This document shows positions 1 through 64,000 of a stretch of 64,000 nt of DNA, one piece after another. Each line of letters begins with the position of its first letter. Position 1 is the first letter of the stretch. The notes beneath the pieces were generated by a model. It worked only from the letters and a program-made list of their open reading frames with translations. It was not told the origin of the DNA and did no database searches. The stretch comes from Comamonadaceae bacterium. GTDB taxonomy: Bacteria; Pseudomonadota; Gammaproteobacteria; Burkholderiales; Burkholderiaceae_C. The stretch lies in assembly GCA_947455465.1 (NCBI GenBank), contig CANGNS010000021.1, positions 1 to 64,000 on the forward strand. Direction: 5' to 3'. Position numbers and translations under genes: made by a program.

Positions 1-546
1 GCCTTGGAGACGCAAGATTTTGCGGCCCTGAACACTTCCAGCATTGCTGCATTGCAGACGGCGCAGATCGCCGCATTGACGACTGCAGAAATTATTGCTC
101 TGAGCAATATTCAGGCTGCTGCCTTGATCACTCAGCAAGTGGCAGCCATGAGCACCTCGCAGGTAGCTGCTATAGAAGCGACAGACTTTGCTGCCTTGAG
201 CAGCGCGAGTGTGATGAACCTGCAGACCAACCAGATCCTGGCATTGACCACCGCGGACCTGGCGGCATTGGCGACATCCCAAGCAGTGGCTTTGATGACG
301 AAGCAAATCGTGGCCTTGGAAACTTCGGATCTGGCAGCCATCAATACCCGCAGCTTTGCAGCGCTGCTGACTTCGCAAATCGCGGCCCTGACTACGTCAC
401 AAACCGCCGCACTGACGACGGCTGAAATGCGCGCCATGACCACAACGCAAATGCAGGGCATGACGACCAAAGATATCGCAGCCCTCTCCACCACGCAGGT
501 GGCGGCACTGACTACCTGCGGATTTACCGCGTTGCAAACCCAGGCC
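1..546 (+). repeat. 24-bp / octapeptide repeat array 1
   Basis: Twenty-two complete octads plus a partial one at the window edge encode units such as IAALTTAQ and VAALTTCG. The first residue of each unit is usually hydrophobic, positions 2-4 are mostly A-A-L, position 6 is usually Thr and position 8 is often Gln, Asp or Glu. The protein period is exact while the DNA has diverged, so the array is old and under protein-level selection. Confidence 0.9.
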
Positions 547-1707
547 TTGAGCGCCAATGCCAAGTTGGTCTATACGCCTATCGTGCTTGACTTAAACGGT
601 AACGGCATCACGACCCTGGCCATGGCCGATGGTGTGCAGTTTGATTTGCTGGCCAGCGGCCAGCCGGTGCAGACCGGTTGGGTCGCGCCAAGCGATGGCT
701 TGTTGGTGCGAGACCTGAACGCAGATGGAACGATTAACAACGGTACCGAGTTGTTTGGTAATGCCACGGTGCTGGCCGATGGCAGCACGGCATCCGACGG
801 CTACCAGGCCTTGGCCGAACTCGACAGCAACCATGACGGTGTGATCAGCAGTGCCGATGCGGTGTATAGCCAATTGGGTGTGTGGGTCGATAGAGATACC
901 GACGGTTTCAGCGATGCTGGGGAGGTGCTATCTCTGGCGGACCTGGGCATCACAGAAATAGCGGTGACGGCGCAGGTCACCTCCACCCAAGACCATGGCA
1001 ATACCATCGGTTTGACATCCAGTTACCAAACTGCCGACGGTGCCAGCCATTTGGCCGGTGACGTATGGTTTGCCGCGCAGGATGTGGCCAGCTACGCTGC
1101 TTTGGGCGCACTGAGTACGGCAAACGTGGCAGCTTTGCGAACCGAGCAGCTTAGTGCCTTGAGTACCGTGCAAGTGCAGGCTCTTACGACCGCAGACCTA
1201 GCCGGATTGCAAACGCAAGAGGTATCAGCATTGGGCCGAGTGGATGCGTTGGCACCCATGGTGGCCGGATCAGTGTCCAGCAACAGTACCTATGTTGCCC
1301 AGGTGGCTAGTGCTAGCGACTCGCCAGCTAGCGAACCAACGCGAGACGTTTCAGTGACTCTAGCCTCCGGTGTGGCGCAGCGTGCCAGTGCATTGGCGCA
1401 AGCCATCGGAACATTCGATTTGGCAGGAGGGCCGCGTAGCGTCTCTACGCCAACGCTCAATGCGCCGGTTGATTCGTATGGTGCCATGACGCGCACAGCC
1501 ACTCTTGCGGTTGGCAATCTGGTGGATCAGATGCGCAGCTTTGAGAACCAAGCCGTCGGCGCAGCGGCTGGACAAGCCGGTATGGGTACCGCTGCGCCGT
1601 CTGCATTGACGGCGATGCAAGCGGCGCCAATAGGCATGTTGGATCCATTGAAGAAGCCGCCCCCCAATGACTTCGCCGGTTTGTCCGGTATCGACCTCAA
1701 GCGCTAG
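1..1707 (+). CDS. Octapeptide-repeat, calcium-binding surface/secreted protein (5' end outside window)
   Basis: This is the C-terminal part of a larger protein. The reading frame is open from base 1, and the first six codons (ALETQD) already sit in register with the octapeptide array, so the TTG at 4 is a repeat leucine and not a start. Order of parts: about 22 octads of the form [IVLF]-A-A-L-x-T-x-[QED] (1-546); a calcium-binding block opening with YTPIVLDLNGNGI and carrying DLNADGTINN and DSNHDGVISS loops like those of RTX proteins and EF-hands (about 571-960); six more octads (1102-1245); then an Ala/Ser-rich tail of about 150 residues ending in a Pro-rich segment. The repeats are very rich in Thr and Ser. 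Role is inferred: an exported adhesin, S-layer or RTX-like protein, possibly glycosylated by the neighbouring enzymes. No secretion gene lies in the window. Confidence 0.8.
   Translation, partial: ALETQDFAALNTSSIAALQTAQIAALTTAEIIALSNIQAAALITQQVAAMSTSQVAAIEATDFAALSSASVMNLQTNQILALTTADLAALATSQAVALMTKQIVALETSDLAAINTRSFAALLTSQIAALTTSQTAALTTAEMRAMTTTQMQGMTTKDIAALSTTQVAALTTCGFTALQTQALSANAKLVYTPIVLDLNGNGITTLAMADGVQFDLLASGQPVQTGWVAPSDGLLVRDLNADGTINNGTELFGNATVLADGSTASDGYQALAELDSNHDGVISSADAVYSQLGVWVDRDTDGFSDAGEVLSLADLGITEIAVTAQVTSTQDHGNTIGLTSSYQTADGASHLAGDVWFAAQDVASYAALGALSTANVAALRTEQLSALSTVQVQALTTADLAGLQTQEVSALGRVDALAPMVAGSVSSNSTYVAQVASASDSPASEPTRDVSVTLASGVAQRASALAQAIGTFDLAGGPRSVSTPTLNAPVDSYGAMTRTATLAVGNLVDQMRSFENQAVGAAAGQAGMGTAAPSALTAMQAAPIGMLDPLKKPPPNDFAGLSGIDLKR
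1102..1245 (+). repeat. Octapeptide repeat array 2 (six units)
   Basis: Six further in-frame octads (for example VAALRTEQ, LSALSTVQ, VQALTTAD, LAGLQTQE) follow the calcium-binding block. They have the same period and consensus as array 1, so the calcium-binding domain appears inserted within a longer repeat region. Confidence 0.85.
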
Positions 1708-1816
1708 TGCCTGGCGCTTAGCGCCGATTTGGCAAGCTAAAAATAGGGTGATCGCAGCGCCAACTCAGATGCCACCTGCGGTAGGCATCCACCTCTTCAG
1801 GTATTGGCCAAAGCCT
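1708..1816. other. Convergent intergenic stretch with two hairpins
   Basis: Between the convergent repeat-protein gene and the first methyltransferase lie a GGCGCT/AGCGCC palindrome (1713-1725) and a second hairpin with arms GATGCC (1768-1773) and GGCATC (1784-1789). Neither has a clear T-tract. They could end transcription in both directions, but this is weakly supported. Confidence 0.35.
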
Positions 1817-2623
1817 TCAGGCTACAGCGGTGGCACCGTACCACTGCTGCGGAAGTACTAATTCATCCCGGGCCTGGTAACACGCATTGTCCAGCGGATG
1901 GGGAAATTCCTGACAGTAATCCAATGCGGGCGAGCGGTCTCTGCGCAGCAAAGTGATTTCAAAAAATTGCGGTGCCATGAAACCGTTGAGATTGAGCAAG
2001 GCTCCGTGGTTGTTGGGATGGTTGTGCACCACATGAAAATCAGTGAGCAGTTTTTCAAACATAGCCTCCACCGTATTGAAAAATAGGGGATGCGCCCAGC
2101 ATTCGACATAGTGAATTTCCAGCACGATGATGCGAAAACGTCGGAGCACTTCTTGCGGTGTTGCCAGAAGAGTAAGGTACTCGCCGCCCTCTATGTCCAT
2201 TTGTAATAGGAGGTCTTGTTCCAGCTGGTATTCAACTTGGCTTTTCACCCATGTTTCCAAGGTGGTGTGGATGAGGTTGTTATTGGGCCCGAGGAATTTC
2301 TTGATAAATGACTTGGGCTTGAAATTAGCAGGTGGTCCATCGACTGAGTAGTCAGCCAGGTGCGACCCAATGCCGGTCTTTTGAAGTAAATCGAGCTCAA
2401 AGCTGGAGTTCACTTCTACGCCGGGCGAAAAGCAGGCCGAAATACCGCTTAGATCATCGGGCACCAAATAGCCGCCATCATGTGCGCTTCCGATGCGGAT
2501 CAAAGGAAAACGGATCTGAACCGGGCGCATGGCATGGGCCAATTGCTGCAAGCGCTGAGCAGGCGTGGCGTTTTCTACATACACGCCGTTCTGGTACAAA
2601 GCCAGAGATTTAATCGGTTCCAA
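1817..2623 (-). CDS. FkbM-type SAM-dependent methyltransferase (paralogue A)
   Basis: 268 residues. Shows the hallmarks of the FkbM / Methyltransf_21 group: a DGGYLVPDDL segment, a SPGVE segment near the SAM site, and LQMDIEGGEYLTLL, where the acidic motif is expected. It is clearly homologous to the gene at 3820-4623, with roughly half of aligned residues identical by eye; the two flank a glycosyltransferase. FkbM enzymes O-methylate sugars or small molecules; here the likely substrate is a glycan made by this cluster (inference). It lies on the minus strand as the last member of an apparent operon running from about 8.3 kb to 1.8 kb. Confidence 0.8.
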   Translation of the reverse strand: MEPIKSLALYQNGVYVENATPAQRLQQLAHAMRPVQIRFPLIRIGSAHDGGYLVPDDLSGISACFSPGVEVNSSFELDLLQKTGIGSHLADYSVDGPPANFKPKSFIKKFLGPNNNLIHTTLETWVKSQVEYQLEQDLLLQMDIEGGEYLTLLATPQEVLRRFRIIVLEIHYVECWAHPLFFNTVEAMFEKLLTDFHVVHNHPNNHGALLNLNGFMAPQFFEITLLRRDRSPALDYCQEFPHPLDNACYQARDELVLPQQWYGATAVA

Positions 2624-2689
2624 GGTCTACTCCGTTGTACTTGCAATCATGGTGATGTGAAGCGATCGAGGCAAGCGGCTAATGCGCAC

Positions 2690-3796
2690 TTAAGGCGTGC
2701 GAGGCGCCAATGTGCGGCTTGCATCTTGCCCTATCTCATGCAGAAAATGCAGTATTTTTTCCGCCGCAAGATCCCAGCAATAGTGTTGGCGCACATGGTC
2801 GGAGCCGGCCAAACCTGATGCGCCGGGGAGGGCCGCCGCCGCCACGATGCGCTGCGCCAGATCTGTCACATCCGGATAGGCCCACTGTCCATAGTCGCCG
2901 TCGCTATGGCCAACCGCGTCCTTGAAAGCTTGGCAGTCCACGGGACCTAGCTTGGTTTGGATGATGTCGGCCTCGGGCAAGAAACCTAAGTATTCGGAAT
3001 GGCCGCCAAAGCGGGTGCTGATGCAGGGCAGGCCGCAGGCAATAGCCTCAATCAGTGGCAGGCTCCAACCTTCGCAGCGCGAGGGATGCAAAAAATAGTC
3101 CGCCGAGTAATACAGCGTGCGCATTTGCTCGCGCGAAAAGTTGCCGGTATACACCACGATGCTGAACTTGTCCTGGTATTGCTGCACCAGCTGAATGAAC
3201 TCTGGGTGCAGTACGGCATTAGTGCCGTTAATCCAGTCGGACTTGGTCAGTAGCTCTAAGCTGGCACCTTGCTCTACAGCGATTCGCAGCGCCTCAAAGG
3301 CTTCGCGGTAGCCTTTTTTTTGCTCGTATTTGCCCACCATCAAAAATTTGGTTTTACCACCGGGTGCGGGCATTGGTCTGCCGTAAGGGTTGTAAAACTT
3401 GGGGTCCACCCCTTCGGGGATGACGACAATTTTGCTGCCGTCGATGCCGCGTTCGACCATGATGTCTCTGCCCCAGTGGCTGGTGGCAAAAATATAGTGA
3501 AAACTTTCCAGCCATTGTTCATAACCGGGGTTGGGTCGGCTGGCGTCGAACACGCACCAGTAAATCTTGGTTCCCTTGAGGTTATTGGCATACACCTCAG
3601 GGAAAAAGAAAATATTGACGTCGCTGTCCACGCTATCCGACACCGCCGCCTGCACCTGGTCAAGGTAATTGTGCTTTATCAACTGAACCTGAATACTTTC
3701 AAACTGGAATGCCTGCAAGGCTTTAACCGTTTGGGAGCAGTGGGTTCCCACGCCGGTGGGGCTGTCAACGCCAAAAAATCGGATACGGGGAAACAT
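2690..3796 (-). CDS. GT4-type glycosyltransferase (group 1)
   Basis: 368 residues from the chosen start. The sequence begins MFPRIRFFGVDSPTGVGTH, a glycine-containing N-terminal loop typical of GT-B enzymes, and carries SRCEGWSLPLIEAIACGLP, the E-x7-E region that binds the sugar nucleotide in GT4 enzymes, followed by TRFGGHSEYLG. A longer reading frame reaches 3847 but overlaps the upstream gene; the ATG at 3796 starts exactly at the conserved domain and has an AAAGG about 12 bases upstream. It sits between the two FkbM paralogues in the same operon. Donor and acceptor are unknown; glycan extension is inferred. Confidence 0.8.
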   Translation of the reverse strand: MFPRIRFFGVDSPTGVGTHCSQTVKALQAFQFESIQVQLIKHNYLDQVQAAVSDSVDSDVNIFFFPEVYANNLKGTKIYWCVFDASRPNPGYEQWLESFHYIFATSHWGRDIMVERGIDGSKIVVIPEGVDPKFYNPYGRPMPAPGGKTKFLMVGKYEQKKGYREAFEALRIAVEQGASLELLTKSDWINGTNAVLHPEFIQLVQQYQDKFSIVVYTGNFSREQMRTLYYSADYFLHPSRCEGWSLPLIEAIACGLPCISTRFGGHSEYLGFLPEADIIQTKLGPVDCQAFKDAVGHSDGDYGQWAYPDVTDLAQRIVAAAALPGASGLAGSDHVRQHYCWDLAAEKILHFLHEIGQDASRTLAPRTP

Positions 3797-3819
3797 GTAG
3801 AAATTGGACCTTTCGCCTG

Positions 3820-4623
3820 CTAGCCGCGAACCCGGGGCACCCAGCATTGGCCCCAGTCCAGGGGTGGCATATTGTTGACGTTGGGGAAATCCAAGGGATG
3901 TGGGGTAGTGGCAATAGCTCCGGGTGTAGCGCGCGTGCGGCTCAGAAGGCTAAGCTCAAAAATGCGTGGCGCTACGAAACCATTCATGTCTACCAGACCC
4001 ATCGCATTGTTGGGGTGGCTGTGCACAATAAAGTGCGAGCGCAGCAATTTGGTGAAAGTAGCTTCTACGATATTCAGAAAATCGCCGTGGCCCCAACTCT
4101 CGACAGAATGGAACTCGATGACCATGATGCGAAATTTGGCGAGAACGCTGGCAGGGCAGGCTAGCAAGGTTTCGTATTCCGCGCCTTCCACGTCCATTTG
4201 CAAAATCAACTCGTCTTTTTGCGCATGCGGTTCGAACTGCATGACCCAGTCTTCCAAAGCCACATGGTGGCCAGCCGTGTTGCCACCTACAAATTTTTTG
4301 ACAAAAGACAGGGCTTGCAAACCATCAGGCACTTTGTCCACGCTGTAATCGGCCAGATGCGAGCCGATGCCGCGCTTGAGCAAGTCGGTTTCAAAAGTCG
4401 CAAAGGTATCGACGCCAGGGGAGAAGCAGGCTTTGATGTCTTGTAGATCGTCAGGTACCAAGTAGCCACCGTCGGCCGCCGAACCCATGCGCACCAGGGG
4501 AAAAGGCGATTGCTGCGGGTGCAGCTTTTGCGCCAGCGCATCTAAACGGCCGGTCGGTGGCATGGGATCGACGAATATGCCTTGCGAAAACATGTCGTAG
4601 CGAAAATGGCCGGGTGCTTGCAT
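3820..4623 (-). CDS. FkbM-type SAM-dependent methyltransferase (paralogue B)
   Basis: 267 residues, a paralogue of 1817-2623. Shared blocks include ADGGYLVPDDL, ACFSPGV, RGIGSHLADYSVD, LQMDVEGAEYETLL and SHPNN. The family's SAM-binding and acidic motifs are present, so it should be active. The paralogues differ most at the N-terminus and in the last 30 residues, which suggests different acceptors. It is spaced 12 bases from the upstream FkbM gene, consistent with co-transcription. Proposed role: O-methylation of a sugar in the glycan assembled by this locus (inference). Confidence 0.8.
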   Translation of the reverse strand: MQAPGHFRYDMFSQGIFVDPMPPTGRLDALAQKLHPQQSPFPLVRMGSAADGGYLVPDDLQDIKACFSPGVDTFATFETDLLKRGIGSHLADYSVDKVPDGLQALSFVKKFVGGNTAGHHVALEDWVMQFEPHAQKDELILQMDVEGAEYETLLACPASVLAKFRIMVIEFHSVESWGHGDFLNIVEATFTKLLRSHFIVHSHPNNAMGLVDMNGFVAPRIFELSLLSRTRATPGAIATTPHPLDFPNVNNMPPLDWGQCWVPRVRG

Positions 4624-4635
4624 GGGTGCTTCCGA

Positions 4636-5358
4636 TCAGGTAGGTAGGCTGCTTTTGATGGTGTGCACGATCTCGTTGTTAGATACAAATAAAGCATCGT
4701 TGGCAAATTTGTGCAGCAAAGAAAAACCGGGAAGACAGGCGCTCAAGGTGGCGAAATTGATTTGCCCTTCGTACCATTCATCGTCACTGAACTCGGTATA
4801 AAAAAACCGTGTCCGACTTAAGACCTGCTGCGCACCTACCAGCAGGTCGCTCTCTGCGCCTTGTACGTCGGCCCAAATGAAATCCACCGCACCGATCTGC
4901 TTAGCGCTTGCCCAGTCGTCCAGGCGCATCATGGGCACCGGAATTTGGCGCTCGAACTTCACCCAGGGCCAGACCTCCAAATGCGACTTCGGTTTGCGGA
5001 TGGAGCCTGAATGGTCCCAACCCTGCGGGTCTATGTGTTCAGCCCCCGAGCTTTGGTGAAACATGACGGTGCCGTTGTCAGCGCCTATGGCAATCTCTTC
5101 CAAACTCACCAGTGGGCTGCGTATATGGGATTTGAATTTTTGGATCGCGCGCGGGTCCGGCTCGAAACAAATGATGCGGGTGGTAGGCATGTGATGGATA
5201 AATTCAGCCGTAGTCTGTCCGCTGTTAGCGCCTACCTCTAACACCAGGGGTGACCCGCTACCACTACCGACCAAATGCTTGACTTCCTGCACCGACAGCG
5301 ATTCGCCAAAGGAAAGCTGCCGCAGGGCGCGGTAGGCGTTAACAATGTCGGGATTCAT
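4636..5358 (-). CDS. FkbM family methyltransferase (canonical form)
   Basis: 240 residues. SAM-binding motif LEVGANSGQTTAEF near residue 38, then CFEPDPRA (ribose-binding acidic residue), MRLDDW and ADVQGAESDLL: the standard order of the FkbM domain. It is more distant from the two DGGY-type paralogues than they are from each other. The gene is separated from the upstream fucosyltransferase-like gene by 9 bases. Probable function is O-methylation of a sugar or lipid-linked glycan; the substrate cannot be read from sequence. Confidence 0.85.
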   Translation of the reverse strand: MNPDIVNAYRALRQLSFGESLSVQEVKHLVGSGSGSPLVLEVGANSGQTTAEFIHHMPTTRIICFEPDPRAIQKFKSHIRSPLVSLEEIAIGADNGTVMFHQSSGAEHIDPQGWDHSGSIRKPKSHLEVWPWVKFERQIPVPMMRLDDWASAKQIGAVDFIWADVQGAESDLLVGAQQVLSRTRFFYTEFSDDEWYEGQINFATLSACLPGFSLLHKFANDALFVSNNEIVHTIKSSLPT

Positions 5359-5367
5359 AGTGCGTCC

Positions 5368-6714
5368 TTAGGTTTTATTGACTGCGGGCGAAGGCAATGG
5401 ATAGCGTTCATGCAGCGCCTTTTCTAGCATCTCGTCTGAGGGAATAAGGCTCAGTGGTCGGCACGTCATCGCTTGTTGCAGCGCCTGCCTGGCCTGGTCA
5501 TGTTCACTAAGCAAAGTTTTTGCGTAGGCCAGATGCAGCCAACTGCTATAGCGCAATGTTTGGAGTTGCAAGACCGCGATGAAATACAGACTGGCCTGGC
5601 GCGGCTGGTTTTGGTTGAGCAACATCACGCCCAGGCTGTGCGCTATGTCCGGGCGTTGCGCGTCGGTCATGCGCTCAAAGCCCATGCGCATCAGGTCCAG
5701 GGCTTGGCCCGCCTCGCCGTTTTGCATCATGGTCTGGCAGACCTGCAGGAGCATGCCGGGGTCGATAAGTTGGCGCTCTATTTGCTGCGTCATCTCCGTA
5801 AAGCTGAAGTAGGGCAGTGCGGTGGGTCGCGCAATGGGCACCAGTGGTGCGGCCTCGCCTAGCAAGCGGGCCATGCGTTGGAAGGTAGAGCCGGAAAATC
5901 CCACGATCTGACTGTGCGCCAGGATCAAGAGGTCAATCGTCCCTTCGATCATCGCATCGCGGCTACGCTCTATATTGCCGTAGGAAACCCGGCCTTCCTG
6001 GTCTTTGGATAGACTGATCCAGTCTGCGTCGCCTTCCTTTTTTTCCACATGGTGCGTTTTAGGGCGCGCATGGACATGGGTATGCGCACAGGCCAGCGCT
6101 TCGGCCTGCGGGTCGTCGGAGCACACAAAAAAAACTTCGCTCGGATGGCGCTGAACCAGAGCCAACACTTCCGCGTCACTCAGGCCGACGCGTAAATCGG
6201 TGCGGCGCAGGTGCAAGCCATGAAACGGACGCACCAAAGTATTAGAAATAAAGGACTGCACGGCGCTTTGAATGGCCTTGGTAAATTGCAGGCTGCTTAA
6301 TGCTGTGTGAACCAGCGGCTGAGGAATCCAGGGCGCAATAATGGCTGGGTATAAAAATAGGTCTTTACCCTCTGGTAGACCGCGTTGCGCAAAGTCTTCC
6401 ATCGATTGGTAGTCATACGCTGATTCAAAGGGAACTTGCAAAAACTGCGCGCCCATGGCGTCATGCAGCATCATTTTTGCGTCGATGAACTTGCCTGCCA
6501 AAGTGTCCAGCGCGTCGGTACGCACGTCAAACGCGTTGTCGAAAATGTCTGCAAAGGCCGCGCCGCACCAGCTGTTGATCGGCCAGTACACGGTAATGGC
6601 CAGTTCGAACCTTTCGGCAATCGCGATGCCAGATACCAATGCGTTGATGCGGTTACCTATACCGCCATCACAAAAAACATAAATCCGGCGCTGTGTTGGT
6701 GTCGGCAATGTCAT
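5368..6714 (-). CDS. Fucosyltransferase-fold glycosyltransferase with C-terminal TPR region
   Basis: 448 residues. The N-terminus FCDGGIGNRINALVSG resembles the GGxGNR entry of the NodZ / GT11 / O-fucosyltransferase superfamily, and HLRRTDL at about residues 168-174 matches the H-x-R-R-x-D GDP-sugar motif. A further GSTFQRMARLLGE segment resembles the superfamily's third conserved region. Residues from about 320 onward (GEAGQALDLM, NQNQPRQASLYFIAVLQ, HDQARQALQQAM) look like two or three TPR units. I call it a GDP-sugar-dependent transferase, perhaps fucosyl, with a protein-binding tail. The sugar is not established. It is part of the minus-strand operon. Confidence 0.65.
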   Translation of the reverse strand: MTLPTPTQRRIYVFCDGGIGNRINALVSGIAIAERFELAITVYWPINSWCGAAFADIFDNAFDVRTDALDTLAGKFIDAKMMLHDAMGAQFLQVPFESAYDYQSMEDFAQRGLPEGKDLFLYPAIIAPWIPQPLVHTALSSLQFTKAIQSAVQSFISNTLVRPFHGLHLRRTDLRVGLSDAEVLALVQRHPSEVFFVCSDDPQAEALACAHTHVHARPKTHHVEKKEGDADWISLSKDQEGRVSYGNIERSRDAMIEGTIDLLILAHSQIVGFSGSTFQRMARLLGEAAPLVPIARPTALPYFSFTEMTQQIERQLIDPGMLLQVCQTMMQNGEAGQALDLMRMGFERMTDAQRPDIAHSLGVMLLNQNQPRQASLYFIAVLQLQTLRYSSWLHLAYAKTLLSEHDQARQALQQAMTCRPLSLIPSDEMLEKALHERYPLPSPAVNKT

Positions 6715-6724
6715 GGCAGTGGCT

Positions 6725-7375
6725 TCACATCCCCATCCATGCAGCCTGGTAGCCTTGGTAGATGGGTCTTGCGCCTATGTCTTCCATGTAGGTCGCAATG
6801 TATTTGCCTTTTCCGCCAATGCGCTGGGGCGAGACCAGTTTGAGTTGACCAGCGTCGATATAAAAGGTTGCGCTGGTGGGGGAGTCATCTACCAGCATGA
6901 AGGTATTGGCGTTGACCAGCGGCGCTACCGCCAGGAGCTCCTTCATATGGTGCATGGCGCTGTCGTGGGGCTTTTCGACGTCCACGTCAAAGGAGTCGAG
7001 GTACAACAGGTCGATGTGGCTGTAGGGTTTGATAAGGCCAGCACACTGGTGCCGCAAAAACGTTACGCTGTCGGAGGTATGGACCTGAATCCGGCTGGAG
7101 ACAATGCTTTTGCACATAGAAGTGCTCTCCGGGCTGATGTCCACCGAATGGACAATAGTGCCGGGCACGCACTCGCTGAATTTATCGAACAACATAGTAC
7201 TTTGGCCTTCGCCGGTGAAGGTGCCCTGGTTGCGTACGCATCCGGTTTCTATGATGCAGGCGGGTCGCCCTAGCTTCTCTAGATGTTCAAACGCCATACG
7301 GAACGAGCCTGCACGATGTTGTAAAAGTGGCGCGGCAAAGCCGTTGAAATATTCCCAAAATGCAGCGTAGTTCAT
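6725..7375 (-). CDS. Class I SAM-dependent methyltransferase (Methyltransf_24-like)
   Basis: 216 residues. IIETGCVRNQGTFTGEGQST is a motif-I-type SAM loop, followed by VHSVDISPES (acidic strand 2) and DLLYLDSFDVD (motif for the metal/acceptor side), as in Methyltransf_24 enzymes found in polysaccharide loci. It lies ten bases from the next downstream gene in the operon. Likely modifies a sugar or lipid intermediate of the locus; acceptor unknown. Confidence 0.7.
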   Translation of the reverse strand: MNYAAFWEYFNGFAAPLLQHRAGSFRMAFEHLEKLGRPACIIETGCVRNQGTFTGEGQSTMLFDKFSECVPGTIVHSVDISPESTSMCKSIVSSRIQVHTSDSVTFLRHQCAGLIKPYSHIDLLYLDSFDVDVEKPHDSAMHHMKELLAVAPLVNANTFMLVDDSPTSATFYIDAGQLKLVSPQRIGGKGKYIATYMEDIGARPIYQGYQAAWMGM

Positions 7376-7401
7376 GATGTGTCGGAAGTAGTGAGCGTGG
7401 T

Positions 7402-8322
7402 TTATTGCAATACAGGTTTTGCCAAGCCCAGATCGATCAAAGATTGGCGGATATTTTCCACGTCAAAAGCATCTTTGCATGGCGGCGAGTACGGGTCACC
7501 CCGATGGCAAATCACGCCAGTGATCGGCGGCGGGTAATGCTCCTGGCAACCGTAGCAGTCCACCTGCGGTTGGATGGGTATAAAGCGCGCCTGGGGTGGA
7601 CGTTCTAGCGGTTCGCGCAGACGGTGGTGGGCGCTGCTGAACATGGCGATCACCGGCGTATCGGTGCATGCGGCGACATGCAAGGTGCCGGAATCCACGC
7701 CCACATAGCACTTAGCGCCTGCGATGATCTCCCGCAATTCATGGATATTGAAGCTACCCAGCATGTTGAGTAAACGCGGGTGGTAATCAAATGCAATTTC
7801 ATGGGTGGATCCGACCTGCACAATTTTGAAGTCGGTGCATTCAAGCAAAATATCCAAAATTTGCTTCCAGGTCGCGTCAGGCAGATTGCGACTTGGCCAA
7901 GTGTCTTTGCGCATGTGAATCACTGCGTAGGAACCGCCAATTTTTTCCTCCTGAATTGTTTTCACATTCCGGCGGTCGGTTTCTGTCGGAAAGAGTTCTA
8001 AGCGTTTGTCTTTAATTTTTTCGGCCGAGCCGTGCGAGGCCATTGCATAGGCGTCAACCACATGCATATGCGGTAGATTTTCGTATGCCAGGTCGAGGTT
8101 AATGACCCGCGCATACGGGCCTTTCGCCTGGCTATAGTCTTGCGGGGTGTAAACACGGCGCACATAGGGGTTGTTTAGGAATATCTCTGGCTTCATCGTT
8201 AGCACGTCGATGTGGCACTGCCCGCGGTGATCGTGAAATAGCTGTCGGATGATAGGCGTCGCCAGCAAAACGTCGCCGAGCGCCAACTGTCGAACCACCA
8301 TATAATTAGGCAAAATTTTCAT
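7402..8322 (-). CDS. GT9-family glycosyltransferase (heptosyltransferase-like)
   Basis: 306 residues. VVRQLALGDVLLATPIIRQL matches the N-terminal signature of the ADP-heptose:LPS heptosyltransferase family (RxxxLGDxLLxTP), and YVGVDSGTLHVAACTDTPVIAMF matches its conserved nucleotide-sugar region (DSGxxHxA). It is slightly short for LPS heptosyltransferases, and its context is not an LPS core locus, so it may transfer a different sugar. It is the first gene of the minus-strand operon. No convincing Shine-Dalgarno precedes the ATG, and the upstream DNA is AT-rich. Confidence 0.75.
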   Translation of the reverse strand: MKILPNYMVVRQLALGDVLLATPIIRQLFHDHRGQCHIDVLTMKPEIFLNNPYVRRVYTPQDYSQAKGPYARVINLDLAYENLPHMHVVDAYAMASHGSAEKIKDKRLELFPTETDRRNVKTIQEEKIGGSYAVIHMRKDTWPSRNLPDATWKQILDILLECTDFKIVQVGSTHEIAFDYHPRLLNMLGSFNIHELREIIAGAKCYVGVDSGTLHVAACTDTPVIAMFSSAHHRLREPLERPPQARFIPIQPQVDCYGCQEHYPPPITGVICHRGDPYSPPCKDAFDVENIRQSLIDLGLAKPVLQ

Positions 8323-8600
8323 TTCAATAAAGATTTAAATTAAGGAAATTAAAATGCCCGTGCTTTGACCATTTTTACGCGTGAATAACCTAATTGTAGG
8401 GAAAATCTGCACGCTACGACCTGAATTTGTACTCCCGTTGGAATATCTTTTTTAGAATTTTCCATTTGAAAGATTCCGATCGCTAAAGATACTGCAACAT
8501 TTAGCTTCCGACACTTTAGTTTTGGGGCATACTGTTTGCAATATCTTGTTCGGAATTGACCCTGGGTATTTTTCCCATTCGTTGAGCATGGCCAGATGAA
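8323..8600. promoter_or_regulatory. AT-rich divergent intergenic region
   Basis: 278 bases between the divergent GT9 and zinc-ribbon methyltransferase genes. It is visibly AT-rich compared with the rest of the window and has no coding capacity that I can support. A TTGACC at 8365-8370 could be a -35 for the plus strand but has no good -10. Both flanking operons must be driven from here. Confidence 0.5.
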
Positions 8601-9353
8601 ATGAAACCATATAAATGCCTAGTGTGTGGAGAGTCAGCGCCACTTTACGATGTCGTTGATTTCAACAAGAGTTGCGAGGAATATCGGGGGGTATTTCTTC
8701 CGCTTTCCGGCCACCCGGTCTATTATGTCCGCTGCGAAAGCTGCAATTACACTTTCGCGCCGGAGTTCGGATCCTGGAGTGATGCGGATTTTCTGGAGAA
8801 AATTTATAACCAAGATTACGTCAAGGTAGACCCCGATTATTTGGATGTAAGGCAACGCCAAAATGCAGCCATGCTGAACAATTGGTTTGGAGCTTATCGT
8901 GCCCACATCCGGCACTTGGATTATGGCGGTGGAAATGGCTTGTTGGCCCAGTTGCTGCAGGGCGCTCAGTGGAACTCGAAATCCTATGATCCTTTTCCCT
9001 CCAACGATATACAGTTAGTAGACCTCGGAACCTTTAATCTGATCACCGCTTTTGAGGTCTTTGAACATGTACCTGACCCGCATGTCATGATGGAAAATAT
9101 CAGTAGATTATTGGACGGGCCGCAGGCGGTGGTTTTCTTTTCAACCGGCATATCCGACGGTTTGATCAAGGATCATGAGCGCCTCAATTGGTGGTATGCC
9201 TCGCCGCGCAATGGGCACATTGGAATTCATACTTCGAAGAGTCTGAAGGTTTTGGCCCAAAGGCACAATATGAATTTTGGCAGCATGGGCTCGTCCTTTC
9301 ATGTTTATTTTCGGCAATTCCCGCCTTGGGCGGATAAATTAACCAAGCTGTAA
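8601..9353 (+). CDS. Zinc-ribbon class I SAM methyltransferase
   Basis: 250 residues. An N-terminal CLVC...CESC pair (Cys6, 9, 45, 48) forms a zinc ribbon, followed by a Methyltransf_23-type domain: HLDYGGGNGLLAQLL (SAM loop), KSYDPFPS, LITAFEVFEHVPDP and a VVFFSTGI segment. This architecture is common in O-antigen and deoxysugar C-methyltransferase-like proteins. Codon use is more AT-rich than in neighbouring housekeeping genes, consistent with transfer. It lies 51 bases upstream of the SPINDLY-type transferase, probably in one transcript. Substrate unknown. Confidence 0.75.
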   Translation: MKPYKCLVCGESAPLYDVVDFNKSCEEYRGVFLPLSGHPVYYVRCESCNYTFAPEFGSWSDADFLEKIYNQDYVKVDPDYLDVRQRQNAAMLNNWFGAYRAHIRHLDYGGGNGLLAQLLQGAQWNSKSYDPFPSNDIQLVDLGTFNLITAFEVFEHVPDPHVMMENISRLLDGPQAVVFFSTGISDGLIKDHERLNWWYASPRNGHIGIHTSKSLKVLAQRHNMNFGSMGSSFHVYFRQFPPWADKLTKL

Positions 9354-9404
9354 AAGCTGGTTTATTCTGTAAGCCATTGCAACTATTTTTATGGGAGTGT
9401 TCCA

Positions 9405-11216
9405 TTGAACCCAGTTGATAATTTCACCGGTCTCGTTGAGCAGGCGTGGCATGGAAGCCTGGAGTTTTCCGCGCTCATCGATGCCGGTTCCCGCCTTGAT
9501 GCCGTCGGCAAGCGCCCTCTGGTGGCGGTGCTCTACCGCACCTGGTTGTCGCGCAACACCTCGCCTTTCCAACATGTGGTCCACTTCAATTTGGGCGCAA
9601 CCTTAAGCATCGAAAAGGACATTGCTGGCTCCGAGGCCGCCTACCGCGAGGCTATCCGTCTTGCGCCCGGTTTTGTACAACCGCGGGTGAACCTGGGCAC
9701 CCTGCTTGAGGGCCAGGGCAAGATTGAAGAGGCCCTGACCGAATGGCGCTGGGTCACCGAGCACGTTTCGCCCCAGGACCCCAATAACAAGCCTTTGGTG
9801 GTGATGGCACTGAATCAAATGGGCCGGGTGCTGGAGATTCACAAGCGCCTGGACGAGGCGTCGGTGGTCCTAACCAAGAGTTTGGCGCTCGAACCCGAGC
9901 AGACCGATGTCCTGCACCATTGGGTTTCACTTCGCCAAAAGCAGTGCATTTGGCCCACCTACATCCCCCTGCCCAAAGTCAGCCGCAAGTTCATGCAGGA
10001 CGCCACCTCGGCGCTTTCCATGCTCAGCATTTCCGACGATCCGCAGTCACAGCTCGCCGCCGCCCGCCGCTACGTCAAAAACAAGCTTAATTCAGACGTG
10101 CCCAGCCTGGCCAACCCCAACGGCTACGGCCACCGCAAAATCCGCATCGGCTATGCCTCAGGTGATTTTTGCTTGCATCCCGTGTCTTTGCTCACGGTAG
10201 AGCTGTTTGAGCTGCACGACCGCGAAAAATTCGAGGTCTATGGCTACTGCTGGAGCCCGGAGGATGGCTCGCCGATGCGTCAGCGCGTCATCACCGCGAT
10301 GGACCATTTCACCAAAATCCACACCATGAGCGATGCCGAGGCGGCGCAACTCATACGCCGGGACGAAATCGACATCCTGGTGGACCTGCAGGGCCAAACC
10401 GCCGGCGCCCGGGCCAATATGCTGGCCTACCGCCCCGCGCCGGTGCAAATTACCTACCTGGGTTTGCCGGCCACCACCGGCCTGCCTTCGATCGACTACG
10501 TCATCGCCGACAAGTTTCTGATCCCCGAAAACGAGGCGCTTAACTACTCCGAGCGGCCCATTTACATGCCTGACGTCTACCAGGTGAGCGACCGCAAGCG
10601 CAATATCGGCCTCAAGCCCACGCGCGCGGCTTGCAATTTGCCGGCCGAAGGCTTTGTTTTCTGCAGCTTTAATAACAATTACAAATACACGCCCGAAGTT
10701 TTTGACGCATGGATGAACATCCTGCGCCGCGTGCCGGGCAGCGTGCTCTTGTTGCTGGCCGACAACCAGTGGTCTGAGGCCAACATCAAAAAAGAAGCCA
10801 AGGCGCGAAAAATAGACCCGCAGCGCCTGGTTTTTGGCCCGCGTCTGGCCCCCGAGAACTACCTGGCCCGCTACCAGGTGGCCGACTTGTTCTTAGACAG
10901 CTTCCCCTTCAATGCCGGCACGACCGCCAACGATGCGCTCTGGATGGGCCTGCCGCTGCTGACCCTGACAGGGCGCTCCTTTGCCTCGCGCATGGCAGGC
11001 GCCTTGCTGACGGCCGCAAAATTGGACACTTTGATTACCTACAACCTCAAGGACTACGAGGAAAAAGCCGTAGCGCTGGCCAATGACCCGCAAGAAATGG
11101 CCCGCTTGCGCGCCCACTTGCGGTCGGTCCGCAACCAAGGCGTGTTATTTGACACCCCGCGTTTCGTGCGTAACTTGGAAGAACGCCTGGTCCCGCTGGC
11201 CAAGCTGGCAAATTAA
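9405..11216 (+). CDS. TPR-SPINDLY family (GT41) protein O-glycosyltransferase
   Basis: 603 residues. The TTG start at 9405 is supported by GGGAG at 9393-9397 with a 7-base spacer; an upstream ATG is closed by a stop. TPR-like helices occupy about residues 45-180. The GT41 catalytic region begins near RIGYASGDFCLHPVS, with His258 in the family's conserved N-lobe position, then VDLQGQTAGAR, QITYLGLPATTGLPSIDY, FNNNYK with Lys427 matching the catalytic lysine of O-GlcNAc transferases, and NAGTTANDALWMGLP for nucleotide-sugar binding. GT41 enzymes attach GlcNAc, glucose or fucose to Ser/Thr (or Asn) of proteins in the cytoplasm. The Thr/Ser octapeptide protein in the same locus is the obvious candidate substrate (inference). 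Confidence 0.88.
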   Translation: MNPVDNFTGLVEQAWHGSLEFSALIDAGSRLDAVGKRPLVAVLYRTWLSRNTSPFQHVVHFNLGATLSIEKDIAGSEAAYREAIRLAPGFVQPRVNLGTLLEGQGKIEEALTEWRWVTEHVSPQDPNNKPLVVMALNQMGRVLEIHKRLDEASVVLTKSLALEPEQTDVLHHWVSLRQKQCIWPTYIPLPKVSRKFMQDATSALSMLSISDDPQSQLAAARRYVKNKLNSDVPSLANPNGYGHRKIRIGYASGDFCLHPVSLLTVELFELHDREKFEVYGYCWSPEDGSPMRQRVITAMDHFTKIHTMSDAEAAQLIRRDEIDILVDLQGQTAGARANMLAYRPAPVQITYLGLPATTGLPSIDYVIADKFLIPENEALNYSERPIYMPDVYQVSDRKRNIGLKPTRAACNLPAEGFVFCSFNNNYKYTPEVFDAWMNILRRVPGSVLLLLADNQWSEANIKKEAKARKIDPQRLVFGPRLAPENYLARYQVADLFLDSFPFNAGTTANDALWMGLPLLTLTGRSFASRMAGALLTAAKLDTLITYNLKDYEEKAVALANDPQEMARLRAHLRSVRNQGVLFDTPRFVRNLEERLVPLAKLAN

Positions 11217-11224
11217 TCCATCCG

Positions 11225-11656
11225 CTACTTGCCGTTGGGGTTGGCGCTGGGATTGCCGCAGACGCTGTCGCCGGGCTTTTTCCAGCACATGCAGGTGACG
11301 GCAAAGTCCTTCATCTGCCCTTTTTTGACGCCACCCACTGCACCTTGGCGTGTGGCTGCGCTGGGCACATACAGGCGGGGCACAAAGCTCTTGCTGACCG
11401 TGCCGCCGCCCAGCAAATGGACGGTGGCGCCATGGCAGGCCAAGGGGCCCGGCAGGCCATTTTTCACCTCAATGAGCAGTTCGGTGTCAGATTGCTTGGC
11501 CCACCCTGCCGCTTGTTGCACTTTTTGCTGCTCGCTGGGCGAGAGTGCCACCTCTTCATAAGCCGTCTTGCGCTCAAACGGGGTCCAGGCATGGCCGGGC
11601 GCGCACAGACCTGCCAGAGCCAAAAAAGCTAGGGCGGTGCAGCGGCTGCGTTTCAT
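11225..11656 (-). CDS. Small secreted Cys-containing protein of unknown function
   Basis: 143 residues. The first 23 residues form a Sec signal peptide ending GHA-W. The mature part has Cys near LACHGATVHLL and a C-terminal TCMCWKKPGDSVCGN cluster, so disulphides in the periplasm are likely. I do not recognise a family. Its start overlaps the end of the DUF455 gene by four bases (ATGA), which points to translational coupling. It converges on the O-glycosyltransferase gene with only 8 bases between them. Confidence 0.7.
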   Translation of the reverse strand: MKRSRCTALAFLALAGLCAPGHAWTPFERKTAYEEVALSPSEQQKVQQAAGWAKQSDTELLIEVKNGLPGPLACHGATVHLLGGGTVSKSFVPRLYVPSAATRQGAVGGVKKGQMKDFAVTCMCWKKPGDSVCGNPSANPNGK

Positions 11657-12468
11657 GTCGGCAGGACCGCAATTTCGGCCTCGGTAAAGCCCGCGCGGCG
11701 CCGAGCGTCCAGGTTAAAGGGCGGTTTGAGGCCAGGGGCGCGGTGGCGCAGCGCCGCCTCGCGGTAAAAGGCCACCGGTTCCACACCGCGCTGTGCGCAC
11801 AGGTGGTGAAACCACTGGTTGCCAATGGCCACATGCCCCACCTCGTCGCTAAGGATGCGCGCCAAGATGGCGACGGCCTCCTGCGCGTAGTCGGCCGCGA
11901 TTTGGCGCAGCTTGGCTTGAATCACCGGCGTAGCGTCCAGGCCACGGGCCTCCAGCGTGCGCGGTACCAGTGCCATGCGGGCCAGCACATCGCCTTCGGT
12001 CGACACGCACATGGTCCACAGGCCGTCGTGGGCGGGGAAGTCGCCGTAGGCATAGCCCAAGCCGCGTAAATGGTCTTGCAAGAGCGAAAAATGCAGCGCC
12101 TCCTCGCCGGCTACCGTCAGCCAATCGCGGTAATACGCGGGCGGTAGTCCGCAAAAGCGCCAAACGGCATCGAGCGCCAGGTTGATGGCGTTGAACTCGA
12201 TGTGCGCAATCGCATGCATCAACGCAGCGTGTCCGGCCACGGTGTGAGAGGAGCGCCGGGGCACCTGGCGCGGGTCGATCAGGAGCGGTCGCGCCGGGCG
12301 GCCGGGCTCAGACGGCGCCTCCAAGCGGGCTTTGGGCGCACAGCGCAGGGCGGACGCATCGGCGCACAAAGCCTGCACCGCAGCGACTTTGGCGGCGGGG
12401 TCCTGCAGCAGCCATGCGGCCAGGGCTTGTTGGCGAATTTCCATCCCTACAATTCTAGGCATCTGCAA
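11653..12468 (-). CDS. DUF455 ferritin-like protein
   Basis: 271 residues. [27 protein letters not shown] and [16 protein letters not shown] supply the Glu/His ligands of a ferritin-like four-helix diiron bundle, as in DUF455 proteins, whose role is not settled. The ATG at 12468 has AGGGG about 7 bases upstream; an internal ATG at 12444 lacks a Shine-Dalgarno. The gene is divergent from the carbonic anhydrase gene with only 17 bases between starts, so the two promoters must overlap or lie in the other's coding sequence. Confidence 0.8.
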
Positions 12469-12485
12469 CCCCTTCAGGATTTCAC

Positions 12486-13010
12486 GTGGCCGTCTACGAA
12501 CTTGATCAAATTTGCCCCACGCTGGCCGAGTCGGCCTATGTGGCCGACAGCGCCCAGGTCATGGGCGATGTGCATTTGGGCGCGCACGCCAGCGTTTGGT
12601 TCGGCGCCGTGATCCGGGGCGATACCGAGCGCATCACGGTGGGCGAAGGCAGCAACATCCAGGACGGCAGCGTACTGCATGCCGACTTTGGGGCGCCGCT
12701 GACCATCGGCAAGTACGTCACCGTGGGCCACAAAGTGATGTTGCACGGCTGCTCGATTGGTGACGAATCGTTGGTGGGCATAGGCGCCGTCATTCTGAAT
12801 AACGCAAAAATTGGCAAAAACTGCCTGGTCGGCGCCGGCTCTTTGGTCACCGAGGGCAAAGTATTCCCCGACGGCTCGGTCATCATGGGCAGCCCGGCCA
12901 AACTGGTGCGTACCCTGAGCCCCGAGCAAATGCAGGCCCTGCGCATAAGCGCCCAGCATTACATCGACAATGCCAAGCGCTACCAAACTTCTTTTCACAA
13001 AATCGCCTAG
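12486..13010 (+). CDS. Gamma-class carbonic anhydrase family protein
   Basis: 174 residues, GTG start with AGGA upstream. A left-handed beta-helix of hexapeptide repeats runs through the protein ([32 protein letters not shown]). Metal-ligand histidines are seen in [15 protein letters not shown] in the usual YrdA/CaiE-type order. Family members bind zinc or iron; some hydrate CO2 and many have no proven activity. Length is normal for the family. Confidence 0.88.
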
Positions 13011-13063
13011 GCCCTGGCCTGGGCCAGTGCCGGGCGCTCGCGCCCTCGGCCAAGGAGCCCTGA

Positions 13064-14053
13064 TTGTCCCAACTGCATAAATTTCTTTTCGACGGCCTGC
13101 CTGTGCGCGGCATGCTGGTCAAGCTCACCGACACCTGGACCGAAATCCTGCGTCGGCGGGCATCCAACACCGAGCACGGTGCCTACCCCGCGCCCCTGCG
13201 CGACATGCTGGGCCAAATGGTGGCCGCCGCCACGCTGATGCAGTCCAACATCAAGTTTGACGGCTCGCTCACCTTGCAAATCATGGGCGATGGGCCGGTC
13301 AAACTGGCCGTGGTCGAGGTGCAGCCCGACCTGAGCCTGCGCGCTACTGCCAGCCTGATCGGTACCTTGCCAGACCAGGCCGGTTTGGCCGACATGGTCA
13401 ACGTGTCCAACCAAGGGCGCTGCGCCATCACCCTGGATCCCAAGACCAAGTTTCCGGGGCAGCAGCCCTACCAGGGCGTGGTGCCCTTGTTTGACGACCA
13501 CGGCCAGCCTCTTAAGCAACTGGCCGAGGTGTTAGAGCACTACATGCTGCAAAGCGAGCAGCTCGATACCACGCTGGTGCTGGCCGCTGATACCAACGTG
13601 GCTGCCGGCCTGCTCATTCAACGCTTACCGATCCAGGGCGCGGGCAATTTGGAGGGCAGCATGGTCAGCCGTGATAACGAAGATGCCATCGGGCGCGACG
13701 AGGACTACCGGCGCATTTCCCTCTTGGCCAAAAGCTTAAAGCGCGAGGAACTGCTGGGCCTGGAGGTGGACACCATCTTGCACCGCCTGTTTTGGGAAGA
13801 GCCCATGACGCGGTTTGAGCCCCTGCAAGGCGCGCAGGGCCCGCGTTTTGCCTGCAGCTGCAGCCGCGCGCGCGTGGCGCGCATGATTGTCTCGCTCGGC
13901 GCAGAGGAGGCCAACAGCGTGATCGAGGAGCGCGGCCAAATCGAGGTGGCCTGCGAGTTTTGCGGCGTGCAATACCATTTTGATCCGGTGGACACCGCCC
14001 AGTTGTTTGTGGACGCGGCCCGCCAGAGCCAGTCAGGTAACACCGCCCATTGA
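13064..14053 (+). CDS. hslO: Hsp33 redox-regulated chaperone
   Basis: 329 residues. TTG start at 13064 is fixed by AAGGAG at 13052-13057 with a 6-base spacer. The protein holds unfolded proteins under oxidative stress. The C-terminal redox switch is intact: CSCSRARV and CEFCGVQY provide the four zinc-binding cysteines. The N-terminal part (FLFDGLPVRGMLVKL, LGQMVAAATLMQSNIKFDG) is typical Hsp33. Its 3' end overlaps the convergent NadR-like gene by 21 bases. Confidence 0.93.
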   Translation: MSQLHKFLFDGLPVRGMLVKLTDTWTEILRRRASNTEHGAYPAPLRDMLGQMVAAATLMQSNIKFDGSLTLQIMGDGPVKLAVVEVQPDLSLRATASLIGTLPDQAGLADMVNVSNQGRCAITLDPKTKFPGQQPYQGVVPLFDDHGQPLKQLAEVLEHYMLQSEQLDTTLVLAADTNVAAGLLIQRLPIQGAGNLEGSMVSRDNEDAIGRDEDYRRISLLAKSLKREELLGLEVDTILHRLFWEEPMTRFEPLQGAQGPRFACSCSRARVARMIVSLGAEEANSVIEERGQIEVACEFCGVQYHFDPVDTAQLFVDAARQSQSGNTAH

Positions 14054-14563
14054 TGCGGTAATTGCCGCCAGGGCATTTGCCAGGCGCTGCGGGCCCTGCC
14101 CCGTCACCACGCGGTTGGGCAGGCCGTGCTCGTGCAGCCAAAGGCGCAGCAAGGCGTCGGTGCGCGTCTGCAAGGCCGGCCCGTCGCGCAAGATGCCGTC
14201 CGCCTGCCAAGGCAGGTCTGGCGCGCACAAGAGGGTAAGGTCAAACTGGCCTTGGGCGCGCAGGGCCGGGGCCTTTAAAGTGTCGTCCGAAAAATAGAGG
14301 TGGCTGTAAACCGCTGTCATCAGCGGCGTGGTGTCACAGACTAGCCAGTCGGTGGCGCTGGCCTGCGCGATCAAGGCGCCTTGGGCCTGGGCGATGCTGG
14401 CTTGTTCCTGCGCCCGTGGCGTGCGCCCGTGCACGTCGCACCACTGGCGCAAATACTCGGGAACCAGGGTGAGGGGTTTTCCTTCTTGCCGCAGTTGCTG
14501 TGCCAAACCTTGCGCCAGCGTGGTTTTGCCGGTGCATTCCGCGCCTAGCAGGGCGATTTTCAT
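14033..14563 (-). CDS. NadR-like P-loop ATPase/kinase
   Basis: 176 residues from the ATG at 14563, which opens directly on the Walker A motif LLGAECTGKTTL. A longer frame would overlap ftsB. VPEYLRQWCDVHGRTP and CDTTPLMTAVYSHLYF resemble the kinase domain of NadR, which phosphorylates nicotinamide riboside in NAD salvage (AAA_28 family). The helix-turn-helix and adenylyltransferase domains of full NadR are absent, so only a kinase-like role is supported. It appears to be the last gene of the pyrG-kdsA-eno-ftsB cluster. Confidence 0.7.
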   Translation of the reverse strand: MKIALLGAECTGKTTLAQGLAQQLRQEGKPLTLVPEYLRQWCDVHGRTPRAQEQASIAQAQGALIAQASATDWLVCDTTPLMTAVYSHLYFSDDTLKAPALRAQGQFDLTLLCAPDLPWQADGILRDGPALQTRTDALLRLWLHEHGLPNRVVTGQGPQRLANALAAITASMGGVT

Positions 14564-14591
14564 GGCGTGCGCGGGCCGATGCGCCCCGGCC

Positions 14592-14867
14592 CTATTTGAC
14601 CAACTGCACAAAAATTTCGTTGGGCCGGACCATGCCCAACTCGGCGCGGGCTTTTTCCTCGACGATTTCCAGGCCCTCGCGCAGGTCGCGGATTTCGGCT
14701 TCCATGCGCTGGTTGACCTGCTCGGCGCGCGTGTTGCTGCGCCGCTGCGCAGCCAGCTCTTCGCTCAAGCGCGCCACGTTGGGAATGCTGCCCCGGCCAA
14801 ACCAAAGCTGACCCTGCAGCACCAGCAGCAGGACAAGCAAAATAGCAGGGACGATGCGACGGTTCAT
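14592..14867 (-). CDS. ftsB: Cell division protein FtsB
   Basis: 91 residues from ATG 14867. One N-terminal membrane helix (ILLVLLLVLQGQLWFG) is followed by a coiled coil (LSEELAAQRRSN through EAEIRDLREGLEIVEEKARAELG), then MVRPNEIFVQ. This is the FtsB layout; the protein joins FtsQ and FtsL at the divisome. A TTG at 14885 is an alternative start, but the ATG matches the family N-terminus. The gene follows eno directly, an arrangement widely conserved in proteobacteria. Confidence 0.9.
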   Translation of the reverse strand: MNRRIVPAILLVLLLVLQGQLWFGRGSIPNVARLSEELAAQRRSNTRAEQVNQRMEAEIRDLREGLEIVEEKARAELGMVRPNEIFVQLVK

Positions 14868-14885
14868 CAGGTGCGCCAGCCTCAA

Positions 14886-16169
<1,284 letters not shown>

Positions 16170-16221
16170 CTATCGTCTTTCAAAGTTACTGGCAAAAACC
16201 GTTGTCGCTCGCCACAGCGGG

Positions 16222-18797
<2,576 letters not shown>

Positions 18798-18857
18798 CTA
18801 CATTGCGCTTTGAAGCGGCCAGCCCTCCTGCTGGACGTGCAAAAAAGGCGCAAGCGC

Positions 18858-20072
18858 ATGGATTTAGACGGTAAACACATTGTTTTGGGCCTGACCGGCG
18901 GCGTGGCCTGCTACAAAGCGGCCTATTTGTGCCGCCTGCTGGTCAAGGAGGGCGCGCAGGTGCAGGTCGTCATGACCGAGGCCGCCGCGCAGTTCATCAC
19001 CCCGGTGACTATGCAGGCCCTGAGCAACCGGCCCGTCTACGTCTCGCAATGGGACGCCCGCGAGCCCAACAATATGGCGCACATCAACCTCAGCCGCGAA
19101 GCCGACGCGATATTGGTGGCGCCCGCCAGCGCCGACTTCATGGCCAAGCTGCTGCACGGCCGCGCTGACGATTTGCTCAGTCTGATGTGTCTGGCCCGCC
19201 CGCGCGACACCGTGCCTTTGCTGCTGGCCCCGGCCATGAACCGCGAGATGTGGGCCCACCCGGCCACGGTGCGCAATGTGGCCCAACTGCGCCAGGACGG
19301 CGCCACCGTGCTGGGCGTGGGTGAGGGCGACCAGGCTTGCGGCGAGACCGGCGACGGCCGCATGCTCGAGCCCGAGGAACTGCTCGAGGACCTGATCGCG
19401 TTTTTTCAGCCCAAGGTGCTGGCCGGCCGGCGCGTGCTGATCTCGGCCGGGCCCACGTACGAGGCCATCGACCCGGTGCGCGGCATCACCAATTTGTCCA
19501 GCGGCAAGATGGGTTTTGCCCTGGCCCGGGCCGCGCACGAAGCCGGCGCCCAGGTCAGCCTGGTGGCCGGCCCGGTGAGCCTGCCCACGCCGCGCGGTGT
19601 GCAGCGCAGCAATGTGCGCTCCGCCCTGGAAATGGACGCTGCCTGCCAGGCGCACGCCGAACAAGCCGATGTATTTATCGCCACCGCCGCCGTGGCCGAC
19701 TGGCGCGTAGCCCAGGCGGCGACCCAGAAAATCAAAAAACAAGCGGGCAGCGGCGCGCCCGCCCTCGCATTCGTCGAAAACCCGGACATCCTGGCCACGC
19801 TGGCCGCCAGCGCCCGGGCGCAAAGCGGTGCCCTGTACTGCGTCGGTTTTGCTGCCGAAAGCCAGGACCTGCTGGCCCAGGCCAGCGCCAAACGACTGCG
19901 CAAAGGCGTGCCGCTTTTGGTGGGCAATATTGGCCCTGCCACCTTCGGGCAGGACGACAATGCCTTGCTCCTGGTCGACGCCCAGGGCGCGCTAGAAATG
20001 CCGCGCAGCCCCAAAATCGCCCTGGCGCGCCAATTGGTGGCGCACATCGCGGCGCGCTTACCGGCCGCCTAG
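18858..20072 (+). CDS. coaBC: Bifunctional phosphopantothenoylcysteine decarboxylase / phosphopantothenate-cysteine ligase
   Basis: 404 residues from ATG 18858, where the conserved N-terminus LDGKHIVLGLTGGVACYKA begins; a TTG at 18810 would add 16 non-conserved residues. Two steps of coenzyme A synthesis. CoaC domain: HINLSREADAILVAPASADF (catalytic His), PAMNREMW. CoaB domain: SAGPTYEAIDPVRGITNLSS, with the CTP-binding lysine region near AATQKIKKQ. Divergent from pyrG and followed 24 bases later by dut, a coaBC-dut pairing common in proteobacteria. Confidence 0.95.
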   Translation: MDLDGKHIVLGLTGGVACYKAAYLCRLLVKEGAQVQVVMTEAAAQFITPVTMQALSNRPVYVSQWDAREPNNMAHINLSREADAILVAPASADFMAKLLHGRADDLLSLMCLARPRDTVPLLLAPAMNREMWAHPATVRNVAQLRQDGATVLGVGEGDQACGETGDGRMLEPEELLEDLIAFFQPKVLAGRRVLISAGPTYEAIDPVRGITNLSSGKMGFALARAAHEAGAQVSLVAGPVSLPTPRGVQRSNVRSALEMDAACQAHAEQADVFIATAAVADWRVAQAATQKIKKQAGSGAPALAFVENPDILATLAASARAQSGALYCVGFAAESQDLLAQASAKRLRKGVPLLVGNIGPATFGQDDNALLLVDAQGALEMPRSPKIALARQLVAHIAARLPAA

Positions 20073-20096
20073 CCCCTCGTTGAAGCCTTTTCCCCT

Positions 20097-20543
20097 ATGA
20101 AAATTGACGTCAAAATTCTCGATCCCCGCCTGGCCGACCAGTTGCCCGCTTACGCCACCCCCGGCAGCGCCGGCCTGGATTTGCGTGCCTGCCTGGACGC
20201 GCCGCTAACGCTGGCGCCCAATAGCTGGCAGTTGGTGCCCACGGGCATGGCCATTTACCTGGCCGATCCGGCCTACGCCGCACTCATCCTGCCGCGTTCG
20301 GGGCTGGGCCACAAACATGGCATCGTGCTGGGTAATTTGGTAGGGCTGATTGACAGCGATTACCAGGGGCAGCTGATGGTCAGCGCCTGGAACCGCAGCA
20401 CGGTGGCGTTCACCATCGAGCCCATGGAGCGCATCGCGCAACTGGTCATCGTGCCGGTGGTGCAGGCGCAGTTCCACATCGTCCAGGAGTTCCCGCCCTC
20501 TGAGCGCGGGCAGGGCGGCTACGGCTCGACGGGCAAGGCCTGA
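20097..20543 (+). CDS. dut: Deoxyuridine 5'-triphosphate nucleotidohydrolase (dUTPase)
   Basis: 148 residues. Hydrolyses dUTP to dUMP, giving the dTMP precursor and keeping uracil out of DNA. All five trimeric dUTPase motifs are visible: [41 protein letters not shown] and [12 protein letters not shown]. Follows coaBC. Confidence 0.96.
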
Positions 20544-20553
20544 GCCTGCCGAC

Positions 20554-21081
20554 TCAGTGCAGCGTTGGGTCCCCGGGCGCGTCCAGGGGCTCGATACGGA
20601 AAAATCCGGTGCCTGCCGAGCCCCGCTCACGCTCTTGGGTACTGGCCTCGCGCACGTCCTCCACCCGGATGCGCAGGCGGATGGCTATGCCCGCCAGCGG
20701 ATGGTTGGCGTCGAGCACCACATGCTCGGGGTAAATATCGGTCACGGTAAAGAGCGCATCGCGCGGCGCGTCCGGGTTGCATCCGGCGGGCAAGGCCGAG
20801 CCTTCGATGGTCAGGCCCACCTCGAGTTCGGCGGGAAAGAGGGCGCGCGGCTCCAAGAACAGCAACTGCTCGTTGAAGTCGCCAAAGGCCTGCTCCGGCT
20901 CGATTTGCAGCTGCACCACAGCGCCCGGGCCATGGCCTTGCAGCGCCTCCTCGATGGCGGGCAGCAAATCTTTGCCGCCCACGACAAACTCGACCGGCTC
21001 GTCCAAAACGTCCAATTGCTCGCCCAAAGTGTCCGACAAGACCCAGGTCAGGGCGACTACGCAGTGTTCAGTGATTTCCAT
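20554..21081 (-). CDS. SlyD-like FKBP-type peptidyl-prolyl isomerase
   Basis: 175 residues from ATG 21081 (MEITEHCVVALTWVL); an upstream in-frame start adds eight unlike residues. FVVGGKDLLPAIEEALQGH, EPEQAFGDFNEQLLFLEP and LDANHPLAGIAIRLRI match the SlyD/FkpB pattern with an inserted flap domain. The His-rich metal-binding tail of SlyD is absent. Cytoplasmic folding helper; specific clients unknown. Confidence 0.85.
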   Translation of the reverse strand: MEITEHCVVALTWVLSDTLGEQLDVLDEPVEFVVGGKDLLPAIEEALQGHGPGAVVQLQIEPEQAFGDFNEQLLFLEPRALFPAELEVGLTIEGSALPAGCNPDAPRDALFTVTDIYPEHVVLDANHPLAGIAIRLRIRVEDVREASTQERERGSAGTGFFRIEPLDAPGDPTLH

Positions 21082-21130
21082 CGGACAATTGTCGCAGTTT
21101 CCCAACCCGACCCCTCAGCCAAGGCACCCC

Positions 21131-22267
21131 ATGCACATTGACCACCAACTGCCGCTTTTAGGCGGCATCACCCCCGCGCAGTTCATGCAGCGCTACTGGC
21201 AAAAAAAGCCCTTGCTCATTCGCAATGCCATGGAGGGGTTCGCCCCCCCGGTGGACCGCGCTGAGCTATTCGACCTGGCCGCGCGCGATGATGTGCAGTC
21301 CCGCCTGGTCATCCAAAACCCGGCCCATGCGGCGCGTCCCTGGCGGCTGCGCCACGGCCCCTTTGGCCGCAAGTCGCTGCCCCCCCTCAAGCAAAAAGCC
21401 TGGACGCTGCTGGTCCAAAGCGTGGATTTGTACGACGCGCGCGTGGCCGCACTGCGCGCCCAGTTCCGTTTCGTGCCGGATGCGCGGCTTGACGACGTGA
21501 TGATCAGCTACGCCTCCGACCAAGGCGGCGTGGGACCGCATTTCGACAGCTACGACGTGTTTTTGCTCCAGGCCCATGGCCAGCGCCGCTGGCGCATCGG
21601 GCGCCAAAAAGATTTGCGCCTGCAAGAGGACATGCCCCTGAAGATACTCGCCGAATTTGTACCGGAGGAGGAATACCTCCTCTCGCCGGGCGATATGTTG
21701 TATTTGCCGCCGCGCTATGCCCATGACGGCGTTGCCCAGGGTGAATGCATGACCTATTCCATCGGATTTCGGGCCCCTGCGCAAGCCGAATTGGCGCGAG
21801 AGTTGCTCCACAACCTGGCTGAAAGGGCGCAAGACACCCTGGACAGCACGCTGTACCGCGATCCACGCCAAGCGGCCAGCACCCAGCCGGCCATGGTTCC
21901 GGCCGCGCTGATGGAATTTGCCCAGTCGGCGCTGGCGCGGGCCTTGAAAGACCCGGACGCCTTGGCCTGCGCTTTGGGCGAATACCTGACCGAACCCAAA
22001 CCCCAGGTGTGGTTTGACGCACCCCCCGGCCCCGTGGAATTAGATAATGGTTTGCATTTAGATCGTTGTAGCCAAATGTTGTACGACGCTCGGCATATAT
22101 TCATCAATGGCGAGAGTTACCGCGCCGCCGGGCGCGACGCGCAAAGCCTGCGCACCTTGGCCGATACGCACCAGCTCAGTGCCCAAGCCTGCCAGCAATT
22201 GAGTGTGGGCGCCAAGGAATTACTGGCCCAATGGGCGCAGGCGGGATGGCTGCATGGCGCGGGCTGA
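21131..22267 (+). CDS. JmjC/cupin ribosomal oxygenase (YcfD/RoxA type)
   Basis: 378 residues. The true start is ATG 21131 (MHIDHQLPLLGGITPAQF), the family's usual N-terminus; the frame is open much further upstream but antisense to the FKBP gene. YWQKKPLLIRNA opens the JmjC fold; the Fe(II) ligands are H-x-D in PHFDSYDVFLLQ and the distal His in PPRYAHDGVA. The family hydroxylates an arginine of ribosomal protein L16 using oxygen and 2-oxoglutarate. The C-terminal part forms the family's dimerisation/winged-helix region. Confidence 0.87.
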   Translation: MHIDHQLPLLGGITPAQFMQRYWQKKPLLIRNAMEGFAPPVDRAELFDLAARDDVQSRLVIQNPAHAARPWRLRHGPFGRKSLPPLKQKAWTLLVQSVDLYDARVAALRAQFRFVPDARLDDVMISYASDQGGVGPHFDSYDVFLLQAHGQRRWRIGRQKDLRLQEDMPLKILAEFVPEEEYLLSPGDMLYLPPRYAHDGVAQGECMTYSIGFRAPAQAELARELLHNLAERAQDTLDSTLYRDPRQAASTQPAMVPAALMEFAQSALARALKDPDALACALGEYLTEPKPQVWFDAPPGPVELDNGLHLDRCSQMLYDARHIFINGESYRAAGRDAQSLRTLADTHQLSAQACQQLSVGAKELLAQWAQAGWLHGAG

Positions 22268-22333
22268 CTGAGCACTTTTCTGGTGCGCAAGAGTTTCTAG
22301 AGGGTTTACCCGAGGCCCGATTTTGTGCTCTTG

Positions 22334-22339
22334 TATAAT
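22334..22339 (+). promoter_or_regulatory. -10 box for the small lipoprotein gene
   Basis: TATAAT, 110 bases upstream of the lipoprotein ATG. No good -35 at 16-18 bases; TTTACC at 22305-22310 is too far. Implies a 5' leader of about 100 nucleotides. Confidence 0.55.
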
Positions 22340-22380
22340 GTCGTTCTCTGGCGAAAAGAGATCGAATGCTTTTTGTCGGG

Positions 22381-22422
22381 GTTTGAGCGGTTTACCGCCC
22401 AAACAATTTCCGGAAATTGTTT
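22381..22422 (+). promoter_or_regulatory. Two tandem hairpins / perfect palindrome in the lipoprotein leader
   Basis: Hairpin 1 pairs GTTTG-GCGGT (22381-22391) with ACCGC-CAAAC (22394-22404). Hairpin 2 is a perfect palindrome at 22401-22422 whose left half contains AACAATTTCC and whose right half contains GGAAATTGTT. They share bases 22401-22404, so they may compete. Could be a cis-acting RNA element or a protein operator. Confidence 0.6.
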
Positions 22423-22448
22423 CGTTAACTCAAACTACTTTTTTTATT

Positions 22449-22625
22449 ATGAAAAAATCTCTCGTTTTGGCAGCTGTTATCGCTGCTGCTGCCCTGGCCG
22501 CTTGCGGTAAAAAAGAAGAAGCCGCTCCTGCTGCTGCTCCCGCCGCCGCTCCTGCTGCTGCACCTGCCGCTGACGCATCTGCCGCTGCTCCTGCAGCCGC
22601 TCCTGCTTCGGAAGCTTCCAAGTAA
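22449..22625 (+). CDS. Small Ala/Pro-rich lipoprotein
   Basis: 58 residues. MKKSLVLAAVIAAAALAAC is a lipoprotein signal peptide with lipobox LAAC (Cys19). The mature 40 residues are almost entirely Ala, Pro, Glu, Lys and Ser with an (AAPA)n tail, a flexible unstructured tether. The ATG at 22449 is chosen because it starts the signal peptide; the same frame is open further upstream but gives no signal. No Shine-Dalgarno is visible; the upstream bases are U-rich. The gene stands alone with its own promoter and terminator, suggesting an abundant short mRNA. Function unknown. Confidence 0.8.
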   Translation: MKKSLVLAAVIAAAALAACGKKEEAAPAAAPAAAPAAAPAADASAAAPAAAPASEASK

Positions 22626-22641
22626 TAACTCGCTTATTACG

Positions 22642-22672
22642 AAAAAAAACCACCGCAAGGTGGTTTTTTTTC
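22642..22672. terminator. Bidirectional Rho-independent terminator
   Basis: Stem CCACC/GGTGG around GCAA, flanked by an A-run on the left and a T-run on the right. It ends the lipoprotein gene and can also serve the converging bamC gene. Confidence 0.88.
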
Positions 22673-22718
22673 GTCTGCACGTTGCCGGGGCCGCATAGCG
22701 GCACCCGGATCAAGCGAG

Positions 22719-23825
22719 TTACTTCAGGTCATTGGCCAAGACTTTGACCATGTTTTGCGCGGTCTCTGAGGTGTCGACCTCGCCTTTGGCATTTTTCACC
22801 ACCAGCTTGGTAATGCTGCCCTCGGCATTGAGCACGATTTGGTATTTCTCCGCCTTGGGGTCTTTGCTGTCGCTGAAGTTAAAGCTCAGCAGTTTCTTGA
22901 AGAATCCCGGCTCCGAACCATCGGCATTGGTGTAGGCGTAGCGCACAAAGTACACCCCTTTGCTGCGGTCGCGGTCTTCCACCGTAAAGCCTGAGCGGTC
23001 CAGCGCCAGGCCAATGCGGCGCCAGCTGCCGTCAAAGCCGTCTGCAATCGTCAAGCCGTGGGCCTGGCCTGCGGGGCCGGTCACGGTCGCCAACGTCCGG
23101 CCTTCAGTGCCCGCCACCATTTGGCTGGCCTGGTCGGCGCTCAGGCCGAGTTTGCGCATCAAGCGGGTCAGGAATTCGGCCTCGGTCTGCAAATCGGGGG
23201 CGCCGGCTTGCCACACTGTGCGGTCCTTGGTCTCGGTGACATACATCTCCACCATGGTCCGCTGGGTCACAAAAACTTCCGTCTCGCCGGCGGCGTTGCG
23301 GTCCATGCGGACTTTGAAGCGGTAGCGCTCGGGGCTGGAATACAGGTTGTCAAATACCTTTGACAAAGCGTTGCGCAAGAAATCCTGCGGAATCTTGGCC
23401 CGGTTTTCCTGCCAATCGGTTTCCATGATGCCCAGCTCTTTTTGCTCGACGGTCACGCTAAAGCCGTTTTCCTGCCAAAACTCTTTCAGCGGCCCCCACA
23501 GCGCTTCGGGGCTGCGCTTGACGACCAGCCAACGCTGGTTGCCCATCCGCTCCATGCGCACATCACCCAAAGCGGTGGGCACCATGGTCTTGGCGGCCGC
23601 AGCGGCCTCGGCGGTGCCGGCCGTCGCTTTCATGCCAGCGGCAGAGACGGCGCCGTTGATCACGGTGTAGCGCGAGTCCTTGGACAGCTGCGTCAGGTCC
23701 GGTGGAACGGCCAGTTGGGTGGGTTTGGAGGCGTTTTTGTAGTCGACTTTGTTGCCCTCGAACACGGAACAAGCGCCCAGGCTCAGGGCGGCGCACAGAA
23801 GACTTAACTTGAAAGTAGGTTTCAC
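22719..23825 (-). CDS. bamC: Outer membrane assembly lipoprotein BamC (NlpB)
   Basis: 368 residues. Lipobox LGAC after a short signal peptide, then the conserved unstructured segment VDYKNASKPTQLAVPPDLTQ that contacts BamD, followed by two helix-grip domains (QRWLVVKRSPEALWGPLKEFW; DGSWRRIGLALDRSGFTVEDRDRSKGVYFVRY). BamC is an accessory part of the BAM complex that inserts outer-membrane beta-barrels. It follows dapA as in Escherichia coli (dapA-nlpB). Confidence 0.92.
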   Translation of the reverse strand: MKPTFKLSLLCAALSLGACSVFEGNKVDYKNASKPTQLAVPPDLTQLSKDSRYTVINGAVSAAGMKATAGTAEAAAAAKTMVPTALGDVRMERMGNQRWLVVKRSPEALWGPLKEFWQENGFSVTVEQKELGIMETDWQENRAKIPQDFLRNALSKVFDNLYSSPERYRFKVRMDRNAAGETEVFVTQRTMVEMYVTETKDRTVWQAGAPDLQTEAEFLTRLMRKLGLSADQASQMVAGTEGRTLATVTGPAGQAHGLTIADGFDGSWRRIGLALDRSGFTVEDRDRSKGVYFVRYAYTNADGSEPGFFKKLLSFNFSDSKDPKAEKYQIVLNAEGSITKLVVKNAKGEVDTSETAQNMVKVLANDLK

Positions 23826-23847
23826 AAAGGACCTTTGTTATATAAAT

Positions 23848-24741
23848 TTAGACCAGACCCGTCGAGGTCAGAAGGGCTTGCAGGGCCGGACGCAAATTCT
23901 CGCTCAGCGGTGTTAAGGGCAGGCGAATGGCCTCGGAGCACAAGCCCATCTTGGCCGCCGCCCATTTGACCGGAATCGGGTTGGCCTCGACAAACAGGCC
24001 TTTGTGCAAGGGCAATAGCTGCATTTGGATCGCCATAGCGGCGCGTACATCGCCGGCCAGGGCCGCTATGCACAGCTCATGCATCAGGCGCGGCGCAATA
24101 TTGGCCGTGACGCTGACATTGCCGTGGCCACCGCAGAGCATGAGCGCCACGGCGGTAGGGTCGTCGCCAGAGTAAATAGAGAAGCCTTTGGGCGCTTCTT
24201 TGATCAGCCACTGGGCGCGCTCAATGTTGCCGGTCGCCTCTTTGATGCCGACGATGCCCGGCACCTGCGCCAAGCGCAGCACCGTGTCATGGGCCATATC
24301 GGCCACTGTGCGGCCGGGGACGTTGTAAAGCACGACAGGCAGGTCCACCGCCTTGGCAATCGCCGAGAAATGCTGGTACAGGCCCTCTTGGGTCGGCTTG
24401 TTGTAATAGGGGACGACTTGCAACTGGCAATTGGCGCCCACCGATTTGGCAAATTGGGCCAGCTCAATGGCCTCGCTGGTGGAGTTGGCGCCGCATCCGG
24501 CCATGATGGGAATGCGTCCGGCCGCTTGCTCCACCGCGACCCGGATGATTTCGCAGTGTTCCTGTACCGTCACCGTGGGCGACTCGCCGGTGGTGCCGAC
24601 CACGCAAACGCAGTCGGTGCCCTGGGCGATGTGCCAGTCGATCAGCTTGCGCAAGGCTGGGTAGTCCACGGCGCCATCGGCCAGCATGGGGGTGATCAAG
24701 GCAACAATACTGCCCCGGATGGGAGAAAAGTTCGAAGTCAT
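23848..24741 (-). CDS. dapA: 4-hydroxy-tetrahydrodipicolinate synthase
   Basis: 297 residues. Condenses pyruvate with aspartate semialdehyde, first step of the lysine/diaminopimelate branch. Seen: [23 protein letters not shown] and the Schiff-base lysine in VGIKEATGN. It lies 22 bases upstream of bamC. Confidence 0.96.
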
Positions 24742-24789
24742 CTGGTGCTTATGAAAAAGGTGCCGCGATCGCGGGGGGCTCGAATCGAT

Positions 24790-25353
24790 TCATTTTAGCG
24801 AGAGTGGCGGGGGCAGGGCGGCGCCGGCCAGGGGGCGTATGGCGGCAATGCGCTGCACCACGCGGGCCGGTTCCTGGGCTACCCCATGCTCGTAGGCGAC
24901 GACTTGCAGACCCTGGCAAAGCTGCACGAGTTCGCCCGCTTGCAGCAAGAATTCCGGGCGCCGGGGTCGCCCTAGCTGTTCTTGGCCTGCACCAAAGGTT
25001 TCGTACAGCAACACGCCGCCGGGCGCCAAACTGGCTAGCAACTGCGGCCACAGGGGGCGCCACAGGTAATTAAAGACCAGCACGGCGTCAAAGGGAGTTG
25101 GCAGTTGCGCGGCGGGCCAGGGCGCGCCCTCCAAGTCAGCTTGCAGGAGTTGGGCTTGGGGCACCTGCGCCCGCGCGGCCTGCACGTCCATGTCCACGCC
25201 CGTGACGCGGTGGCCTTGTCCTGCCAAAAAGGCCAGGTGGCGGCCCGCCCCACAGGCGACATCGAGCACCCGGCCCTGGGGCGCAATCAGGTGCGCCCAG
25301 CGCGTCAGCCATTGAGAAGGCGCACCCAAAGGGCCGTCGTGGTGCGGATTCAC
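24790..25353 (-). CDS. Class I SAM-dependent methyltransferase (Methyltransf_25/TehB-like)
   Basis: 187 residues from the GTG at 25353, which overlaps the stop of the SDR gene as GTGA and has GAGG upstream. A longer open frame exists but lies inside the SDR gene. VLDVACGAGRHLAFLAGQGH is motif I, VTGVDMDVQA the acidic strand 2, and DAVLVFNYLWRPLWPQLLASLAPGG the remaining core. Short single-domain enzyme; substrate unknown. Last gene of the MFS / small protein / SDR / methyltransferase transcript. Confidence 0.78.
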   Translation of the reverse strand: MNPHHDGPLGAPSQWLTRWAHLIAPQGRVLDVACGAGRHLAFLAGQGHRVTGVDMDVQAARAQVPQAQLLQADLEGAPWPAAQLPTPFDAVLVFNYLWRPLWPQLLASLAPGGVLLYETFGAGQEQLGRPRRPEFLLQAGELVQLCQGLQVVAYEHGVAQEPARVVQRIAAIRPLAGAALPPPLSLK

Positions 25354-26189
25354 CGGGGCTTGACCTCGTCTTTGAGGGCATTCATGGCCATGCGCTCGAC
25401 CAGGCCTGGGGCGATCAGCTTGAGAAAGCGGCCTATTTTTCCGGTCGTGGTCATTACCACCTCGCGTTGGCGATCCTGCATGCCTGTGACGATCAGTCGC
25501 ACGCAATGAGCCACGGTCATGGCGCCGTCCTCGCGCAGCCCGCTGTGGCCGGCGCGCTCCCCCTTGGCGTTGTAGCCGTGGTAGCGAATTTGGGTCAGCA
25601 CCACGCCAGGGTAGGCCACCGTGACGCTCACGCCCGCATGCACCAGTTCGGCCCGCAAAGCCTCAAAAAACCCCGTCATGGCAAATTTACTGGCGCTGTA
25701 GGCCGTGCGCCCCGGCACGCCGATCAGCCCGGCCAGCGAGGACACCGCCACGATGCGGCCCTTGCGCGCCTTCAAATACGGCAGCGCCGCATGGGTACAC
25801 CACACGCTGCCCCACAAATTGATTTGCATCAGGCGTTCGTACCACTGCAAATCGTCGGCAGCCACGTCTTGCAACAGCGCGTGCGCGGACACGCCGGCGT
25901 TGTTGACCAGCGTATCGATATGCCCAAAGCGCTCCACCGCCTGCGCGATCAGCGCGCGGCACTGCGCTTGCACCGAGACATCGGTCACCACCACCAGGCA
26001 CTGCGCGCCCAGGCCCTGGCAGTGTTCGGCCGTGCTTTGCAGGCCGGCCAGTGAGCGCGCCGCCAGCACCAGGGCCAGGCCAGCGCCGTGGCGCTGGGCC
26101 AGTTGACGCGCCATTTCGGCGCCAATGCCGTCCGAGGCGCCAGTGATCACGACTACCTGCAGCGCGTCGTTGTGGAGGGAAACTGTCAT
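25350..26189 (-). CDS. Short-chain dehydrogenase/reductase
   Basis: 279 residues. Rossmann motif VITGASDGIGAEMA, NNAGVSAHALL, a SSLAG serine strand and the catalytic YSASKFAM. C-terminal extension resembles SDRs acting on lipids or steroids (classical family). Substrate not predictable. Overlaps the methyltransferase start by four bases and lies 27 bases downstream of the 47-residue small protein gene. Confidence 0.83.
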   Translation of the reverse strand: MTVSLHNDALQVVVITGASDGIGAEMARQLAQRHGAGLALVLAARSLAGLQSTAEHCQGLGAQCLVVVTDVSVQAQCRALIAQAVERFGHIDTLVNNAGVSAHALLQDVAADDLQWYERLMQINLWGSVWCTHAALPYLKARKGRIVAVSSLAGLIGVPGRTAYSASKFAMTGFFEALRAELVHAGVSVTVAYPGVVLTQIRYHGYNAKGERAGHSGLREDGAMTVAHCVRLIVTGMQDRQREVVMTTTGKIGRFLKLIAPGLVERMAMNALKDEVKPR

Positions 26190-26216
26190 GGCAAATCCTT
26201 GAAAAAGTGCTGCGTC

Positions 26217-26360
26217 CTAAAAACAGGCCCACAGCTGTTGGCTTAGAAGAACAATAAATTGCGGGTCGAAGTACAGTGAAAAAGCCATGCCCAGCGCAGC
26301 TGCCAGGGCGGTCCCCAGCGCCAGGCGGCGGCGTGTCGGAGGGCTTGGCATCGGCGGCAT
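26217..26360 (-). CDS. 47-residue small membrane protein
   Basis: Reads MPPMPSPPTRRRLALGTALA at the N-terminus and ends QQLWACF. It has an Arg-rich cytoplasmic start, one predicted membrane helix (ALGTALAAALGMAFSLYF) and a hydrophobic tail. The Shine-Dalgarno GAGGGG lies 7 bases before the ATG and overlaps the stop codon of the upstream MFS gene, so it is likely translated with it. Proper start, stop, ribosome site and operon position support a real gene of a size easily missed. I recall similar short FDPxF...LWACF proteins in Comamonadaceae, from memory only. Function unknown. Confidence 0.72.
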   Translation of the reverse strand: MPPMPSPPTRRRLALGTALAAALGMAFSLYFDPQFIVLLSQQLWACF

Positions 26361-26371
26361 GGGCCCGCCCC

Positions 26372-27634
26372 TCAGCGGGCGGCGGCCAGCTGCGGGCTGC
26401 CGGTACGCACAATGGGCGCTTCGCGGATGGGAAGATTCACCAAGCCCGCAAATACGCCTAGCGCAATCGCCAGGTACCAGGCCAGGTCGTAGCTGCCGGT
26501 GCGGTCATAAAAATAGCCGCCGAGCCAAACGCCCAGGAAAGAGCCCACTTGGTGGCTCAAAAACACAAAGCCGCTGAGCATGGACAGGTGCGCCACGCCA
26601 AAAATTTGCGCAATCGCCGCATTGGTGGCCGGTACGGTCGATAGCCACAAAATGCCCATCACGGCACTAAAAATATAAACCGTCGCCGGGCTCAGCGGCG
26701 TGCTGATAAAGATGGCAATGACTAGCGCGCGTGAAAAATAGATGAAGGACAGAATTAGCCGCTTGGGCATGCGCTGGCCCAAGGCGCCAGAGATATAGGT
26801 GCCAAACACGTTAAACAAGCCCACCAAGGCCAGCGCATAGCTGGCCACTTGGGGGGCCAGGCCCATGTCTTTGAGATAGCTGGGCATGTGCACACCGATG
26901 AATACCACCTGAAAACCGCACACAAAATAGCCGGCCATCAAGAGCTGAAAACTGCGGTAACGAAAGGCTTCGGCGAGGGCTTGCACAATGCTTTGCCCGC
27001 CGCCGTGTGCAGATGCTGGGCTGGCAAAAGCCGGTTCGCGCAGCCCGCGCGCCAGCGGGATGATGGCCAAACAGAGAAGGGCCAAGGCCACCAGGGCTTC
27101 TTGCCAGCCCAGGGCGTCAATGAGCCGCCCCTCAATGGGCACCATCAAAAACTGCCCAAAAGAGCCGGCCGCCGCTGCCACGCCCATGGCCCAGGAACGG
27201 CGCTCGGGCGCGACATTGCGGCCAATCACGCCGTAAACCACCGCATACGTGGTGCCCGCCTGGGCCAGGCCCAGGGCTACGCCGGCTGTCAGCATCAGCT
27301 GTAGCGGCGTTTGGGCATAGGCCATGCCCAGCAAGCCCAGCGCATACACCAGGGCCCCCGCAATCAGCACCCGAAACGCACCGAACCGGTCGGCCACCAT
27401 GCCCACAAAGACGCCGAACACCCCCCATGACAGGTTTTGGATAGCCATGGCCAGCGCATAGGTCTCGCGTGTCCAGTCATGGCCTTGGGTCAGCGGTTGC
27501 AACCACAGGCCAAAGCCATGGCGTATGCCCATGGACAAGGTCACGATGGCGGCGCCGCAGGCCAGGACTTGGGTGGTGGAAAGAGGGGGCGGGGGGGTGG
27601 GCTTGGTCGTAGTCACGGCATCGAATATAGCCAT
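26372..27634 (-). CDS. Major facilitator superfamily transporter
   Basis: 420 residues with twelve hydrophobic segments and the MFS loop motif GMVADRFGAFRVL between helices 2 and 3. The N-terminus (SMGIRHGFGLWLQPLT) and the AQAGTTYAVVYGVIGR segment resemble the oxalate/formate antiporter and monocarboxylate porter groups. Substrate unknown. First gene of a minus-strand operon that includes the 47-residue protein, the SDR and the methyltransferase; divergent from parE. Confidence 0.8.
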   Translation of the reverse strand: MAIFDAVTTTKPTPPPPLSTTQVLACGAAIVTLSMGIRHGFGLWLQPLTQGHDWTRETYALAMAIQNLSWGVFGVFVGMVADRFGAFRVLIAGALVYALGLLGMAYAQTPLQLMLTAGVALGLAQAGTTYAVVYGVIGRNVAPERRSWAMGVAAAAGSFGQFLMVPIEGRLIDALGWQEALVALALLCLAIIPLARGLREPAFASPASAHGGGQSIVQALAEAFRYRSFQLLMAGYFVCGFQVVFIGVHMPSYLKDMGLAPQVASYALALVGLFNVFGTYISGALGQRMPKRLILSFIYFSRALVIAIFISTPLSPATVYIFSAVMGILWLSTVPATNAAIAQIFGVAHLSMLSGFVFLSHQVGSFLGVWLGGYFYDRTGSYDLAWYLAIALGVFAGLVNLPIREAPIVRTGSPQLAAAR

Positions 27635-27689
27635 TTAGTGGCCTGTGCGCAGTCCACCCGGCGCAGGCCAAAGTGCCATGGTTTACAGT

Positions 27690-27709
27690 AACTGTCTTTA
27701 TATACAGTT
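27690..27709. promoter_or_regulatory. LexA-box-like palindrome between MFS gene and parE
   Basis: AACTGT (27690-27695), an 8-base AT-rich spacer, and ACAGTT (27704-27709). It fits CTGT-N8-ACAG, the LexA operator used by Escherichia coli and reported for betaproteobacteria. A second overlapping palindrome, ACAGT-A-ACTGT, spans 27685-27695. A TACAAT (27728-27733) just downstream could be the parE -10. Confidence 0.55.
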
Positions 27710-27741
27710 AAAAAGCCCTCCCACGACTACAATCGGCCCCC

Positions 27742-29730
27742 ATGTCAGCCAAAGCACTCACCCCACCGTCCGCCGCCCAAGCCTATTCCGAAGGTTCCAT
27801 CCGGGTTCTCAAAGGCCTGGAGCCGGTCAAGCAACGACCCGGCATGTACACCCGCACCGACAACCCGCTGCACGTCATCCAAGAGGTCTTGGACAACGCC
27901 GCCGACGAGGCGCTGGCCGGCCATGGCAAGAAAATCAAGGTCATATTGCACACCGACGGCTCGGTGACCGTGGACGACGACGGCCGAGGTATTCCCTTTG
28001 GTATGCACCCGGAAGAAAAAGCGCCAGTGATCGAGCTGGTGTTCACCCGCCTGCACGCCGGCGGCAAGTTTGACAAGGGCAAGGGTGGCGCCTACAGCTT
28101 TTCGGGCGGTTTGCATGGCGTGGGCGTGAGCGTGACCAATGCGCTGGCCAAGCGCCTGGAGGCCACCTCGTACCGCGAAGGCGCGGTAGCACATCTGGTG
28201 TTTCAGGGCGGCGACGTCACCGAAAAGCTGCAAGTGCGCAAAATCGCGGAGGGTGACCGCAAATCCGGCACCTCGGTGCGCGTGTGGCCCGATGGCAAAT
28301 ATTTCGAGTCCTCGGCCCTGCCCATGGGCGATCTGGCCCATTTGCTGCGCAGTAAAGCCGTGCTCATGCCGGGCGTGTCGGTCACCCTGGTCAACGAAAA
28401 GACCAAAGAAACCCAGACCTGGCTGTACAAAGGCGGCCTGCGCGATTACCTGACCCAGTCGCTGAACGGCGACCCGGTGATTCCGCTGTTCGAGGGTGAG
28501 GGTTTTGCCGACAGCAACAGCGATAACTTTGCCGAGGGCGAGGGCGCCGATTGGTGCGTGGCATTTACCGAAGACGGCCACCCGGTGCGCGAGAGCTACG
28601 TCAACCTGATTCCGACCAGCGCCGGCGGCACCCACGAAAGCGGGCTGCGCGACGGTTTGTTTAGCGCGGTGAAAAACTTCATCGAGCTGCACGCGCTGTT
28701 GCCCAAAGGCGTCAAGCTGATGCCCGAAGACGTGTTCGCCCGCGCCAGCTATGTGCTCTCGGCCAAAGTGCTCGATCCGCAGTTTCAGGGGCAGATCAAG
28801 GAGCGGCTCAATTCTCGCGACGCGGTGCGCTTGGTGTCTGGCTTCGTGCGCCCGGCGCTCGAGCTGTGGCTCAACCAGCATGTGGATTACGGCAAAAAGC
28901 TGGCCGAACTGGCCATCAAAGCCGCCCAAACCCGCCAGCGTGCGGGGCAAAAGGTTGAGAAGCGCAAAAGCTCTGGCGTGGCCGTGCTGCCCGGCAAGCT
29001 GACCGATTGCGAAAGCCGCGACCTGGCCTACAACGAAGTATTTTTGGTCGAGGGCGACTCGGCGGGCGGTAGCGCCAAGATGGGGCGCGACAAAGAAAAC
29101 CAGGCCATCTTGCCCCTGCGCGGCAAGGTGCTCAACACCTGGGAAGTGGACCGCGACCGCTTGTTTGCCAACACCGAGATCCATGATATTTCGGTGGCTA
29201 TTGGGGTGGATCCGCACGGTCCGGACGACACGCCGGATTTGAGCGGCCTGCGCTACGGCAAGGTCTGCATTCTGAGCGATGCCGACGTGGACGGCTCGCA
29301 CATCCAGGTGCTGTTGCTGACTTTGTTTTTTCGGCATTTCCCCAAGTTGATCGAAGCGGGCCACGTGTTTGTCGCGCGCCCGCCGCTGTTCAGGGTGGAT
29401 GCCCCGGCGCGTGGGAAAAAGCCCGCCTCCAAGGCCTACGCGCTCGACGATGGCGAGCTGGGCGCGATTTTGGACAAGCTGCGCAAAGAGGGCGTGCGCG
29501 AGGGGGCCTGGAGCATCAGCCGCTTCAAGGGTCTGGGCGAGATGAATGCCGAGCAGCTGTGGGACACCACGCTCAATCCGGATACGCGGCGGCTTTTGCC
29601 AGTGGCGCTGGGGGTGATTGATTTTGCGGCGACCGAGTCTTTAATTACCAAGCTGATGGGCAAGGGCGAGGCGGCGGCGCGGCGGGAGTTGATGGAGTTG
29701 CATGGGGATTCTGTCGATATTGATATTTGA
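27742..29730 (+). CDS. parE: DNA topoisomerase IV subunit B
   Basis: 662 residues. ATPase half of topoisomerase IV, which decatenates daughter chromosomes. GHKL motifs: QEVLDNAADEAL, VDDDGRGIPFGM, GGLHGVGVSVTNAL. TOPRIM motifs: LVEGDSAGGSAK and LSDADVDGSHIQ. Its length and lack of the GyrB insertion support ParE over GyrB. parC follows after 164 bases on the same strand. Confidence 0.95.
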   Translation: MSAKALTPPSAAQAYSEGSIRVLKGLEPVKQRPGMYTRTDNPLHVIQEVLDNAADEALAGHGKKIKVILHTDGSVTVDDDGRGIPFGMHPEEKAPVIELVFTRLHAGGKFDKGKGGAYSFSGGLHGVGVSVTNALAKRLEATSYREGAVAHLVFQGGDVTEKLQVRKIAEGDRKSGTSVRVWPDGKYFESSALPMGDLAHLLRSKAVLMPGVSVTLVNEKTKETQTWLYKGGLRDYLTQSLNGDPVIPLFEGEGFADSNSDNFAEGEGADWCVAFTEDGHPVRESYVNLIPTSAGGTHESGLRDGLFSAVKNFIELHALLPKGVKLMPEDVFARASYVLSAKVLDPQFQGQIKERLNSRDAVRLVSGFVRPALELWLNQHVDYGKKLAELAIKAAQTRQRAGQKVEKRKSSGVAVLPGKLTDCESRDLAYNEVFLVEGDSAGGSAKMGRDKENQAILPLRGKVLNTWEVDRDRLFANTEIHDISVAIGVDPHGPDDTPDLSGLRYGKVCILSDADVDGSHIQVLLLTLFFRHFPKLIEAGHVFVARPPLFRVDAPARGKKPASKAYALDDGELGAILDKLRKEGVREGAWSISRFKGLGEMNAEQLWDTTLNPDTRRLLPVALGVIDFAATESLITKLMGKGEAAARRELMELHGDSVDIDI

Positions 29731-29894
29731 TTCGCTGCTTGGGTGTTGGCTTACTTCTCTCGGACGCACAAAGAGCTGTGGGGGCTTCCTCATGGTGGGG
29801 TACCACAAATCGTCAGCCACCATAGCCCTTTGCCCGCAGGCTACTGCGCTCATTTTCCGGAATGCTTGCTACGTAAATAAATTGCACAAAAAAT

Positions 29895-32291
29895 ATGACG
29901 GACCAAACTACTCTTGACCTGCAGGCCGCTCCCGAAGGCGACGACCAGCTTAATTTAGCCACCTATGCCCAGCGCGCTTATTTGGAGTACGCGCTGTCGG
30001 TGGTGAAAGGGCGCGCGTTGCCCGATGTGTGCGACGGGCAAAAGCCGGTGCAGCGGCGCATTTTGTATTCCATGTCGCGCATGGGGCTGGGCTTTGGCGG
30101 GGCCAATAACAACACCGGTGCCAAGCCGGTTAAAAGTGCGCGCGTGGTGGGTGATGTACTGGGCCGCTTTCATCCGCACGGCGACCAGGCGGCGTATGAC
30201 GCGCTGGTGCGCATGGCGCAGGACTTTTCGCAGCGTTATCCGCTGATCGACGGGCAGGGCAATTTCGGCTCGCGCGATGGCGACGGCGCTGCGGCCATGC
30301 GTTACACCGAGGCCCGCTTGGCCAAAATCACCAGCCTCTTGCTCGACGAGATCGACCAGGGCACGGTGGACTTTGTGCCCAATTACGATGGTTCCACCGA
30401 AGAGCCCAGCCAGTTGCCCGCGCGCCTGCCGTTTGCGCTGCTCAACGGCGCCAGCGGGATCGCAGTCGGTCTGGCGACTGAAATCCCCAGCCACAATTTG
30501 CGTGAGGTGGCGGACGCCTGTGTGGCCCTGATCAAAAACCCCAAGACCAGCGACGAAGAATTGCTGGCCATGGTGCCCGGCCCGGACTATCCGGGTGGCG
30601 GACAAATCATCAGCAGCAGTGCCGATATTGCTGACGCTTACCGCACTGGGCGCGGCTCGCTCAAAGTGCGTGCGCGCTGGAAAATTGAAGACATGGCGCG
30701 CGGCCAGTGGCAACTGGTGGTGACTGAATTGCCGCCGGGCGTGAGCAGCCAGCGCGTGCTCGAAGAAATTGAAGAGCTCACCAACCCCAAAGTCAAAGCG
30801 GGCAAAAAAGCCTTGTCGCAAGACCAATTACAGCTCAAGGCGAGCATGCTGGCGGTGCTCGATGTGGTGCGCGATGAGTCGGGCAAAGAAGCGGCGGTGC
30901 GCCTGGTCTTCGAGCCCAAGACCAGTCGCATTGAGCAGCAAGAGCTCATTACTGCGCTGCTGGCGCACACCAGCCTGGAAACCTCGGCGCCTATCAACCT
31001 GACCATGGTGGGCTTGGACGGGCGGCCCACGCAAAAGTCTTTGCGCCAGATGCTGACCGAGTGGATTGCATTTCGCCAGACCACGGTGGAGCGGCGCTCG
31101 CGCCACCGCCTGGGCAAGGTTTTGGACCGTATCCATATTCTGGAAGGGCGGCAATTGGTGCTGCTCAATATCGACGAGGTGATCGCCATCATCCGCCAGG
31201 CCGACGAGCCGCGCAGTGCGCTTATGGAGCGCTTTCGCCTCTCGGAGCGCCAGGCCGAAGACATCCTGGAAATCCGCCTGCGCCAACTCGCGCGCCTGGA
31301 GGCGATCAAGATCGAGCAAGAGCTCTCCGAGCTGCGTGACGAACAGAAAAAACTGGAAGACATTCTGGACAACCCGGCCAGCCTCCGCCGGCTGATGGTC
31401 AAGGAAATTGAGGCGGACGCCAAAACCTTTGCCGATGCGCGGCGCACCTTGATTCAGGCCGAGAAAAAAGCGGTCGCAGAGATCAAGATCGTGGATGAGC
31501 CGGTGACGGTCGTGGTCAGTGACAAAGGCTGGGTGCGCGCACGCGGCGGCCACGGCCACGAGGCCGCCGGCTTTGCCTTCAAAGCCGGCGATGCGCTGTA
31601 CGCCACTTTCGAGTGCCGCAGCGTGGATACGCTGATCGCTTTTGGCTCCAACGGGCGCGTGTATTCGGTGCCCGTGGCCTTGCTGCCCGGCGGGCGCGGC
31701 GACGGCCAGCCGCTGACCAGCCTGATCGAGCTCGAGGCGGGCACGCAAATCCAGCATTACTTTGCCGGCCCGGCCGCAGCGCAGCTGCTGATCTCCAGCA
31801 CCGCGGGTTATGGCTTCCTAGCCACGGTGGAAAACCTGGTGTCGCGCAACAAAGCAGGCAAGGCTTTTATCACCTGCAACCCGGGCGAGTCGGTGTGTGC
31901 CCCCTCGCTGGTGGCCGGGGCCAGTTTGCCCGCCCAGGCCAGCACGCCGGCCACTGCGCAAAATGCGCCGCGCACCGCGGTGCTACCGGCCACCGATGTG
32001 GCCTGCGCCTCGACGCTGGGGCGCATCCTGACCTTCAAGCTCTCTGAACTCAAGACCATGGAAAAAGGCGGCCGTGGCTTGATGCTGCTGGACTTAGAAG
32101 GCAAAGACACCCTGGCCGGCGCCGCCGCCTACACCCGCAGCGTGCGCATTAGCGGCCTAGGCCGTGGCGGCAAAGAGCGCGAAGAAACCCTGGAAATCCG
32201 CAGCCTGAACAACGCCCGCACTGCGCGCGCGCGCAAGGGCAAGGCGGCGGATCTGGGCTTTAAGCCGGCGGCCGTGGCGCGCGTGGAATAG
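29895..32291 (+). CDS. parC: DNA topoisomerase IV subunit A
   Basis: 798 residues. Breakage-reunion subunit of topoisomerase [30 protein letters not shown] (quinolone-determining region) and the catalytic tyrosine in [13 protein letters not shown] are all present; beta-pinwheel repeats form the C-terminus. An extra Ala/Pro/Thr-rich stretch of about 35 residues (roughly codons 670-705) sits between two blades. Pairs with parE upstream. Confidence 0.95.
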
Positions 32292-32340
32292 TGCCGGCCT
32301 TCTGCGGCGCGTTGTATTTATTCCACAGAATGGAAATCGT

Positions 32341-32346
32341 TTGACA
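32341..32346 (+). promoter_or_regulatory. Consensus -35 box of the GNAT leader promoter
   Basis: Perfect TTGACA 50 bases after the parC stop. The -10 at 17-base spacing is weak (AACAGT). If correct, transcription would begin almost at the leader ATG at 32377, a leaderless arrangement. Confidence 0.45.
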
Positions 32347-32376
32347 AGAACTTTTATTTGCGAAACAGTAGACCGC

Positions 32377-32490
32377 ATGTTCACACCGTCGTTTGTCCAA
32401 GTCCACGTTCAATTCGCCCATTTGGTGGGTGTAGCAACGACTATGCAAACGCTGCTGACCTGCCAAGTGCATCGAAGGCGGGCTTTGTGA
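32377..32490 (+). CDS. Putative 37-residue leader peptide
   Basis: Starts MFTPSFVQVHVQF and ends TCQVHRRRAL-stop. The last Arg codons are CGA AGG CGG, two of them normally rare in GC-rich proteobacteria. The final four codons and stop lie on the arm GCGGGCTTTG (32478-32487), which can pair with the terminator's left arm, so ribosome position would decide RNA folding. No Shine-Dalgarno precedes the ATG. A regulatory peptide is inferred from the arrangement. Confidence 0.45.
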   Translation: MFTPSFVQVHVQFAHLVGVATTMQTLLTCQVHRRRAL

Positions 32491-32548
32491 ACCAGTGGCA
32501 ATAATTTTTTGCCAACCCGCAAAGCCCGCTTACCCAGCGGGCTTTTTT
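32478..32548 (+). promoter_or_regulatory. Terminator/antiterminator attenuator upstream of GNAT gene
   Basis: Terminator: AAAGCCCGC (32521-32529), loop TTACCCA, GCGGGCTTT (32537-32545) and T-run to 32548. Competing antiterminator: GCGGGCTTTG (32478-32487) pairs perfectly with CAAAGCCCGC (32520-32529), with a nested hairpin TGGCAA/TTGCCA (32496-32514). The two forms exclude each other. Terminator stands 32 bases before the gene start, so it must be bypassed for expression. Confidence 0.7.
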
Positions 32549-32580
32549 CTTGCCTCAACCATCCCACAAGGAGAATTTTC

Positions 32581-33105
32581 ATGAATGAAGCTTTGATTTC
32601 CCTGCGCCGAGCCAAGCCTGACGATGCACCCAGTCTGGTTGCCTTGATGACAGATGAAGCAGTTTTCGGCAATTTGCTGCAATTGCCCTACCCCAGCGAA
32701 ACCCTGTGGCGCGAGCGGCTGGAAGCCAAGTCCAGTAACGGTGATTTGCAATTGGTGGCCATTGCGCAAGGACAAATTATTGGCAGCGCGGGTTTACATT
32801 CGAATCTGCACGTCCGACGCCGCCACGCTATGAGTTTGGGCATTTCGGTGGCGGCGCAGGCCCAAGGGCAGGGCGTGGGCAGCGCATTGATGGCGGCTTT
32901 GATGGACTATGCCGATCGCTGGGCGGCGGTGTTACGCATTGAACTTACCGTTTTTGCTGACAATGCCCGCGCCGTTGCGCTGTATCAAAAATTCGGTTTT
33001 GTGCAGGAAGGCCTGTTACGCGCCTATGGTTTGCGCGCCGGGCGCTACCAAGACACGCTGACCATGGCCCGTCTGCATCCGCATCCGCCCGCGCGAGGTC
33101 ATTAG
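32581..33105 (+). CDS. GNAT family N-acetyltransferase
   Basis: 174 residues. Start ATG 32581 has AAGGAG (32568-32573) with a 7-base spacer. ISLRRAKPDDAPSLVALM begins the fold; LGISVAAQAQGQGVGSALM is the acetyl-CoA pyrophosphate-binding motif (Q/R-x-x-G-x-G/A type), and LTVFADNARAVALYQKFGFVQEG is motif B. Resembles the YhhY/AaaT group, members of which acetylate amino acids. Expression is probably set by the attenuator upstream. Confidence 0.85.
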   Translation: MNEALISLRRAKPDDAPSLVALMTDEAVFGNLLQLPYPSETLWRERLEAKSSNGDLQLVAIAQGQIIGSAGLHSNLHVRRRHAMSLGISVAAQAQGQGVGSALMAALMDYADRWAAVLRIELTVFADNARAVALYQKFGFVQEGLLRAYGLRAGRYQDTLTMARLHPHPPARGH

Positions 33106-33119
33106 CCTTTGGAAAAAGC

Positions 33120-33989
33120 TCAGTCCGAAGCCCGTGCCTCGGATTGTTTCCAGGTGTAGCTCAGCACCAGGCCTATGCTGGCGCCCGTGTTTTGCTGCAC
33201 CAGTGGGCTGGCCTGGTTGGCCGCGCCGTTGACGCTGTCCACGCGGCCATAAAAAATCAAGCGCAAATCCGGGTTGATTAAGTGCGACACCGAGCCGGCC
33301 AGGCGCAGCGACAAAAGGCCGGCCTGTGCGGTGTAGGCGCTGCGGGTGGCGGTCACTTCGCTGGGACGCACGCTGTAAAACATGGATTGCATGCTTTGGT
33401 CGGCCCAGACGCCGCTGACGCTGGCGCTGTAGGACGTGCCCTCCCGCGAGCGGTGAGAAAAACTCAGCTCCGGCTCGAAAGCGAGGCCGCGCTGCGCCAG
33501 TGCGCTGTTGAGGTCAAACACGCCGCGCAGTGGCAAGTCCATGCGCCATTGGTCGGCCGGTGTGGGCCGGCTGATGTTCCAGCGCAGGCGCGGACCAAAT
33601 TCCACCAGGGTGCCTAAATCGGCCATGCCTTTGCGGGCCACGGTGTCGCTGGCACGTGAGCCCAGAGAGCCGGAGGCGCCGATGTCAAGCTCCCAGGTGG
33701 GCGTTTTGAAAGCCCGCAGGCCGGCGTTGCCGCCGTCCAAGCGCAGCACCTCGCCCCGGTAGATGAAAAACGGCAAGGCCAAGGCCTGCTGCACGCGCTC
33801 GGCCGAGCCCGGGTACGCCTGCTGCGACACACCGACGGCCACCGCGCCGAGCTCCCACAGCGGCAAGTTGTTGCTGCTCTGCGCCCAGGCGGTGGTGCCC
33901 AGCAGCAGCAAGAGGCCAGCGCCTGCCGCGCATCGGGTTAGAAGCATGGGTGCGTGGGATGGGGAAGAGCTGGGGCTATTTGTTTTCAT
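33120..33989 (-). CDS. MipA/OmpV family outer membrane protein
   Basis: 289 residues. Signal peptide ending TTAWA-Q, then a beta-barrel-like pattern: WELGAVAVGVSQQAYPGSAERVQ, LPFFIYRGEVLRLD, LEFGPRLRWNI, ending in an alternating hydrophobic strand LVLSYTWKQ. MipA proteins are outer-membrane scaffold-type proteins; the exact role here is unknown. Converges on the GNAT gene with 14 bases between and is divergent from the TldD-type gene. Confidence 0.83.
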   Translation of the reverse strand: MKTNSPSSSPSHAPMLLTRCAAGAGLLLLLGTTAWAQSSNNLPLWELGAVAVGVSQQAYPGSAERVQQALALPFFIYRGEVLRLDGGNAGLRAFKTPTWELDIGASGSLGSRASDTVARKGMADLGTLVEFGPRLRWNISRPTPADQWRMDLPLRGVFDLNSALAQRGLAFEPELSFSHRSREGTSYSASVSGVWADQSMQSMFYSVRPSEVTATRSAYTAQAGLLSLRLAGSVSHLINPDLRLIFYGRVDSVNGAANQASPLVQQNTGASIGLVLSYTWKQSEARASD

Positions 33990-34040
33990 TTATGCTGGCC
34001 TTTTTTTGCTTCGTATGGTCCGAAAAGCCAGCGTTCTACC

Positions 34041-35471
34041 ATGACTTCTATTTCACACACCGCCGCAACGGCTATGCAGTTTGCGTGCACCCAGGTGCCC
34101 TGGGCTGCCGTGCGCTATAGCCGCGAATGCACCAGCCACCGTGTGGTGCGCAACGATGTACCTCAAACCAATGACACCCACATCGACGAAGGCGCTATGT
34201 GCGAGGTGCTGCTGGACGGGCATTTTGGCTACGCCGCCACCGCAGATTTAAGCGCGTCGGGTTTGCAAGCGGCTTTCGCGCAGGCGATTGCCACGACGCG
34301 CGCCAGCAGCGCGCGCAAAGCCCACGCGTTTGCACCGCGTCAGCGCCCGCCTGTGACCGGCAACTACCGCAGCGCCCGTGCGCGCGACCTGGATGCCACC
34401 GGCCTGGCCGAGATCATGGACTGCCTGCTGGCGGCTACCGCGGCCATGAAAGGCGTCGATACCTTGGTCAACCGCATGGCCCACGCTATGCTGGTGCAAA
34501 CGCAGGTGGACTATTTCACCAGCGCAGGAGGCCATACGGCGCAGAGCTTTGACATGGTCTCGCTCAATCTGTCTGCCACGGCGGCGCAAGGCAGCCAATC
34601 GCAAACCCGCAGCTGGTCACGCACCGGGCAATGGGGCGGCGAGGTGTTTGCACGCGAGGCGACGGTGCAGCAAGCACAGCGCATCGCGCGTGAGGCGCTG
34701 GATTTGCTGGCCGCCCCCAACTGCCCCAGCGGCCCCATGGACCTGGTGCTGATGCCCGACCAAATGATGCTGCAAATCCATGAATCCATCGGCCACCCCT
34801 TGGAGCTAGACCGCATCTTGGGTGACGAGCGCAACTACGCGGGCTGGAGCTTTGTGCAGCCCGAGGACTTCGGGCGCCTGCGCTATGGCTCTGAACTGAT
34901 GAATATCTCTTTTGACCCGACGCGTTCCCATGAATTTGCCAGCTACGCCTACGACGATGGCGGCAACCCGGCGACCAAAGAAATGCTGATTGAGGGCGGC
35001 ATATTGAAGCGTGGACTGGGCGCGCTGGAGTCGCAGGAGCGCTCAGGTATTCCCGGCGTGGCTAATTTCCGCGCGGCGTCCTGGAACCGCGCGCCCATTG
35101 ACCGCATGGCCAATATCAATCTGGAGCCGGGCACCGCCTCCTTAAATGAGCTTATCGGGCAAGTCGAGCGCGGCATCCTGATGCACACCAACCGCTCCTG
35201 GTCGATCGATGATTACCGCAATAAATTCCAGTTCGGTTGCGAATACGCGCAGTTGATCGAGGATGGCCGCTTGGGCGCTGTCGTGCGCAATCCCAACTAC
35301 CGGGGCATCACCGTGGACTTTTGGAACCGCCTGGCCGGCGTGGGCCGCGAGGACGAGGCCCACGGCACGCCCTATTGCGGCAAAGGCGAGCCCAACCAAA
35401 TCATCCGCGTGGGGCACGCCTCGCCGCCTTGCTTGTTCCGGGGCGTGGAAGTTTTTGGAGGCCAGGCATGA
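34041..35471 (+). CDS. TldD-type metalloprotease subunit
   Basis: 476 residues from ATG 34041; the frame is open upstream but overlaps the start of MipA. The zinc motif H-E-x-x-x-H is present in LQIHESIGHPLELDRILGDE, as in TldD. LIEGGILKRGL, NPNYRGITVDFWNRL and GKGEPNQIIRVGHASPPC match the family C-terminal domain. TldD pairs with TldE/PmbA to trim small peptides; the next gene, overlapping by four bases, is that partner. This pair looks divergent from the standard TldD/PmbA, so no symbol is given. Confidence 0.82.
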   Translation: MTSISHTAATAMQFACTQVPWAAVRYSRECTSHRVVRNDVPQTNDTHIDEGAMCEVLLDGHFGYAATADLSASGLQAAFAQAIATTRASSARKAHAFAPRQRPPVTGNYRSARARDLDATGLAEIMDCLLAATAAMKGVDTLVNRMAHAMLVQTQVDYFTSAGGHTAQSFDMVSLNLSATAAQGSQSQTRSWSRTGQWGGEVFAREATVQQAQRIAREALDLLAAPNCPSGPMDLVLMPDQMMLQIHESIGHPLELDRILGDERNYAGWSFVQPEDFGRLRYGSELMNISFDPTRSHEFASYAYDDGGNPATKEMLIEGGILKRGLGALESQERSGIPGVANFRAASWNRAPIDRMANINLEPGTASLNELIGQVERGILMHTNRSWSIDDYRNKFQFGCEYAQLIEDGRLGAVVRNPNYRGITVDFWNRLAGVGREDEAHGTPYCGKGEPNQIIRVGHASPPCLFRGVEVFGGQA

Positions 35472-36814
35472 GCACGCCCATTTTTTCGCAGGCCGTGGCC
35501 GCGCATTTCGACCAACTTTGCAGCCTGCTGTTTGAGAACCTGCTCAGCGGCGAGGACCTGAGCGCCAATTTGGCGGCCGAGGACACTCTGTTTTTACGCC
35601 TCAATAACAACCGGGTGCGCCAAAACACCGATGTCAGCCAGTGTGTGCTCTCACTGCGCTACCAAGCTGGCGGGCGCACCATAGACCAGGCCCTCACCTT
35701 AAGCAACCAGCGCGCCCAAGACCACGCCGCCGTGCTGGCCGCGTTAGCGCGCTGCCGCAGCGAGGCGGCGGTTTTGCCCCCCGACCCCTTTCAGGTGCCC
35801 ATACACAACCATGGCAGCAGCCGCGAGGAGTTTGTCGGGCAACTGCTGGCGCCCCAAGCGCTGCTGCAGGCCATCGTCGGCCCCGCAGCGGGATGCGATA
35901 TGGTGGGCTTTTACGCGGGCGGCACCGTCATCCGCGCCAACCGCAATTCCCGGGGCCAAAGCCATTGGTTTGCGAGTGACAATTTTTTCTTTGACTACTC
36001 GCTCTATGACGGCCCCAAGGCGGTCAAAGGCGTGTACTCGGCAGCCATTTGGAGCCCTGCCGATTGGGCGGCCAACCTGGCGCGCAGCAAAGAGGCACTT
36101 ACGCTGCTTCAGCGCCCGGTGCAAAACATCCGCCCTGGCGCCTACCGCACCTATTTGGCGCCGGCGGCCTTCTCCGATTTGGTGGGCATGATGGGCTGGG
36201 GCGCGCTCTCGGGCGCCGCCTGGAAGCAAGGGCGCAGCCCTTTTAAGAAGTTGGCGGAGAAAGAGCAGCGCCTCTCCTCGCTCTTGTCCATCGACGAAAA
36301 CTTCGGCATGGGCCTGGCCCCGCGCTTTAACGAGTTGGGCGAGGTCGCACCCGAACGCCTGCCCCTGATCAGCGAAGGTGCACTGGCCAATTTGCTGGTC
36401 AGTTCACGCAGCGCCAAAGAGTATGGCTTGGCGGCCAATGGCGCCTCGGGCGCAGAGTCGCCCCGGGCCCTTGATGTGGCGCCGGGCACACTGGCCGCGC
36501 CAGACGTACTGGCCACCTTGGGCACCGGCCTGTATTTGTCCAATTTGCACTACCTCAACTGGAGCGACCCGGTCTCGGCCCGCGTCACCGGCATGACCCG
36601 CTACGCCTGCTTTTGGGTAGAAGGCGGGGAGATCGTGGGCCCCATCAACAACCTGCGTTGGGACGAGAGCCTCTACGACGCGCTGGGCCCCAAGCTGTTG
36701 GCCTTGGGCCAAAGGGCAGAAATTTCGCCAGAAACCGGAACCTATTCCCACCGCAATCCGGGTGGCACGCGGGCACCGGGCGCGCTGATAGAGGGCTTTA
36801 ACTTCACGCTATAG
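35468..36814 (+). CDS. TldE/PmbA-type partner subunit
   Basis: 448 residues. ATG 35468 overlaps the previous stop as ATGA. No HExxxH motif, as expected of the TldE/PmbA partner. Family segments: VGFYAGGTVIRANRNSRGQ, LAPRFNELGEVAPERLPLI, GTLAAPDVLATLGTGLYLSNLHYLNW and a Pro/Gly-rich end GTYSHRNPGGTRAPGALIEG. Forms a heterodimeric peptidase with the preceding product (family knowledge). Translational coupling supports equal amounts. Confidence 0.8.
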   Translation: MSTPIFSQAVAAHFDQLCSLLFENLLSGEDLSANLAAEDTLFLRLNNNRVRQNTDVSQCVLSLRYQAGGRTIDQALTLSNQRAQDHAAVLAALARCRSEAAVLPPDPFQVPIHNHGSSREEFVGQLLAPQALLQAIVGPAAGCDMVGFYAGGTVIRANRNSRGQSHWFASDNFFFDYSLYDGPKAVKGVYSAAIWSPADWAANLARSKEALTLLQRPVQNIRPGAYRTYLAPAAFSDLVGMMGWGALSGAAWKQGRSPFKKLAEKEQRLSSLLSIDENFGMGLAPRFNELGEVAPERLPLISEGALANLLVSSRSAKEYGLAANGASGAESPRALDVAPGTLAAPDVLATLGTGLYLSNLHYLNWSDPVSARVTGMTRYACFWVEGGEIVGPINNLRWDESLYDALGPKLLALGQRAEISPETGTYSHRNPGGTRAPGALIEGFNFTL

Positions 36815-36874
36815 GCGGGCCGCGTGGGCCAGCGTGCAAGCTGGCAGCAGGGTCCATCAGTGAAAATTGCCGCC

Positions 36875-38050
36875 ATGGAACGAAAAATTCTGATTGCAGG
36901 CGGCGGCATCGGCGGCCTCGCGACCGCCTTGGCCTGTGGCCGGCAGGGCATGGCTACCCAGGTTTTTGAGAAAAAACGCGTGCTCTCCGAGGTCGGCGCA
37001 GGGGTGCAGCTGGGCCCCAATGTGTTGCGGGTGCTGGAGGCCTGGGGGCTGCGCAGCGCCATCGATGCCGTAGCCTGCTTCCCGCAACGGCTGGAGGTAC
37101 GCAGTGCGCTGAGCGGCGCTTTACTGGGCACTTTGCCCTTGGGCGCCCGGGCGGTGCAGCGCTATGGCGCGCGCTACGCCACGGTGGCCCGTGTCGATTT
37201 GCATGCTTTGCTGCACCGCGCGGTGCAGGCACAGGGCATGGCGCAAGTGCATCTGGCGCAGGCAGTGGCCCGCGTCAGCCAGGACGGCAGCGCTGTGGAA
37301 TTGCTCACCGAAGACCATCGCAAGCGCCGCGCCAATGTGCTGATCGCAGCCGATGGTGTGTGGAGCCATGTGCGTGATTTTTTGGGCCCCAATGTGCAAG
37401 CCCTTTTCACGGGCCATGTGGCCTACCGTGCCATGGCCAAGCAGTCTGACTTGCCTGAAAGCCTGCGCAGCGATTGCGTGACGGTGTGGCTGGGCCCGTC
37501 CATGCACGCGGTGCAATACCCGGTGCATGCTGGCAGCATGCTCAATACCGTGGTGCTGGTTGAAGGCGCTGCCCCCGAGGACGCGCAGGCCTGGGAGCAA
37601 GAGGCGGTGTGCAGCGCGCTGCTGGAGCAACTGGCCGGTGTGTACGGTAGTTTGCAAGACCGGGTGCGCTCCATGGCGCAGTGGCGGCTGTGGCCCTTAT
37701 GCGGGCTGCCCCACCTGCGCGGCCCACAGGACATGGTGTTCGGCCGCATTGCATTGCTGGGTGACGCGGCCCATCCTATGCTTCCCTACCTCGCCCAGGG
37801 CGCCGGCATGGCGATTGAAGACGCGGCGGCAGTGGCCCAGTGCTTGCAACAAGCCCCTGGTGACGATGCCAAAGCCCTTCTGACTTATGCCCACAAACGC
37901 TGGCGCCGCAATGCCCGGGTGCAGGCGCGCGCGCAGCGCAACGGCAAAATTTTCCACGCAACGGGCCTCACCGCCTGGGCGCGTGATACGGCCATGGGTG
38001 TTTTGGGGCGCCGCATTCTGGATGTGCCCTGGCTGTACCAAGGCGGCTGA
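36875..38050 (+). CDS. FAD-dependent aromatic monooxygenase
   Basis: 391 residues from ATG 36875, at the Rossmann motif KILIAGGGIGGLATALA; a GTG 15 bases earlier is possible. EVGAGVQLGPNVLRVLEAWG, IAADGVWSHVRDFLG (DG motif) and LLGDAAHPMLPYLAQGAGMAIEDA (GD motif) are as in salicylate 1-hydroxylase and 3-hydroxybenzoate 6-hydroxylase. Likely hydroxylates a small aromatic acid with NAD(P)H and oxygen. It faces kynureninase, whose product can be anthranilate or alanine-linked aromatics, but a shared pathway is only inferred. Confidence 0.8.
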   Translation: MERKILIAGGGIGGLATALACGRQGMATQVFEKKRVLSEVGAGVQLGPNVLRVLEAWGLRSAIDAVACFPQRLEVRSALSGALLGTLPLGARAVQRYGARYATVARVDLHALLHRAVQAQGMAQVHLAQAVARVSQDGSAVELLTEDHRKRRANVLIAADGVWSHVRDFLGPNVQALFTGHVAYRAMAKQSDLPESLRSDCVTVWLGPSMHAVQYPVHAGSMLNTVVLVEGAAPEDAQAWEQEAVCSALLEQLAGVYGSLQDRVRSMAQWRLWPLCGLPHLRGPQDMVFGRIALLGDAAHPMLPYLAQGAGMAIEDAAAVAQCLQQAPGDDAKALLTYAHKRWRRNARVQARAQRNGKIFHATGLTAWARDTAMGVLGRRILDVPWLYQGG

Positions 38051-38071
38051 CGCGCCACCGCGCCTGGCCCT

Positions 38072-39370
38072 TCAGGTCACGGCGTTTTTATTCCTAAATT
38101 GCGGCGCACGCCAGGCGCCGCTGGCCAGTACGTCGCGCAGTTGCTCGGCGGCGTGCCAAACGTCCTCAAACCCCATGTACAAAGGCGTAAAGCCAAAGCG
38201 CAGGATATCGGGCTGGGCCAAGCCGTCGCCGGCGCGAAAGTCGCCAATCACGCCACGCGCAATCAGCGCCTGCATGACGGCATAAGCGGCGCCGATCTCC
38301 GCGCGCTCCAAGGTCCAACTCACTTGCGAGCCCCGCTGGGCATGCGCCAGCGGTGTTACCAGAGCCAGGCCGTGGCCCGCACAGCGCTCTTGTACCAAGG
38401 CAATGAAAAGATCGGTCAGCGCCAGTGATTTGCGGCGAATCGCCGCCATGCCGCCCAGCGCTTGGGCTGCAGTAAACACGTCCAAACCACATTCGAGCAA
38501 TGACATGCTCACGATGGGCTGCGTTCCGCACAAAAACTGCGCAATGCCCGGGGCAGGGTGGTAGGTGCTGTCAAATGCAAAAGGCGCTGCATGGCCCCAC
38601 CAGCCGGACAAGGGCTGCATAAAGGGCAGGTCGGTGCGCCCGCTGTGGCGCTGATGCACCCAGAGAAAAGCGGGGGCGCCGGGTCCGCCGTTCAGGTATT
38701 TGTAGCCGCAGCCTACGGCGAAGTCTGCATCGGCGCCGCGCAAGTCCACCGGCACAGCGCCCGCGCTGTGCGCCAGGTCCCACACCACCAAGGCCCCCGA
38801 CGCGTGGGCGGCGGCGGTCAATCCGGCCATGTCGTGCATAGCGCCGGTGCGGTAATTGACGTGGGTAAGCATCAGTACCGCCACCTCGGGCCCCAGCGAT
38901 GGCACGATGCCCGCAGCCTCCACCAGTTCGAGGCGGCAGCCGTGGGTTTGGCACAGCCCTTGGGCAATGTACAAATCGGTGGGGAAATTACTGCGCTCGC
39001 TGACGATGACGCGCCGCTTCGGGTCCGCGTGCTGGGCAATGCGGATGGCTGCCGAGAGTACTTTAAACAGGTTGACCGAGGTCGTATCCGCAGCCACCAC
39101 CTCCTCGGGCGCAGCGCCGATCAGGGCCGCGATGCGTGCGCCCAGGCGCTGGGGCAGATCAAACCAGCCAGCCGCATTCCAGGAACGGATCAGACTTTCG
39201 CCCCATTCCTGCTGCACCACCTGCGCCGCACGGGCGGTGGCGGCAATCGGCATGAGGCCTAGCGAATTGCCGTCCAAGTAAACCGTGCTTGGCGGAATAT
39301 GGAAATGGGCACGCAAAGAGCGCAGGGGATCGGTCGTGTCGAGCGCGCGGCAGTCGTTCAGGTGTGTCAT
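38072..39370 (-). CDS. kynU: Kynureninase
   Basis: 432 residues from ATG 39370 ([16 protein letters not shown]), where family similarity begins; longer starts add unlike residues. PLP enzyme that cleaves kynurenine to anthranilate and alanine in tryptophan breakdown. [42 protein letters not shown] and the PLP-lysine in [17 protein letters not shown] are diagnostic. No kynA or kynB lies nearby. Its upstream gap carries a long perfect inverted repeat. Confidence 0.93.
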
Positions 39371-39446
39371 GGATGGCAAAGGATGGCCCGCTGGGCGGTT
39401 ACTGGCAGGAAAGAGCGGCATGTGGATAAGGTGCGCAGGCGCCAGC

Positions 39447-39486
39447 GGCCTGCAGCGGGCTTGTTGTACCATGCCCGCTGCAGGCC
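39447..39486. promoter_or_regulatory. 14-bp perfect inverted repeat in kynU / small-gene divergent gap
   Basis: Arms GGCCTGCAGCGGGC (39447-39460) and GCCCGCTGCAGGCC (39473-39486) around a 12-base loop. It lies midway between the divergent starts of kynU and the small secreted protein gene. No T-tract, so not an obvious terminator. Likely an operator or RNA hairpin. Confidence 0.6.
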
Positions 39487-39517
39487 CAAGCCGTTTGAAC
39501 ACCGTCTAAAAAAGCGT

Positions 39518-39847
39518 ATGAAAAATAGCATCATGAACCGTTGGAATATTGTTGCTCTGGTGGGTTTGGTTTTCGCACTGGGCAATGTCTTGGCGCAGGA
39601 CAAAAAAGCCATGGCAAAAAAGCCTTTTCGCATCATTGATGCGGTCTGCGATTTCAGCTCCAGTGAAATCGCCGCCGAAAAAGGCCAGTTCATTTGCCTC
39701 TATGTCTGCCGCGACCCGGACCACTCCAAGCTGTTTCAGGTCTATAGCAATTCGTCTTTTGGCAAGTGCCCCACGCCCTTAAAGACCAAAATCAAGCAAA
39801 CCATCAAGGAAGAAAAGCCGGCTGCACCGCCGCCAGCGCACCACTAA
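39518..39847 (+). CDS. Small secreted protein of unknown function
   Basis: 109 residues from ATG 39518 (an ATG at 39533 is also possible). Signal peptide with hydrophobic core IVALVGLVFALGNVLAQ and likely cleavage before QDKK. Mature part has four cysteines (VCDFSS, FICLYVCRD, KCPTP), a Lys-rich stretch and a Pro/Ala/His tail. Family not recognised. Its stop overlaps the convergent argF stop by four bases. Confidence 0.7.
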   Translation: MKNSIMNRWNIVALVGLVFALGNVLAQDKKAMAKKPFRIIDAVCDFSSSEIAAEKGQFICLYVCRDPDHSKLFQVYSNSSFGKCPTPLKTKIKQTIKEEKPAAPPPAHH

Positions 39848-40755
39848 GCTTGGCGGCCGAGCAGCAGGTATTCCATCAAGGCTTTTTGGGCGTGCATGCG
39901 GTTTTCGGCCTCGTCCCAGACCACGCTTTGGGGGCCATCAATCACTTCGGCCTGGACTTCTTCGCCCCGGTGTGCGGGCAGGCAGTGCATAAACAGCGCA
40001 TCGGGGGCAGCGGCAGCCATCATCTGGCTATCGACGCACCAGGAGGCAAAGGCGGCGCGGCGGGCTTCGTTTTCGGCCTCATAGCCCATGCTGGTCCACA
40101 CATCGGTGGTGACTAAATGCGCGCCCCGGCAGGCCTCTAGCGGATCGGCAAATACCTGGTAGCTGTCGGCAGAGCGCAGCCCGGCGACCGACTGGTCGAT
40201 TTCATAGCCGCTGGGCGTGCTCACATGGACCCGAAAGCCCAGCAAATCGGCCGCCTGCAGCCAGGTGTTGGCCATGTTGTTGCCGTCGCCCACCCAGGCC
40301 ACGGTTTTGCCGGCAATCGATCCCCGGTGTTCAATGAAGGTAAAGATGTCTGCCAGCACCTGGCAGGGATGGAACTCGTTGGTCAGGCCATTGATGACGG
40401 GCACCCGCGAATGGGCGGCAAAGCGCTCGATTTTGGTTTGCTCAAAGGTGCGGATCATCACCATATCGGTCATGCGGCTGATGACCTTGGCGCTGTCTTC
40501 GATGGGCTCGGCGCGCCCTAGCTGGCTGTCGCCGGTGGTTAGGTGCACCACGCTACCGCCGAGCTGGTACATGCCGGCTTCAAAGCTGACGCGGGTGCGG
40601 GTGGACGCTTTCTCGAAAATCATGGCCAGCGTGCGGTCAGCCAGCGTGTGGTGCTTTTCGTAGGCCTTGAACTTCTTTTTGATCAGGGCCGCACGGCCAA
40701 ACAGATAGGCGTATTCGTCGGCCGACAGATCGCTAAATTGCAGGTAATGTTGCAT
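39844..40755 (-). CDS. argF: Ornithine carbamoyltransferase
   Basis: 303 residues. Makes citrulline from ornithine and carbamoyl phosphate in arginine synthesis. Carbamoyl phosphate site EKASTRTRVSFEAGM, HPCQ-type segment FHPCQVLAD, and the ornithine loop MHCLPAHRGEEV. Follows argD by 13 bases on the same strand. Confidence 0.96.
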   Translation of the reverse strand: MQHYLQFSDLSADEYAYLFGRAALIKKKFKAYEKHHTLADRTLAMIFEKASTRTRVSFEAGMYQLGGSVVHLTTGDSQLGRAEPIEDSAKVISRMTDMVMIRTFEQTKIERFAAHSRVPVINGLTNEFHPCQVLADIFTFIEHRGSIAGKTVAWVGDGNNMANTWLQAADLLGFRVHVSTPSGYEIDQSVAGLRSADSYQVFADPLEACRGAHLVTTDVWTSMGYEAENEARRAAFASWCVDSQMMAAAAPDALFMHCLPAHRGEEVQAEVIDGPQSVVWDEAENRMHAQKALMEYLLLGRQA

Positions 40756-40768
40756 GGCAGGGCAGGTT

Positions 40769-41965
40769 TCAGGCGGCCAAAAACTGGCTAATCAGGGGGC
40801 ACAAAATGGCGGCAATGTCGCTCGCCTGGGCTTCGGTGAGGGTGAGCGAGGGCACCAGGCGCACCACGCTGTCGGCCGTCACGCTAATGAGCAGGACTTT
40901 ATCCATGGCTTGTTGCATCAGCGCGCCGCAAGGCTTGGCCAGCTCTATACCCAGCATCAGGCCCTGGCCGCGAATGTCTTTAACGCTGCCGTCTGCCAGC
41001 TGCGCAGCCAGGCCTTGCGCCAAGCACGCCTTGAGGTGGTCGCCCACGCGCTGGGCGTTGGCCAGCAGATCGTCGCGCTCCATCACCGCGATGGTGGCCA
41101 GGCCGGCGCGCATGGCCAGCGGGTTGCCGCCAAAAGTGCTGCCGTGGTTGCCCACGCCCAGCACCTTGGCCGCGCGCGGCCCCGCCACGATGGCCCCGAC
41201 CGGAACGCCCGAGCCCAGGCCCTTGGCCAGCGGCATGACATCGGGCACGATCCCGGCCCATTGGTGGGCAAACCATTTGCCGGTGCGGCCCATGCCGCAT
41301 TGCACTTCGTCAATCATCAGCAGCCAGTCGCGCTTGTCGCACAGGCTACGCAGCGCGCGCAGGTAGTCCATGTGCAGCGGGTTGACGCCGCCTTCGCCCT
41401 GAATCGCTTCGACAAACACTGCCACCACATTCGGGTTGCCCTCGGTGGCCGCTTGCAGCGCCTCGATGTGGTTGACGGGCACCCGGATAAATCCCTCCAC
41501 CAGCGGTCCAAAACCGGCTTGCACCTTGGGGTTGCCGGTGGCGCTCAGTGTGGCGATGCTGCGCCCGTGAAAGGCTTTCTCGTACACCACGATTTCTGGT
41601 TTTTCAATGCCCTTGTCATGGCCGAACTTGCGTGCCAGCTTCAGAGCTGCTTCGTTGGCCTCCAGGCCGCTGGAGCAAAAAAACACGTTCTCCATGTGCG
41701 AGAGCGCCACCAGCTTGGCGGCCAAAGCCTCTTGCAACGGCACATGGTAGTAATTGGAGGTGTGGATCAGGCGGGTGACCTGGTCTTGCAGCGCCGCCAC
41801 CAAATCCGGGTGGTTGTGGCCCAGCGTGTTGACGGCAATGCCGCCCAGCGCGTCCAGGTATTTGCGCCCCTCGGTATCCCAAACGTAGCAGCCCTGGCCG
41901 TGCGAGAGGGCAATGGGCAAGCGACCATAGGTGGTCATCACGTGGGGGGATGCGGCGGCGGTCAT
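40769..41965 (-). CDS. argD: Acetylornithine aminotransferase
   Basis: 398 residues from ATG 41965, preceded by GGAG with a 7-base spacer. Class III PLP aminotransferase; transfers an amino group to make N-acetylornithine for arginine synthesis. YLDALGGIAVNTLGHNHP, CSSGLEANEAALKLARK, LLMIDEVQCGMGRTGKW and the PLP lysine in MPLAKGLGSGVPVGA are clear. Directly precedes argF. Confidence 0.94.
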   Translation of the reverse strand: MTAAASPHVMTTYGRLPIALSHGQGCYVWDTEGRKYLDALGGIAVNTLGHNHPDLVAALQDQVTRLIHTSNYYHVPLQEALAAKLVALSHMENVFFCSSGLEANEAALKLARKFGHDKGIEKPEIVVYEKAFHGRSIATLSATGNPKVQAGFGPLVEGFIRVPVNHIEALQAATEGNPNVVAVFVEAIQGEGGVNPLHMDYLRALRSLCDKRDWLLMIDEVQCGMGRTGKWFAHQWAGIVPDVMPLAKGLGSGVPVGAIVAGPRAAKVLGVGNHGSTFGGNPLAMRAGLATIAVMERDDLLANAQRVGDHLKACLAQGLAAQLADGSVKDIRGQGLMLGIELAKPCGALMQQAMDKVLLISVTADSVVRLVPSLTLTEAQASDIAAILCPLISQFLAA

Positions 41966-42201
41966 GGGCTCACTCCGGAAATGCGCAAGGCGATGGCATA
42001 AAACAAAGCAGCCCAACGCAGGTTGGGCCGGTGCGGGCCGATTTTAGGGCTTCCATGCGGCGCAGGTCGGTAGGTGCAGGCCCGGTTTTGCTGCATCGGG
42101 CGCCGGCCAGGGCGGCAATTGCCTATATTGCGTGCAAAGCGGCCCAGACGCAGCGGGTAAACTCGTGGTGCGGTGCAACACGCCCGCTCCCATCCAAGTA
42201 C
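41966..42201. other. Divergent intergenic region argD / DUF3579
   Basis: 236 bases, GC-rich, with no reading frame or RNA that I can support. It must hold the promoters of argD (minus) and the DUF3579 gene (plus); I see no convincing consensus boxes. Confidence 0.4.
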
Positions 42202-42537
42202 ATGGCCTTTACCCTTGCCAAAGAAACCTACATCCTCGGCCTGACGCGGCAGGGAAGGGTGTTTCGACCCAGTGACTGGGCCGAGCGGCTGGCGGGGGTG
42301 ATGAGCCAGTTTCGCCCCGGCGGGCCGCAGCCAGGCAGTCATTTGGGTTATTCGCCCTGGTGCGTACCCACCTCGATTGGCGAGACCAAGTGCGTCATCA
42401 TTCACCCCGATTTGCGCGAACACGATGTTATGGCCTGGGACTTTTGCCTCAATTTCGCCCGCGACAACGATTTGCAAACCAGCGAAGGCGCGCCTCCCGA
42501 GCTGCCCCAAGCCAGCGCCACACAGCGCGCGGGCTGA
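42202..42537 (+). CDS. DUF3579 domain protein
   Basis: 111 residues. ETYILGLTRQGRVFRPSDWAERL and SPWCVPTSIGETKCVIIHP followed by VMAWDFCLNFARDNDLQ form the conserved block of DUF3579, a small protein found mainly in betaproteobacteria, of unknown function. Length typical. Divergent from argD, 17 bases before a flavin reductase. Confidence 0.82.
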   Translation: MAFTLAKETYILGLTRQGRVFRPSDWAERLAGVMSQFRPGGPQPGSHLGYSPWCVPTSIGETKCVIIHPDLREHDVMAWDFCLNFARDNDLQTSEGAPPELPQASATQRAG

Positions 42538-42554
42538 TACCCAAGGCCCAGCCC

Positions 42555-43175
42555 ATGCCCCGCACCGTGCACTCCTACGAACCGTGCCTAGGGCACAGCC
42601 TGGCACACGACCCCTTCAACGCCATCGTCGGCCCCCGTCCGATCGGCTGGATCTCCACAGTCAGTGCCGACGGGGTGCGCAATTTGGCGCCCTATAGTTT
42701 TTTTAATGCCTTTAACTATGTGCCGCCCCTGATCGGCTTTAGCAGCATTGGCTACAAAGACACGGTGCGCAACGCCCAGGAAACCGGCGAATTTGTCTGG
42801 AACTTAGCCACTTTTCCGCTGGCCCAGGCCATGAACCAGACCTGCGCCAGCGTCGGCCCTGAGGTCGACGAGTTCGCCTTGGCGGGCCTTACGCCCGTGG
42901 CCGCCGACCTCGTGCGGCCCGACCGGGTGGGCGAAAGCCCGGTCAGCATGGAGTGCCGCGTCAGCCAGGTGCTGCAGTTGCAGGGCGCCGACGGCCAGGC
43001 GGTGCAAACCTGGCTGGTGCTGGGCGAGGTGGTCAAGGTGCATATTGCCGCGCACTTGCTCAAAGACGGGGTGTATGACACGGCGGCCGCCGAGCCCCTG
43101 TTGCGCGGGGGCGGCCCGGCGGACTATTTCCGCATCGGGCCCGAGCAACTGTTTCAGATGATGCGTCCGCGTTAA
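42555..43175 (+). CDS. Flavin reductase-like FMN-binding protein
   Basis: 206 residues. FNAIVGPRPIGWISTVSADGVRNLAPYSFFNAFNYVPPLIGFSS is the FMN-binding split-barrel domain of flavin reductase-like proteins, which reduce flavin with NAD(P)H or bind FMN. SFFNAF and DTVRNAQETGEFVWN are typical. Partner oxygenase not evident nearby. Confidence 0.85.
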   Translation: MPRTVHSYEPCLGHSLAHDPFNAIVGPRPIGWISTVSADGVRNLAPYSFFNAFNYVPPLIGFSSIGYKDTVRNAQETGEFVWNLATFPLAQAMNQTCASVGPEVDEFALAGLTPVAADLVRPDRVGESPVSMECRVSQVLQLQGADGQAVQTWLVLGEVVKVHIAAHLLKDGVYDTAAAEPLLRGGGPADYFRIGPEQLFQMMRPR

Positions 43176-43222
43176 GCCGCCTGGAGGCAGTTGTTGGCGC
43201 TTTGGGGCGCCAAGCGGGCACA

Positions 43223-43248
43223 AAAAAGCCGTCTTGCGACGGCTTTTT
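43223..43248. terminator. Bidirectional Rho-independent terminator
   Basis: Arms AAAAAGCCGTC (43223-43233) and GACGGCTTTTT (43238-43248) around TTGC. Serves the flavin reductase gene on the plus strand and rpsT on the minus strand. A second hairpin (GAATCCT/AGGATTC, 43281-43299) lies between it and rpsT. Confidence 0.92.
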
Positions 43249-43318
43249 GCTTTGCTGGCAGCGCACCCGATTCAAACGGCGAATCCTGCGGAAGGATTCG
43301 GGCGGTGCACCTGAAGAA

Positions 43319-43618
43319 TCAGGCGGCGAGGGCCAAGGTTTTCACCTTGGAAGCCAAACGGCTCTTATCGCGGGCGGCTTTGTTCTTGTGGAAAATGCCT
43401 TTGTCGGCGATGGTGTCCACCACGGCCTGCATCTTGCCAAACAACTCGGCTGCTTTGGTTTTGTCACCGGCGAGAACGGCTTTTTCAACGTTCTTCACCG
43501 CAGTGCGGTATTTGGAGCGCAGCGAGGTGTTCGCGGCGTTGATTTTGACGTCCTGGCGGACGCGTTTGCGGCCCGACGCTAAGCGCGGGTTCTTTTTCTT
43601 GGGTTTTCCGGATGCCAT
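43319..43618 (-). CDS. rpsT: 30S ribosomal protein S20
   Basis: 99 residues, highly basic. Binds 16S rRNA in the small subunit. Opens [20 protein letters not shown] and carries [21 protein letters not shown] and [20 protein letters not shown], standard S20. Monocistronic with its own promoter and terminator; divergent from murJ. Confidence 0.97.
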
Positions 43619-43663
43619 ATATATGTGTCCTAGTGTCTGTGGATGATGCCAGCAAAGCCCGCC

Positions 43664-43669
43664 ATTATA
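43664..43669 (-). promoter_or_regulatory. -10 box for rpsT
   Basis: TATAAT on the minus strand, 46 bases upstream of the rpsT ATG; a weak TTAGCG occupies the -35 position at 17-base spacing. Confidence 0.6.
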
Positions 43670-43701
43670 GCCGCCCGGGGCCTAGGCGCTAAACTGCGCC
43701 C

Positions 43702-45261
43702 GTGAGCCTTCTTCGATCCGCCTCCATCGTTTCCCTCTGGACGCTGGCCTCGCGCGTCACTGGTTTGGTGCGCGAATCGCTGATGGCGGCCTTTTTTGGC
43801 GCCAGCGCCATGACCGACGCCTTCAACGTCGCTTTTCGCATTCCCAACTTGTTTCGGCGCATGTTTGCCGAGGGCGCCTTTAGCCAGGCCTTTGTGCCGG
43901 TGTTGGCTGCCAGCAAGGCCCAGGCGGGCGACGCGGCCACGCGCCTGCTGATCGACCGGGTGGCCACGCTGCTGGCCTGGGCCATGCTGCTGCTGTGCGC
44001 CACCGGGGTGCTGCTGGCGCCCTGGATGGTCTGGGCCATGGCCAGCGGCTTGCCCGCTGCCGGATTTGACGCCGCCGTGGCCATGACGCGCTGGATGTTT
44101 CCCTACATCGGCTGCATGTCCTTGGTGGCCTTGTCCTCGGGCGTGCTTAACACCTACCAGCGCTTTGCGGTGCCGGCGGCCACGCCGGTGCTGCTCAATG
44201 TGTGCACTATTGGCGCCGCCTGGTGGCTCTCGCCTTACTTTCAGGCGCAGGGGATCGAGCCCTTATTTGCCATGGCCGTCGGTGTGATGGCTGGCGGCCT
44301 GTTGCAATTGGGTTTGCAAATCCCGGCGCTGGCCCGCTTGGGCATGCTTCCGCGCTTGGGGCTGGGCTGGCGCGCAGTGGCCGCAGCCTGGCAAGACCCG
44401 GGGAGCCGCCAAATTTTGCGCCTGATGGGGCCCGCCCTGCTGGGCGTGAGCGTGGCGCAGATTTCGCTGCTGATCAATACCCAAATTGCCTCGCACCTGC
44501 CGCCGGGCAGCGTGAGCTGGCTGAGCTACGCCGACCGGCTCATGGAGTTTCCCACCGCCATGCTGGGCGTGGCCCTGGGCGTGGTGCTGATGCCTCGTTT
44601 GTCGGCGGCCAGCGCCACCGCCGACGCGGCCGATTATTCGGCCTTGCTGGACTGGGGCCTGCGCATCGTCGTGCTTTTGGCAACGCCATGCGCGGTGGCG
44701 CTGCTGGTATTTGCCAAGCCCTTGGTGGCCGTGCTGTTCCATTACCGTGCTTTTACGGATTTTGACGTGCAGCAAACTGCGCTGGCCTTGATGGGCTGGG
44801 GTGTGGGGCTGGTGGGCATGATTGCCATCAAGGTGCTCGCGCCGGGCTATTACGCCAGCCAGGACATCAAGACGCCCGTGCGCATTGCAGTGGTGGTGCT
44901 GGTGCTGACGCAGCTGCTCAACCTGACGCTCGTGCCTTTATTGCAACATGCGGCTTTGTCGCTGTCGATTTCCTTGGGCGCGCTACTCAATGCCGTGTGG
45001 CTGCTCAAGGGACTGCGCGCGCGTGGCAGCTACCGGCCGGCGCCGGGCTGGACCGGGTTTGCGCTGCGCGTAGCCCTGGCCTCGGCTTTGATGGCGCTGT
45101 TCCTGGCTTGGGCGGCGCAGGCCGTGCCCTGGTTGCACATGCCTGGTGGCGCGCTGCAGCGTGTGGGTGCGGTAGCGGCCGTGGTGCTGGGCGCAGCGGT
45201 TTTGTACCTGGGCAGTGCAGTGGCTTTGGGTATTCAGTTACGGCAGTTTTTGCGGCGATAA
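43702..45261 (+). CDS. murJ: Lipid II flippase MurJ
   Basis: 519 residues, GTG start at 43702. Moves lipid II across the inner membrane for peptidoglycan synthesis. About fourteen membrane segments; TLASRVTGLVRESLMAAFFGASAMTDAFNVAFRIPNLFRRMFAEGAFSQAFVP carries the essential arginines of the MOP exporter family, broken here only by line reading. SWLSYADRLMEFPTAMLGVALG is the second conserved block. Adjacent to rpsT as in many proteobacteria. Confidence 0.95.
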   Translation: MSLLRSASIVSLWTLASRVTGLVRESLMAAFFGASAMTDAFNVAFRIPNLFRRMFAEGAFSQAFVPVLAASKAQAGDAATRLLIDRVATLLAWAMLLLCATGVLLAPWMVWAMASGLPAAGFDAAVAMTRWMFPYIGCMSLVALSSGVLNTYQRFAVPAATPVLLNVCTIGAAWWLSPYFQAQGIEPLFAMAVGVMAGGLLQLGLQIPALARLGMLPRLGLGWRAVAAAWQDPGSRQILRLMGPALLGVSVAQISLLINTQIASHLPPGSVSWLSYADRLMEFPTAMLGVALGVVLMPRLSAASATADAADYSALLDWGLRIVVLLATPCAVALLVFAKPLVAVLFHYRAFTDFDVQQTALALMGWGVGLVGMIAIKVLAPGYYASQDIKTPVRIAVVVLVLTQLLNLTLVPLLQHAALSLSISLGALLNAVWLLKGLRARGSYRPAPGWTGFALRVALASALMALFLAWAAQAVPWLHMPGGALQRVGAVAAVVLGAAVLYLGSAVALGIQLRQFLRR

Positions 45262-45298
45262 GCCCCGTGGGCTGGCTGCATTTGCGCTAGAGTCAGGA

Positions 45299-46168
45299 AT
45301 GAATTTTTCTTTTGCACCGCCCGATCCGCTGGCGTATTTTGATTCCCTGGTTCAAAGTGACGCGGGCTTTCCGCTGCTGGAGGCGGCTGCGGCACTGGGC
45401 CATATGCACGACGCGGCGCTGGACGTGCAGGCGGTGCTCTCCGAGCACGACGCCTGGACCGCCCGTTTGCGCGCGCGTTTGCCGGCGGACGCCAGCCCGT
45501 TACCCCGCTTGCTGGCCTTGAACCGCTTTTTTTACCAAGAGCTGGGCTTTGCGGGCAACATCAATGACTATTACGCGCCGTCCAATAGCTTTGTGCACCA
45601 GATGATGGAATCGCGCCGGGGCATCCCGATTTCCTTGGCCGTCATTTGGCTGGAATTGGCCCAGGCGATCGGCCTGGACGCCTGCGGCGTGAGTTTTCCG
45701 GGGCACTTTTTGATCAAAATCAGCATGAGCGCTGGCCAGGCGGTGATCGACCCGATGACTGGCGAGTCCTTTAGCGGCGAGGAGCTCAAGGAGATGCTCG
45801 CGCCCTTTCGTTCACGCAGCCGCAGCGGCCCTGATTTCGAGCCGCCGCTGGGCCTGTACCTGCAAGCGGCACCGGCGCGCGACATCCTGGCGCGCATGCT
45901 GCGCAACCTTAAAGAGATTTACAAAAGCCAAAAAGATGCCGCGCAATGGCTGGCAGTGCAGGAGCGCCTGGTGCGTTTGCTGCCGCAAGAATGGTCCGAG
46001 TACCGCGACCGGGGGCTGGCCCACGCCATGCTGGGCAACCATGCGCAGGCGCTGGACGATTTGGAATGCTACGTCGGCCGCGCCAGTGATGGCATTGACG
46101 CCGAAGCGGTTTCCAGCCAAGTCGATGCGCTGCGCAGCCAGTTGCGCGCGCGGCGCCAGTCCAACTAG
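45299..46168 (+). CDS. SirB1 family protein (transglutaminase-like plus TPR)
   Basis: 289 residues from ATG 45299. The Transglut_core2 domain carries FYQELGFAGNINDYYAPSN, ESRRGIPISLAVIWLELAQ and DACGVSFPGHFLIKI (Cys and His in register with the family), followed by TPR-like helices (LKEIYKSQKDAAQWLAVQERLVRLLP, MLGNHAQALDDLECYV). The SirB1 group is of uncertain function. Follows murJ by 37 bases. Confidence 0.85.
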   Translation: MNFSFAPPDPLAYFDSLVQSDAGFPLLEAAAALGHMHDAALDVQAVLSEHDAWTARLRARLPADASPLPRLLALNRFFYQELGFAGNINDYYAPSNSFVHQMMESRRGIPISLAVIWLELAQAIGLDACGVSFPGHFLIKISMSAGQAVIDPMTGESFSGEELKEMLAPFRSRSRSGPDFEPPLGLYLQAAPARDILARMLRNLKEIYKSQKDAAQWLAVQERLVRLLPQEWSEYRDRGLAHAMLGNHAQALDDLECYVGRASDGIDAEAVSSQVDALRSQLRARRQSN

Positions 46169-46174
46169 GCGGCT

Positions 46175-47650
46175 TTAGCAGCGAAAGCGGTGCAGTTGGG
46201 TATCTGCGCCCTGGCTCGATTGCAGGCTGTAGTCCAAGCTGGCCAAGTCCACGGTAAGTTCGGCAAACGCGGTACCGTGTTCCCAGCGCAGATGCACCAC
46301 CGTCGGTGCCGATTCCAAGAGCGTGCAGGTGCCAGAAAATGCCGTGCAGGTATTTCGCAAGCGGATCAGGTCGCAGAGGTCTTGTACCACCGGCTGGCCC
46401 AAGGCCTCGGTGATTTCTTGCGCGCCGTAGTAGTGGCGGTTGATATCGCGGCCTACGCCGGTGCGCGCCAGCAAGTCCATGTCGTTGTGGCCGGCGAGCA
46501 GGCCCACGTAATAAATTTGCGGCACGCCGGGCATAAAGAATTGGATCGCTCGGGCCAGCAGATAGGCGCGCTCGTTTCGGCCCATGGCGTCAAAATAACT
46601 GCAATTGACCTGGTAGAGGTCTAGGTTGGAGGCCGCTGCGCCAGTCGCCTGGCGGCTTTGCCCTTGCGCGTTATGGTGGATGCGCTCGACAACGGCGTTG
46701 AGTGCCTCGGGCGCAATCAGGCCGGGCTTGCCTTGTTTGTCTTGCGGATCGGCAGCGATATCCAGAATGCCGATGCCGTCATGGGTGTCCAACACTGTGA
46801 TGGCGTTGCGCGGACGAATAGCGAACCAGTGCTTGAGTGCATCCGCGTTTTGCGCGAAAAAACTGTGCAGCAGCAGCGGACTGAGCGCAAAGTCGTACAC
46901 CCAGTCCACTTTTTTGGCGATTTCTATCTGGGTTTGGAAGTGGGAATGAATCTCCACCAGCACCTCAATCCCCAGCACCTGGGCCTGGCGTGCAAACTGG
47001 CCGATAAATTCAAAGGTCTCGGGCAACATAAAGCAGGAGGTGCCTGCTTTTTTTACGGCGTAGCCCGCCGCGTCGAGCCGGACCATGCGAATGCCGTTGG
47101 CCGCGAAGATGTCCAAGATTGCCTGCAAATAGGCCCGGCCCGAGGCGCTGTGCACATCGATGTCCATTTGCTGCGGGGTAAACGTAGTCCAAAACAAGCG
47201 CCGACTGCCATCAGCCAGTGTTTTGGGGGTGAAGGGCAGGCCAGGGCGAGGCCGGTAGATGGCCAGCAAGTCTGACTCGCGCGCGCCTTCAGGAAAAGCA
47301 CGGTCCCAGGTCAGGAACAAGTCGGCATAGGGCGACGCTTGGCCACGGGCCAAGAAGTCCAGAAATTGCGGCGAATCGGCAGACATGTGGTTGACGATGA
47401 CGTCGGCCATGACCTCGATGTTTTGCGCTAAAGCGCGCACATCCTGCCAGTTGCCCAAGCTCGGATCGACCTGGCTGTGGTCTTTGGGGTCAAAGCCTGC
47501 ATCAGCGCCGTGGATCGAATCAAAAAACGGCAGCAGATGCACGCCACCGAACAAGTCTGCCAGCGGGCCCTTGAAAAGCGCCTGCAGCGCGGGCAGGCCG
47601 CCCTTGCCCAGACGCTCGACGTAGGTGATTAATTGAACTTGATTTTTCAT
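46175..47650 (-). CDS. Sucrose phosphorylase (GH13)
   Basis: 491 residues from ATG 47650, which overlaps the permease stop as ATGA. Converts sucrose and phosphate to glucose-1-phosphate and fructose. NQVQLITYVERLGKGGL is the usual N-terminus; GH13 regions: MADVIVNHMS, the nucleophile Asp in MVRLDAAGYA, the acid/base Glu in VLVEIHSH and the transition-state Asp in LDTHDGIG. The GH13_18 layout is complete. Together with the permease, receptor and LacI regulator it defines a sucrose-type locus. Close relatives act on sucrose-6-phosphate or glucosylglycerol, so the substrate is likely but not proven. Confidence 0.87.
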   Translation of the reverse strand: MKNQVQLITYVERLGKGGLPALQALFKGPLADLFGGVHLLPFFDSIHGADAGFDPKDHSQVDPSLGNWQDVRALAQNIEVMADVIVNHMSADSPQFLDFLARGQASPYADLFLTWDRAFPEGARESDLLAIYRPRPGLPFTPKTLADGSRRLFWTTFTPQQMDIDVHSASGRAYLQAILDIFAANGIRMVRLDAAGYAVKKAGTSCFMLPETFEFIGQFARQAQVLGIEVLVEIHSHFQTQIEIAKKVDWVYDFALSPLLLHSFFAQNADALKHWFAIRPRNAITVLDTHDGIGILDIAADPQDKQGKPGLIAPEALNAVVERIHHNAQGQSRQATGAAASNLDLYQVNCSYFDAMGRNERAYLLARAIQFFMPGVPQIYYVGLLAGHNDMDLLARTGVGRDINRHYYGAQEITEALGQPVVQDLCDLIRLRNTCTAFSGTCTLLESAPTVVHLRWEHGTAFAELTVDLASLDYSLQSSQGADTQLHRFRC

Positions 47651-48969
47651 GCCTGGTGTGAAGTCGCCGGTGCTGTAGTGTTGACGCGTAAAACTGCCAG
47701 CGCTGCGCACAGCAGCAGCGCGCCTGCTAGGCGTATGACGTTATCGGGCTGGCCATCCAGCCACGCGTTGTAGTAGAGGGGCAAGGTCACCATTTGGATG
47801 AGCATGGGTATGACGATGAACATATTGAAAATGCCCATGTACACGCCAGCGCGCTCGGGCGGAATGCTGCCGGCCAGCAAGATGTAAGGGTTGCCCATAA
47901 TGCTGGCCCAGGCCAAACCGACGCCGATCATGGGAATAAAGAGCAGGGTGGGGTTGCTGATTTCCGGGATCGCCCACATCCCGGCCGCTGCCAGTGTCAG
48001 GCACAGCGCATGCATGCGCTGGGGCCCGTGGCGCCGAATGAGTGGCAGCATGGCAAACGCGCCGACAAAGGCGATGAAGTTGTAAGCGCCACCGATTTGA
48101 CCGTTGAGCAGACCGGCATCCCGAAAGCCCGCTGTTTGGGCGTCGGTGGTGTGAAAAATGGTTTTCGCCAGACAAGGCACGATATAGATCCAGTAGCACA
48201 GCATGCCGTACCACTGAAAGAGCTTCATCCACCACAGGCGACGCATGGTGGTCGGCATTTCGCGAATGGCCAGCATGATTTCGCGCAGGGTGGCGGCCAA
48301 ACCGCTGGGGCGGGCGCGCAAGTCGGCTTGTACCGTGGCGGGCAGGGGCAGCTCAGGCACTTTGTACACCGACCAGAGCACCGTCAGCAAGGAAATGGCC
48401 GCGCCCAGCTCAAAGGCCAGCAAGGTTGCGGTAGGAATGTGGTTGTCGCCAACGGCATCGCGGCTAATGCCCATCCAGACAAAGATGGATGGCATCAAAT
48501 ACGCCAGGGTTTGCGCCAGACCGGTGAAGGCGCTTTGGGTCAGGAAGCCCAGGGAATGTTGGGCAGGTGCCAGACGGTCACTGACATACGCGCGGTAGGG
48601 CTCCATGGTGACGTTGTTGGCGGCATCCAGAATCCACAGCAGGCTGGCCGCCATCCACAGCGTGGGGCTGTTGGGCATGGCTAAAAGGCCCAGGCTGCAA
48701 AGCAGCGCGCCGATTAAAAAATAGGGGGTGCGGCGACCCCAGCGCGATACGGTGCGGTCGCTCATGGCGCCGATCAGGGGCTGGACCAATAAACCGGTCA
48801 CGGGGCCTGCCAGCCACAGCAGGGGCAAACTGGCTTCGTCAGCCCCCAGGTATTTGTAAATCGGACTCATATTGCTTTGCTGCAGTCCAAAGCTAAATTG
48901 AATGCCGAAAAAGCCCACATTCATATGGATGATTTGCCAAATCGAAAGCCGGGGTTGGTTGCCGAACAT
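47647..48969 (-). CDS. MFS sugar permease (GPH/SUC-like)
   Basis: 440 residues from ATG 48969, with AGGAG and a 7-base spacer. Twelve hydrophobic segments; [25 protein letters not shown] at the start, cut here to its family feel, and [20 protein letters not shown] is the MFS loop motif of sucrose and maltose permeases. Expected to move sucrose or a related disaccharide across the inner membrane by cation symport. Coupled to the phosphorylase by a 4-base overlap, so uptake and breakdown are co-made. Confidence 0.82.
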
Positions 48970-49013
48970 GGGTGGGCTCCTGCAGGTCAAAGAATCGATG
49001 GGTGGTGTACGCC

Positions 49014-49042
49014 GGGGCTGACGGCTATGAACCGTCAGCCCC
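49014..49042. other. 11-bp stem-loop between receptor and permease genes
   Basis: Arms GGGGCTGACGG (49014-49024) and CCGTCAGCCCC (49032-49042), loop CTATGAA. No T-tract on the minus strand, so it may act as an mRNA stability or partial-termination element between the receptor and permease messages. Confidence 0.6.
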
Positions 49043-49055
49043 TACGAGTGTGCAA

Positions 49056-51302
49056 TTAGAAGGTGTACTTCAGTTGCACATTGGCAGAGCGGCCATTGAC
49101 GGCGCGTGCGGCATGTCCATCGCCTTCAATCTCGGTGTAGCCCAGCGTGTTGAACATATTGTTCACACGTGCCGAGATTTGAATCTTGGGGCTGAACTGG
49201 TAGCTGGCAAAGAGGTTGACCGTGTTAAAGCCTGCCATGGTGATGGTGTTGGCATCGTCGCCGTAAGAGTCGCCGGTACCCACGATGGCCGCACCAATCT
49301 CAAACCGGTCCAGGCTGATCGAGGGGGCGATCTGGTAGACAAAGTCGGCCTGGCGGCGTGGCTTTTTACCGATGGTGCTCGCATCGTTGGAGTCAGAAAT
49401 CTTGGCATTGGTCCAGGTGGCGCCGCCGGCGATACGGACATCGCCCAGGGTCCAGACCGACTCGAGTTCCACGCCGTTAGAGGTGTAGCGGTTGGCCGTG
49501 AACTTTTGGGTCGTGGCCTCGTAGTTACTCTCGCTGGTTTTGGCGTTGAAGTAGGTGGCAAACACGCTCAGGCCATTGCCGCGCCATTTGAGGCCCAGCT
49601 CTTGCTGCTGGATTTGGTTGATGGCGATGGGCAGGGATCCATCCAGGGCGTTGCCATAGAGCAAGCGGTCAGCGCTAAAGGCCACGCCGTCGCTGGCGCG
49701 GGCAAAGCCGGACATAGAGGGGTTGAATGCGTAATTAGCACCCAGCGAGTAGGAGGTGTTTGAAACCTCGTACTTGATGACTTTTTGGGTTTTGGGATCC
49801 CAAGATTTCGTGCTGGCATTGCCCTCGATGGTGTAGCCACTGGCCTTTTGCTTGTCGCTGCGCACACTGGCGTCCACGATCAGGGCGCCGCTGTCGGCGG
49901 TCAGGGCCAGGTAGGGCGCGTTGTGGGTGTATTGCACGTCATAGTTGCGCACGCAGCAGCCGAACCAGGTATCAAAGCCCGAACTCACCGGCGCCGCGCT
50001 GGCAACACCCATGGCATTGACCACTTGGGCACCCGTGCCCGTCATTTTCAGGTTGTACTGGTTCCAAAACCAGGTTTGGGCGACATTTTGGGTGCCGCTA
50101 AACAGGCCTGCAATGGCGGTGACTTTGGCGCCGTCGGTTTTGAAAGACTTGCTCAGTTTGAGGTCGTTGAAGGTGTTACCCATGTCGTCCAGCGAGGTGT
50201 TGAACAAGGTGGCCGTGAAAAAGGCGGCTTTACCATTGCTGCCGTTGTCCGCTGGGAACAGGCCGATAAAGCGGCCGGAGTTGCTGGTTTTGCGGAATTT
50301 TTCTTCCACGGTCCAGTCATTGCCCAGGTTCAGGGCCGATTCAAAGCCCATCGCGTTGCTCACGATGTGCAAGCCGTCGCGGGTGCTGTTGCCGCTCATG
50401 CCGCCGTCGCGGTTCAACGTGCGGTCACTTTGCAGCGAGGGGGTAATGAAAAACGCCGTGCGCGGATCAATGCCATTGATGGTGTTGATCTGGCCGTTGC
50501 TTACCGTTACTGGCACAGGAAGTAGGGTAGGGGTGCGGTCGTCCAGCGACTTAAGGCTCAGGCGGATATAGCCGTTGTCCAGCTGTTGGGTGATGTTGGC
50601 GCGGATTTGGCCGCCCGACTCGGTGGTAAAGCCCGCTGGCCGCGTGCCTTCGCCATTGCGCTGAAAGCCGCCGATATGAAAAGTAGTGCGCGGCCCCAGG
50701 CTACCGCCGTAGTCCACGTCCAGGCGGTTTTGTTGTTGCTCCACACCGGTGGTCAAAGCCACCGAGCCGCCGGCTTCTTTGCCGGTCTTGCTGATGAAGT
50801 TGATCAGGCCGCCCGGTGAGTTGGTCGCCAGCGTCGAGGCCGAGCCACCGCGGATGACCTCTAGGCGGTCAATATTGCCGTCGGCACGCACGAATTGGTC
50901 GGCGGTGCCGAAGGAGATATCACCAAACAAAAGCACCGGCAGGCCGTCTTCTTGCAATTGCACGTAGCGCGAACCGCCGGCAGACAGCGGCACGCCACGC
51001 ACCGTGATATTGGCATTGCCCTCGCCACCCGAGGACTCCGAGCGCACGCCCGGAATGCTGCGCAGCAGTTCGGCGGCGCTGGTGGCACCTGTTTTTTCCA
51101 TTTGATCGGCGTCCAAAGTACTGACCGAGACGCTTTGTTTCATCTTGGGCAAGGCGGTGGAGGTGCCGGTAATGACGACCTGGTCAAGTTTGAGGCCGTC
51201 GGTGGACGAAGCGGCAGCGGTTTGCGCCAAGCTGGCGGTGGACGCAACCGCTAAAGCGGCTGCAAGCGCGACGGGGCGCGCGCGGAAAAATTGAACCTGC
51301 AT
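49056..51302 (-). CDS. TonB-dependent outer membrane receptor
   Basis: 748 residues from ATG 51302, with GAGGAG 5 bases upstream. Signal peptide ending ASLAQ, a TonB box-like DQVVITGT, plug domain (AAELLRSIPGVRSESSGGEG, RGVPLSAGGSRYVQLQEDG, IDRLEVIRGGSASTL) and a 22-strand barrel ending in NVQLKYTF with terminal Phe. Imports a ligand across the outer membrane using TonB energy. The position between a LacI regulator and a sucrose permease suggests a sugar ligand rather than iron (inference). A CC pair in GCCVRNYD in one extracellular loop is unusual. Confidence 0.87.
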   Translation of the reverse strand: MQVQFFRARPVALAAALAVASTASLAQTAAASSTDGLKLDQVVITGTSTALPKMKQSVSVSTLDADQMEKTGATSAAELLRSIPGVRSESSGGEGNANITVRGVPLSAGGSRYVQLQEDGLPVLLFGDISFGTADQFVRADGNIDRLEVIRGGSASTLATNSPGGLINFISKTGKEAGGSVALTTGVEQQQNRLDVDYGGSLGPRTTFHIGGFQRNGEGTRPAGFTTESGGQIRANITQQLDNGYIRLSLKSLDDRTPTLLPVPVTVSNGQINTINGIDPRTAFFITPSLQSDRTLNRDGGMSGNSTRDGLHIVSNAMGFESALNLGNDWTVEEKFRKTSNSGRFIGLFPADNGSNGKAAFFTATLFNTSLDDMGNTFNDLKLSKSFKTDGAKVTAIAGLFSGTQNVAQTWFWNQYNLKMTGTGAQVVNAMGVASAAPVSSGFDTWFGCCVRNYDVQYTHNAPYLALTADSGALIVDASVRSDKQKASGYTIEGNASTKSWDPKTQKVIKYEVSNTSYSLGANYAFNPSMSGFARASDGVAFSADRLLYGNALDGSLPIAINQIQQQELGLKWRGNGLSVFATYFNAKTSESNYEATTQKFTANRYTSNGVELESVWTLGDVRIAGGATWTNAKISDSNDASTIGKKPRRQADFVYQIAPSISLDRFEIGAAIVGTGDSYGDDANTITMAGFNTVNLFASYQFSPKIQISARVNNMFNTLGYTEIEGDGHAARAVNGRSANVQLKYTF

Positions 51303-51438
51303 GGAGTCTCCTCTTGATTGCCGTTGCCTTTTTTGGCCGCCGGCATGGTTTGCTACAAAAAATTTGAAATGGCCTGTGCAAGCCGGGGAATGCAGCGCAA
51401 TACGCAATCTAACCGGAGCACGGCTGAATTCTTTTTTA

Positions 51439-51454
51439 TTGCAATCGATTGCAA
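51439..51454. promoter_or_regulatory. Perfect LacI-type operator upstream of the TonB receptor
   Basis: TTGCAATCGATTGCAA is a perfect 16-bp palindrome with the central CG of LacI-family operators. It overlaps a candidate promoter on the minus strand (-35 TTTACA at 51461-51466, 17-base spacer, -10 TGCAAT). A degenerate second copy (TGCAAACGATTCCC) begins at 51518. Confidence 0.75.
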
Positions 51455-51463
51455 AATAGGTGT

Positions 51464-51506
51464 AAACCCTATATTTAGACGTAAAACAACAAAATTTTTA
51501 GGGTTT
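51464..51506. promoter_or_regulatory. Inverted repeat AAACCCTA / TAGGGTTT in the receptor promoter region
   Basis: Arms at 51464-51471 and 51499-51506 separated by 27 AT-rich bases, just upstream of the LacI-type operator. May be a second regulator site; purpose unknown. Confidence 0.45.
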
Positions 51507-51540
51507 GCAAAGATTTATGCAAACGATTCCCGAGTGGGCG

Positions 51541-52617
51541 TCAGCTGGCTTTGCGGCTGCTTTCTCGCTCTATCAAGCGCACTGGTAATGTGCGCGAGGG
51601 GGCGCTACTGCCCGCAAGCATGGACAGCAGGGCATTTACCAGCGCTTGGCCCGCAGCGGGGATAGGTTGGTGCACACTGGTCAATGACGGTTCGCAGTAG
51701 CCCGCGATGGGCATATCGTCGTAGCCGACAACGGCGACGTCTTGAGGCACTTTGATGCCGCGCGAGCGAAGCGCCTGGATCATTTGAATGGCCATCAGGT
51801 CACTGCAGGCGAGCACGCCGTCAAATCGTGCACCACTGTCACAGAGATGCTCGATGGCTTGCCGCGCAGCTTCCTCCTCGAAAGGGATCCGGGCTTGCAA
51901 GTCCGGTTGCGGCGACAAACCAGCGGCGGCATGTGCGCGTTTGTAGCCCTCCAAACGGAGCCAGACCTCAGGTAGATCAGCATCACCCAGAAAGGCAATA
52001 CGTCGGCGCCCCTGGGCGAGTAAATGGGCAGTGGCCTGCGCACCGCCATCCTTGTTATCTCCACCGACAGTGCAATAGAGTTGCTGCGGTAATTCGCCGC
52101 CCCACACCGCCAGGGGGACCTTGCGTGCGGCTAACTGGTTGAGTTGGTCATGGTGGCGCCACTGGCCGATGATGATCAAGCCCACCGCTTTGCCCGCGTC
52201 GAACAAACGTCCGGCAGCATCTAATTGCTCGGAGTCGACGCGCGAGAGCAGCATGTCATAGCCGTGCTCGGTCAGGGCGTCGGCGATGGCGCCCAGGATA
52301 GACAGAAAGAAGGGGTCTGAAATATGCTGGCGCGAACCGGCATCAAAGGGAATTACCACCGCGATAGTCTGGTTTTTTTGCATGCGCAGGTTTTGCGCGC
52401 CCAGGTTGACGGTGTAGTTGAGGCTTTGTGCAAGTTGGGCTATGCGCTCGCGCGTGGCGGCCTTGATCAAGGGGGAGCCACTGAGCGCACGAGAAACCGT
52501 GGCCACCGACACGCCTGCCAAGCGGGCGATATCAGCCATTTGCAGGCGCGCGGGAATCTGGGGCTTACCGCCCTGGCCATTCTTGGTCACATTATCGGAG
52601 GTGGAATCTTGAAGCAT
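51541..52617 (-). CDS. LacI family transcriptional repressor
   Basis: 358 residues from ATG 52617; a TTG further upstream is possible. The LacI helix-turn-helix MADIARLAGVSVATVSRALSG begins near residue 27, after an unusual N-terminal extension, then the hinge (NLGAQNLRMQKNQTIAVVIPFD) and a periplasmic-binding-like sensor domain (DPFFLSILGAIADAL, GVLACSDLMAIQMIQALR, VVGYDDMPIAGYCEPSLTSV). It sits just upstream of the receptor and most likely binds the 51439-51454 palindrome, released by sucrose or a breakdown product (inference). A CAACGTTG palindrome at 52639-52646 lies before its own start. Confidence 0.9.
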   Translation of the reverse strand: MLQDSTSDNVTKNGQGGKPQIPARLQMADIARLAGVSVATVSRALSGSPLIKAATRERIAQLAQSLNYTVNLGAQNLRMQKNQTIAVVIPFDAGSRQHISDPFFLSILGAIADALTEHGYDMLLSRVDSEQLDAAGRLFDAGKAVGLIIIGQWRHHDQLNQLAARKVPLAVWGGELPQQLYCTVGGDNKDGGAQATAHLLAQGRRRIAFLGDADLPEVWLRLEGYKRAHAAAGLSPQPDLQARIPFEEEAARQAIEHLCDSGARFDGVLACSDLMAIQMIQALRSRGIKVPQDVAVVGYDDMPIAGYCEPSLTSVHQPIPAAGQALVNALLSMLAGSSAPSRTLPVRLIERESSRKAS

Positions 52618-52687
52618 TGGGGGCGATGGGATCGGGGCCAACGTTGTACTTTAGAGGGGGTCTTGGGCGCTCGCGCAAAACCGGGAT

Positions 52688-52716
52688 AAAAAAAAGGCAC
52701 TGAACAATACAGTGCC
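52688..52716 (-). terminator. Rho-independent terminator of the exbB-exbD-exbD-tonB operon
   Basis: On the minus strand GGCACTG and CAGTGCC form the stem (plus positions 52696-52702 and 52710-52716), followed by a run of eight or more T. Separates the TonB system from the LacI gene. Confidence 0.88.
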
Positions 52717-52753
52717 TCCTTTATAGCAGCCGGGCGCAAGCCCGCTGCACCGG

Positions 52754-53428
52754 TCAGTCGATCTTGAAGTTGAACTCCTGCGTCGCAACCGATTCTGCGC
52801 CACTGTTGTCTGAGACGCACTTGTATTGCATGATCGCCGCCTTGACGGCCGCGTGGAACACGCGTGGCCCCGACAAGATGGTGACGTCTTGCACCGCGCC
52901 ATTTTTCAGCGTGATTTGCGCCTTGACCACACCCGTAGTGCCGTCTTGCAGAGCACGGCGCGGCATTTCAGGCGGAACCTGGGTTGGGCACATGACCGCA
53001 ATCGTCTTGGGCGCGGGCGGTGCCGCAGGCGGTGCCGGCGGGGGAGGGGCGGCAATCACATGGGGCGTTGGCGGGGGCGTCGACACCGATTGAATGACGG
53101 GCGCGGTCGACGTCGTCTGCGGCGCAACATCTGGCGGCGGCACAAAGGGCGGTGGAGGCGCTTGCGACTTGGGCGCCTCTGGCGGCGGCTCAATTTTCTT
53201 GGGCGGCGGCGGTGGAGGCGGGGGGATGATCACCTCTTGGATCACCACCGCTTCCAGCGGTTTTTTGATCAGGTTCAGGCCTTTGCGCGCCAAACCGGAG
53301 ACCAGCACATAGCCAATCACGAGGTGAATGGCGACGACGATCACGATCCCTTTGACGCGGCGGCTGTTGTCCTGGTTGTCGTAGCCGTAGCTGCTATTGG
53401 CTACCGGGGCGTTGTTCAAGTTGCTCAT
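52754..53428 (-). CDS. tonB: TonB energy transducer
   Basis: 224 residues. One N-terminal membrane helix (GIVIVVAIHLVIGYVLV), a long Pro-rich periplasm-spanning region (about residues 68-145) and the TonB C-terminal domain (MPRRALQDGTTGVVKAQITLKNGAVQDV). Carries proton-motive energy from ExbB/ExbD to outer-membrane receptors. Start overlaps the upstream exbD stop by four bases. Last gene of its operon. Confidence 0.9.
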   Translation of the reverse strand: MSNLNNAPVANSSYGYDNQDNSRRVKGIVIVVAIHLVIGYVLVSGLARKGLNLIKKPLEAVVIQEVIIPPPPPPPPKKIEPPPEAPKSQAPPPPFVPPPDVAPQTTSTAPVIQSVSTPPPTPHVIAAPPPPAPPAAPPAPKTIAVMCPTQVPPEMPRRALQDGTTGVVKAQITLKNGAVQDVTILSGPRVFHAAVKAAIMQYKCVSDNSGAESVATQEFNFKID

Positions 53429-53853
53429 TGGACAAACTGCTCCGCGCCGATCACGGCAATTTTGGTCAGCCCCAGGCGCTTGCTGCTAGAGAGCACATTG
53501 GCAAAAACGGCGTAACGCGCGTCTTTGTTAGGGCGGATATGCACTTCTGGCTGCGCAGCCCATTGGCTGATCGCCTGCATTTTTTGGTCCAGTTCGGCGG
53601 CGGTAACCGCCGTGCCGTTCCAGTACACGGTACTGGAGGCGTCAATATCGAGCTGGATTTTTTCCGGCTTCGGCAAATTGGTGGGTGGCGCGCCAACCGG
53701 CATTTCCAAATTCACCGCATGCAATTGGATCGGGATGGTGATGATCAGCATCACCAAGAGCACCAGCATCACGTCGATCAGCGGCGTGGTGTTGATCTCC
53801 ATCATCACCTCGGGTTCGTCCGAGCCGCTGCTGTTTCCTACATTCATGGCCAT
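53425..53853 (-). CDS. exbD: ExbD biopolymer transport protein (second copy)
   Basis: 142 residues. One membrane helix with the essential Asp in TTPLIDVMLVLLVMLIIT, then a periplasmic domain (PEVHIRPNKDARYAVFANVL). Works with ExbB as the proton channel that energises TonB. Paralogous to the exbD just upstream but clearly diverged outside the helix; the two share the start MAMNVG. Confidence 0.9.
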   Translation of the reverse strand: MAMNVGNSSGSDEPEVMMEINTTPLIDVMLVLLVMLIITIPIQLHAVNLEMPVGAPPTNLPKPEKIQLDIDASSTVYWNGTAVTAAELDQKMQAISQWAAQPEVHIRPNKDARYAVFANVLSSSKRLGLTKIAVIGAEQFVQ

Positions 53854-53872
53854 GGGATGTTTCCTTGTGCGC

Positions 53873-54301
53873 CTAGTTCAGCGGGGGAGGTTCAGTGATA
53901 AATGCCACTTTGACGATGCCAGCGCGCTGGCAGGCCAGCAGTACTTTGCCCACGCCTTCGTAGCGCGCGCTAAAGTCACCGCGGATTTGCACCTCGGGCT
54001 GCGGCTTCATGGTCGATACTTTTTTGAGCTTCTCGGTCAGAGCTTCCACGCTGTTGATGCGTGCCTCGTACCAATAGATATTGCTTTGCGGGTCCACCGA
54101 GATGATGACATTCTCGGGCTTGGTCTCACGCACCTCAACGCGCTCTTTAGGCAGCGTGACAGGGATCGCCGTCGTAACCACCGGGATGGTGATCAAAAAG
54201 ATGATCAGCAGCACCAACATCACGTCCACCAAAGGAGTGGTGTTGATGGCCGAAATAACGGCATCTTCCCCTTCGGAACTGGAGCCCACGTTCATGGCCA
54301 T
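53873..54301 (-). CDS. exbD: ExbD biopolymer transport protein (first copy)
   Basis: 142 residues. TTPLVDVMLVLLIIFLIT carries the membrane Asp; the periplasmic domain includes VQIRGDFSARYEGVGKVLLACQ. Two exbD genes in tandem are common in Xanthomonas- and Burkholderiales-type TonB operons. It is 19 bases upstream of the second copy. Confidence 0.9.
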   Translation of the reverse strand: MAMNVGSSSEGEDAVISAINTTPLVDVMLVLLIIFLITIPVVTTAIPVTLPKERVEVRETKPENVIISVDPQSNIYWYEARINSVEALTEKLKKVSTMKPQPEVQIRGDFSARYEGVGKVLLACQRAGIVKVAFITEPPPLN

Positions 54302-54343
54302 GGTGTGTCTTCCTTTGAATTATGTGCCTGGCAGGCAGGGCTT

Positions 54344-54399
54344 GAAAGCGGCTTGGGCGCGGTTGCTGGCCATCGATGCCAGGGCGCTTGGCCGCTTTC
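54344..54399. other. Long inverted repeat between exbB and exbD
   Basis: Arms GAAAGCGGC (54344-54352) and GCCGCTTTC (54391-54399), with a nested CTGGC/GCCAG hairpin (54366-54382). It fills most of the 107-base gap between exbB and exbD and may set the ratio of ExbB to ExbD by partial termination or mRNA processing. Confidence 0.5.
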
Positions 54400-54408
54400 C
54401 TGCGGCAA

Positions 54409-55197
54409 TTAACCTTTGATGGTGCCCAGCACCACAGCGTGCAAGTCGCTGCTAAAGGCGCGGACCTGGTCCATCACGGCTTTGTTGCGGCGCACCAGCC
54501 AGTTGTAAGCCAACACAGCAGGAACCGCAACGGCCAGACCGATAGCGGTCATGATCAGCGCCTCGCCCACGGGGCCGGCCACTTTGTCAATGGAGGCTTG
54601 GCCGGAAATGCCGATGGCCGTCAGCGCGTGGTAAATGCCCCAAACAGTGCCGAACAGTCCGACAAAAGGAGAGGTAGAGCCCACGGTGGCCAAGAAAGCC
54701 AGGCCGCCTTGGGTGTTGCCCTGGATGCGGTCGACGGCGCGCTGCAGTCCCATAGAGACCCAGTCGTTGACGGGAATGTGTCCCATCAGGCCTTCGTGTT
54801 TCTTCACTGCGTTATTGGCAGCATCGGCCATAAAGCGGTAGGGGCTGTCCTCTGCCAGCGCTTTGGTACCCTCGGCCACGGTTTTGGCGGTCCAAAAAGC
54901 TTGGGCCTCTTCTGCTTGCTTGCCCATTTTGGACTGCTCTAGCACCTTAACCACCATGATGTACCAGCTTCCGATACTCATGATGACCAACATCAGCAAA
55001 ACGGTTTTGGTCACCACGTCGGAGGTGGCCCACAAGGCTTCGAGTCCGTAGGGGTTGCTGGTGGCCGCTGCGGCGACGGCAGCACTGGCGGTTTGGGCAG
55101 CAGGTTCTGCGGTTTGCGCTAGCGCGGCTGCACCGGCAAACAGAATGGCCAAGCCAAAAGAAATGGATTTCGACGTACGGATACCGGAATTAAGCAT
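54409..55197 (-). CDS. exbB: ExbB proton channel subunit (MotA/TolQ/ExbB family)
   Basis: 262 residues. Signal-like N-terminus ending AALAQ and an Ala-rich periplasmic segment, then three membrane helices (VLLMLVIMSIGSWYIMVV; LATVGSTSPFVGLFGTVWGIYHAL; GEALIMTAIGLAVAVPAVLAYN). The GLFGTVWGI segment is the family signature. First gene of the exbB-exbD-exbD-tonB operon. Confidence 0.92.
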   Translation of the reverse strand: MLNSGIRTSKSISFGLAILFAGAAALAQTAEPAAQTASAAVAAAATSNPYGLEALWATSDVVTKTVLLMLVIMSIGSWYIMVVKVLEQSKMGKQAEEAQAFWTAKTVAEGTKALAEDSPYRFMADAANNAVKKHEGLMGHIPVNDWVSMGLQRAVDRIQGNTQGGLAFLATVGSTSPFVGLFGTVWGIYHALTAIGISGQASIDKVAGPVGEALIMTAIGLAVAVPAVLAYNWLVRRNKAVMDQVRAFSSDLHAVVLGTIKG

Positions 55198-55261
55198 TGG
55201 ATGTCCCCAAAGTAAAAATTGTGCGCTTACCCTTAGCTTACCAAAAAAATATTGGTGCCAA

Positions 55262-56314
55262 TTACGAAGCGGTTACTACGACGCAAGCGGCAGTATCTCT
55301 CTTGGCTATGGAGCCAATCGTATATACCGTCTCGCCCGCCGCTTGCAGCGTTTGTACACAAGCGGCTGCATGTTGCGCATCGACCAAAAGGACCATGCCG
55401 ATGCCATTATTGAAGGTTCGGTTCATTTCGGTGTCATCGATACCGGCGGTGGTTTGCAGCCAGGCAAATAATTCACTCTGTGGCCAGCTTCCTTGAGAGA
55501 GATGGGCGGCGCAATCCTCTGGCAAAACACGAGGGATATTTTCTAATAATCCGCCCCCGGTTATATGCGCCAGCGCCTTGATGGGGTGCGCAGCCAGCGC
55601 CTCTAATACTGGCTTTACATACAGCCTGGTGGGCGCCATCAGTGCCTCTTTGAAAGGTTTGCCGTCCAGGGTTTCTGGCCAGTGACCGGCCGCGCGCTCC
55701 ATACATTTGCGCACCAAACTAAAACCATTGGAATGCACGCCGCTGGAGGCCAGGCCCAGCACCACGTCGCCCGGGGCCACATTGGCGCCCGTCAATATCT
55801 TGGATTTTTCGACCGCGCCCACCGCAAAACCGGCCAAATCGTATTCGCCTGGGGGGTACATGCCGGGCATTTCTGCGGTTTCCCCGCCGATGAGCGCGCA
55901 CCCGGACAGTTCGCAGCCCTTGGCGATCCCGCCAATCACGGCCGCCGCCGTGTCCACGTCGAGCTTGCCGCAGGCAAAGTAATCCAGAAAAAACAGGGGC
56001 TCAGCGCCTTGCACCAGCACGTCATTGACGCTCATGGCCACCAGATCGATGCCCACGGTGTCGTGCATATTCCATTCAAAAGCCAGCTTGAGCTTGGTGC
56101 CCACGCCGTCGGTGCCGCTGACCAGCACCGGTTCTTTGTAGCGCTTGGGCACCTCAAACAGAGCGCCAAAGCCACCAATCCCGGCCAGCACACCCTCGCG
56201 CATGGTTTTGCGCGCCAGCGGCTTGATGCGCTCGACCAGCGCGTCGCCCGCGTCAATATCGACGCCGGCAGCTTTGTAAGACAGAGGGCTTGGGGGCTGG
56301 GAGGAGGTGGTCAT
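55262..56314 (-). CDS. purM: Phosphoribosylformylglycinamidine cyclo-ligase (AIR synthetase)
   Basis: 350 residues from ATG 56314; 12 further upstream residues are possible but unlike the family. Closes the imidazole ring in purine synthesis. [23 protein letters not shown] start, [39 protein letters not shown] and [17 protein letters not shown] are all typical. Divergent from the AI-2E permease gene. Confidence 0.95.
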
Positions 56315-56420
56315 GGGCTTGGGGCAGCTGGCCTTGCGGCCGGTAGACAAGGGCGGGGGAGGCCCCCGATAGAATGAAGACTGATTTTACGGGCTCAACC
56401 TGGCCGACTTTGGAGATGCC

Positions 56421-57497
56421 TTGACCGACTCCCAGAAAAGCCTCGCCGCGTGGGCTGCCATCACCGCCGCATTCATTCTGACCCTGTGGCTGCTGGCGCC
56501 GGTGCTGGCGCCTTTTGCCGTCGCTGCCGTGCTGGCCTATGCACTGACGCCCTTGGTTGACTGGATCGACGCCCGCCTGGGTGGCGCTGTGCCGCGTGTG
56601 CTGGCGGTGGTGCTGGTCGAATTGCTGTTTTTGGTGCTGTTGGTAGGGCTGATTTTGCTGATCGTGCCCATCATGGCCAAAGAATTGCCCCTGATGCGCG
56701 ACCAGTTGCCCGGCCTTTTGGCCCAGGTCAACGCCGCCGCCCAGCCTACGCTGGGCCGCCTTGGGCTGCATTTCAGCCTGGAGGCCCAGAGCATCAAGAG
56801 TTTTGTGATGACCTACCTCAACGCCAATGTCGAAGACACCATGGGCTCGGTGCTGTCCTCGCTCAAACTAGGGGGCAGCGCGGCGCTGGCCTTGGCGGGC
56901 AATTTGGTGCTCATTCCGGTCGTGCTTTTTTACCTGCTGATGGACTGGGAGCGCTTTATGACCGCCTTGCGCACCCTGATTCCGCCGCACTGGCGCGACA
57001 GTGCCCAGAGCTTTTTGAGCGACGCTGACCAGGTACTGGGCGAATACCTGCGCGGGCAGCTCATGGTCATGGGCGTGCTGGCCGTGTATTACAGCCTGGC
57101 TTTATCCGCATTCGGGCTGGATTTGGCCTTTCCCATTGGCGCATTTACCGGTCTGGCCGTTTTTGTGCCTTATTTGGGCTTTGGGCTGGGCCTGGTGTTG
57201 GCGCTTTTGGCGGGGCTCTTGGAGTTTTCGGCCACCCAGGGCGCTAGCTATGCTTTGCTGATGGTGGCCGTGGTGTTTGGGGCAGGCCAAGTGATTGAGA
57301 GCTTTATTCTCACGCCGCGCCTGGTCGGTAAACGCATAGGCCTGCATCCTGTGGCTGTCATTTTTGCGCTGATGGCTTTTGGGCAGTTGTTTGGCTTTGT
57401 CGGCATTTTGGTGGCGCTACCGGCCAGCGCGGTGCTTTTGGTGGCCATCCGGCGCGTGCGGGCCAGTTATTTGGCCAGTGGCCTGTACCAACGCTAG
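56421..57497 (+). CDS. AI-2E family transporter
   Basis: 358 residues. TTG start with GGAG 5 bases upstream. Eight hydrophobic segments and the family block VIPVVLFYLLMDWERF, VFVPYLGFGLGLVLALLAG and a C-terminal LVGKRIGLHPVAVIFALMAFGQLFG, cut to its key features. Members export small molecules or act as Na+/H+ antiporters; the name does not prove autoinducer transport. Next to hda and divergent from purM, an arrangement seen in related genomes (memory). Confidence 0.85.
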   Translation: MTDSQKSLAAWAAITAAFILTLWLLAPVLAPFAVAAVLAYALTPLVDWIDARLGGAVPRVLAVVLVELLFLVLLVGLILLIVPIMAKELPLMRDQLPGLLAQVNAAAQPTLGRLGLHFSLEAQSIKSFVMTYLNANVEDTMGSVLSSLKLGGSAALALAGNLVLIPVVLFYLLMDWERFMTALRTLIPPHWRDSAQSFLSDADQVLGEYLRGQLMVMGVLAVYYSLALSAFGLDLAFPIGAFTGLAVFVPYLGFGLGLVLALLAGLLEFSATQGASYALLMVAVVFGAGQVIESFILTPRLVGKRIGLHPVAVIFALMAFGQLFGFVGILVALPASAVLLVAIRRVRASYLASGLYQR

Positions 57498-57504
57498 ACC
57501 GCCG

Positions 57505-58179
57505 ATGCAGCAAATCGCGCTTGACATCGGCCTGGGGGCGAACCCAACGCTGGCCAATTATTTTGCCGGCCCCAATGGCGACGCCTTGAGCCACCTCCAG
57601 CGTCTGGCCCAATGGCCTCTGACCGACAGCGTGCCCACCTACCTGTGGGGCGCAGCGGGCAGCGGCAAGACCCATTTGCTGCGCGCCTGCGCGACCGCAC
57701 TTGGCGCCCAAGGCGCCAGCGTGGGCTGGCTTGATGCCAGCGAGACCGAGGCGCCCGAATTTGACGAGTCCTGGTCCCTGCTGGTGATGGACGACGTGCA
57801 TATCTACGACGCGCAGCGCCAGCACACGGCTTTTGGCTGGTTTGTGCAGGCGGCCAGCTTGCAGCGCCCGGTACTGTGCGCCGGCAGCAGCGCGCCGGTG
57901 GACCTGCTTTTGCGCGAGGACTTGCGCACCCGCCTAGGCTGGGGCCATGTTTTTGGCCTGCAGCCGCTGACCGAGCCCCAAACCCGCGCCGCGCTGCGCC
58001 GGGCGGCCGACGCGCGCGGCCTGTTTCTGGGCGATGAGGTCATGGATTTCACCTTGCGCCGCTTCAGCCGCGACCTGGGCACCCTGTTTGCGCTGCTCGA
58101 CGAGCTGGACCGCTACGCGCTGCAAACCCAGCGCGCCATCACCATCCCTCTTTTGAAATCCATGTTGGAGAACACATGA
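57505..58179 (+). CDS. hda: DnaA regulatory inactivator Hda
   Basis: 224 residues from ATG 57505. DnaA-like AAA+ protein lacking the DNA-binding domain. Opens MQQIALDIGLGANPTLANYF with an ALDI/clamp-binding-like start, Walker A WGAAGSGKTHLLRA, Walker B LLVMDDVHIY. With the sliding clamp it promotes hydrolysis of DnaA-bound ATP and prevents re-initiation. The stop overlaps the next start (ATGA). Confidence 0.9.
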   Translation: MQQIALDIGLGANPTLANYFAGPNGDALSHLQRLAQWPLTDSVPTYLWGAAGSGKTHLLRACATALGAQGASVGWLDASETEAPEFDESWSLLVMDDVHIYDAQRQHTAFGWFVQAASLQRPVLCAGSSAPVDLLLREDLRTRLGWGHVFGLQPLTEPQTRAALRRAADARGLFLGDEVMDFTLRRFSRDLGTLFALLDELDRYALQTQRAITIPLLKSMLENT

Positions 58180-58850
58180 GTTTGCCCAAGCTAGCCCTGT
58201 TTGACCTGGACCACACCCTGATCCCGATTGACTCCGACTACAGCTGGGGCCAATTTACGGTGTCCCTGGGCTGGACCGATCCGGTCGAATTTACCCGCCT
58301 GAACGACCAGTTTTACGCCCAGTACAAAGCCGGTACGCTCGATATTTACGAGTACGCCCGCTTTGCCTCGGCCGCTTTTGTGGCCCAGGGGGAGGCCGCC
58401 GCGCGCCAGGCCCATGCGCGTTACATGGCCGAAATCATCACGCCGGCCTTGCGCCCGCAGGCACTCGATTTGGTGCGCAGCCACAAAGCGCAGGGCGCCA
58501 CCGTGCTGTTGGTGACGGCTACCAACGAGTTTGTGACCGGCCCGATCGCCCAGGCCTTTGGCGCGGACGAGTTGCTGGCCGTGGACCTGCAGCGCGACGC
58601 CTCGGGCTGGTTTACCCAGGAAGTGCGCGGTGTGCCGACGTTTCGCGAAGGCAAAGTGGCCCGGGTGCAAGCGTGGCTGCAGGCGCGCAATTTGCGCTGG
58701 GAGGACGTGCACAGCACTTTCTATTCCGACTCTATCAACGACTTACCGCTCCTGGAAAAAGCCAACGTCCCGGTGGCCACCAACCCCGACGAGCCGCTGC
58801 GCGCCATCGCCCTGGCGCGCGGATGGCGCATACTCGAACTCTTCGCCTAA
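58176..58850 (+). CDS. HAD superfamily IB phosphatase
   Basis: 224 residues. Nucleophile motif ALFDLDHTLIPIDSD (DxDxT), VLLVTATNEFVT as motif II, lysine in REGKVARVQAW and STFYSDSINDLPLL as motif IV. Resembles SerB/CicA-type HAD-IB enzymes that dephosphorylate small molecules. Overlaps hda by four bases; an hda-HAD-pcnB-folK order is familiar in Burkholderiales. Confidence 0.88.
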   Translation: MSLPKLALFDLDHTLIPIDSDYSWGQFTVSLGWTDPVEFTRLNDQFYAQYKAGTLDIYEYARFASAAFVAQGEAAARQAHARYMAEIITPALRPQALDLVRSHKAQGATVLLVTATNEFVTGPIAQAFGADELLAVDLQRDASGWFTQEVRGVPTFREGKVARVQAWLQARNLRWEDVHSTFYSDSINDLPLLEKANVPVATNPDEPLRAIALARGWRILELFA

Positions 58851-58904
58851 GAGCGAAACGCCGGCCCACCCCCCTTGGGCAGCGCCGGCAAGCAGCCTTT
58901 TTCT

Positions 58905-60419
58905 ATGATCAAAAAATTTATCAGTAATCTGTTGGCCAAGGCCGGCGGCGTTGGCAAAACCCCTGGCAAACCCGATTTGGGCAAGCGTATGGAAGTGCCC
59001 GTCAAAACCCATGGCATTGACCACGATCTGGTCGACGACCGGGCGATGAATGTGGTGCGCACCCTGCAAGAGGCCGGCTTTGTCGCTTACATCGTGGGTG
59101 GCGCGGTGCGCGATTTGCTGCTGGGCCTGCGCCCCAAAGACTTTGACGTGGCCACCGACGCCACGCCCGAACAGGTCAAGAGTCTGTTTCGGCGCGCCTT
59201 CATCATTGGGCGGCGCTTTCGTATCGTGCATGTCGTCTACGGACGCGGGCGCGAGCACGAGGTGATCGAGGTCTCCACCTTCCGGGCCTACCTGGACAAC
59301 GCGGCCGCCGAGCAAGTGGCCGGTAACGAAAAAACCAGCAAAAGCGAACTGGCCGGCATGAAGCACGCGGTGGACTCCACTGGTCGGGTGCTGCGCGACA
59401 ACGTCTGGGGCCCGCAGGAGGAAGACGCGGTGCGCCGCGACTTCACCATCAACGCCATGTACTACGACCCGCAGACGCAAGTCTTGGTCGACTACCACAA
59501 CGGCATCAAAGACGCCAAAAACAAAACCCTGCGCATGATTGGCGACGCCGGCGTGCGCTACCGCGAAGACCCGGTGCGCATCATCCGCGCCGTGCGCTTT
59601 GCCGCCAAGCTGGCGCCGCTGGGCTTTAAGGTGGACAGCCAAACGGCCGGCCCCTTGCTCAAATGCCTGCCGCTCCTGGCCGACGTGCCGCAAAGCCGCT
59701 TGTTTGACGAAATGCTCAAGCTCCTGCAAACCGGCCATGCGCTGGCCTCGGTGGCGCAGTTGCGCAAGCTCGGGCTGGCGCGCGGCATCTACCCTTTGCT
59801 GGACTTGGTGGTCGAGCGCGCCGAGCATCCTTTTGTAAACGCCGCCTTGCAAGATACCGACCGCCGCGTGGGCGAGGGCAAGCCCGTCGCCCCCAGCTTT
59901 TTGCTCGCCTGTGTGCTTTGGGCCGATGTGCGCGACGGCTGGGCTGCGCGCCAGGCCGACGGGCAGAACACCCACCCGGCGCTGCACGATGCGATTGACG
60001 ATGTGTTTAACGCCCGCATCGGCGATGTATCTGGGCGCGGCAAACTGGCCGCCGACATGCGCGAAATCTGGCTGATGCAGCCGCGCTTTGAAAAACGCGT
60101 GGGCAGTGCGCCCTTCGGGCTGGTGCAGCAAGAGCGCTTTCGCGCCTCGTTTGACTTTATGCGCTTGCGTGCCGACATCGGCGAAGTCGACGAGGCCCTG
60201 GCCGATTGGTGGCAAGAGTTCTCGATCGGCGACGAAGCCTTGCTGGAAGACCTGGTCGACCAAGTGCGCCAGGAAAACCTCAAGCGCCCCCGCGCCGCCC
60301 GCGCGCCGCGCCCCGAAAGTGACGCCGCCGCAGAGCCGACCGGCGCCCCCAAGAAACGGCGCCGCAGGCGCCGCACAGGTGCCGCCAGCCCACCCGGCAG
60401 TGCGGGCGATCCACAGTAA
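58905..60419 (+). CDS. pcnB: Poly(A) polymerase I
   Basis: 504 residues from ATG 58905. Adds 3' poly(A) tails that speed RNA decay. The nucleotidyltransferase motif is AYIVGGAVRDLLLGLRPKDFDVATD; RRFRIVHVVYGRGREHEVIEVSTFR and RRDFTINAMYYDP follow, and the basic C-terminal tail (KKRRRRRRTG) is typical of PcnB rather than tRNA CCA-adding enzyme. Followed directly by folK. Confidence 0.94.
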   Translation: MIKKFISNLLAKAGGVGKTPGKPDLGKRMEVPVKTHGIDHDLVDDRAMNVVRTLQEAGFVAYIVGGAVRDLLLGLRPKDFDVATDATPEQVKSLFRRAFIIGRRFRIVHVVYGRGREHEVIEVSTFRAYLDNAAAEQVAGNEKTSKSELAGMKHAVDSTGRVLRDNVWGPQEEDAVRRDFTINAMYYDPQTQVLVDYHNGIKDAKNKTLRMIGDAGVRYREDPVRIIRAVRFAAKLAPLGFKVDSQTAGPLLKCLPLLADVPQSRLFDEMLKLLQTGHALASVAQLRKLGLARGIYPLLDLVVERAEHPFVNAALQDTDRRVGEGKPVAPSFLLACVLWADVRDGWAARQADGQNTHPALHDAIDDVFNARIGDVSGRGKLAADMREIWLMQPRFEKRVGSAPFGLVQQERFRASFDFMRLRADIGEVDEALADWWQEFSIGDEALLEDLVDQVRQENLKRPRAARAPRPESDAAAEPTGAPKKRRRRRRTGAASPPGSAGDPQ

Positions 60420-60431
60420 TTTCGTGCGCTT

Positions 60432-60896
60432 ATGCGTGAACCGGTCATTGCCACCATTGGCTTGGGTGCCAACCTGGGCGACGCGCGCCAGGCGGTGCAT
60501 GGTGCTGTAGTGGCGATCGCCGCTTTGGACGGTTGCCAGTTGCTGGCCACTTCGCCCCTGTACCGCAGCGCACCTATCGACTCCAGCGGGCCCGACTATT
60601 TCAATGCGGTGCTCCAAATTTCCACCCGCTTGACCGCCCCCGACCTGCTGGCCTGCTTGCACCGCATAGAACGCGGTGCCGGGCGCGAGCGGCCTTACCG
60701 TAACGCCCCGCGCACCCTGGATCTGGACCTGCTGCTCTACGGCCAGGCCCGCCTAGACAGCCCGACCCTGACCGTACCCCACCCGCGCATGCTGCTGCGC
60801 GCTTTTGTGCTGCGCCCACTGGCCGATATCGCGCCCGCCCTGGTAAGTGCGCAGGCGCTGGCCGCCGTGGCCAACCAGGTGATTGCCAAAGACTGA
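60432..60896 (+). CDS. folK: 2-amino-4-hydroxy-6-hydroxymethyldihydropteridine pyrophosphokinase
   Basis: 154 residues. Transfers pyrophosphate from ATP to the pterin alcohol in folate synthesis. IGLGANLGDARQAV, SPLYRSAPIDSSGPDYFNAV, the signature ERPYRNAPRTLDLDLLLYG and PHPRMLLRAFVLRPLADI are all present. Twelve bases downstream of pcnB, a conserved pairing. Confidence 0.95.
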   Translation: MREPVIATIGLGANLGDARQAVHGAVVAIAALDGCQLLATSPLYRSAPIDSSGPDYFNAVLQISTRLTAPDLLACLHRIERGAGRERPYRNAPRTLDLDLLLYGQARLDSPTLTVPHPRMLLRAFVLRPLADIAPALVSAQALAAVANQVIAKD

Positions 60897-60907
60897 GAAT
60901 CTGCGCT

Positions 60908-61855
60908 ATGGACGACGACACCACCAATACCCCCACGCTCCCCGCTGCGCTCGATGCTGCGCGGCAGGTGCTAGAGACCGCGGTGGGGCGCGTCCATCTG
61001 TACAGCGCGGTGCCCGCGCCAGGTGGGCCGCAATTGAGCCCGCTGTTACTGATTCATAGCGTCAACGCGGCCGCCTCGGCTGCTGAAGTGGCGCCCTTGT
61101 TCCGGTATTACAGTGCCCGCCGCCCGGTGGTGGCCCTGGAGCTGCCGGGCTTTGGTTTTTCAGAGCGCAGCGATCGCCTGTACACCCCGCGCCTGATGAC
61201 CGACGCCATCCACGCCGTCTTGGCCCACATGGCGCAGTCGCTGGGCCCCGTGCCGGTCGATGTGCTGGCCGTGTCTTTGTCCGGCGAATTTGCCGCCCGC
61301 GCTGCGGTGGAGGCGCCCGGGCGCATCGGGCGTTTGGCCCTGGTCAGCCCCACAGGGCTTATGGGCTTGCGCCGGCGCCGCAGCGCGCCCGGCAGCACGG
61401 CTTACAAGGCGGGTGTGCATGCTTTTGTCAGCAAGCCATGGTGGTCGCAGGCCTTGTTCAATGCACTGACGCGTCCGGCCGTGGTGCGCTACTTTCTGCG
61501 GCGCACCTGGGGCTCGGACACCATAGACCCGCATCTGTGGCCCTATTGCGTGCAAAGCGCGCGCCAAGAAGGCGCTCGCTTTGCGCCCCTGTGCTTTTTG
61601 TCCATGGCTATGTTCAGCCAGGACATCCACACGGTTTATGACGCGCTGGCGTGCCCGGTCTGGGCTTCTTTGGCCACGCGCGGCGACTTTACCGATTACC
61701 GGGGCCTGTCCTTGCTGCAAAACGCCCACCGCTGGAAAGTTCACACCGTGCCCGGCGGGGCTTTGCCCTATTTCGAAGACATGCCCGGTTTTGCCGCCCG
61801 GCTCGATGCGTTCTGGCAAATACCGCTGGCGCCTGCACGGCAGGCGGGTGGTTAG
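60908..61855 (+). CDS. Alpha/beta hydrolase
   Basis: 315 residues. LLIHSVNAAASAAEV holds the oxyanion region, VVALELPGFGFSERSDRLY the strand 4 loop, and DVLAVSLSGEFAARAA the nucleophile elbow (Ser in AVSLSG). A cap region (GSTAYKAGVHAFVSKPWWSQALFNALT) lies between residues about 155 and 215. Ester or amide substrate unknown. Follows folK closely. Confidence 0.78.
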   Translation: MDDDTTNTPTLPAALDAARQVLETAVGRVHLYSAVPAPGGPQLSPLLLIHSVNAAASAAEVAPLFRYYSARRPVVALELPGFGFSERSDRLYTPRLMTDAIHAVLAHMAQSLGPVPVDVLAVSLSGEFAARAAVEAPGRIGRLALVSPTGLMGLRRRRSAPGSTAYKAGVHAFVSKPWWSQALFNALTRPAVVRYFLRRTWGSDTIDPHLWPYCVQSARQEGARFAPLCFLSMAMFSQDIHTVYDALACPVWASLATRGDFTDYRGLSLLQNAHRWKVHTVPGGALPYFEDMPGFAARLDAFWQIPLAPARQAGG

Positions 61856-61911
61856 TTAGCCCTTTTGTTTTTGTGCTGTGCTTGCTCTTTTTTCTCTGAA
61901 GGTGAACGTTC

Positions 61912-64000
61912 ATGCGTAGTGTTTTGAATCTGTTTTTTGCCAGCCTGGCCTTGGTGCTGGTTTCTGGGGCCCCTGTGGCGGCCCAAGAGCGCTTTAGTTT
62001 TGACACCACGCCCGGCCTGCTGAGCAAAGACGTGCGCCCCTCGCACTACGCTTTGCGCCTGAACGTGGACCCCGCCGCACCCCAATTTAGCGGCGAAGTG
62101 CGTATCCGCATCGCGGTGCGCAAAGCCACCGACAGCCTGCGTCTGCACGCCCAAGACCTGCATAGCGAGGGCGCCCAACTGCAGGCCGTGGGCGCTAAGG
62201 GCCTGCGCGCATTGCGTATCGAAACCGATGCCACCACCCAAACCTGGCGCTTGCTGCCTGCCGATGGCAAGCCTATTGCCCCCGGGGCCTACCAGCTGCG
62301 CATCGCCTACACCGGCCAGGTGCACGAGAGCGATTCGGGCCTGTACCGCGCGCCCTATACCGCCGACGGCCAGCCCAAGGTGATGCTCGCTACGCAGCTC
62401 GAAGCGGTGTTTGCGCGCATGCTGTTCCCCGGCTTTGACGAGCCGGCTTTTCGCAGCGTGTTTGAGATCACCGTGCAAGCGCCTGCCAGCTACGCGGTTT
62501 TCTCCAATATGCCCGCACGCAGCATTGCCACCCAAGGGGACAAGCGGGTGCACCGCTTTGGCGCGACGCCCTCCATGCCCAGCTACCTGGTAGCCGTTAC
62601 GGTGGGGCAGTTTGATGTGCTCAGCGGCCTGGCCGCGCGCGTACCCCTGCGCATCGTGACCTCGCCGGGCAAGCGCGCCCAGGCGAGCTACGCCATGGAC
62701 GTCACGCAAAAAATACTGCCGTATTACAACGACTATTTCGGTGTGCCCTACGCGCTACCCAAGCTGGACCAACTGGCCGTGCCCAGCACCCGCGGGGGCG
62801 CCATGGAAGACTGGGGCCTGATCTCCTACAACGAAACGGCCTTGCTCTTTGACCCGGCGCGCAGCAACGAGCACCGGCGCATGCGCGTTTTTGAAACCGT
62901 GGCGCACGAGGTGGCGCACCAGTGGTTTGGTAATTTGGTCACCGCCGCCTCGTGGGAAGAAATCTGGCTCAACGAAGCCTTTGCCACCTGGCTGGCCGAA
63001 AAGGCCACCGACAAATTCAACCCCGACTGGCAAATTCAGCTGCGCCGGCGCCAGTCGATTGACGAAGCCATGGCCAACGATGCCAGCGCAGCCACCCGGG
63101 CCATCCGCTCGGGCGCGGTCAAGGAAGACCGCGTGTTTGACGTGTTTGACAACATCACCTACGTCAAAGGCGGCGCCGTGCTCAGCATGCTCGAAGGATG
63201 GATGGGCCCCGAGGTATTCCGCCAAGGCCTGTCCGCTTACATGAAGCAGCGCCGCCTGTCCAACGCCACCGCGGGCGATTTGTGGTTCCACATTGGCCAG
63301 GCTTCGGGCCGCGACGTGGCCCGCGTCGCCCGCAGCTGGACGGACCAAAAAGGCTTTCCCTTGGTCAGCGTGCAAAGTCGCTGCGAGGCCGGCCACACCG
63401 TGCTGGACCTGCGTCAAAGCCGTTTTTCTAGCGACCAAGCCGTCGATGGCACCAGCGCCAGCCTCTGGTCGATTCCCCTGGTGGTGCTGCACGCCGGGCG
63501 CGAGCACGCGCTGCTTTTGGACCAAGCCAGCCAGCGCTTTACGCTGCCCCAATGCAGCGACGCCCCTACCGTGGTCAACCCCGGTGGCCAAGGCTTTTAC
63601 CGCGTGCAGTACGCCCCGGCCCAGCACGCCGCCTTGGTGCGCAGCTTTCAGGCCTTGCCGCCCACCGCGCGCATTGCATTGCTGAGCGACACCTTTGCGC
63701 TGGTGCAATCGGCCCAGCTGCCACTCTCGGCCTACCTGGAGCTTCTGCAAGCAGTGCCCGCCATCCAAGGGCCTGGCCGCGCGGCCCTGATCGACATGGC
63801 CCGCGAAGGCCTGGGCTTTTTGGACGAAGCTTTTCTAAACACGCCCTCGCAAGCGCGCCTGCGCACCCGCGCCCTGGCCATGCTCGCCCCCGAGCTGCAA
63901 GCCCTGGGCTGGCAGCCCCGCGCCACGGACGACACCGACACCCGCATGCTGCGCAATGGCCTGATCTCTAGCCTGGCGCATTTGGGCGATGCCTCGGTGC
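61912..64000 (+). CDS. M1 family metallo-aminopeptidase (3' end outside window)
   Basis: Open to the window end; 696 codons are visible. Signal peptide ending APVAAQ predicts export. The gluzincin motif HEVAHQWFGN...NEAFATWLAEKA gives the zinc ligands and catalytic Glu. The substrate-anchor motif reads RGGAMEDWGLISYNE, with Asp where GAMEN aminopeptidases have Asn. Removes N-terminal residues from peptides, likely in the periplasm. Spaced 56 bases from the hydrolase gene. Confidence 0.9.
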   Translation, partial: MRSVLNLFFASLALVLVSGAPVAAQERFSFDTTPGLLSKDVRPSHYALRLNVDPAAPQFSGEVRIRIAVRKATDSLRLHAQDLHSEGAQLQAVGAKGLRALRIETDATTQTWRLLPADGKPIAPGAYQLRIAYTGQVHESDSGLYRAPYTADGQPKVMLATQLEAVFARMLFPGFDEPAFRSVFEITVQAPASYAVFSNMPARSIATQGDKRVHRFGATPSMPSYLVAVTVGQFDVLSGLAARVPLRIVTSPGKRAQASYAMDVTQKILPYYNDYFGVPYALPKLDQLAVPSTRGGAMEDWGLISYNETALLFDPARSNEHRRMRVFETVAHEVAHQWFGNLVTAASWEEIWLNEAFATWLAEKATDKFNPDWQIQLRRRQSIDEAMANDASAATRAIRSGAVKEDRVFDVFDNITYVKGGAVLSMLEGWMGPEVFRQGLSAYMKQRRLSNATAGDLWFHIGQASGRDVARVARSWTDQKGFPLVSVQSRCEAGHTVLDLRQSRFSSDQAVDGTSASLWSIPLVVLHAGREHALLLDQASQRFTLPQCSDAPTVVNPGGQGFYRVQYAPAQHAALVRSFQALPPTARIALLSDTFALVQSAQLPLSAYLELLQAVPAIQGPGRAALIDMAREGLGFLDEAFLNTPSQARLRTRALAMLAPELQALGWQPRATDDTDTRMLRNGLISSLAHLGDASV

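Follow-up and report, generated by a model that had tools for sequence, protein, structure and literature searches.

An ALTTAQ octad-repeat gene paired with a TPR-GT41 glycosyltransferase gene: a candidate system for cytoplasmic O-glycosylation and type I export

Introduction

In the HMW1A/HMW1B/HMW1C system, two-partner secretion goes together with N-glucosylation in the cytoplasm, carried out by the GT41-family enzyme HMW1C, for which a chaperone role has also been raised, according to the excerpts of PMC3983070. For FlmG of Caulobacter crescentus, a soluble protein with TPR and GT-B parts, the excerpts of PMC7591256 describe Ser/Thr O-glycosylation before export, with the TPR part binding the substrate. 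XcOGT and TtOGT are bacterial TPR-GT41 enzymes with solved structures for which the excerpts of PMC9715652 give no fitting native substrate, XcOGT being inactive on bacterial lysates and TtOGT being inactive in vitro. According to the same excerpts, the O-fucosyltransferase SPINDLY (SPY) of Arabidopsis is a GT41 enzyme with TPRs, with an aromatic donor-selecting residue (Y744) and with nucleocytoplasmic regulatory targets. The gene pairing described here bears on the question of which proteins serve as native substrates for bacterial TPR-GT41 (OGT/SPY-like) enzymes.

The DNA analysed here, called the window, is a stretch of 64,000 nucleotides. As in HMW1, a GT41-family gene is found in the system beside the genes for a large, presumably secreted surface protein and its exporter, which are known here from the genes, and modification in the cytoplasm before export, with no lipid carrier, is proposed here as a second likeness. 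By contrast with HMW1C, which in the excerpted source attaches its sugar to Asn, carries an AAD domain in place of TPRs and works with export by Sec and TpsB, the window enzyme has TPRs, stays far below the cut-off of the NGT model NF049992 (30.8 bits versus 1000), is accompanied by type I exporter genes and has a candidate Ser/Thr site in the octad. With FlmG it shares the TPR and GT-B parts and, in the proposal, the cytoplasmic Ser/Thr O-glycosylation before export and the substrate binding by TPRs, while FlmG differs from the proposal in its substrate (flagellin), its donor (pseudaminic acid) and its flagellar export route, as described in the excerpts of PMC7591256. XcOGT and TtOGT are of the same enzyme subclass as the window GT41 and likewise carry an aromatic residue where the human enzyme has C917, but it is the window GT41 that has a candidate substrate and exporter genes alongside. 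By analogy, the proposed system would most likely work like HMW1C with two-partner secretion, with another enzyme subclass and another export route.

Results

The ORF at the start of the window (Table 1) matches the Pfam profile PF20080 (ALTTAQ_rpt) in 7 stretches with 137.9 bits against a cut-off of 26.4, where it is noted that a high PF20080 score partly presupposes Thr at octad position 4. It is composed of octad repeats, then a domain with DxNxDG loops and then the C-terminus, with the gene cut at the 5' side because window position 1 is base 1 of contig C21. The octad has the consensus A1-L2-x3-T4-x5-Q6-I7-A8, with Ser/Thr present at position 4 in 21 of the 23 octads, and its T-x-x-Q may be read as a helix cap. 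Just 4 Lys/Arg occur among 184 residues of the window's repeat part, a scarcity that may explain why peptides of this kind escape trypsin-based work. Since Tandem Repeats Finder reported no DNA-level tandem array in bases 1-20000, the octads are conserved at the protein level. The sequence-only reading had claimed a calcium-binding octapeptide-repeat protein; the repeats are borne out by the profile, while for calcium binding there are DxNxDG loops seen by eye, with no calcium-binding Pfam family at E 0.1. No NCBIfam family was matched by the repeat protein in the profile search, and the term 'ALTTAQ' was absent from papers in the literature searched. PF20080 as reported carries a repeat name only.

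Table 1. Features of the window, with strand and the profile evidence for each
Position	Strand	Feature	Evidence
1..1707	+	ALTTAQ octad-repeat protein, C-terminal part; candidate glycosylation substrate	PF20080 match
1817..2623	-	FkbM-like methyltransferase, possible glycan decoration	below Pfam cut-off
2690..3847	-	GT4 glycosyltransferase, possible glycan extension	over Pfam cut-off
3820..4623	-	FkbM-like methyltransferase	below Pfam cut-off
4636..5358	-	FkbM methyltransferase	61.5 bits, above the cut-off
5368..6714	-	O-FucT-like protein with weak TPRs	O-FucT and TPR matches under cut-off
6725..7375	-	Methyltransf_24-like protein	below cut-off, 15.7 versus 26.3 bits
7402..8322	-	GT9 (heptosyltransferase-like) glycosyltransferase	over Pfam cut-off
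8601..9353	+	Methyltransf_23 methyltransferase	over cut-off, 90.7 bits
9405..11216	+	TPR-GT41 predicted protein glycosyltransferase	PF13844, TPRs

The same genome has its other ALTTAQ matches at the end of contig C2, where the ORF G000:C2:2-3481(-) matches PF20080 in 34 stretches with 529.7 bits. The ORFs on C2 and C21 may be one gene split by the contig ends. Directly 5' of the C2 ORF, the genes of a type I ABC transporter and of HlyD are present (L010:4067-7590(-)), secretion genes that were out of view for the sequence-only reading. The ABC protein has a C39-like domain, and an OEP/TolC-like protein is also present in relatives. From the adjoining ABC and HlyD genes, the ALTTAQ protein is predicted to be a type I secretion substrate.

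The GT41 enzyme matches Glyco_transf_41 (PF13844) with 279.6 bits against a cut-off of 25. Its His258 and Lys427 are invariant in 14/14 aligned enzymes and both are aligned with OGT, with the active-site His and Lys of OGT numbering presumably equivalent to those of SPY numbering. In SPY these are H495 and K665, with the roles given in the excerpts of PMC9715652. The earlier assignment as SPINDLY-type is right in one respect, Phe502 being at the position of SPY Y744 and human C917, the proposed donor-selecting residue, but not in the other, as the sequence is nearer to human OGT (285 bits) and XcOGT (278 bits) than to SPY (177 bits). The donor of the enzyme is probably not UDP-GlcNAc.

All of the genes listed by the sequence-only reading were found in the window, with GT4 and GT9 standing as assigned. 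The five methyltransferases it counted divide into two over the Pfam cut-off and three below it, the two weaker FkbM matches reaching 20.8 and 20.4 bits versus 22.7. The fucosyltransferase fold it had assigned was not upheld, with the match to O-FucT (PF10250) reaching 21.4 bits versus 31.5, with weak TPRs and with the PDB sequence search for this protein returning no fucosyltransferase. In NCBIfam, the remaining genes gave mostly sub-threshold matches, the exception being the FkbM gene at 4636-5358.

Across genomes of the same family, a GT41 gene is present in 49/53 ALTTAQ genomes versus 75/147 others (Fisher p 1.9e-8). Among the 30 placed genomes, out of 52 other ALTTAQ-positive genomes of the family, 23 have GT41 and an ALTTAQ match no more than 35 kb apart, with about 1.0 expected, where this count, the GT41 gene counts, the genome sizes and the overlaps between family tables were compiled by hand and where in G160 and G182 the match near GT41 is not the best-scoring one; in the remaining 7 a GT41-ABC-HlyD cassette is present elsewhere in the genome. 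In 80 named loci picked by GT41 sequence from at least 542 confirmed candidates, an ALTTAQ gene, called when the ORF had at least 3 repeat domains, is present in 67, including 37/37 of those having about 10 kb of upstream sequence. It lies upstream on the same strand in 60 of the 80, with a gap below 400 bp in 50. Order-wide, a further 12 ALTTAQ genomes were seen, of which 10 have GT41, in 7 of them within 35 kb. GT41 and ALTTAQ are thus a conserved gene pair, and the co-occurrence whose absence had been named beforehand as evidence against the earlier reading is present in other genomes. A type I ABC gene of the own type (at least 45% identity) is found in only 10 of the 80 loci, which may reflect a 10-kb flank taken up by the giant gene.

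The window genes as one conserved module were considered and rejected. Relatives of the GT4, GT9, FucT-like and FkbM genes are present in only 3-7 of the 80 loci and are rare outside L101, L102 and L103, with the whole gene set found in L102 and L103 and part of it in L101.

At octad position 4, the medians of Ser/Thr are 88-100% in relatives, with a minimum of 41% among linked loci, versus 0-27% in seven GT41-less genomes, whose octads are few, match PF20080 weakly and may belong to a different repeat family. Because the profile of the initial comparison was built mostly from GT41-linked repeats, the comparison was repeated with a pattern ignoring positions 3-5. The range of 0-27% leaves out the GT41-less G329, G060 and G106, which have 2-3 octads, and G771, whose 7 copies are of another repeat, where Ser/Thr at the tested position is 100%, 50%, 33% and 100%, respectively; two exceptions with no GT41 in the assembly are G024 (62%) and G765 (85%), with both ORFs at contig ends. 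Position 4 of the octads without GT41 is frequently occupied by Pro or Ala, with Ser/Thr still making up 64-88% of position 3, so that Ser/Thr at position 4 is no requirement of the octad. Asp/Asn accounts for 2% of position 4 when the linked set is pooled.

Discussion

Based on the genes, it is probable that the locus belongs to a dedicated system of cytoplasmic O-glycosylation and type I export for the ALTTAQ protein. In the proposed mechanism, the TPR-GT41 would recognise the newly made giant ALTTAQ protein, probably via its TPR part, and would place a sugar in the cytoplasm on Ser/Thr at octad position 4. Once modified, the protein would leave by the type I system, consisting of the ABC transporter with the C39-like domain, HlyD and, as in relatives, an OEP/TolC-like protein. 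The adjoining glycosyltransferases, sugar-nucleotide enzymes and methyltransferases may extend or decorate the glycan, varying by strain, and what results would be a long protein of the cell surface or matrix with dense and even glycosylation. The genome comparison gives good support to the core of the sequence-only reading, in which a GT41 acts on fixed-position Ser/Thr of an exported protein made of octapeptide repeats. The reading as a whole is supported in part, with the methylation and the fucose that it suggested for the glycan being possibilities.

Alternatively, the window GT41 may glycosylate flagellin, like FlmG of Caulobacter, with the nearness to ALTTAQ reflecting a shared cell-surface island. 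The genome has 7 flagellin matches, and the window GT41 is the only GT41 gene found in it; flagellin genes are present in the fetched flanks of 15/80 related loci, and in 11/20 of the family's other GT41 loci flagellin genes are close by. However, the flagellin matches of the genome are on contigs C12 and C25, away from the GT41 on C21, and ALTTAQ is present in 67/80 loci versus 15/80 for flagellin. Moreover, in a tree taking in 43 of the 80 named loci, a branch with SH-aLRT 100 separates 65 ALTTAQ- or T1SS-linked GT41s from the flagellin-linked GT41s, where the row G056_B, a wrongly chosen second GT41 of its locus, is among the flagellin-linked rows and has the single Cys of its group. The proposed donor-selecting position is Phe in 44/44 window-type enzymes versus Cys in 11/11 flagellin-linked GT41s, with an aromatic residue (Phe/Tyr) rather than Cys being a mark of the ALTTAQ-linked clade. 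The flagellin explanation is thus considered unlikely.

More improbable still is that the sugar and methyl genes make an LPS O-antigen or capsule that binds a secreted, itself unglycosylated repeat protein, in the manner of the S-layer of Caulobacter. The window has a heptosyltransferase-like GT9 gene, and among neighbouring ORFs, annotated for 104 of 266, GT2, DegT, epimerase, FdtA and hexapeptide genes are found, which are typical of polysaccharide clusters. However, the constant partner is TPR-GT41, and the members of this family that the excerpted sources name as characterised act on proteins, close relatives of the other sugar genes of the window are rare across the loci, and the Ser/Thr enrichment at position 4 would be left without explanation. 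That this enrichment is structural, with GT41 being a chaperone or acting on another partner, is given a very small chance: Ser and Thr often occur at the start of helices and HMW1C has been suggested to act as a chaperone, but GT41-less octads often have Pro/Ala at position 4 with position 3 staying mostly Ser/Thr, Asp/Asn is rare there in the linked set, and the active-site His and Lys are invariant.

Returning to the proposed glycosylation and export of the ALTTAQ protein, the gene pairing together with the fixed-position sites looks like an undescribed way to a densely sugar-coated protein. With about even chances, it may represent a widespread bacterial counterpart of mucins, where giant proteins exported by T1SS would carry at most one O-glycan per octad, amounting to hundreds on each molecule. 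A dedicated clade of TPR-GT41 enzymes would build these glycans in the cytoplasm with a donor other than UDP-GlcNAc, and the set of sugar and methyl decorations would be fast-changing. The clade comes with a candidate substrate, site and export genes, and therefore the question of the native substrate is directly testable. With one possible acceptor per eight residues, the repeat protein would also be useful as a scaffold when multivalent glycosylation has to be controlled.

Such a system would be spread over several pseudomonadotal groups, together with loci labelled Thermodesulfobacteriota, Acidobacteriota and Riflebacteria/Ozemobacter. Cultivated carriers include Thauera linaloolentis DSM 12138 (L131), Tepidimonas sediminis (L170) and Propionivibrio dicarboxylicus (L117). 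Sludge bacteria such as Accumulibacter, Nitrosomonas and Thauera would be among the carriers, with the GT41-ALTTAQ pair present in the Accumulibacter loci L119 and L125 and GT41 in L123, where the contig is cut upstream. In the excerpts of PMC11320575, the glycosylation potential of Ca. Accumulibacter is judged by comparison with the lipid-linked pathway of Campylobacter, and its matrix is described as containing diverse glycoproteins and O-methylated rhamnose.

Conserved pairing of genes for a candidate substrate, an enzyme and an exporter

The pairing of genes for a candidate substrate (the octad-repeat protein ALTTAQ), an enzyme (the TPR-containing glycosyltransferase GT41) and an exporter (a type I secretion system, T1SS, with ABC, HlyD and OEP genes) is real and conserved, and apparently it is new to the literature. 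Based on the sequences, we consider it likely that GT41 would O-glycosylate the ALTTAQ repeat protein, with type I export then following. In its proposed working, the system most resembles HMW1C with two-partner secretion (PMC3983070) and FlmG (PMC7591256). In contrast to HMW1C, the window GT41 fails the model of HMW1C-like N-glycosyltransferases, and from both systems the present one differs in its substrate and export genes. Among the open-licence PubMed Central papers listed for a T1SS together with GT41, HMW1C, SPINDLY or O-GlcNAc transferase, or for the repeat name ALTTAQ, none was seen from its title and abstract start to describe the present system; by term search, 'GT41' and 'type I secretion' are absent from the main text of a 2025 review of bacterial O-glycosylation (PMC12645811).

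Coordinates of features in the window and in two compared loci
Sequence	Positions	Strand	Feature	Basis
Window (contig C21)	1-1707	+	End of octad-repeat protein, then DxNxDG-loop domain	Pfam PF20080, ALTTAQ
Window (contig C21)	9405-11216	+	GT41 with TPRs	PF13844
L069 (genome G162)	2924-4825		Sel1-repeat protein gene between T1SS genes and ALTTAQ gene	
L044 (genome G007)	12647-16174		Single ORF fusing asparagine-synthase domain, FucT-TPR-like stretch and FkbM-like stretch	

The co-occurrence of the repeat family with GT41 in other genomes, to which the sequence-only reading had looked as a check, was found at the family level. In the sample of 200 same-family genomes (53 with ALTTAQ matches, 124 with GT41), GT41 is present in 49/53 ALTTAQ genomes versus 75/147 others (Fisher p 1.9e-8), with the ALTTAQ genomes without GT41 being G024, G060, G087 and G106. 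Besides the window's genome, 52 family genomes are ALTTAQ-positive; in 30 of these the best ALTTAQ match could be placed, and all 30 have GT41. In 23 of the 30, GT41 lies on the same contig at most 35 kb from an ALTTAQ match, where random placement expects about 1.0, the match near GT41 in two of the 23 (G160 and G182) being not the best-scoring one. GT41, ABC and HlyD occur in that order in 17/28 regions (from 26 genomes), and the OEP gene family occurs in regions of 18 genomes. Since the 7 placed genomes without a near GT41 (G154, G133, G028, G127, G149, G195 and G143) carry a GT41-ABC-HlyD cassette elsewhere, all 30 placed genomes show one or the other arrangement.

In the order-wide sample ALTTAQ occurs in 14/300 genomes, with GT41 present in 10 of the 12 newly met ones and within 35 kb in 7 of the 12. 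The phylum-wide sample (ALTTAQ in 25/349 genomes) has GT41 in 17/25 versus 99/324 others, GT41 being not found in 8 ALTTAQ-matching genomes; it is weaker as a test of association because 16 of the 17 are from f43, one family outside the class, usually with several GT41 matches. Open frames of about 2,700-3,800 aa in f43 genomes (e.g., G302:C92, G326:C153, G263:C17) hold several GT41 domains, and some of these frames have an ALTTAQ gene at most 10 kb away; in f43 octads, Thr is often present at all of positions 3, 4 and 5. One ALTTAQ match (G704:C16, near 304720) belongs to an open frame that spans 9,542 residues, and a named control genome, Caulobacter vibrioides, matched both PF20080 and PF13844.

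When named genomes were scanned with an alignment of 14 GT41s and the best 80 of 542 loci were taken, the repeat profile gave an ALTTAQ ORF in 67/80. It is present, within the fetched stretch, in 37/37 loci whose upstream sequence reaches about 10 kb and in 30/43 loci cut upstream. In the 13 loci without it, the upstream sequence is 75-5,176 bases long; even so, the C-terminal domain of the repeat protein is visible in L113 and L146. The ALTTAQ ORF is upstream of GT41 on the same strand in 60 loci (with a gap <400 bp in 50), downstream in 2 and on the opposite strand in 5. The pair is carried by Thauera, Propionivibrio, Accumulibacter, Nitrosomonas, Duganella, Cupriavidus, Paraburkholderia, Tepidimonas and Methylomonas, as well as by Riflebacteria/Ozemobacter and by a Holophagaceae, a Syntrophobacteraceae and a Pelobacter genome, and in two loci of Comamonadaceae metagenomes (L102 and L103) the window's gene order is fully kept. 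A T1SS ABC gene of the type in the window's genome occurs in 10/80 loci, and in many loci without a seen one the flank is taken up by the repeat gene.

Export and decoration genes

The window covers bases 1-64000 of contig C21 in its genome (G000; 34 contigs, 3.06 Mb). All remaining ALTTAQ matches of G000 cluster close to one end of contig C2, where a repeat ORF of 1160 aa extends past the contig end. The secretion genes sought upstream of the repeat protein were found here: directly 5' of this ORF, on the same strand, are the genes for HlyD (PF13437) and for an ABC transporter that includes a C39-like domain (PF00664, PF00005, PF03412). The simplest reading is that the C2 and window repeat ORFs would be a single giant gene split in its repeats by the assembly. 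The gene order in G162 is similar (ABC, HlyD, Sel1-repeat gene, ALTTAQ, then GT41), with the ABC being 79% and the HlyD 59% identical to those of G000 and the GT41 belonging to another clade than the window GT41. The Sel1-repeat protein is possibly a helper.

The other locus genes of the sequence-only reading are likewise present in the window, some with weak assignments. The constant core is the repeat protein and GT41, with which T1SS genes recur, while the decoration genes vary, as the neighbour genes show: among 104 neighbour proteins from 29 loci, the most frequent Pfam families are GT2 (10), DegT, epimerase, FkbM and Methyltransf_11 (7 each) and GDP-mannose dehydratase (6), and 2 of the proteins are flagellins. 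The window's GT4, GT9, FucT-like and methyltransferase genes fit this variable part. The recurrence of DegT aminotransferases (21/80) and FdtA relatives (15/80) in the GT41 loci suggests dTDP-3-amino-3,6-dideoxyhexose sugars in some strains; in G007, G013 and G075, FdtA, DegT and hexapeptide genes separate the cassette from the repeat gene. The fusion ORF of L044, near a GT41-T1SS cassette, resembles in part the window's FucT-TPR protein.

Candidate acceptor position

Octads (A1-L2-x3-T4-x5-Q6-I7-A8) were collected with a pattern blind to positions 3-5. Across 30 family loci, the median share of octads with Ser/Thr at position 4 is 100% (at least 95% in 26/30, minimum 63%); for the 60 named loci that have 20 or more octads it is 87.5%, the lowest value being 41%. 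The corresponding medians at position 3 are 62% and 67%. Position 4 is Ser/Thr in 21/23 window octads and in 72% of the 111 octads of C2 and C21 together; Asp/Asn accounts for 2% of this position in the pooled loci with GT41. In PF20080 genomes where GT41 was not found, Ser/Thr at position 4 falls to 0% (G391), 5% (G394), 15% (G467), 0% (G254, 8 octads), 0% (G385, 6 octads), 16% (G087) and 27% (G451), while position 3 is still Ser/Thr in 64-88%; the counts of this contrast are small, and 3 of the seven genomes come from one genus. Thus position 4 seems structurally free and mostly Ser/Thr where GT41 is present, which points to it as the candidate sugar acceptor.

Against position 4 as the acceptor, G024 (62%) and G765 (85%) have Ser/Thr at position 4 in assemblies without GT41, both ORFs being at contig ends. 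The GT41-less repeats, which are weaker PF20080 matches, may also be a separate family. TPEQ is frequent in their octads; such a sequence is a usual start of a helix, in which Ser/Thr forms the cap, Pro follows it and Gln stands at the third residue after the cap. The LTPEQ-type octads of G391:C37, G394:C2 and G467:C42, in open frames of 3,525-4,173 aa from one genus where GT41 was not found, are perhaps an unmodified form of the ALTTAQ repeat.

GT41 groups and the sugar donor

A further 20 GT41 loci were fetched from the family: 11 are beside flagellin genes and 6 are T1SS cassettes, with ALTTAQ in 0/20 of the fetched stretches. In a tree of 84 GT41s (quick method, midpoint root), a branch with SH-aLRT 100 separates 44 window-type and 21 cassette enzymes from the 11 flagellin-linked ones. 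On the flagellin-linked side there are also 4 GT41s near ALTTAQ genes (G012, G159, G162 and G005), so the ALTTAQ link is wider than one clade.

In an alignment to PDB structures, window Phe502 corresponds to C917 of human OGT and Y463 of XcOGT; the equivalent residue is F517 in ApHMW1C, a UDP-glucose user, according to excerpts of PMC9715652. This proposed donor-selecting position is Phe in 44/44 window-type rows and Cys in 11/11 flagellin-linked rows; among the cassette rows, 15 have Tyr, 6 have Phe and 1 has Cys, the last being the G056 row, which was picked in error. From this residue split, the ALTTAQ-side and flagellin-linked groups probably use different donors, with that of the ALTTAQ enzymes probably being other than UDP-GlcNAc; fucose is a possible sugar. 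The flagellin-adjacent second group (L264, L266-L268, L271-L273, L275-L277 and L281) is likely to act in flagellin O-glycosylation. G000 itself has 7 flagellin N-terminal matches on contigs C12 and C25, near the contig starts.
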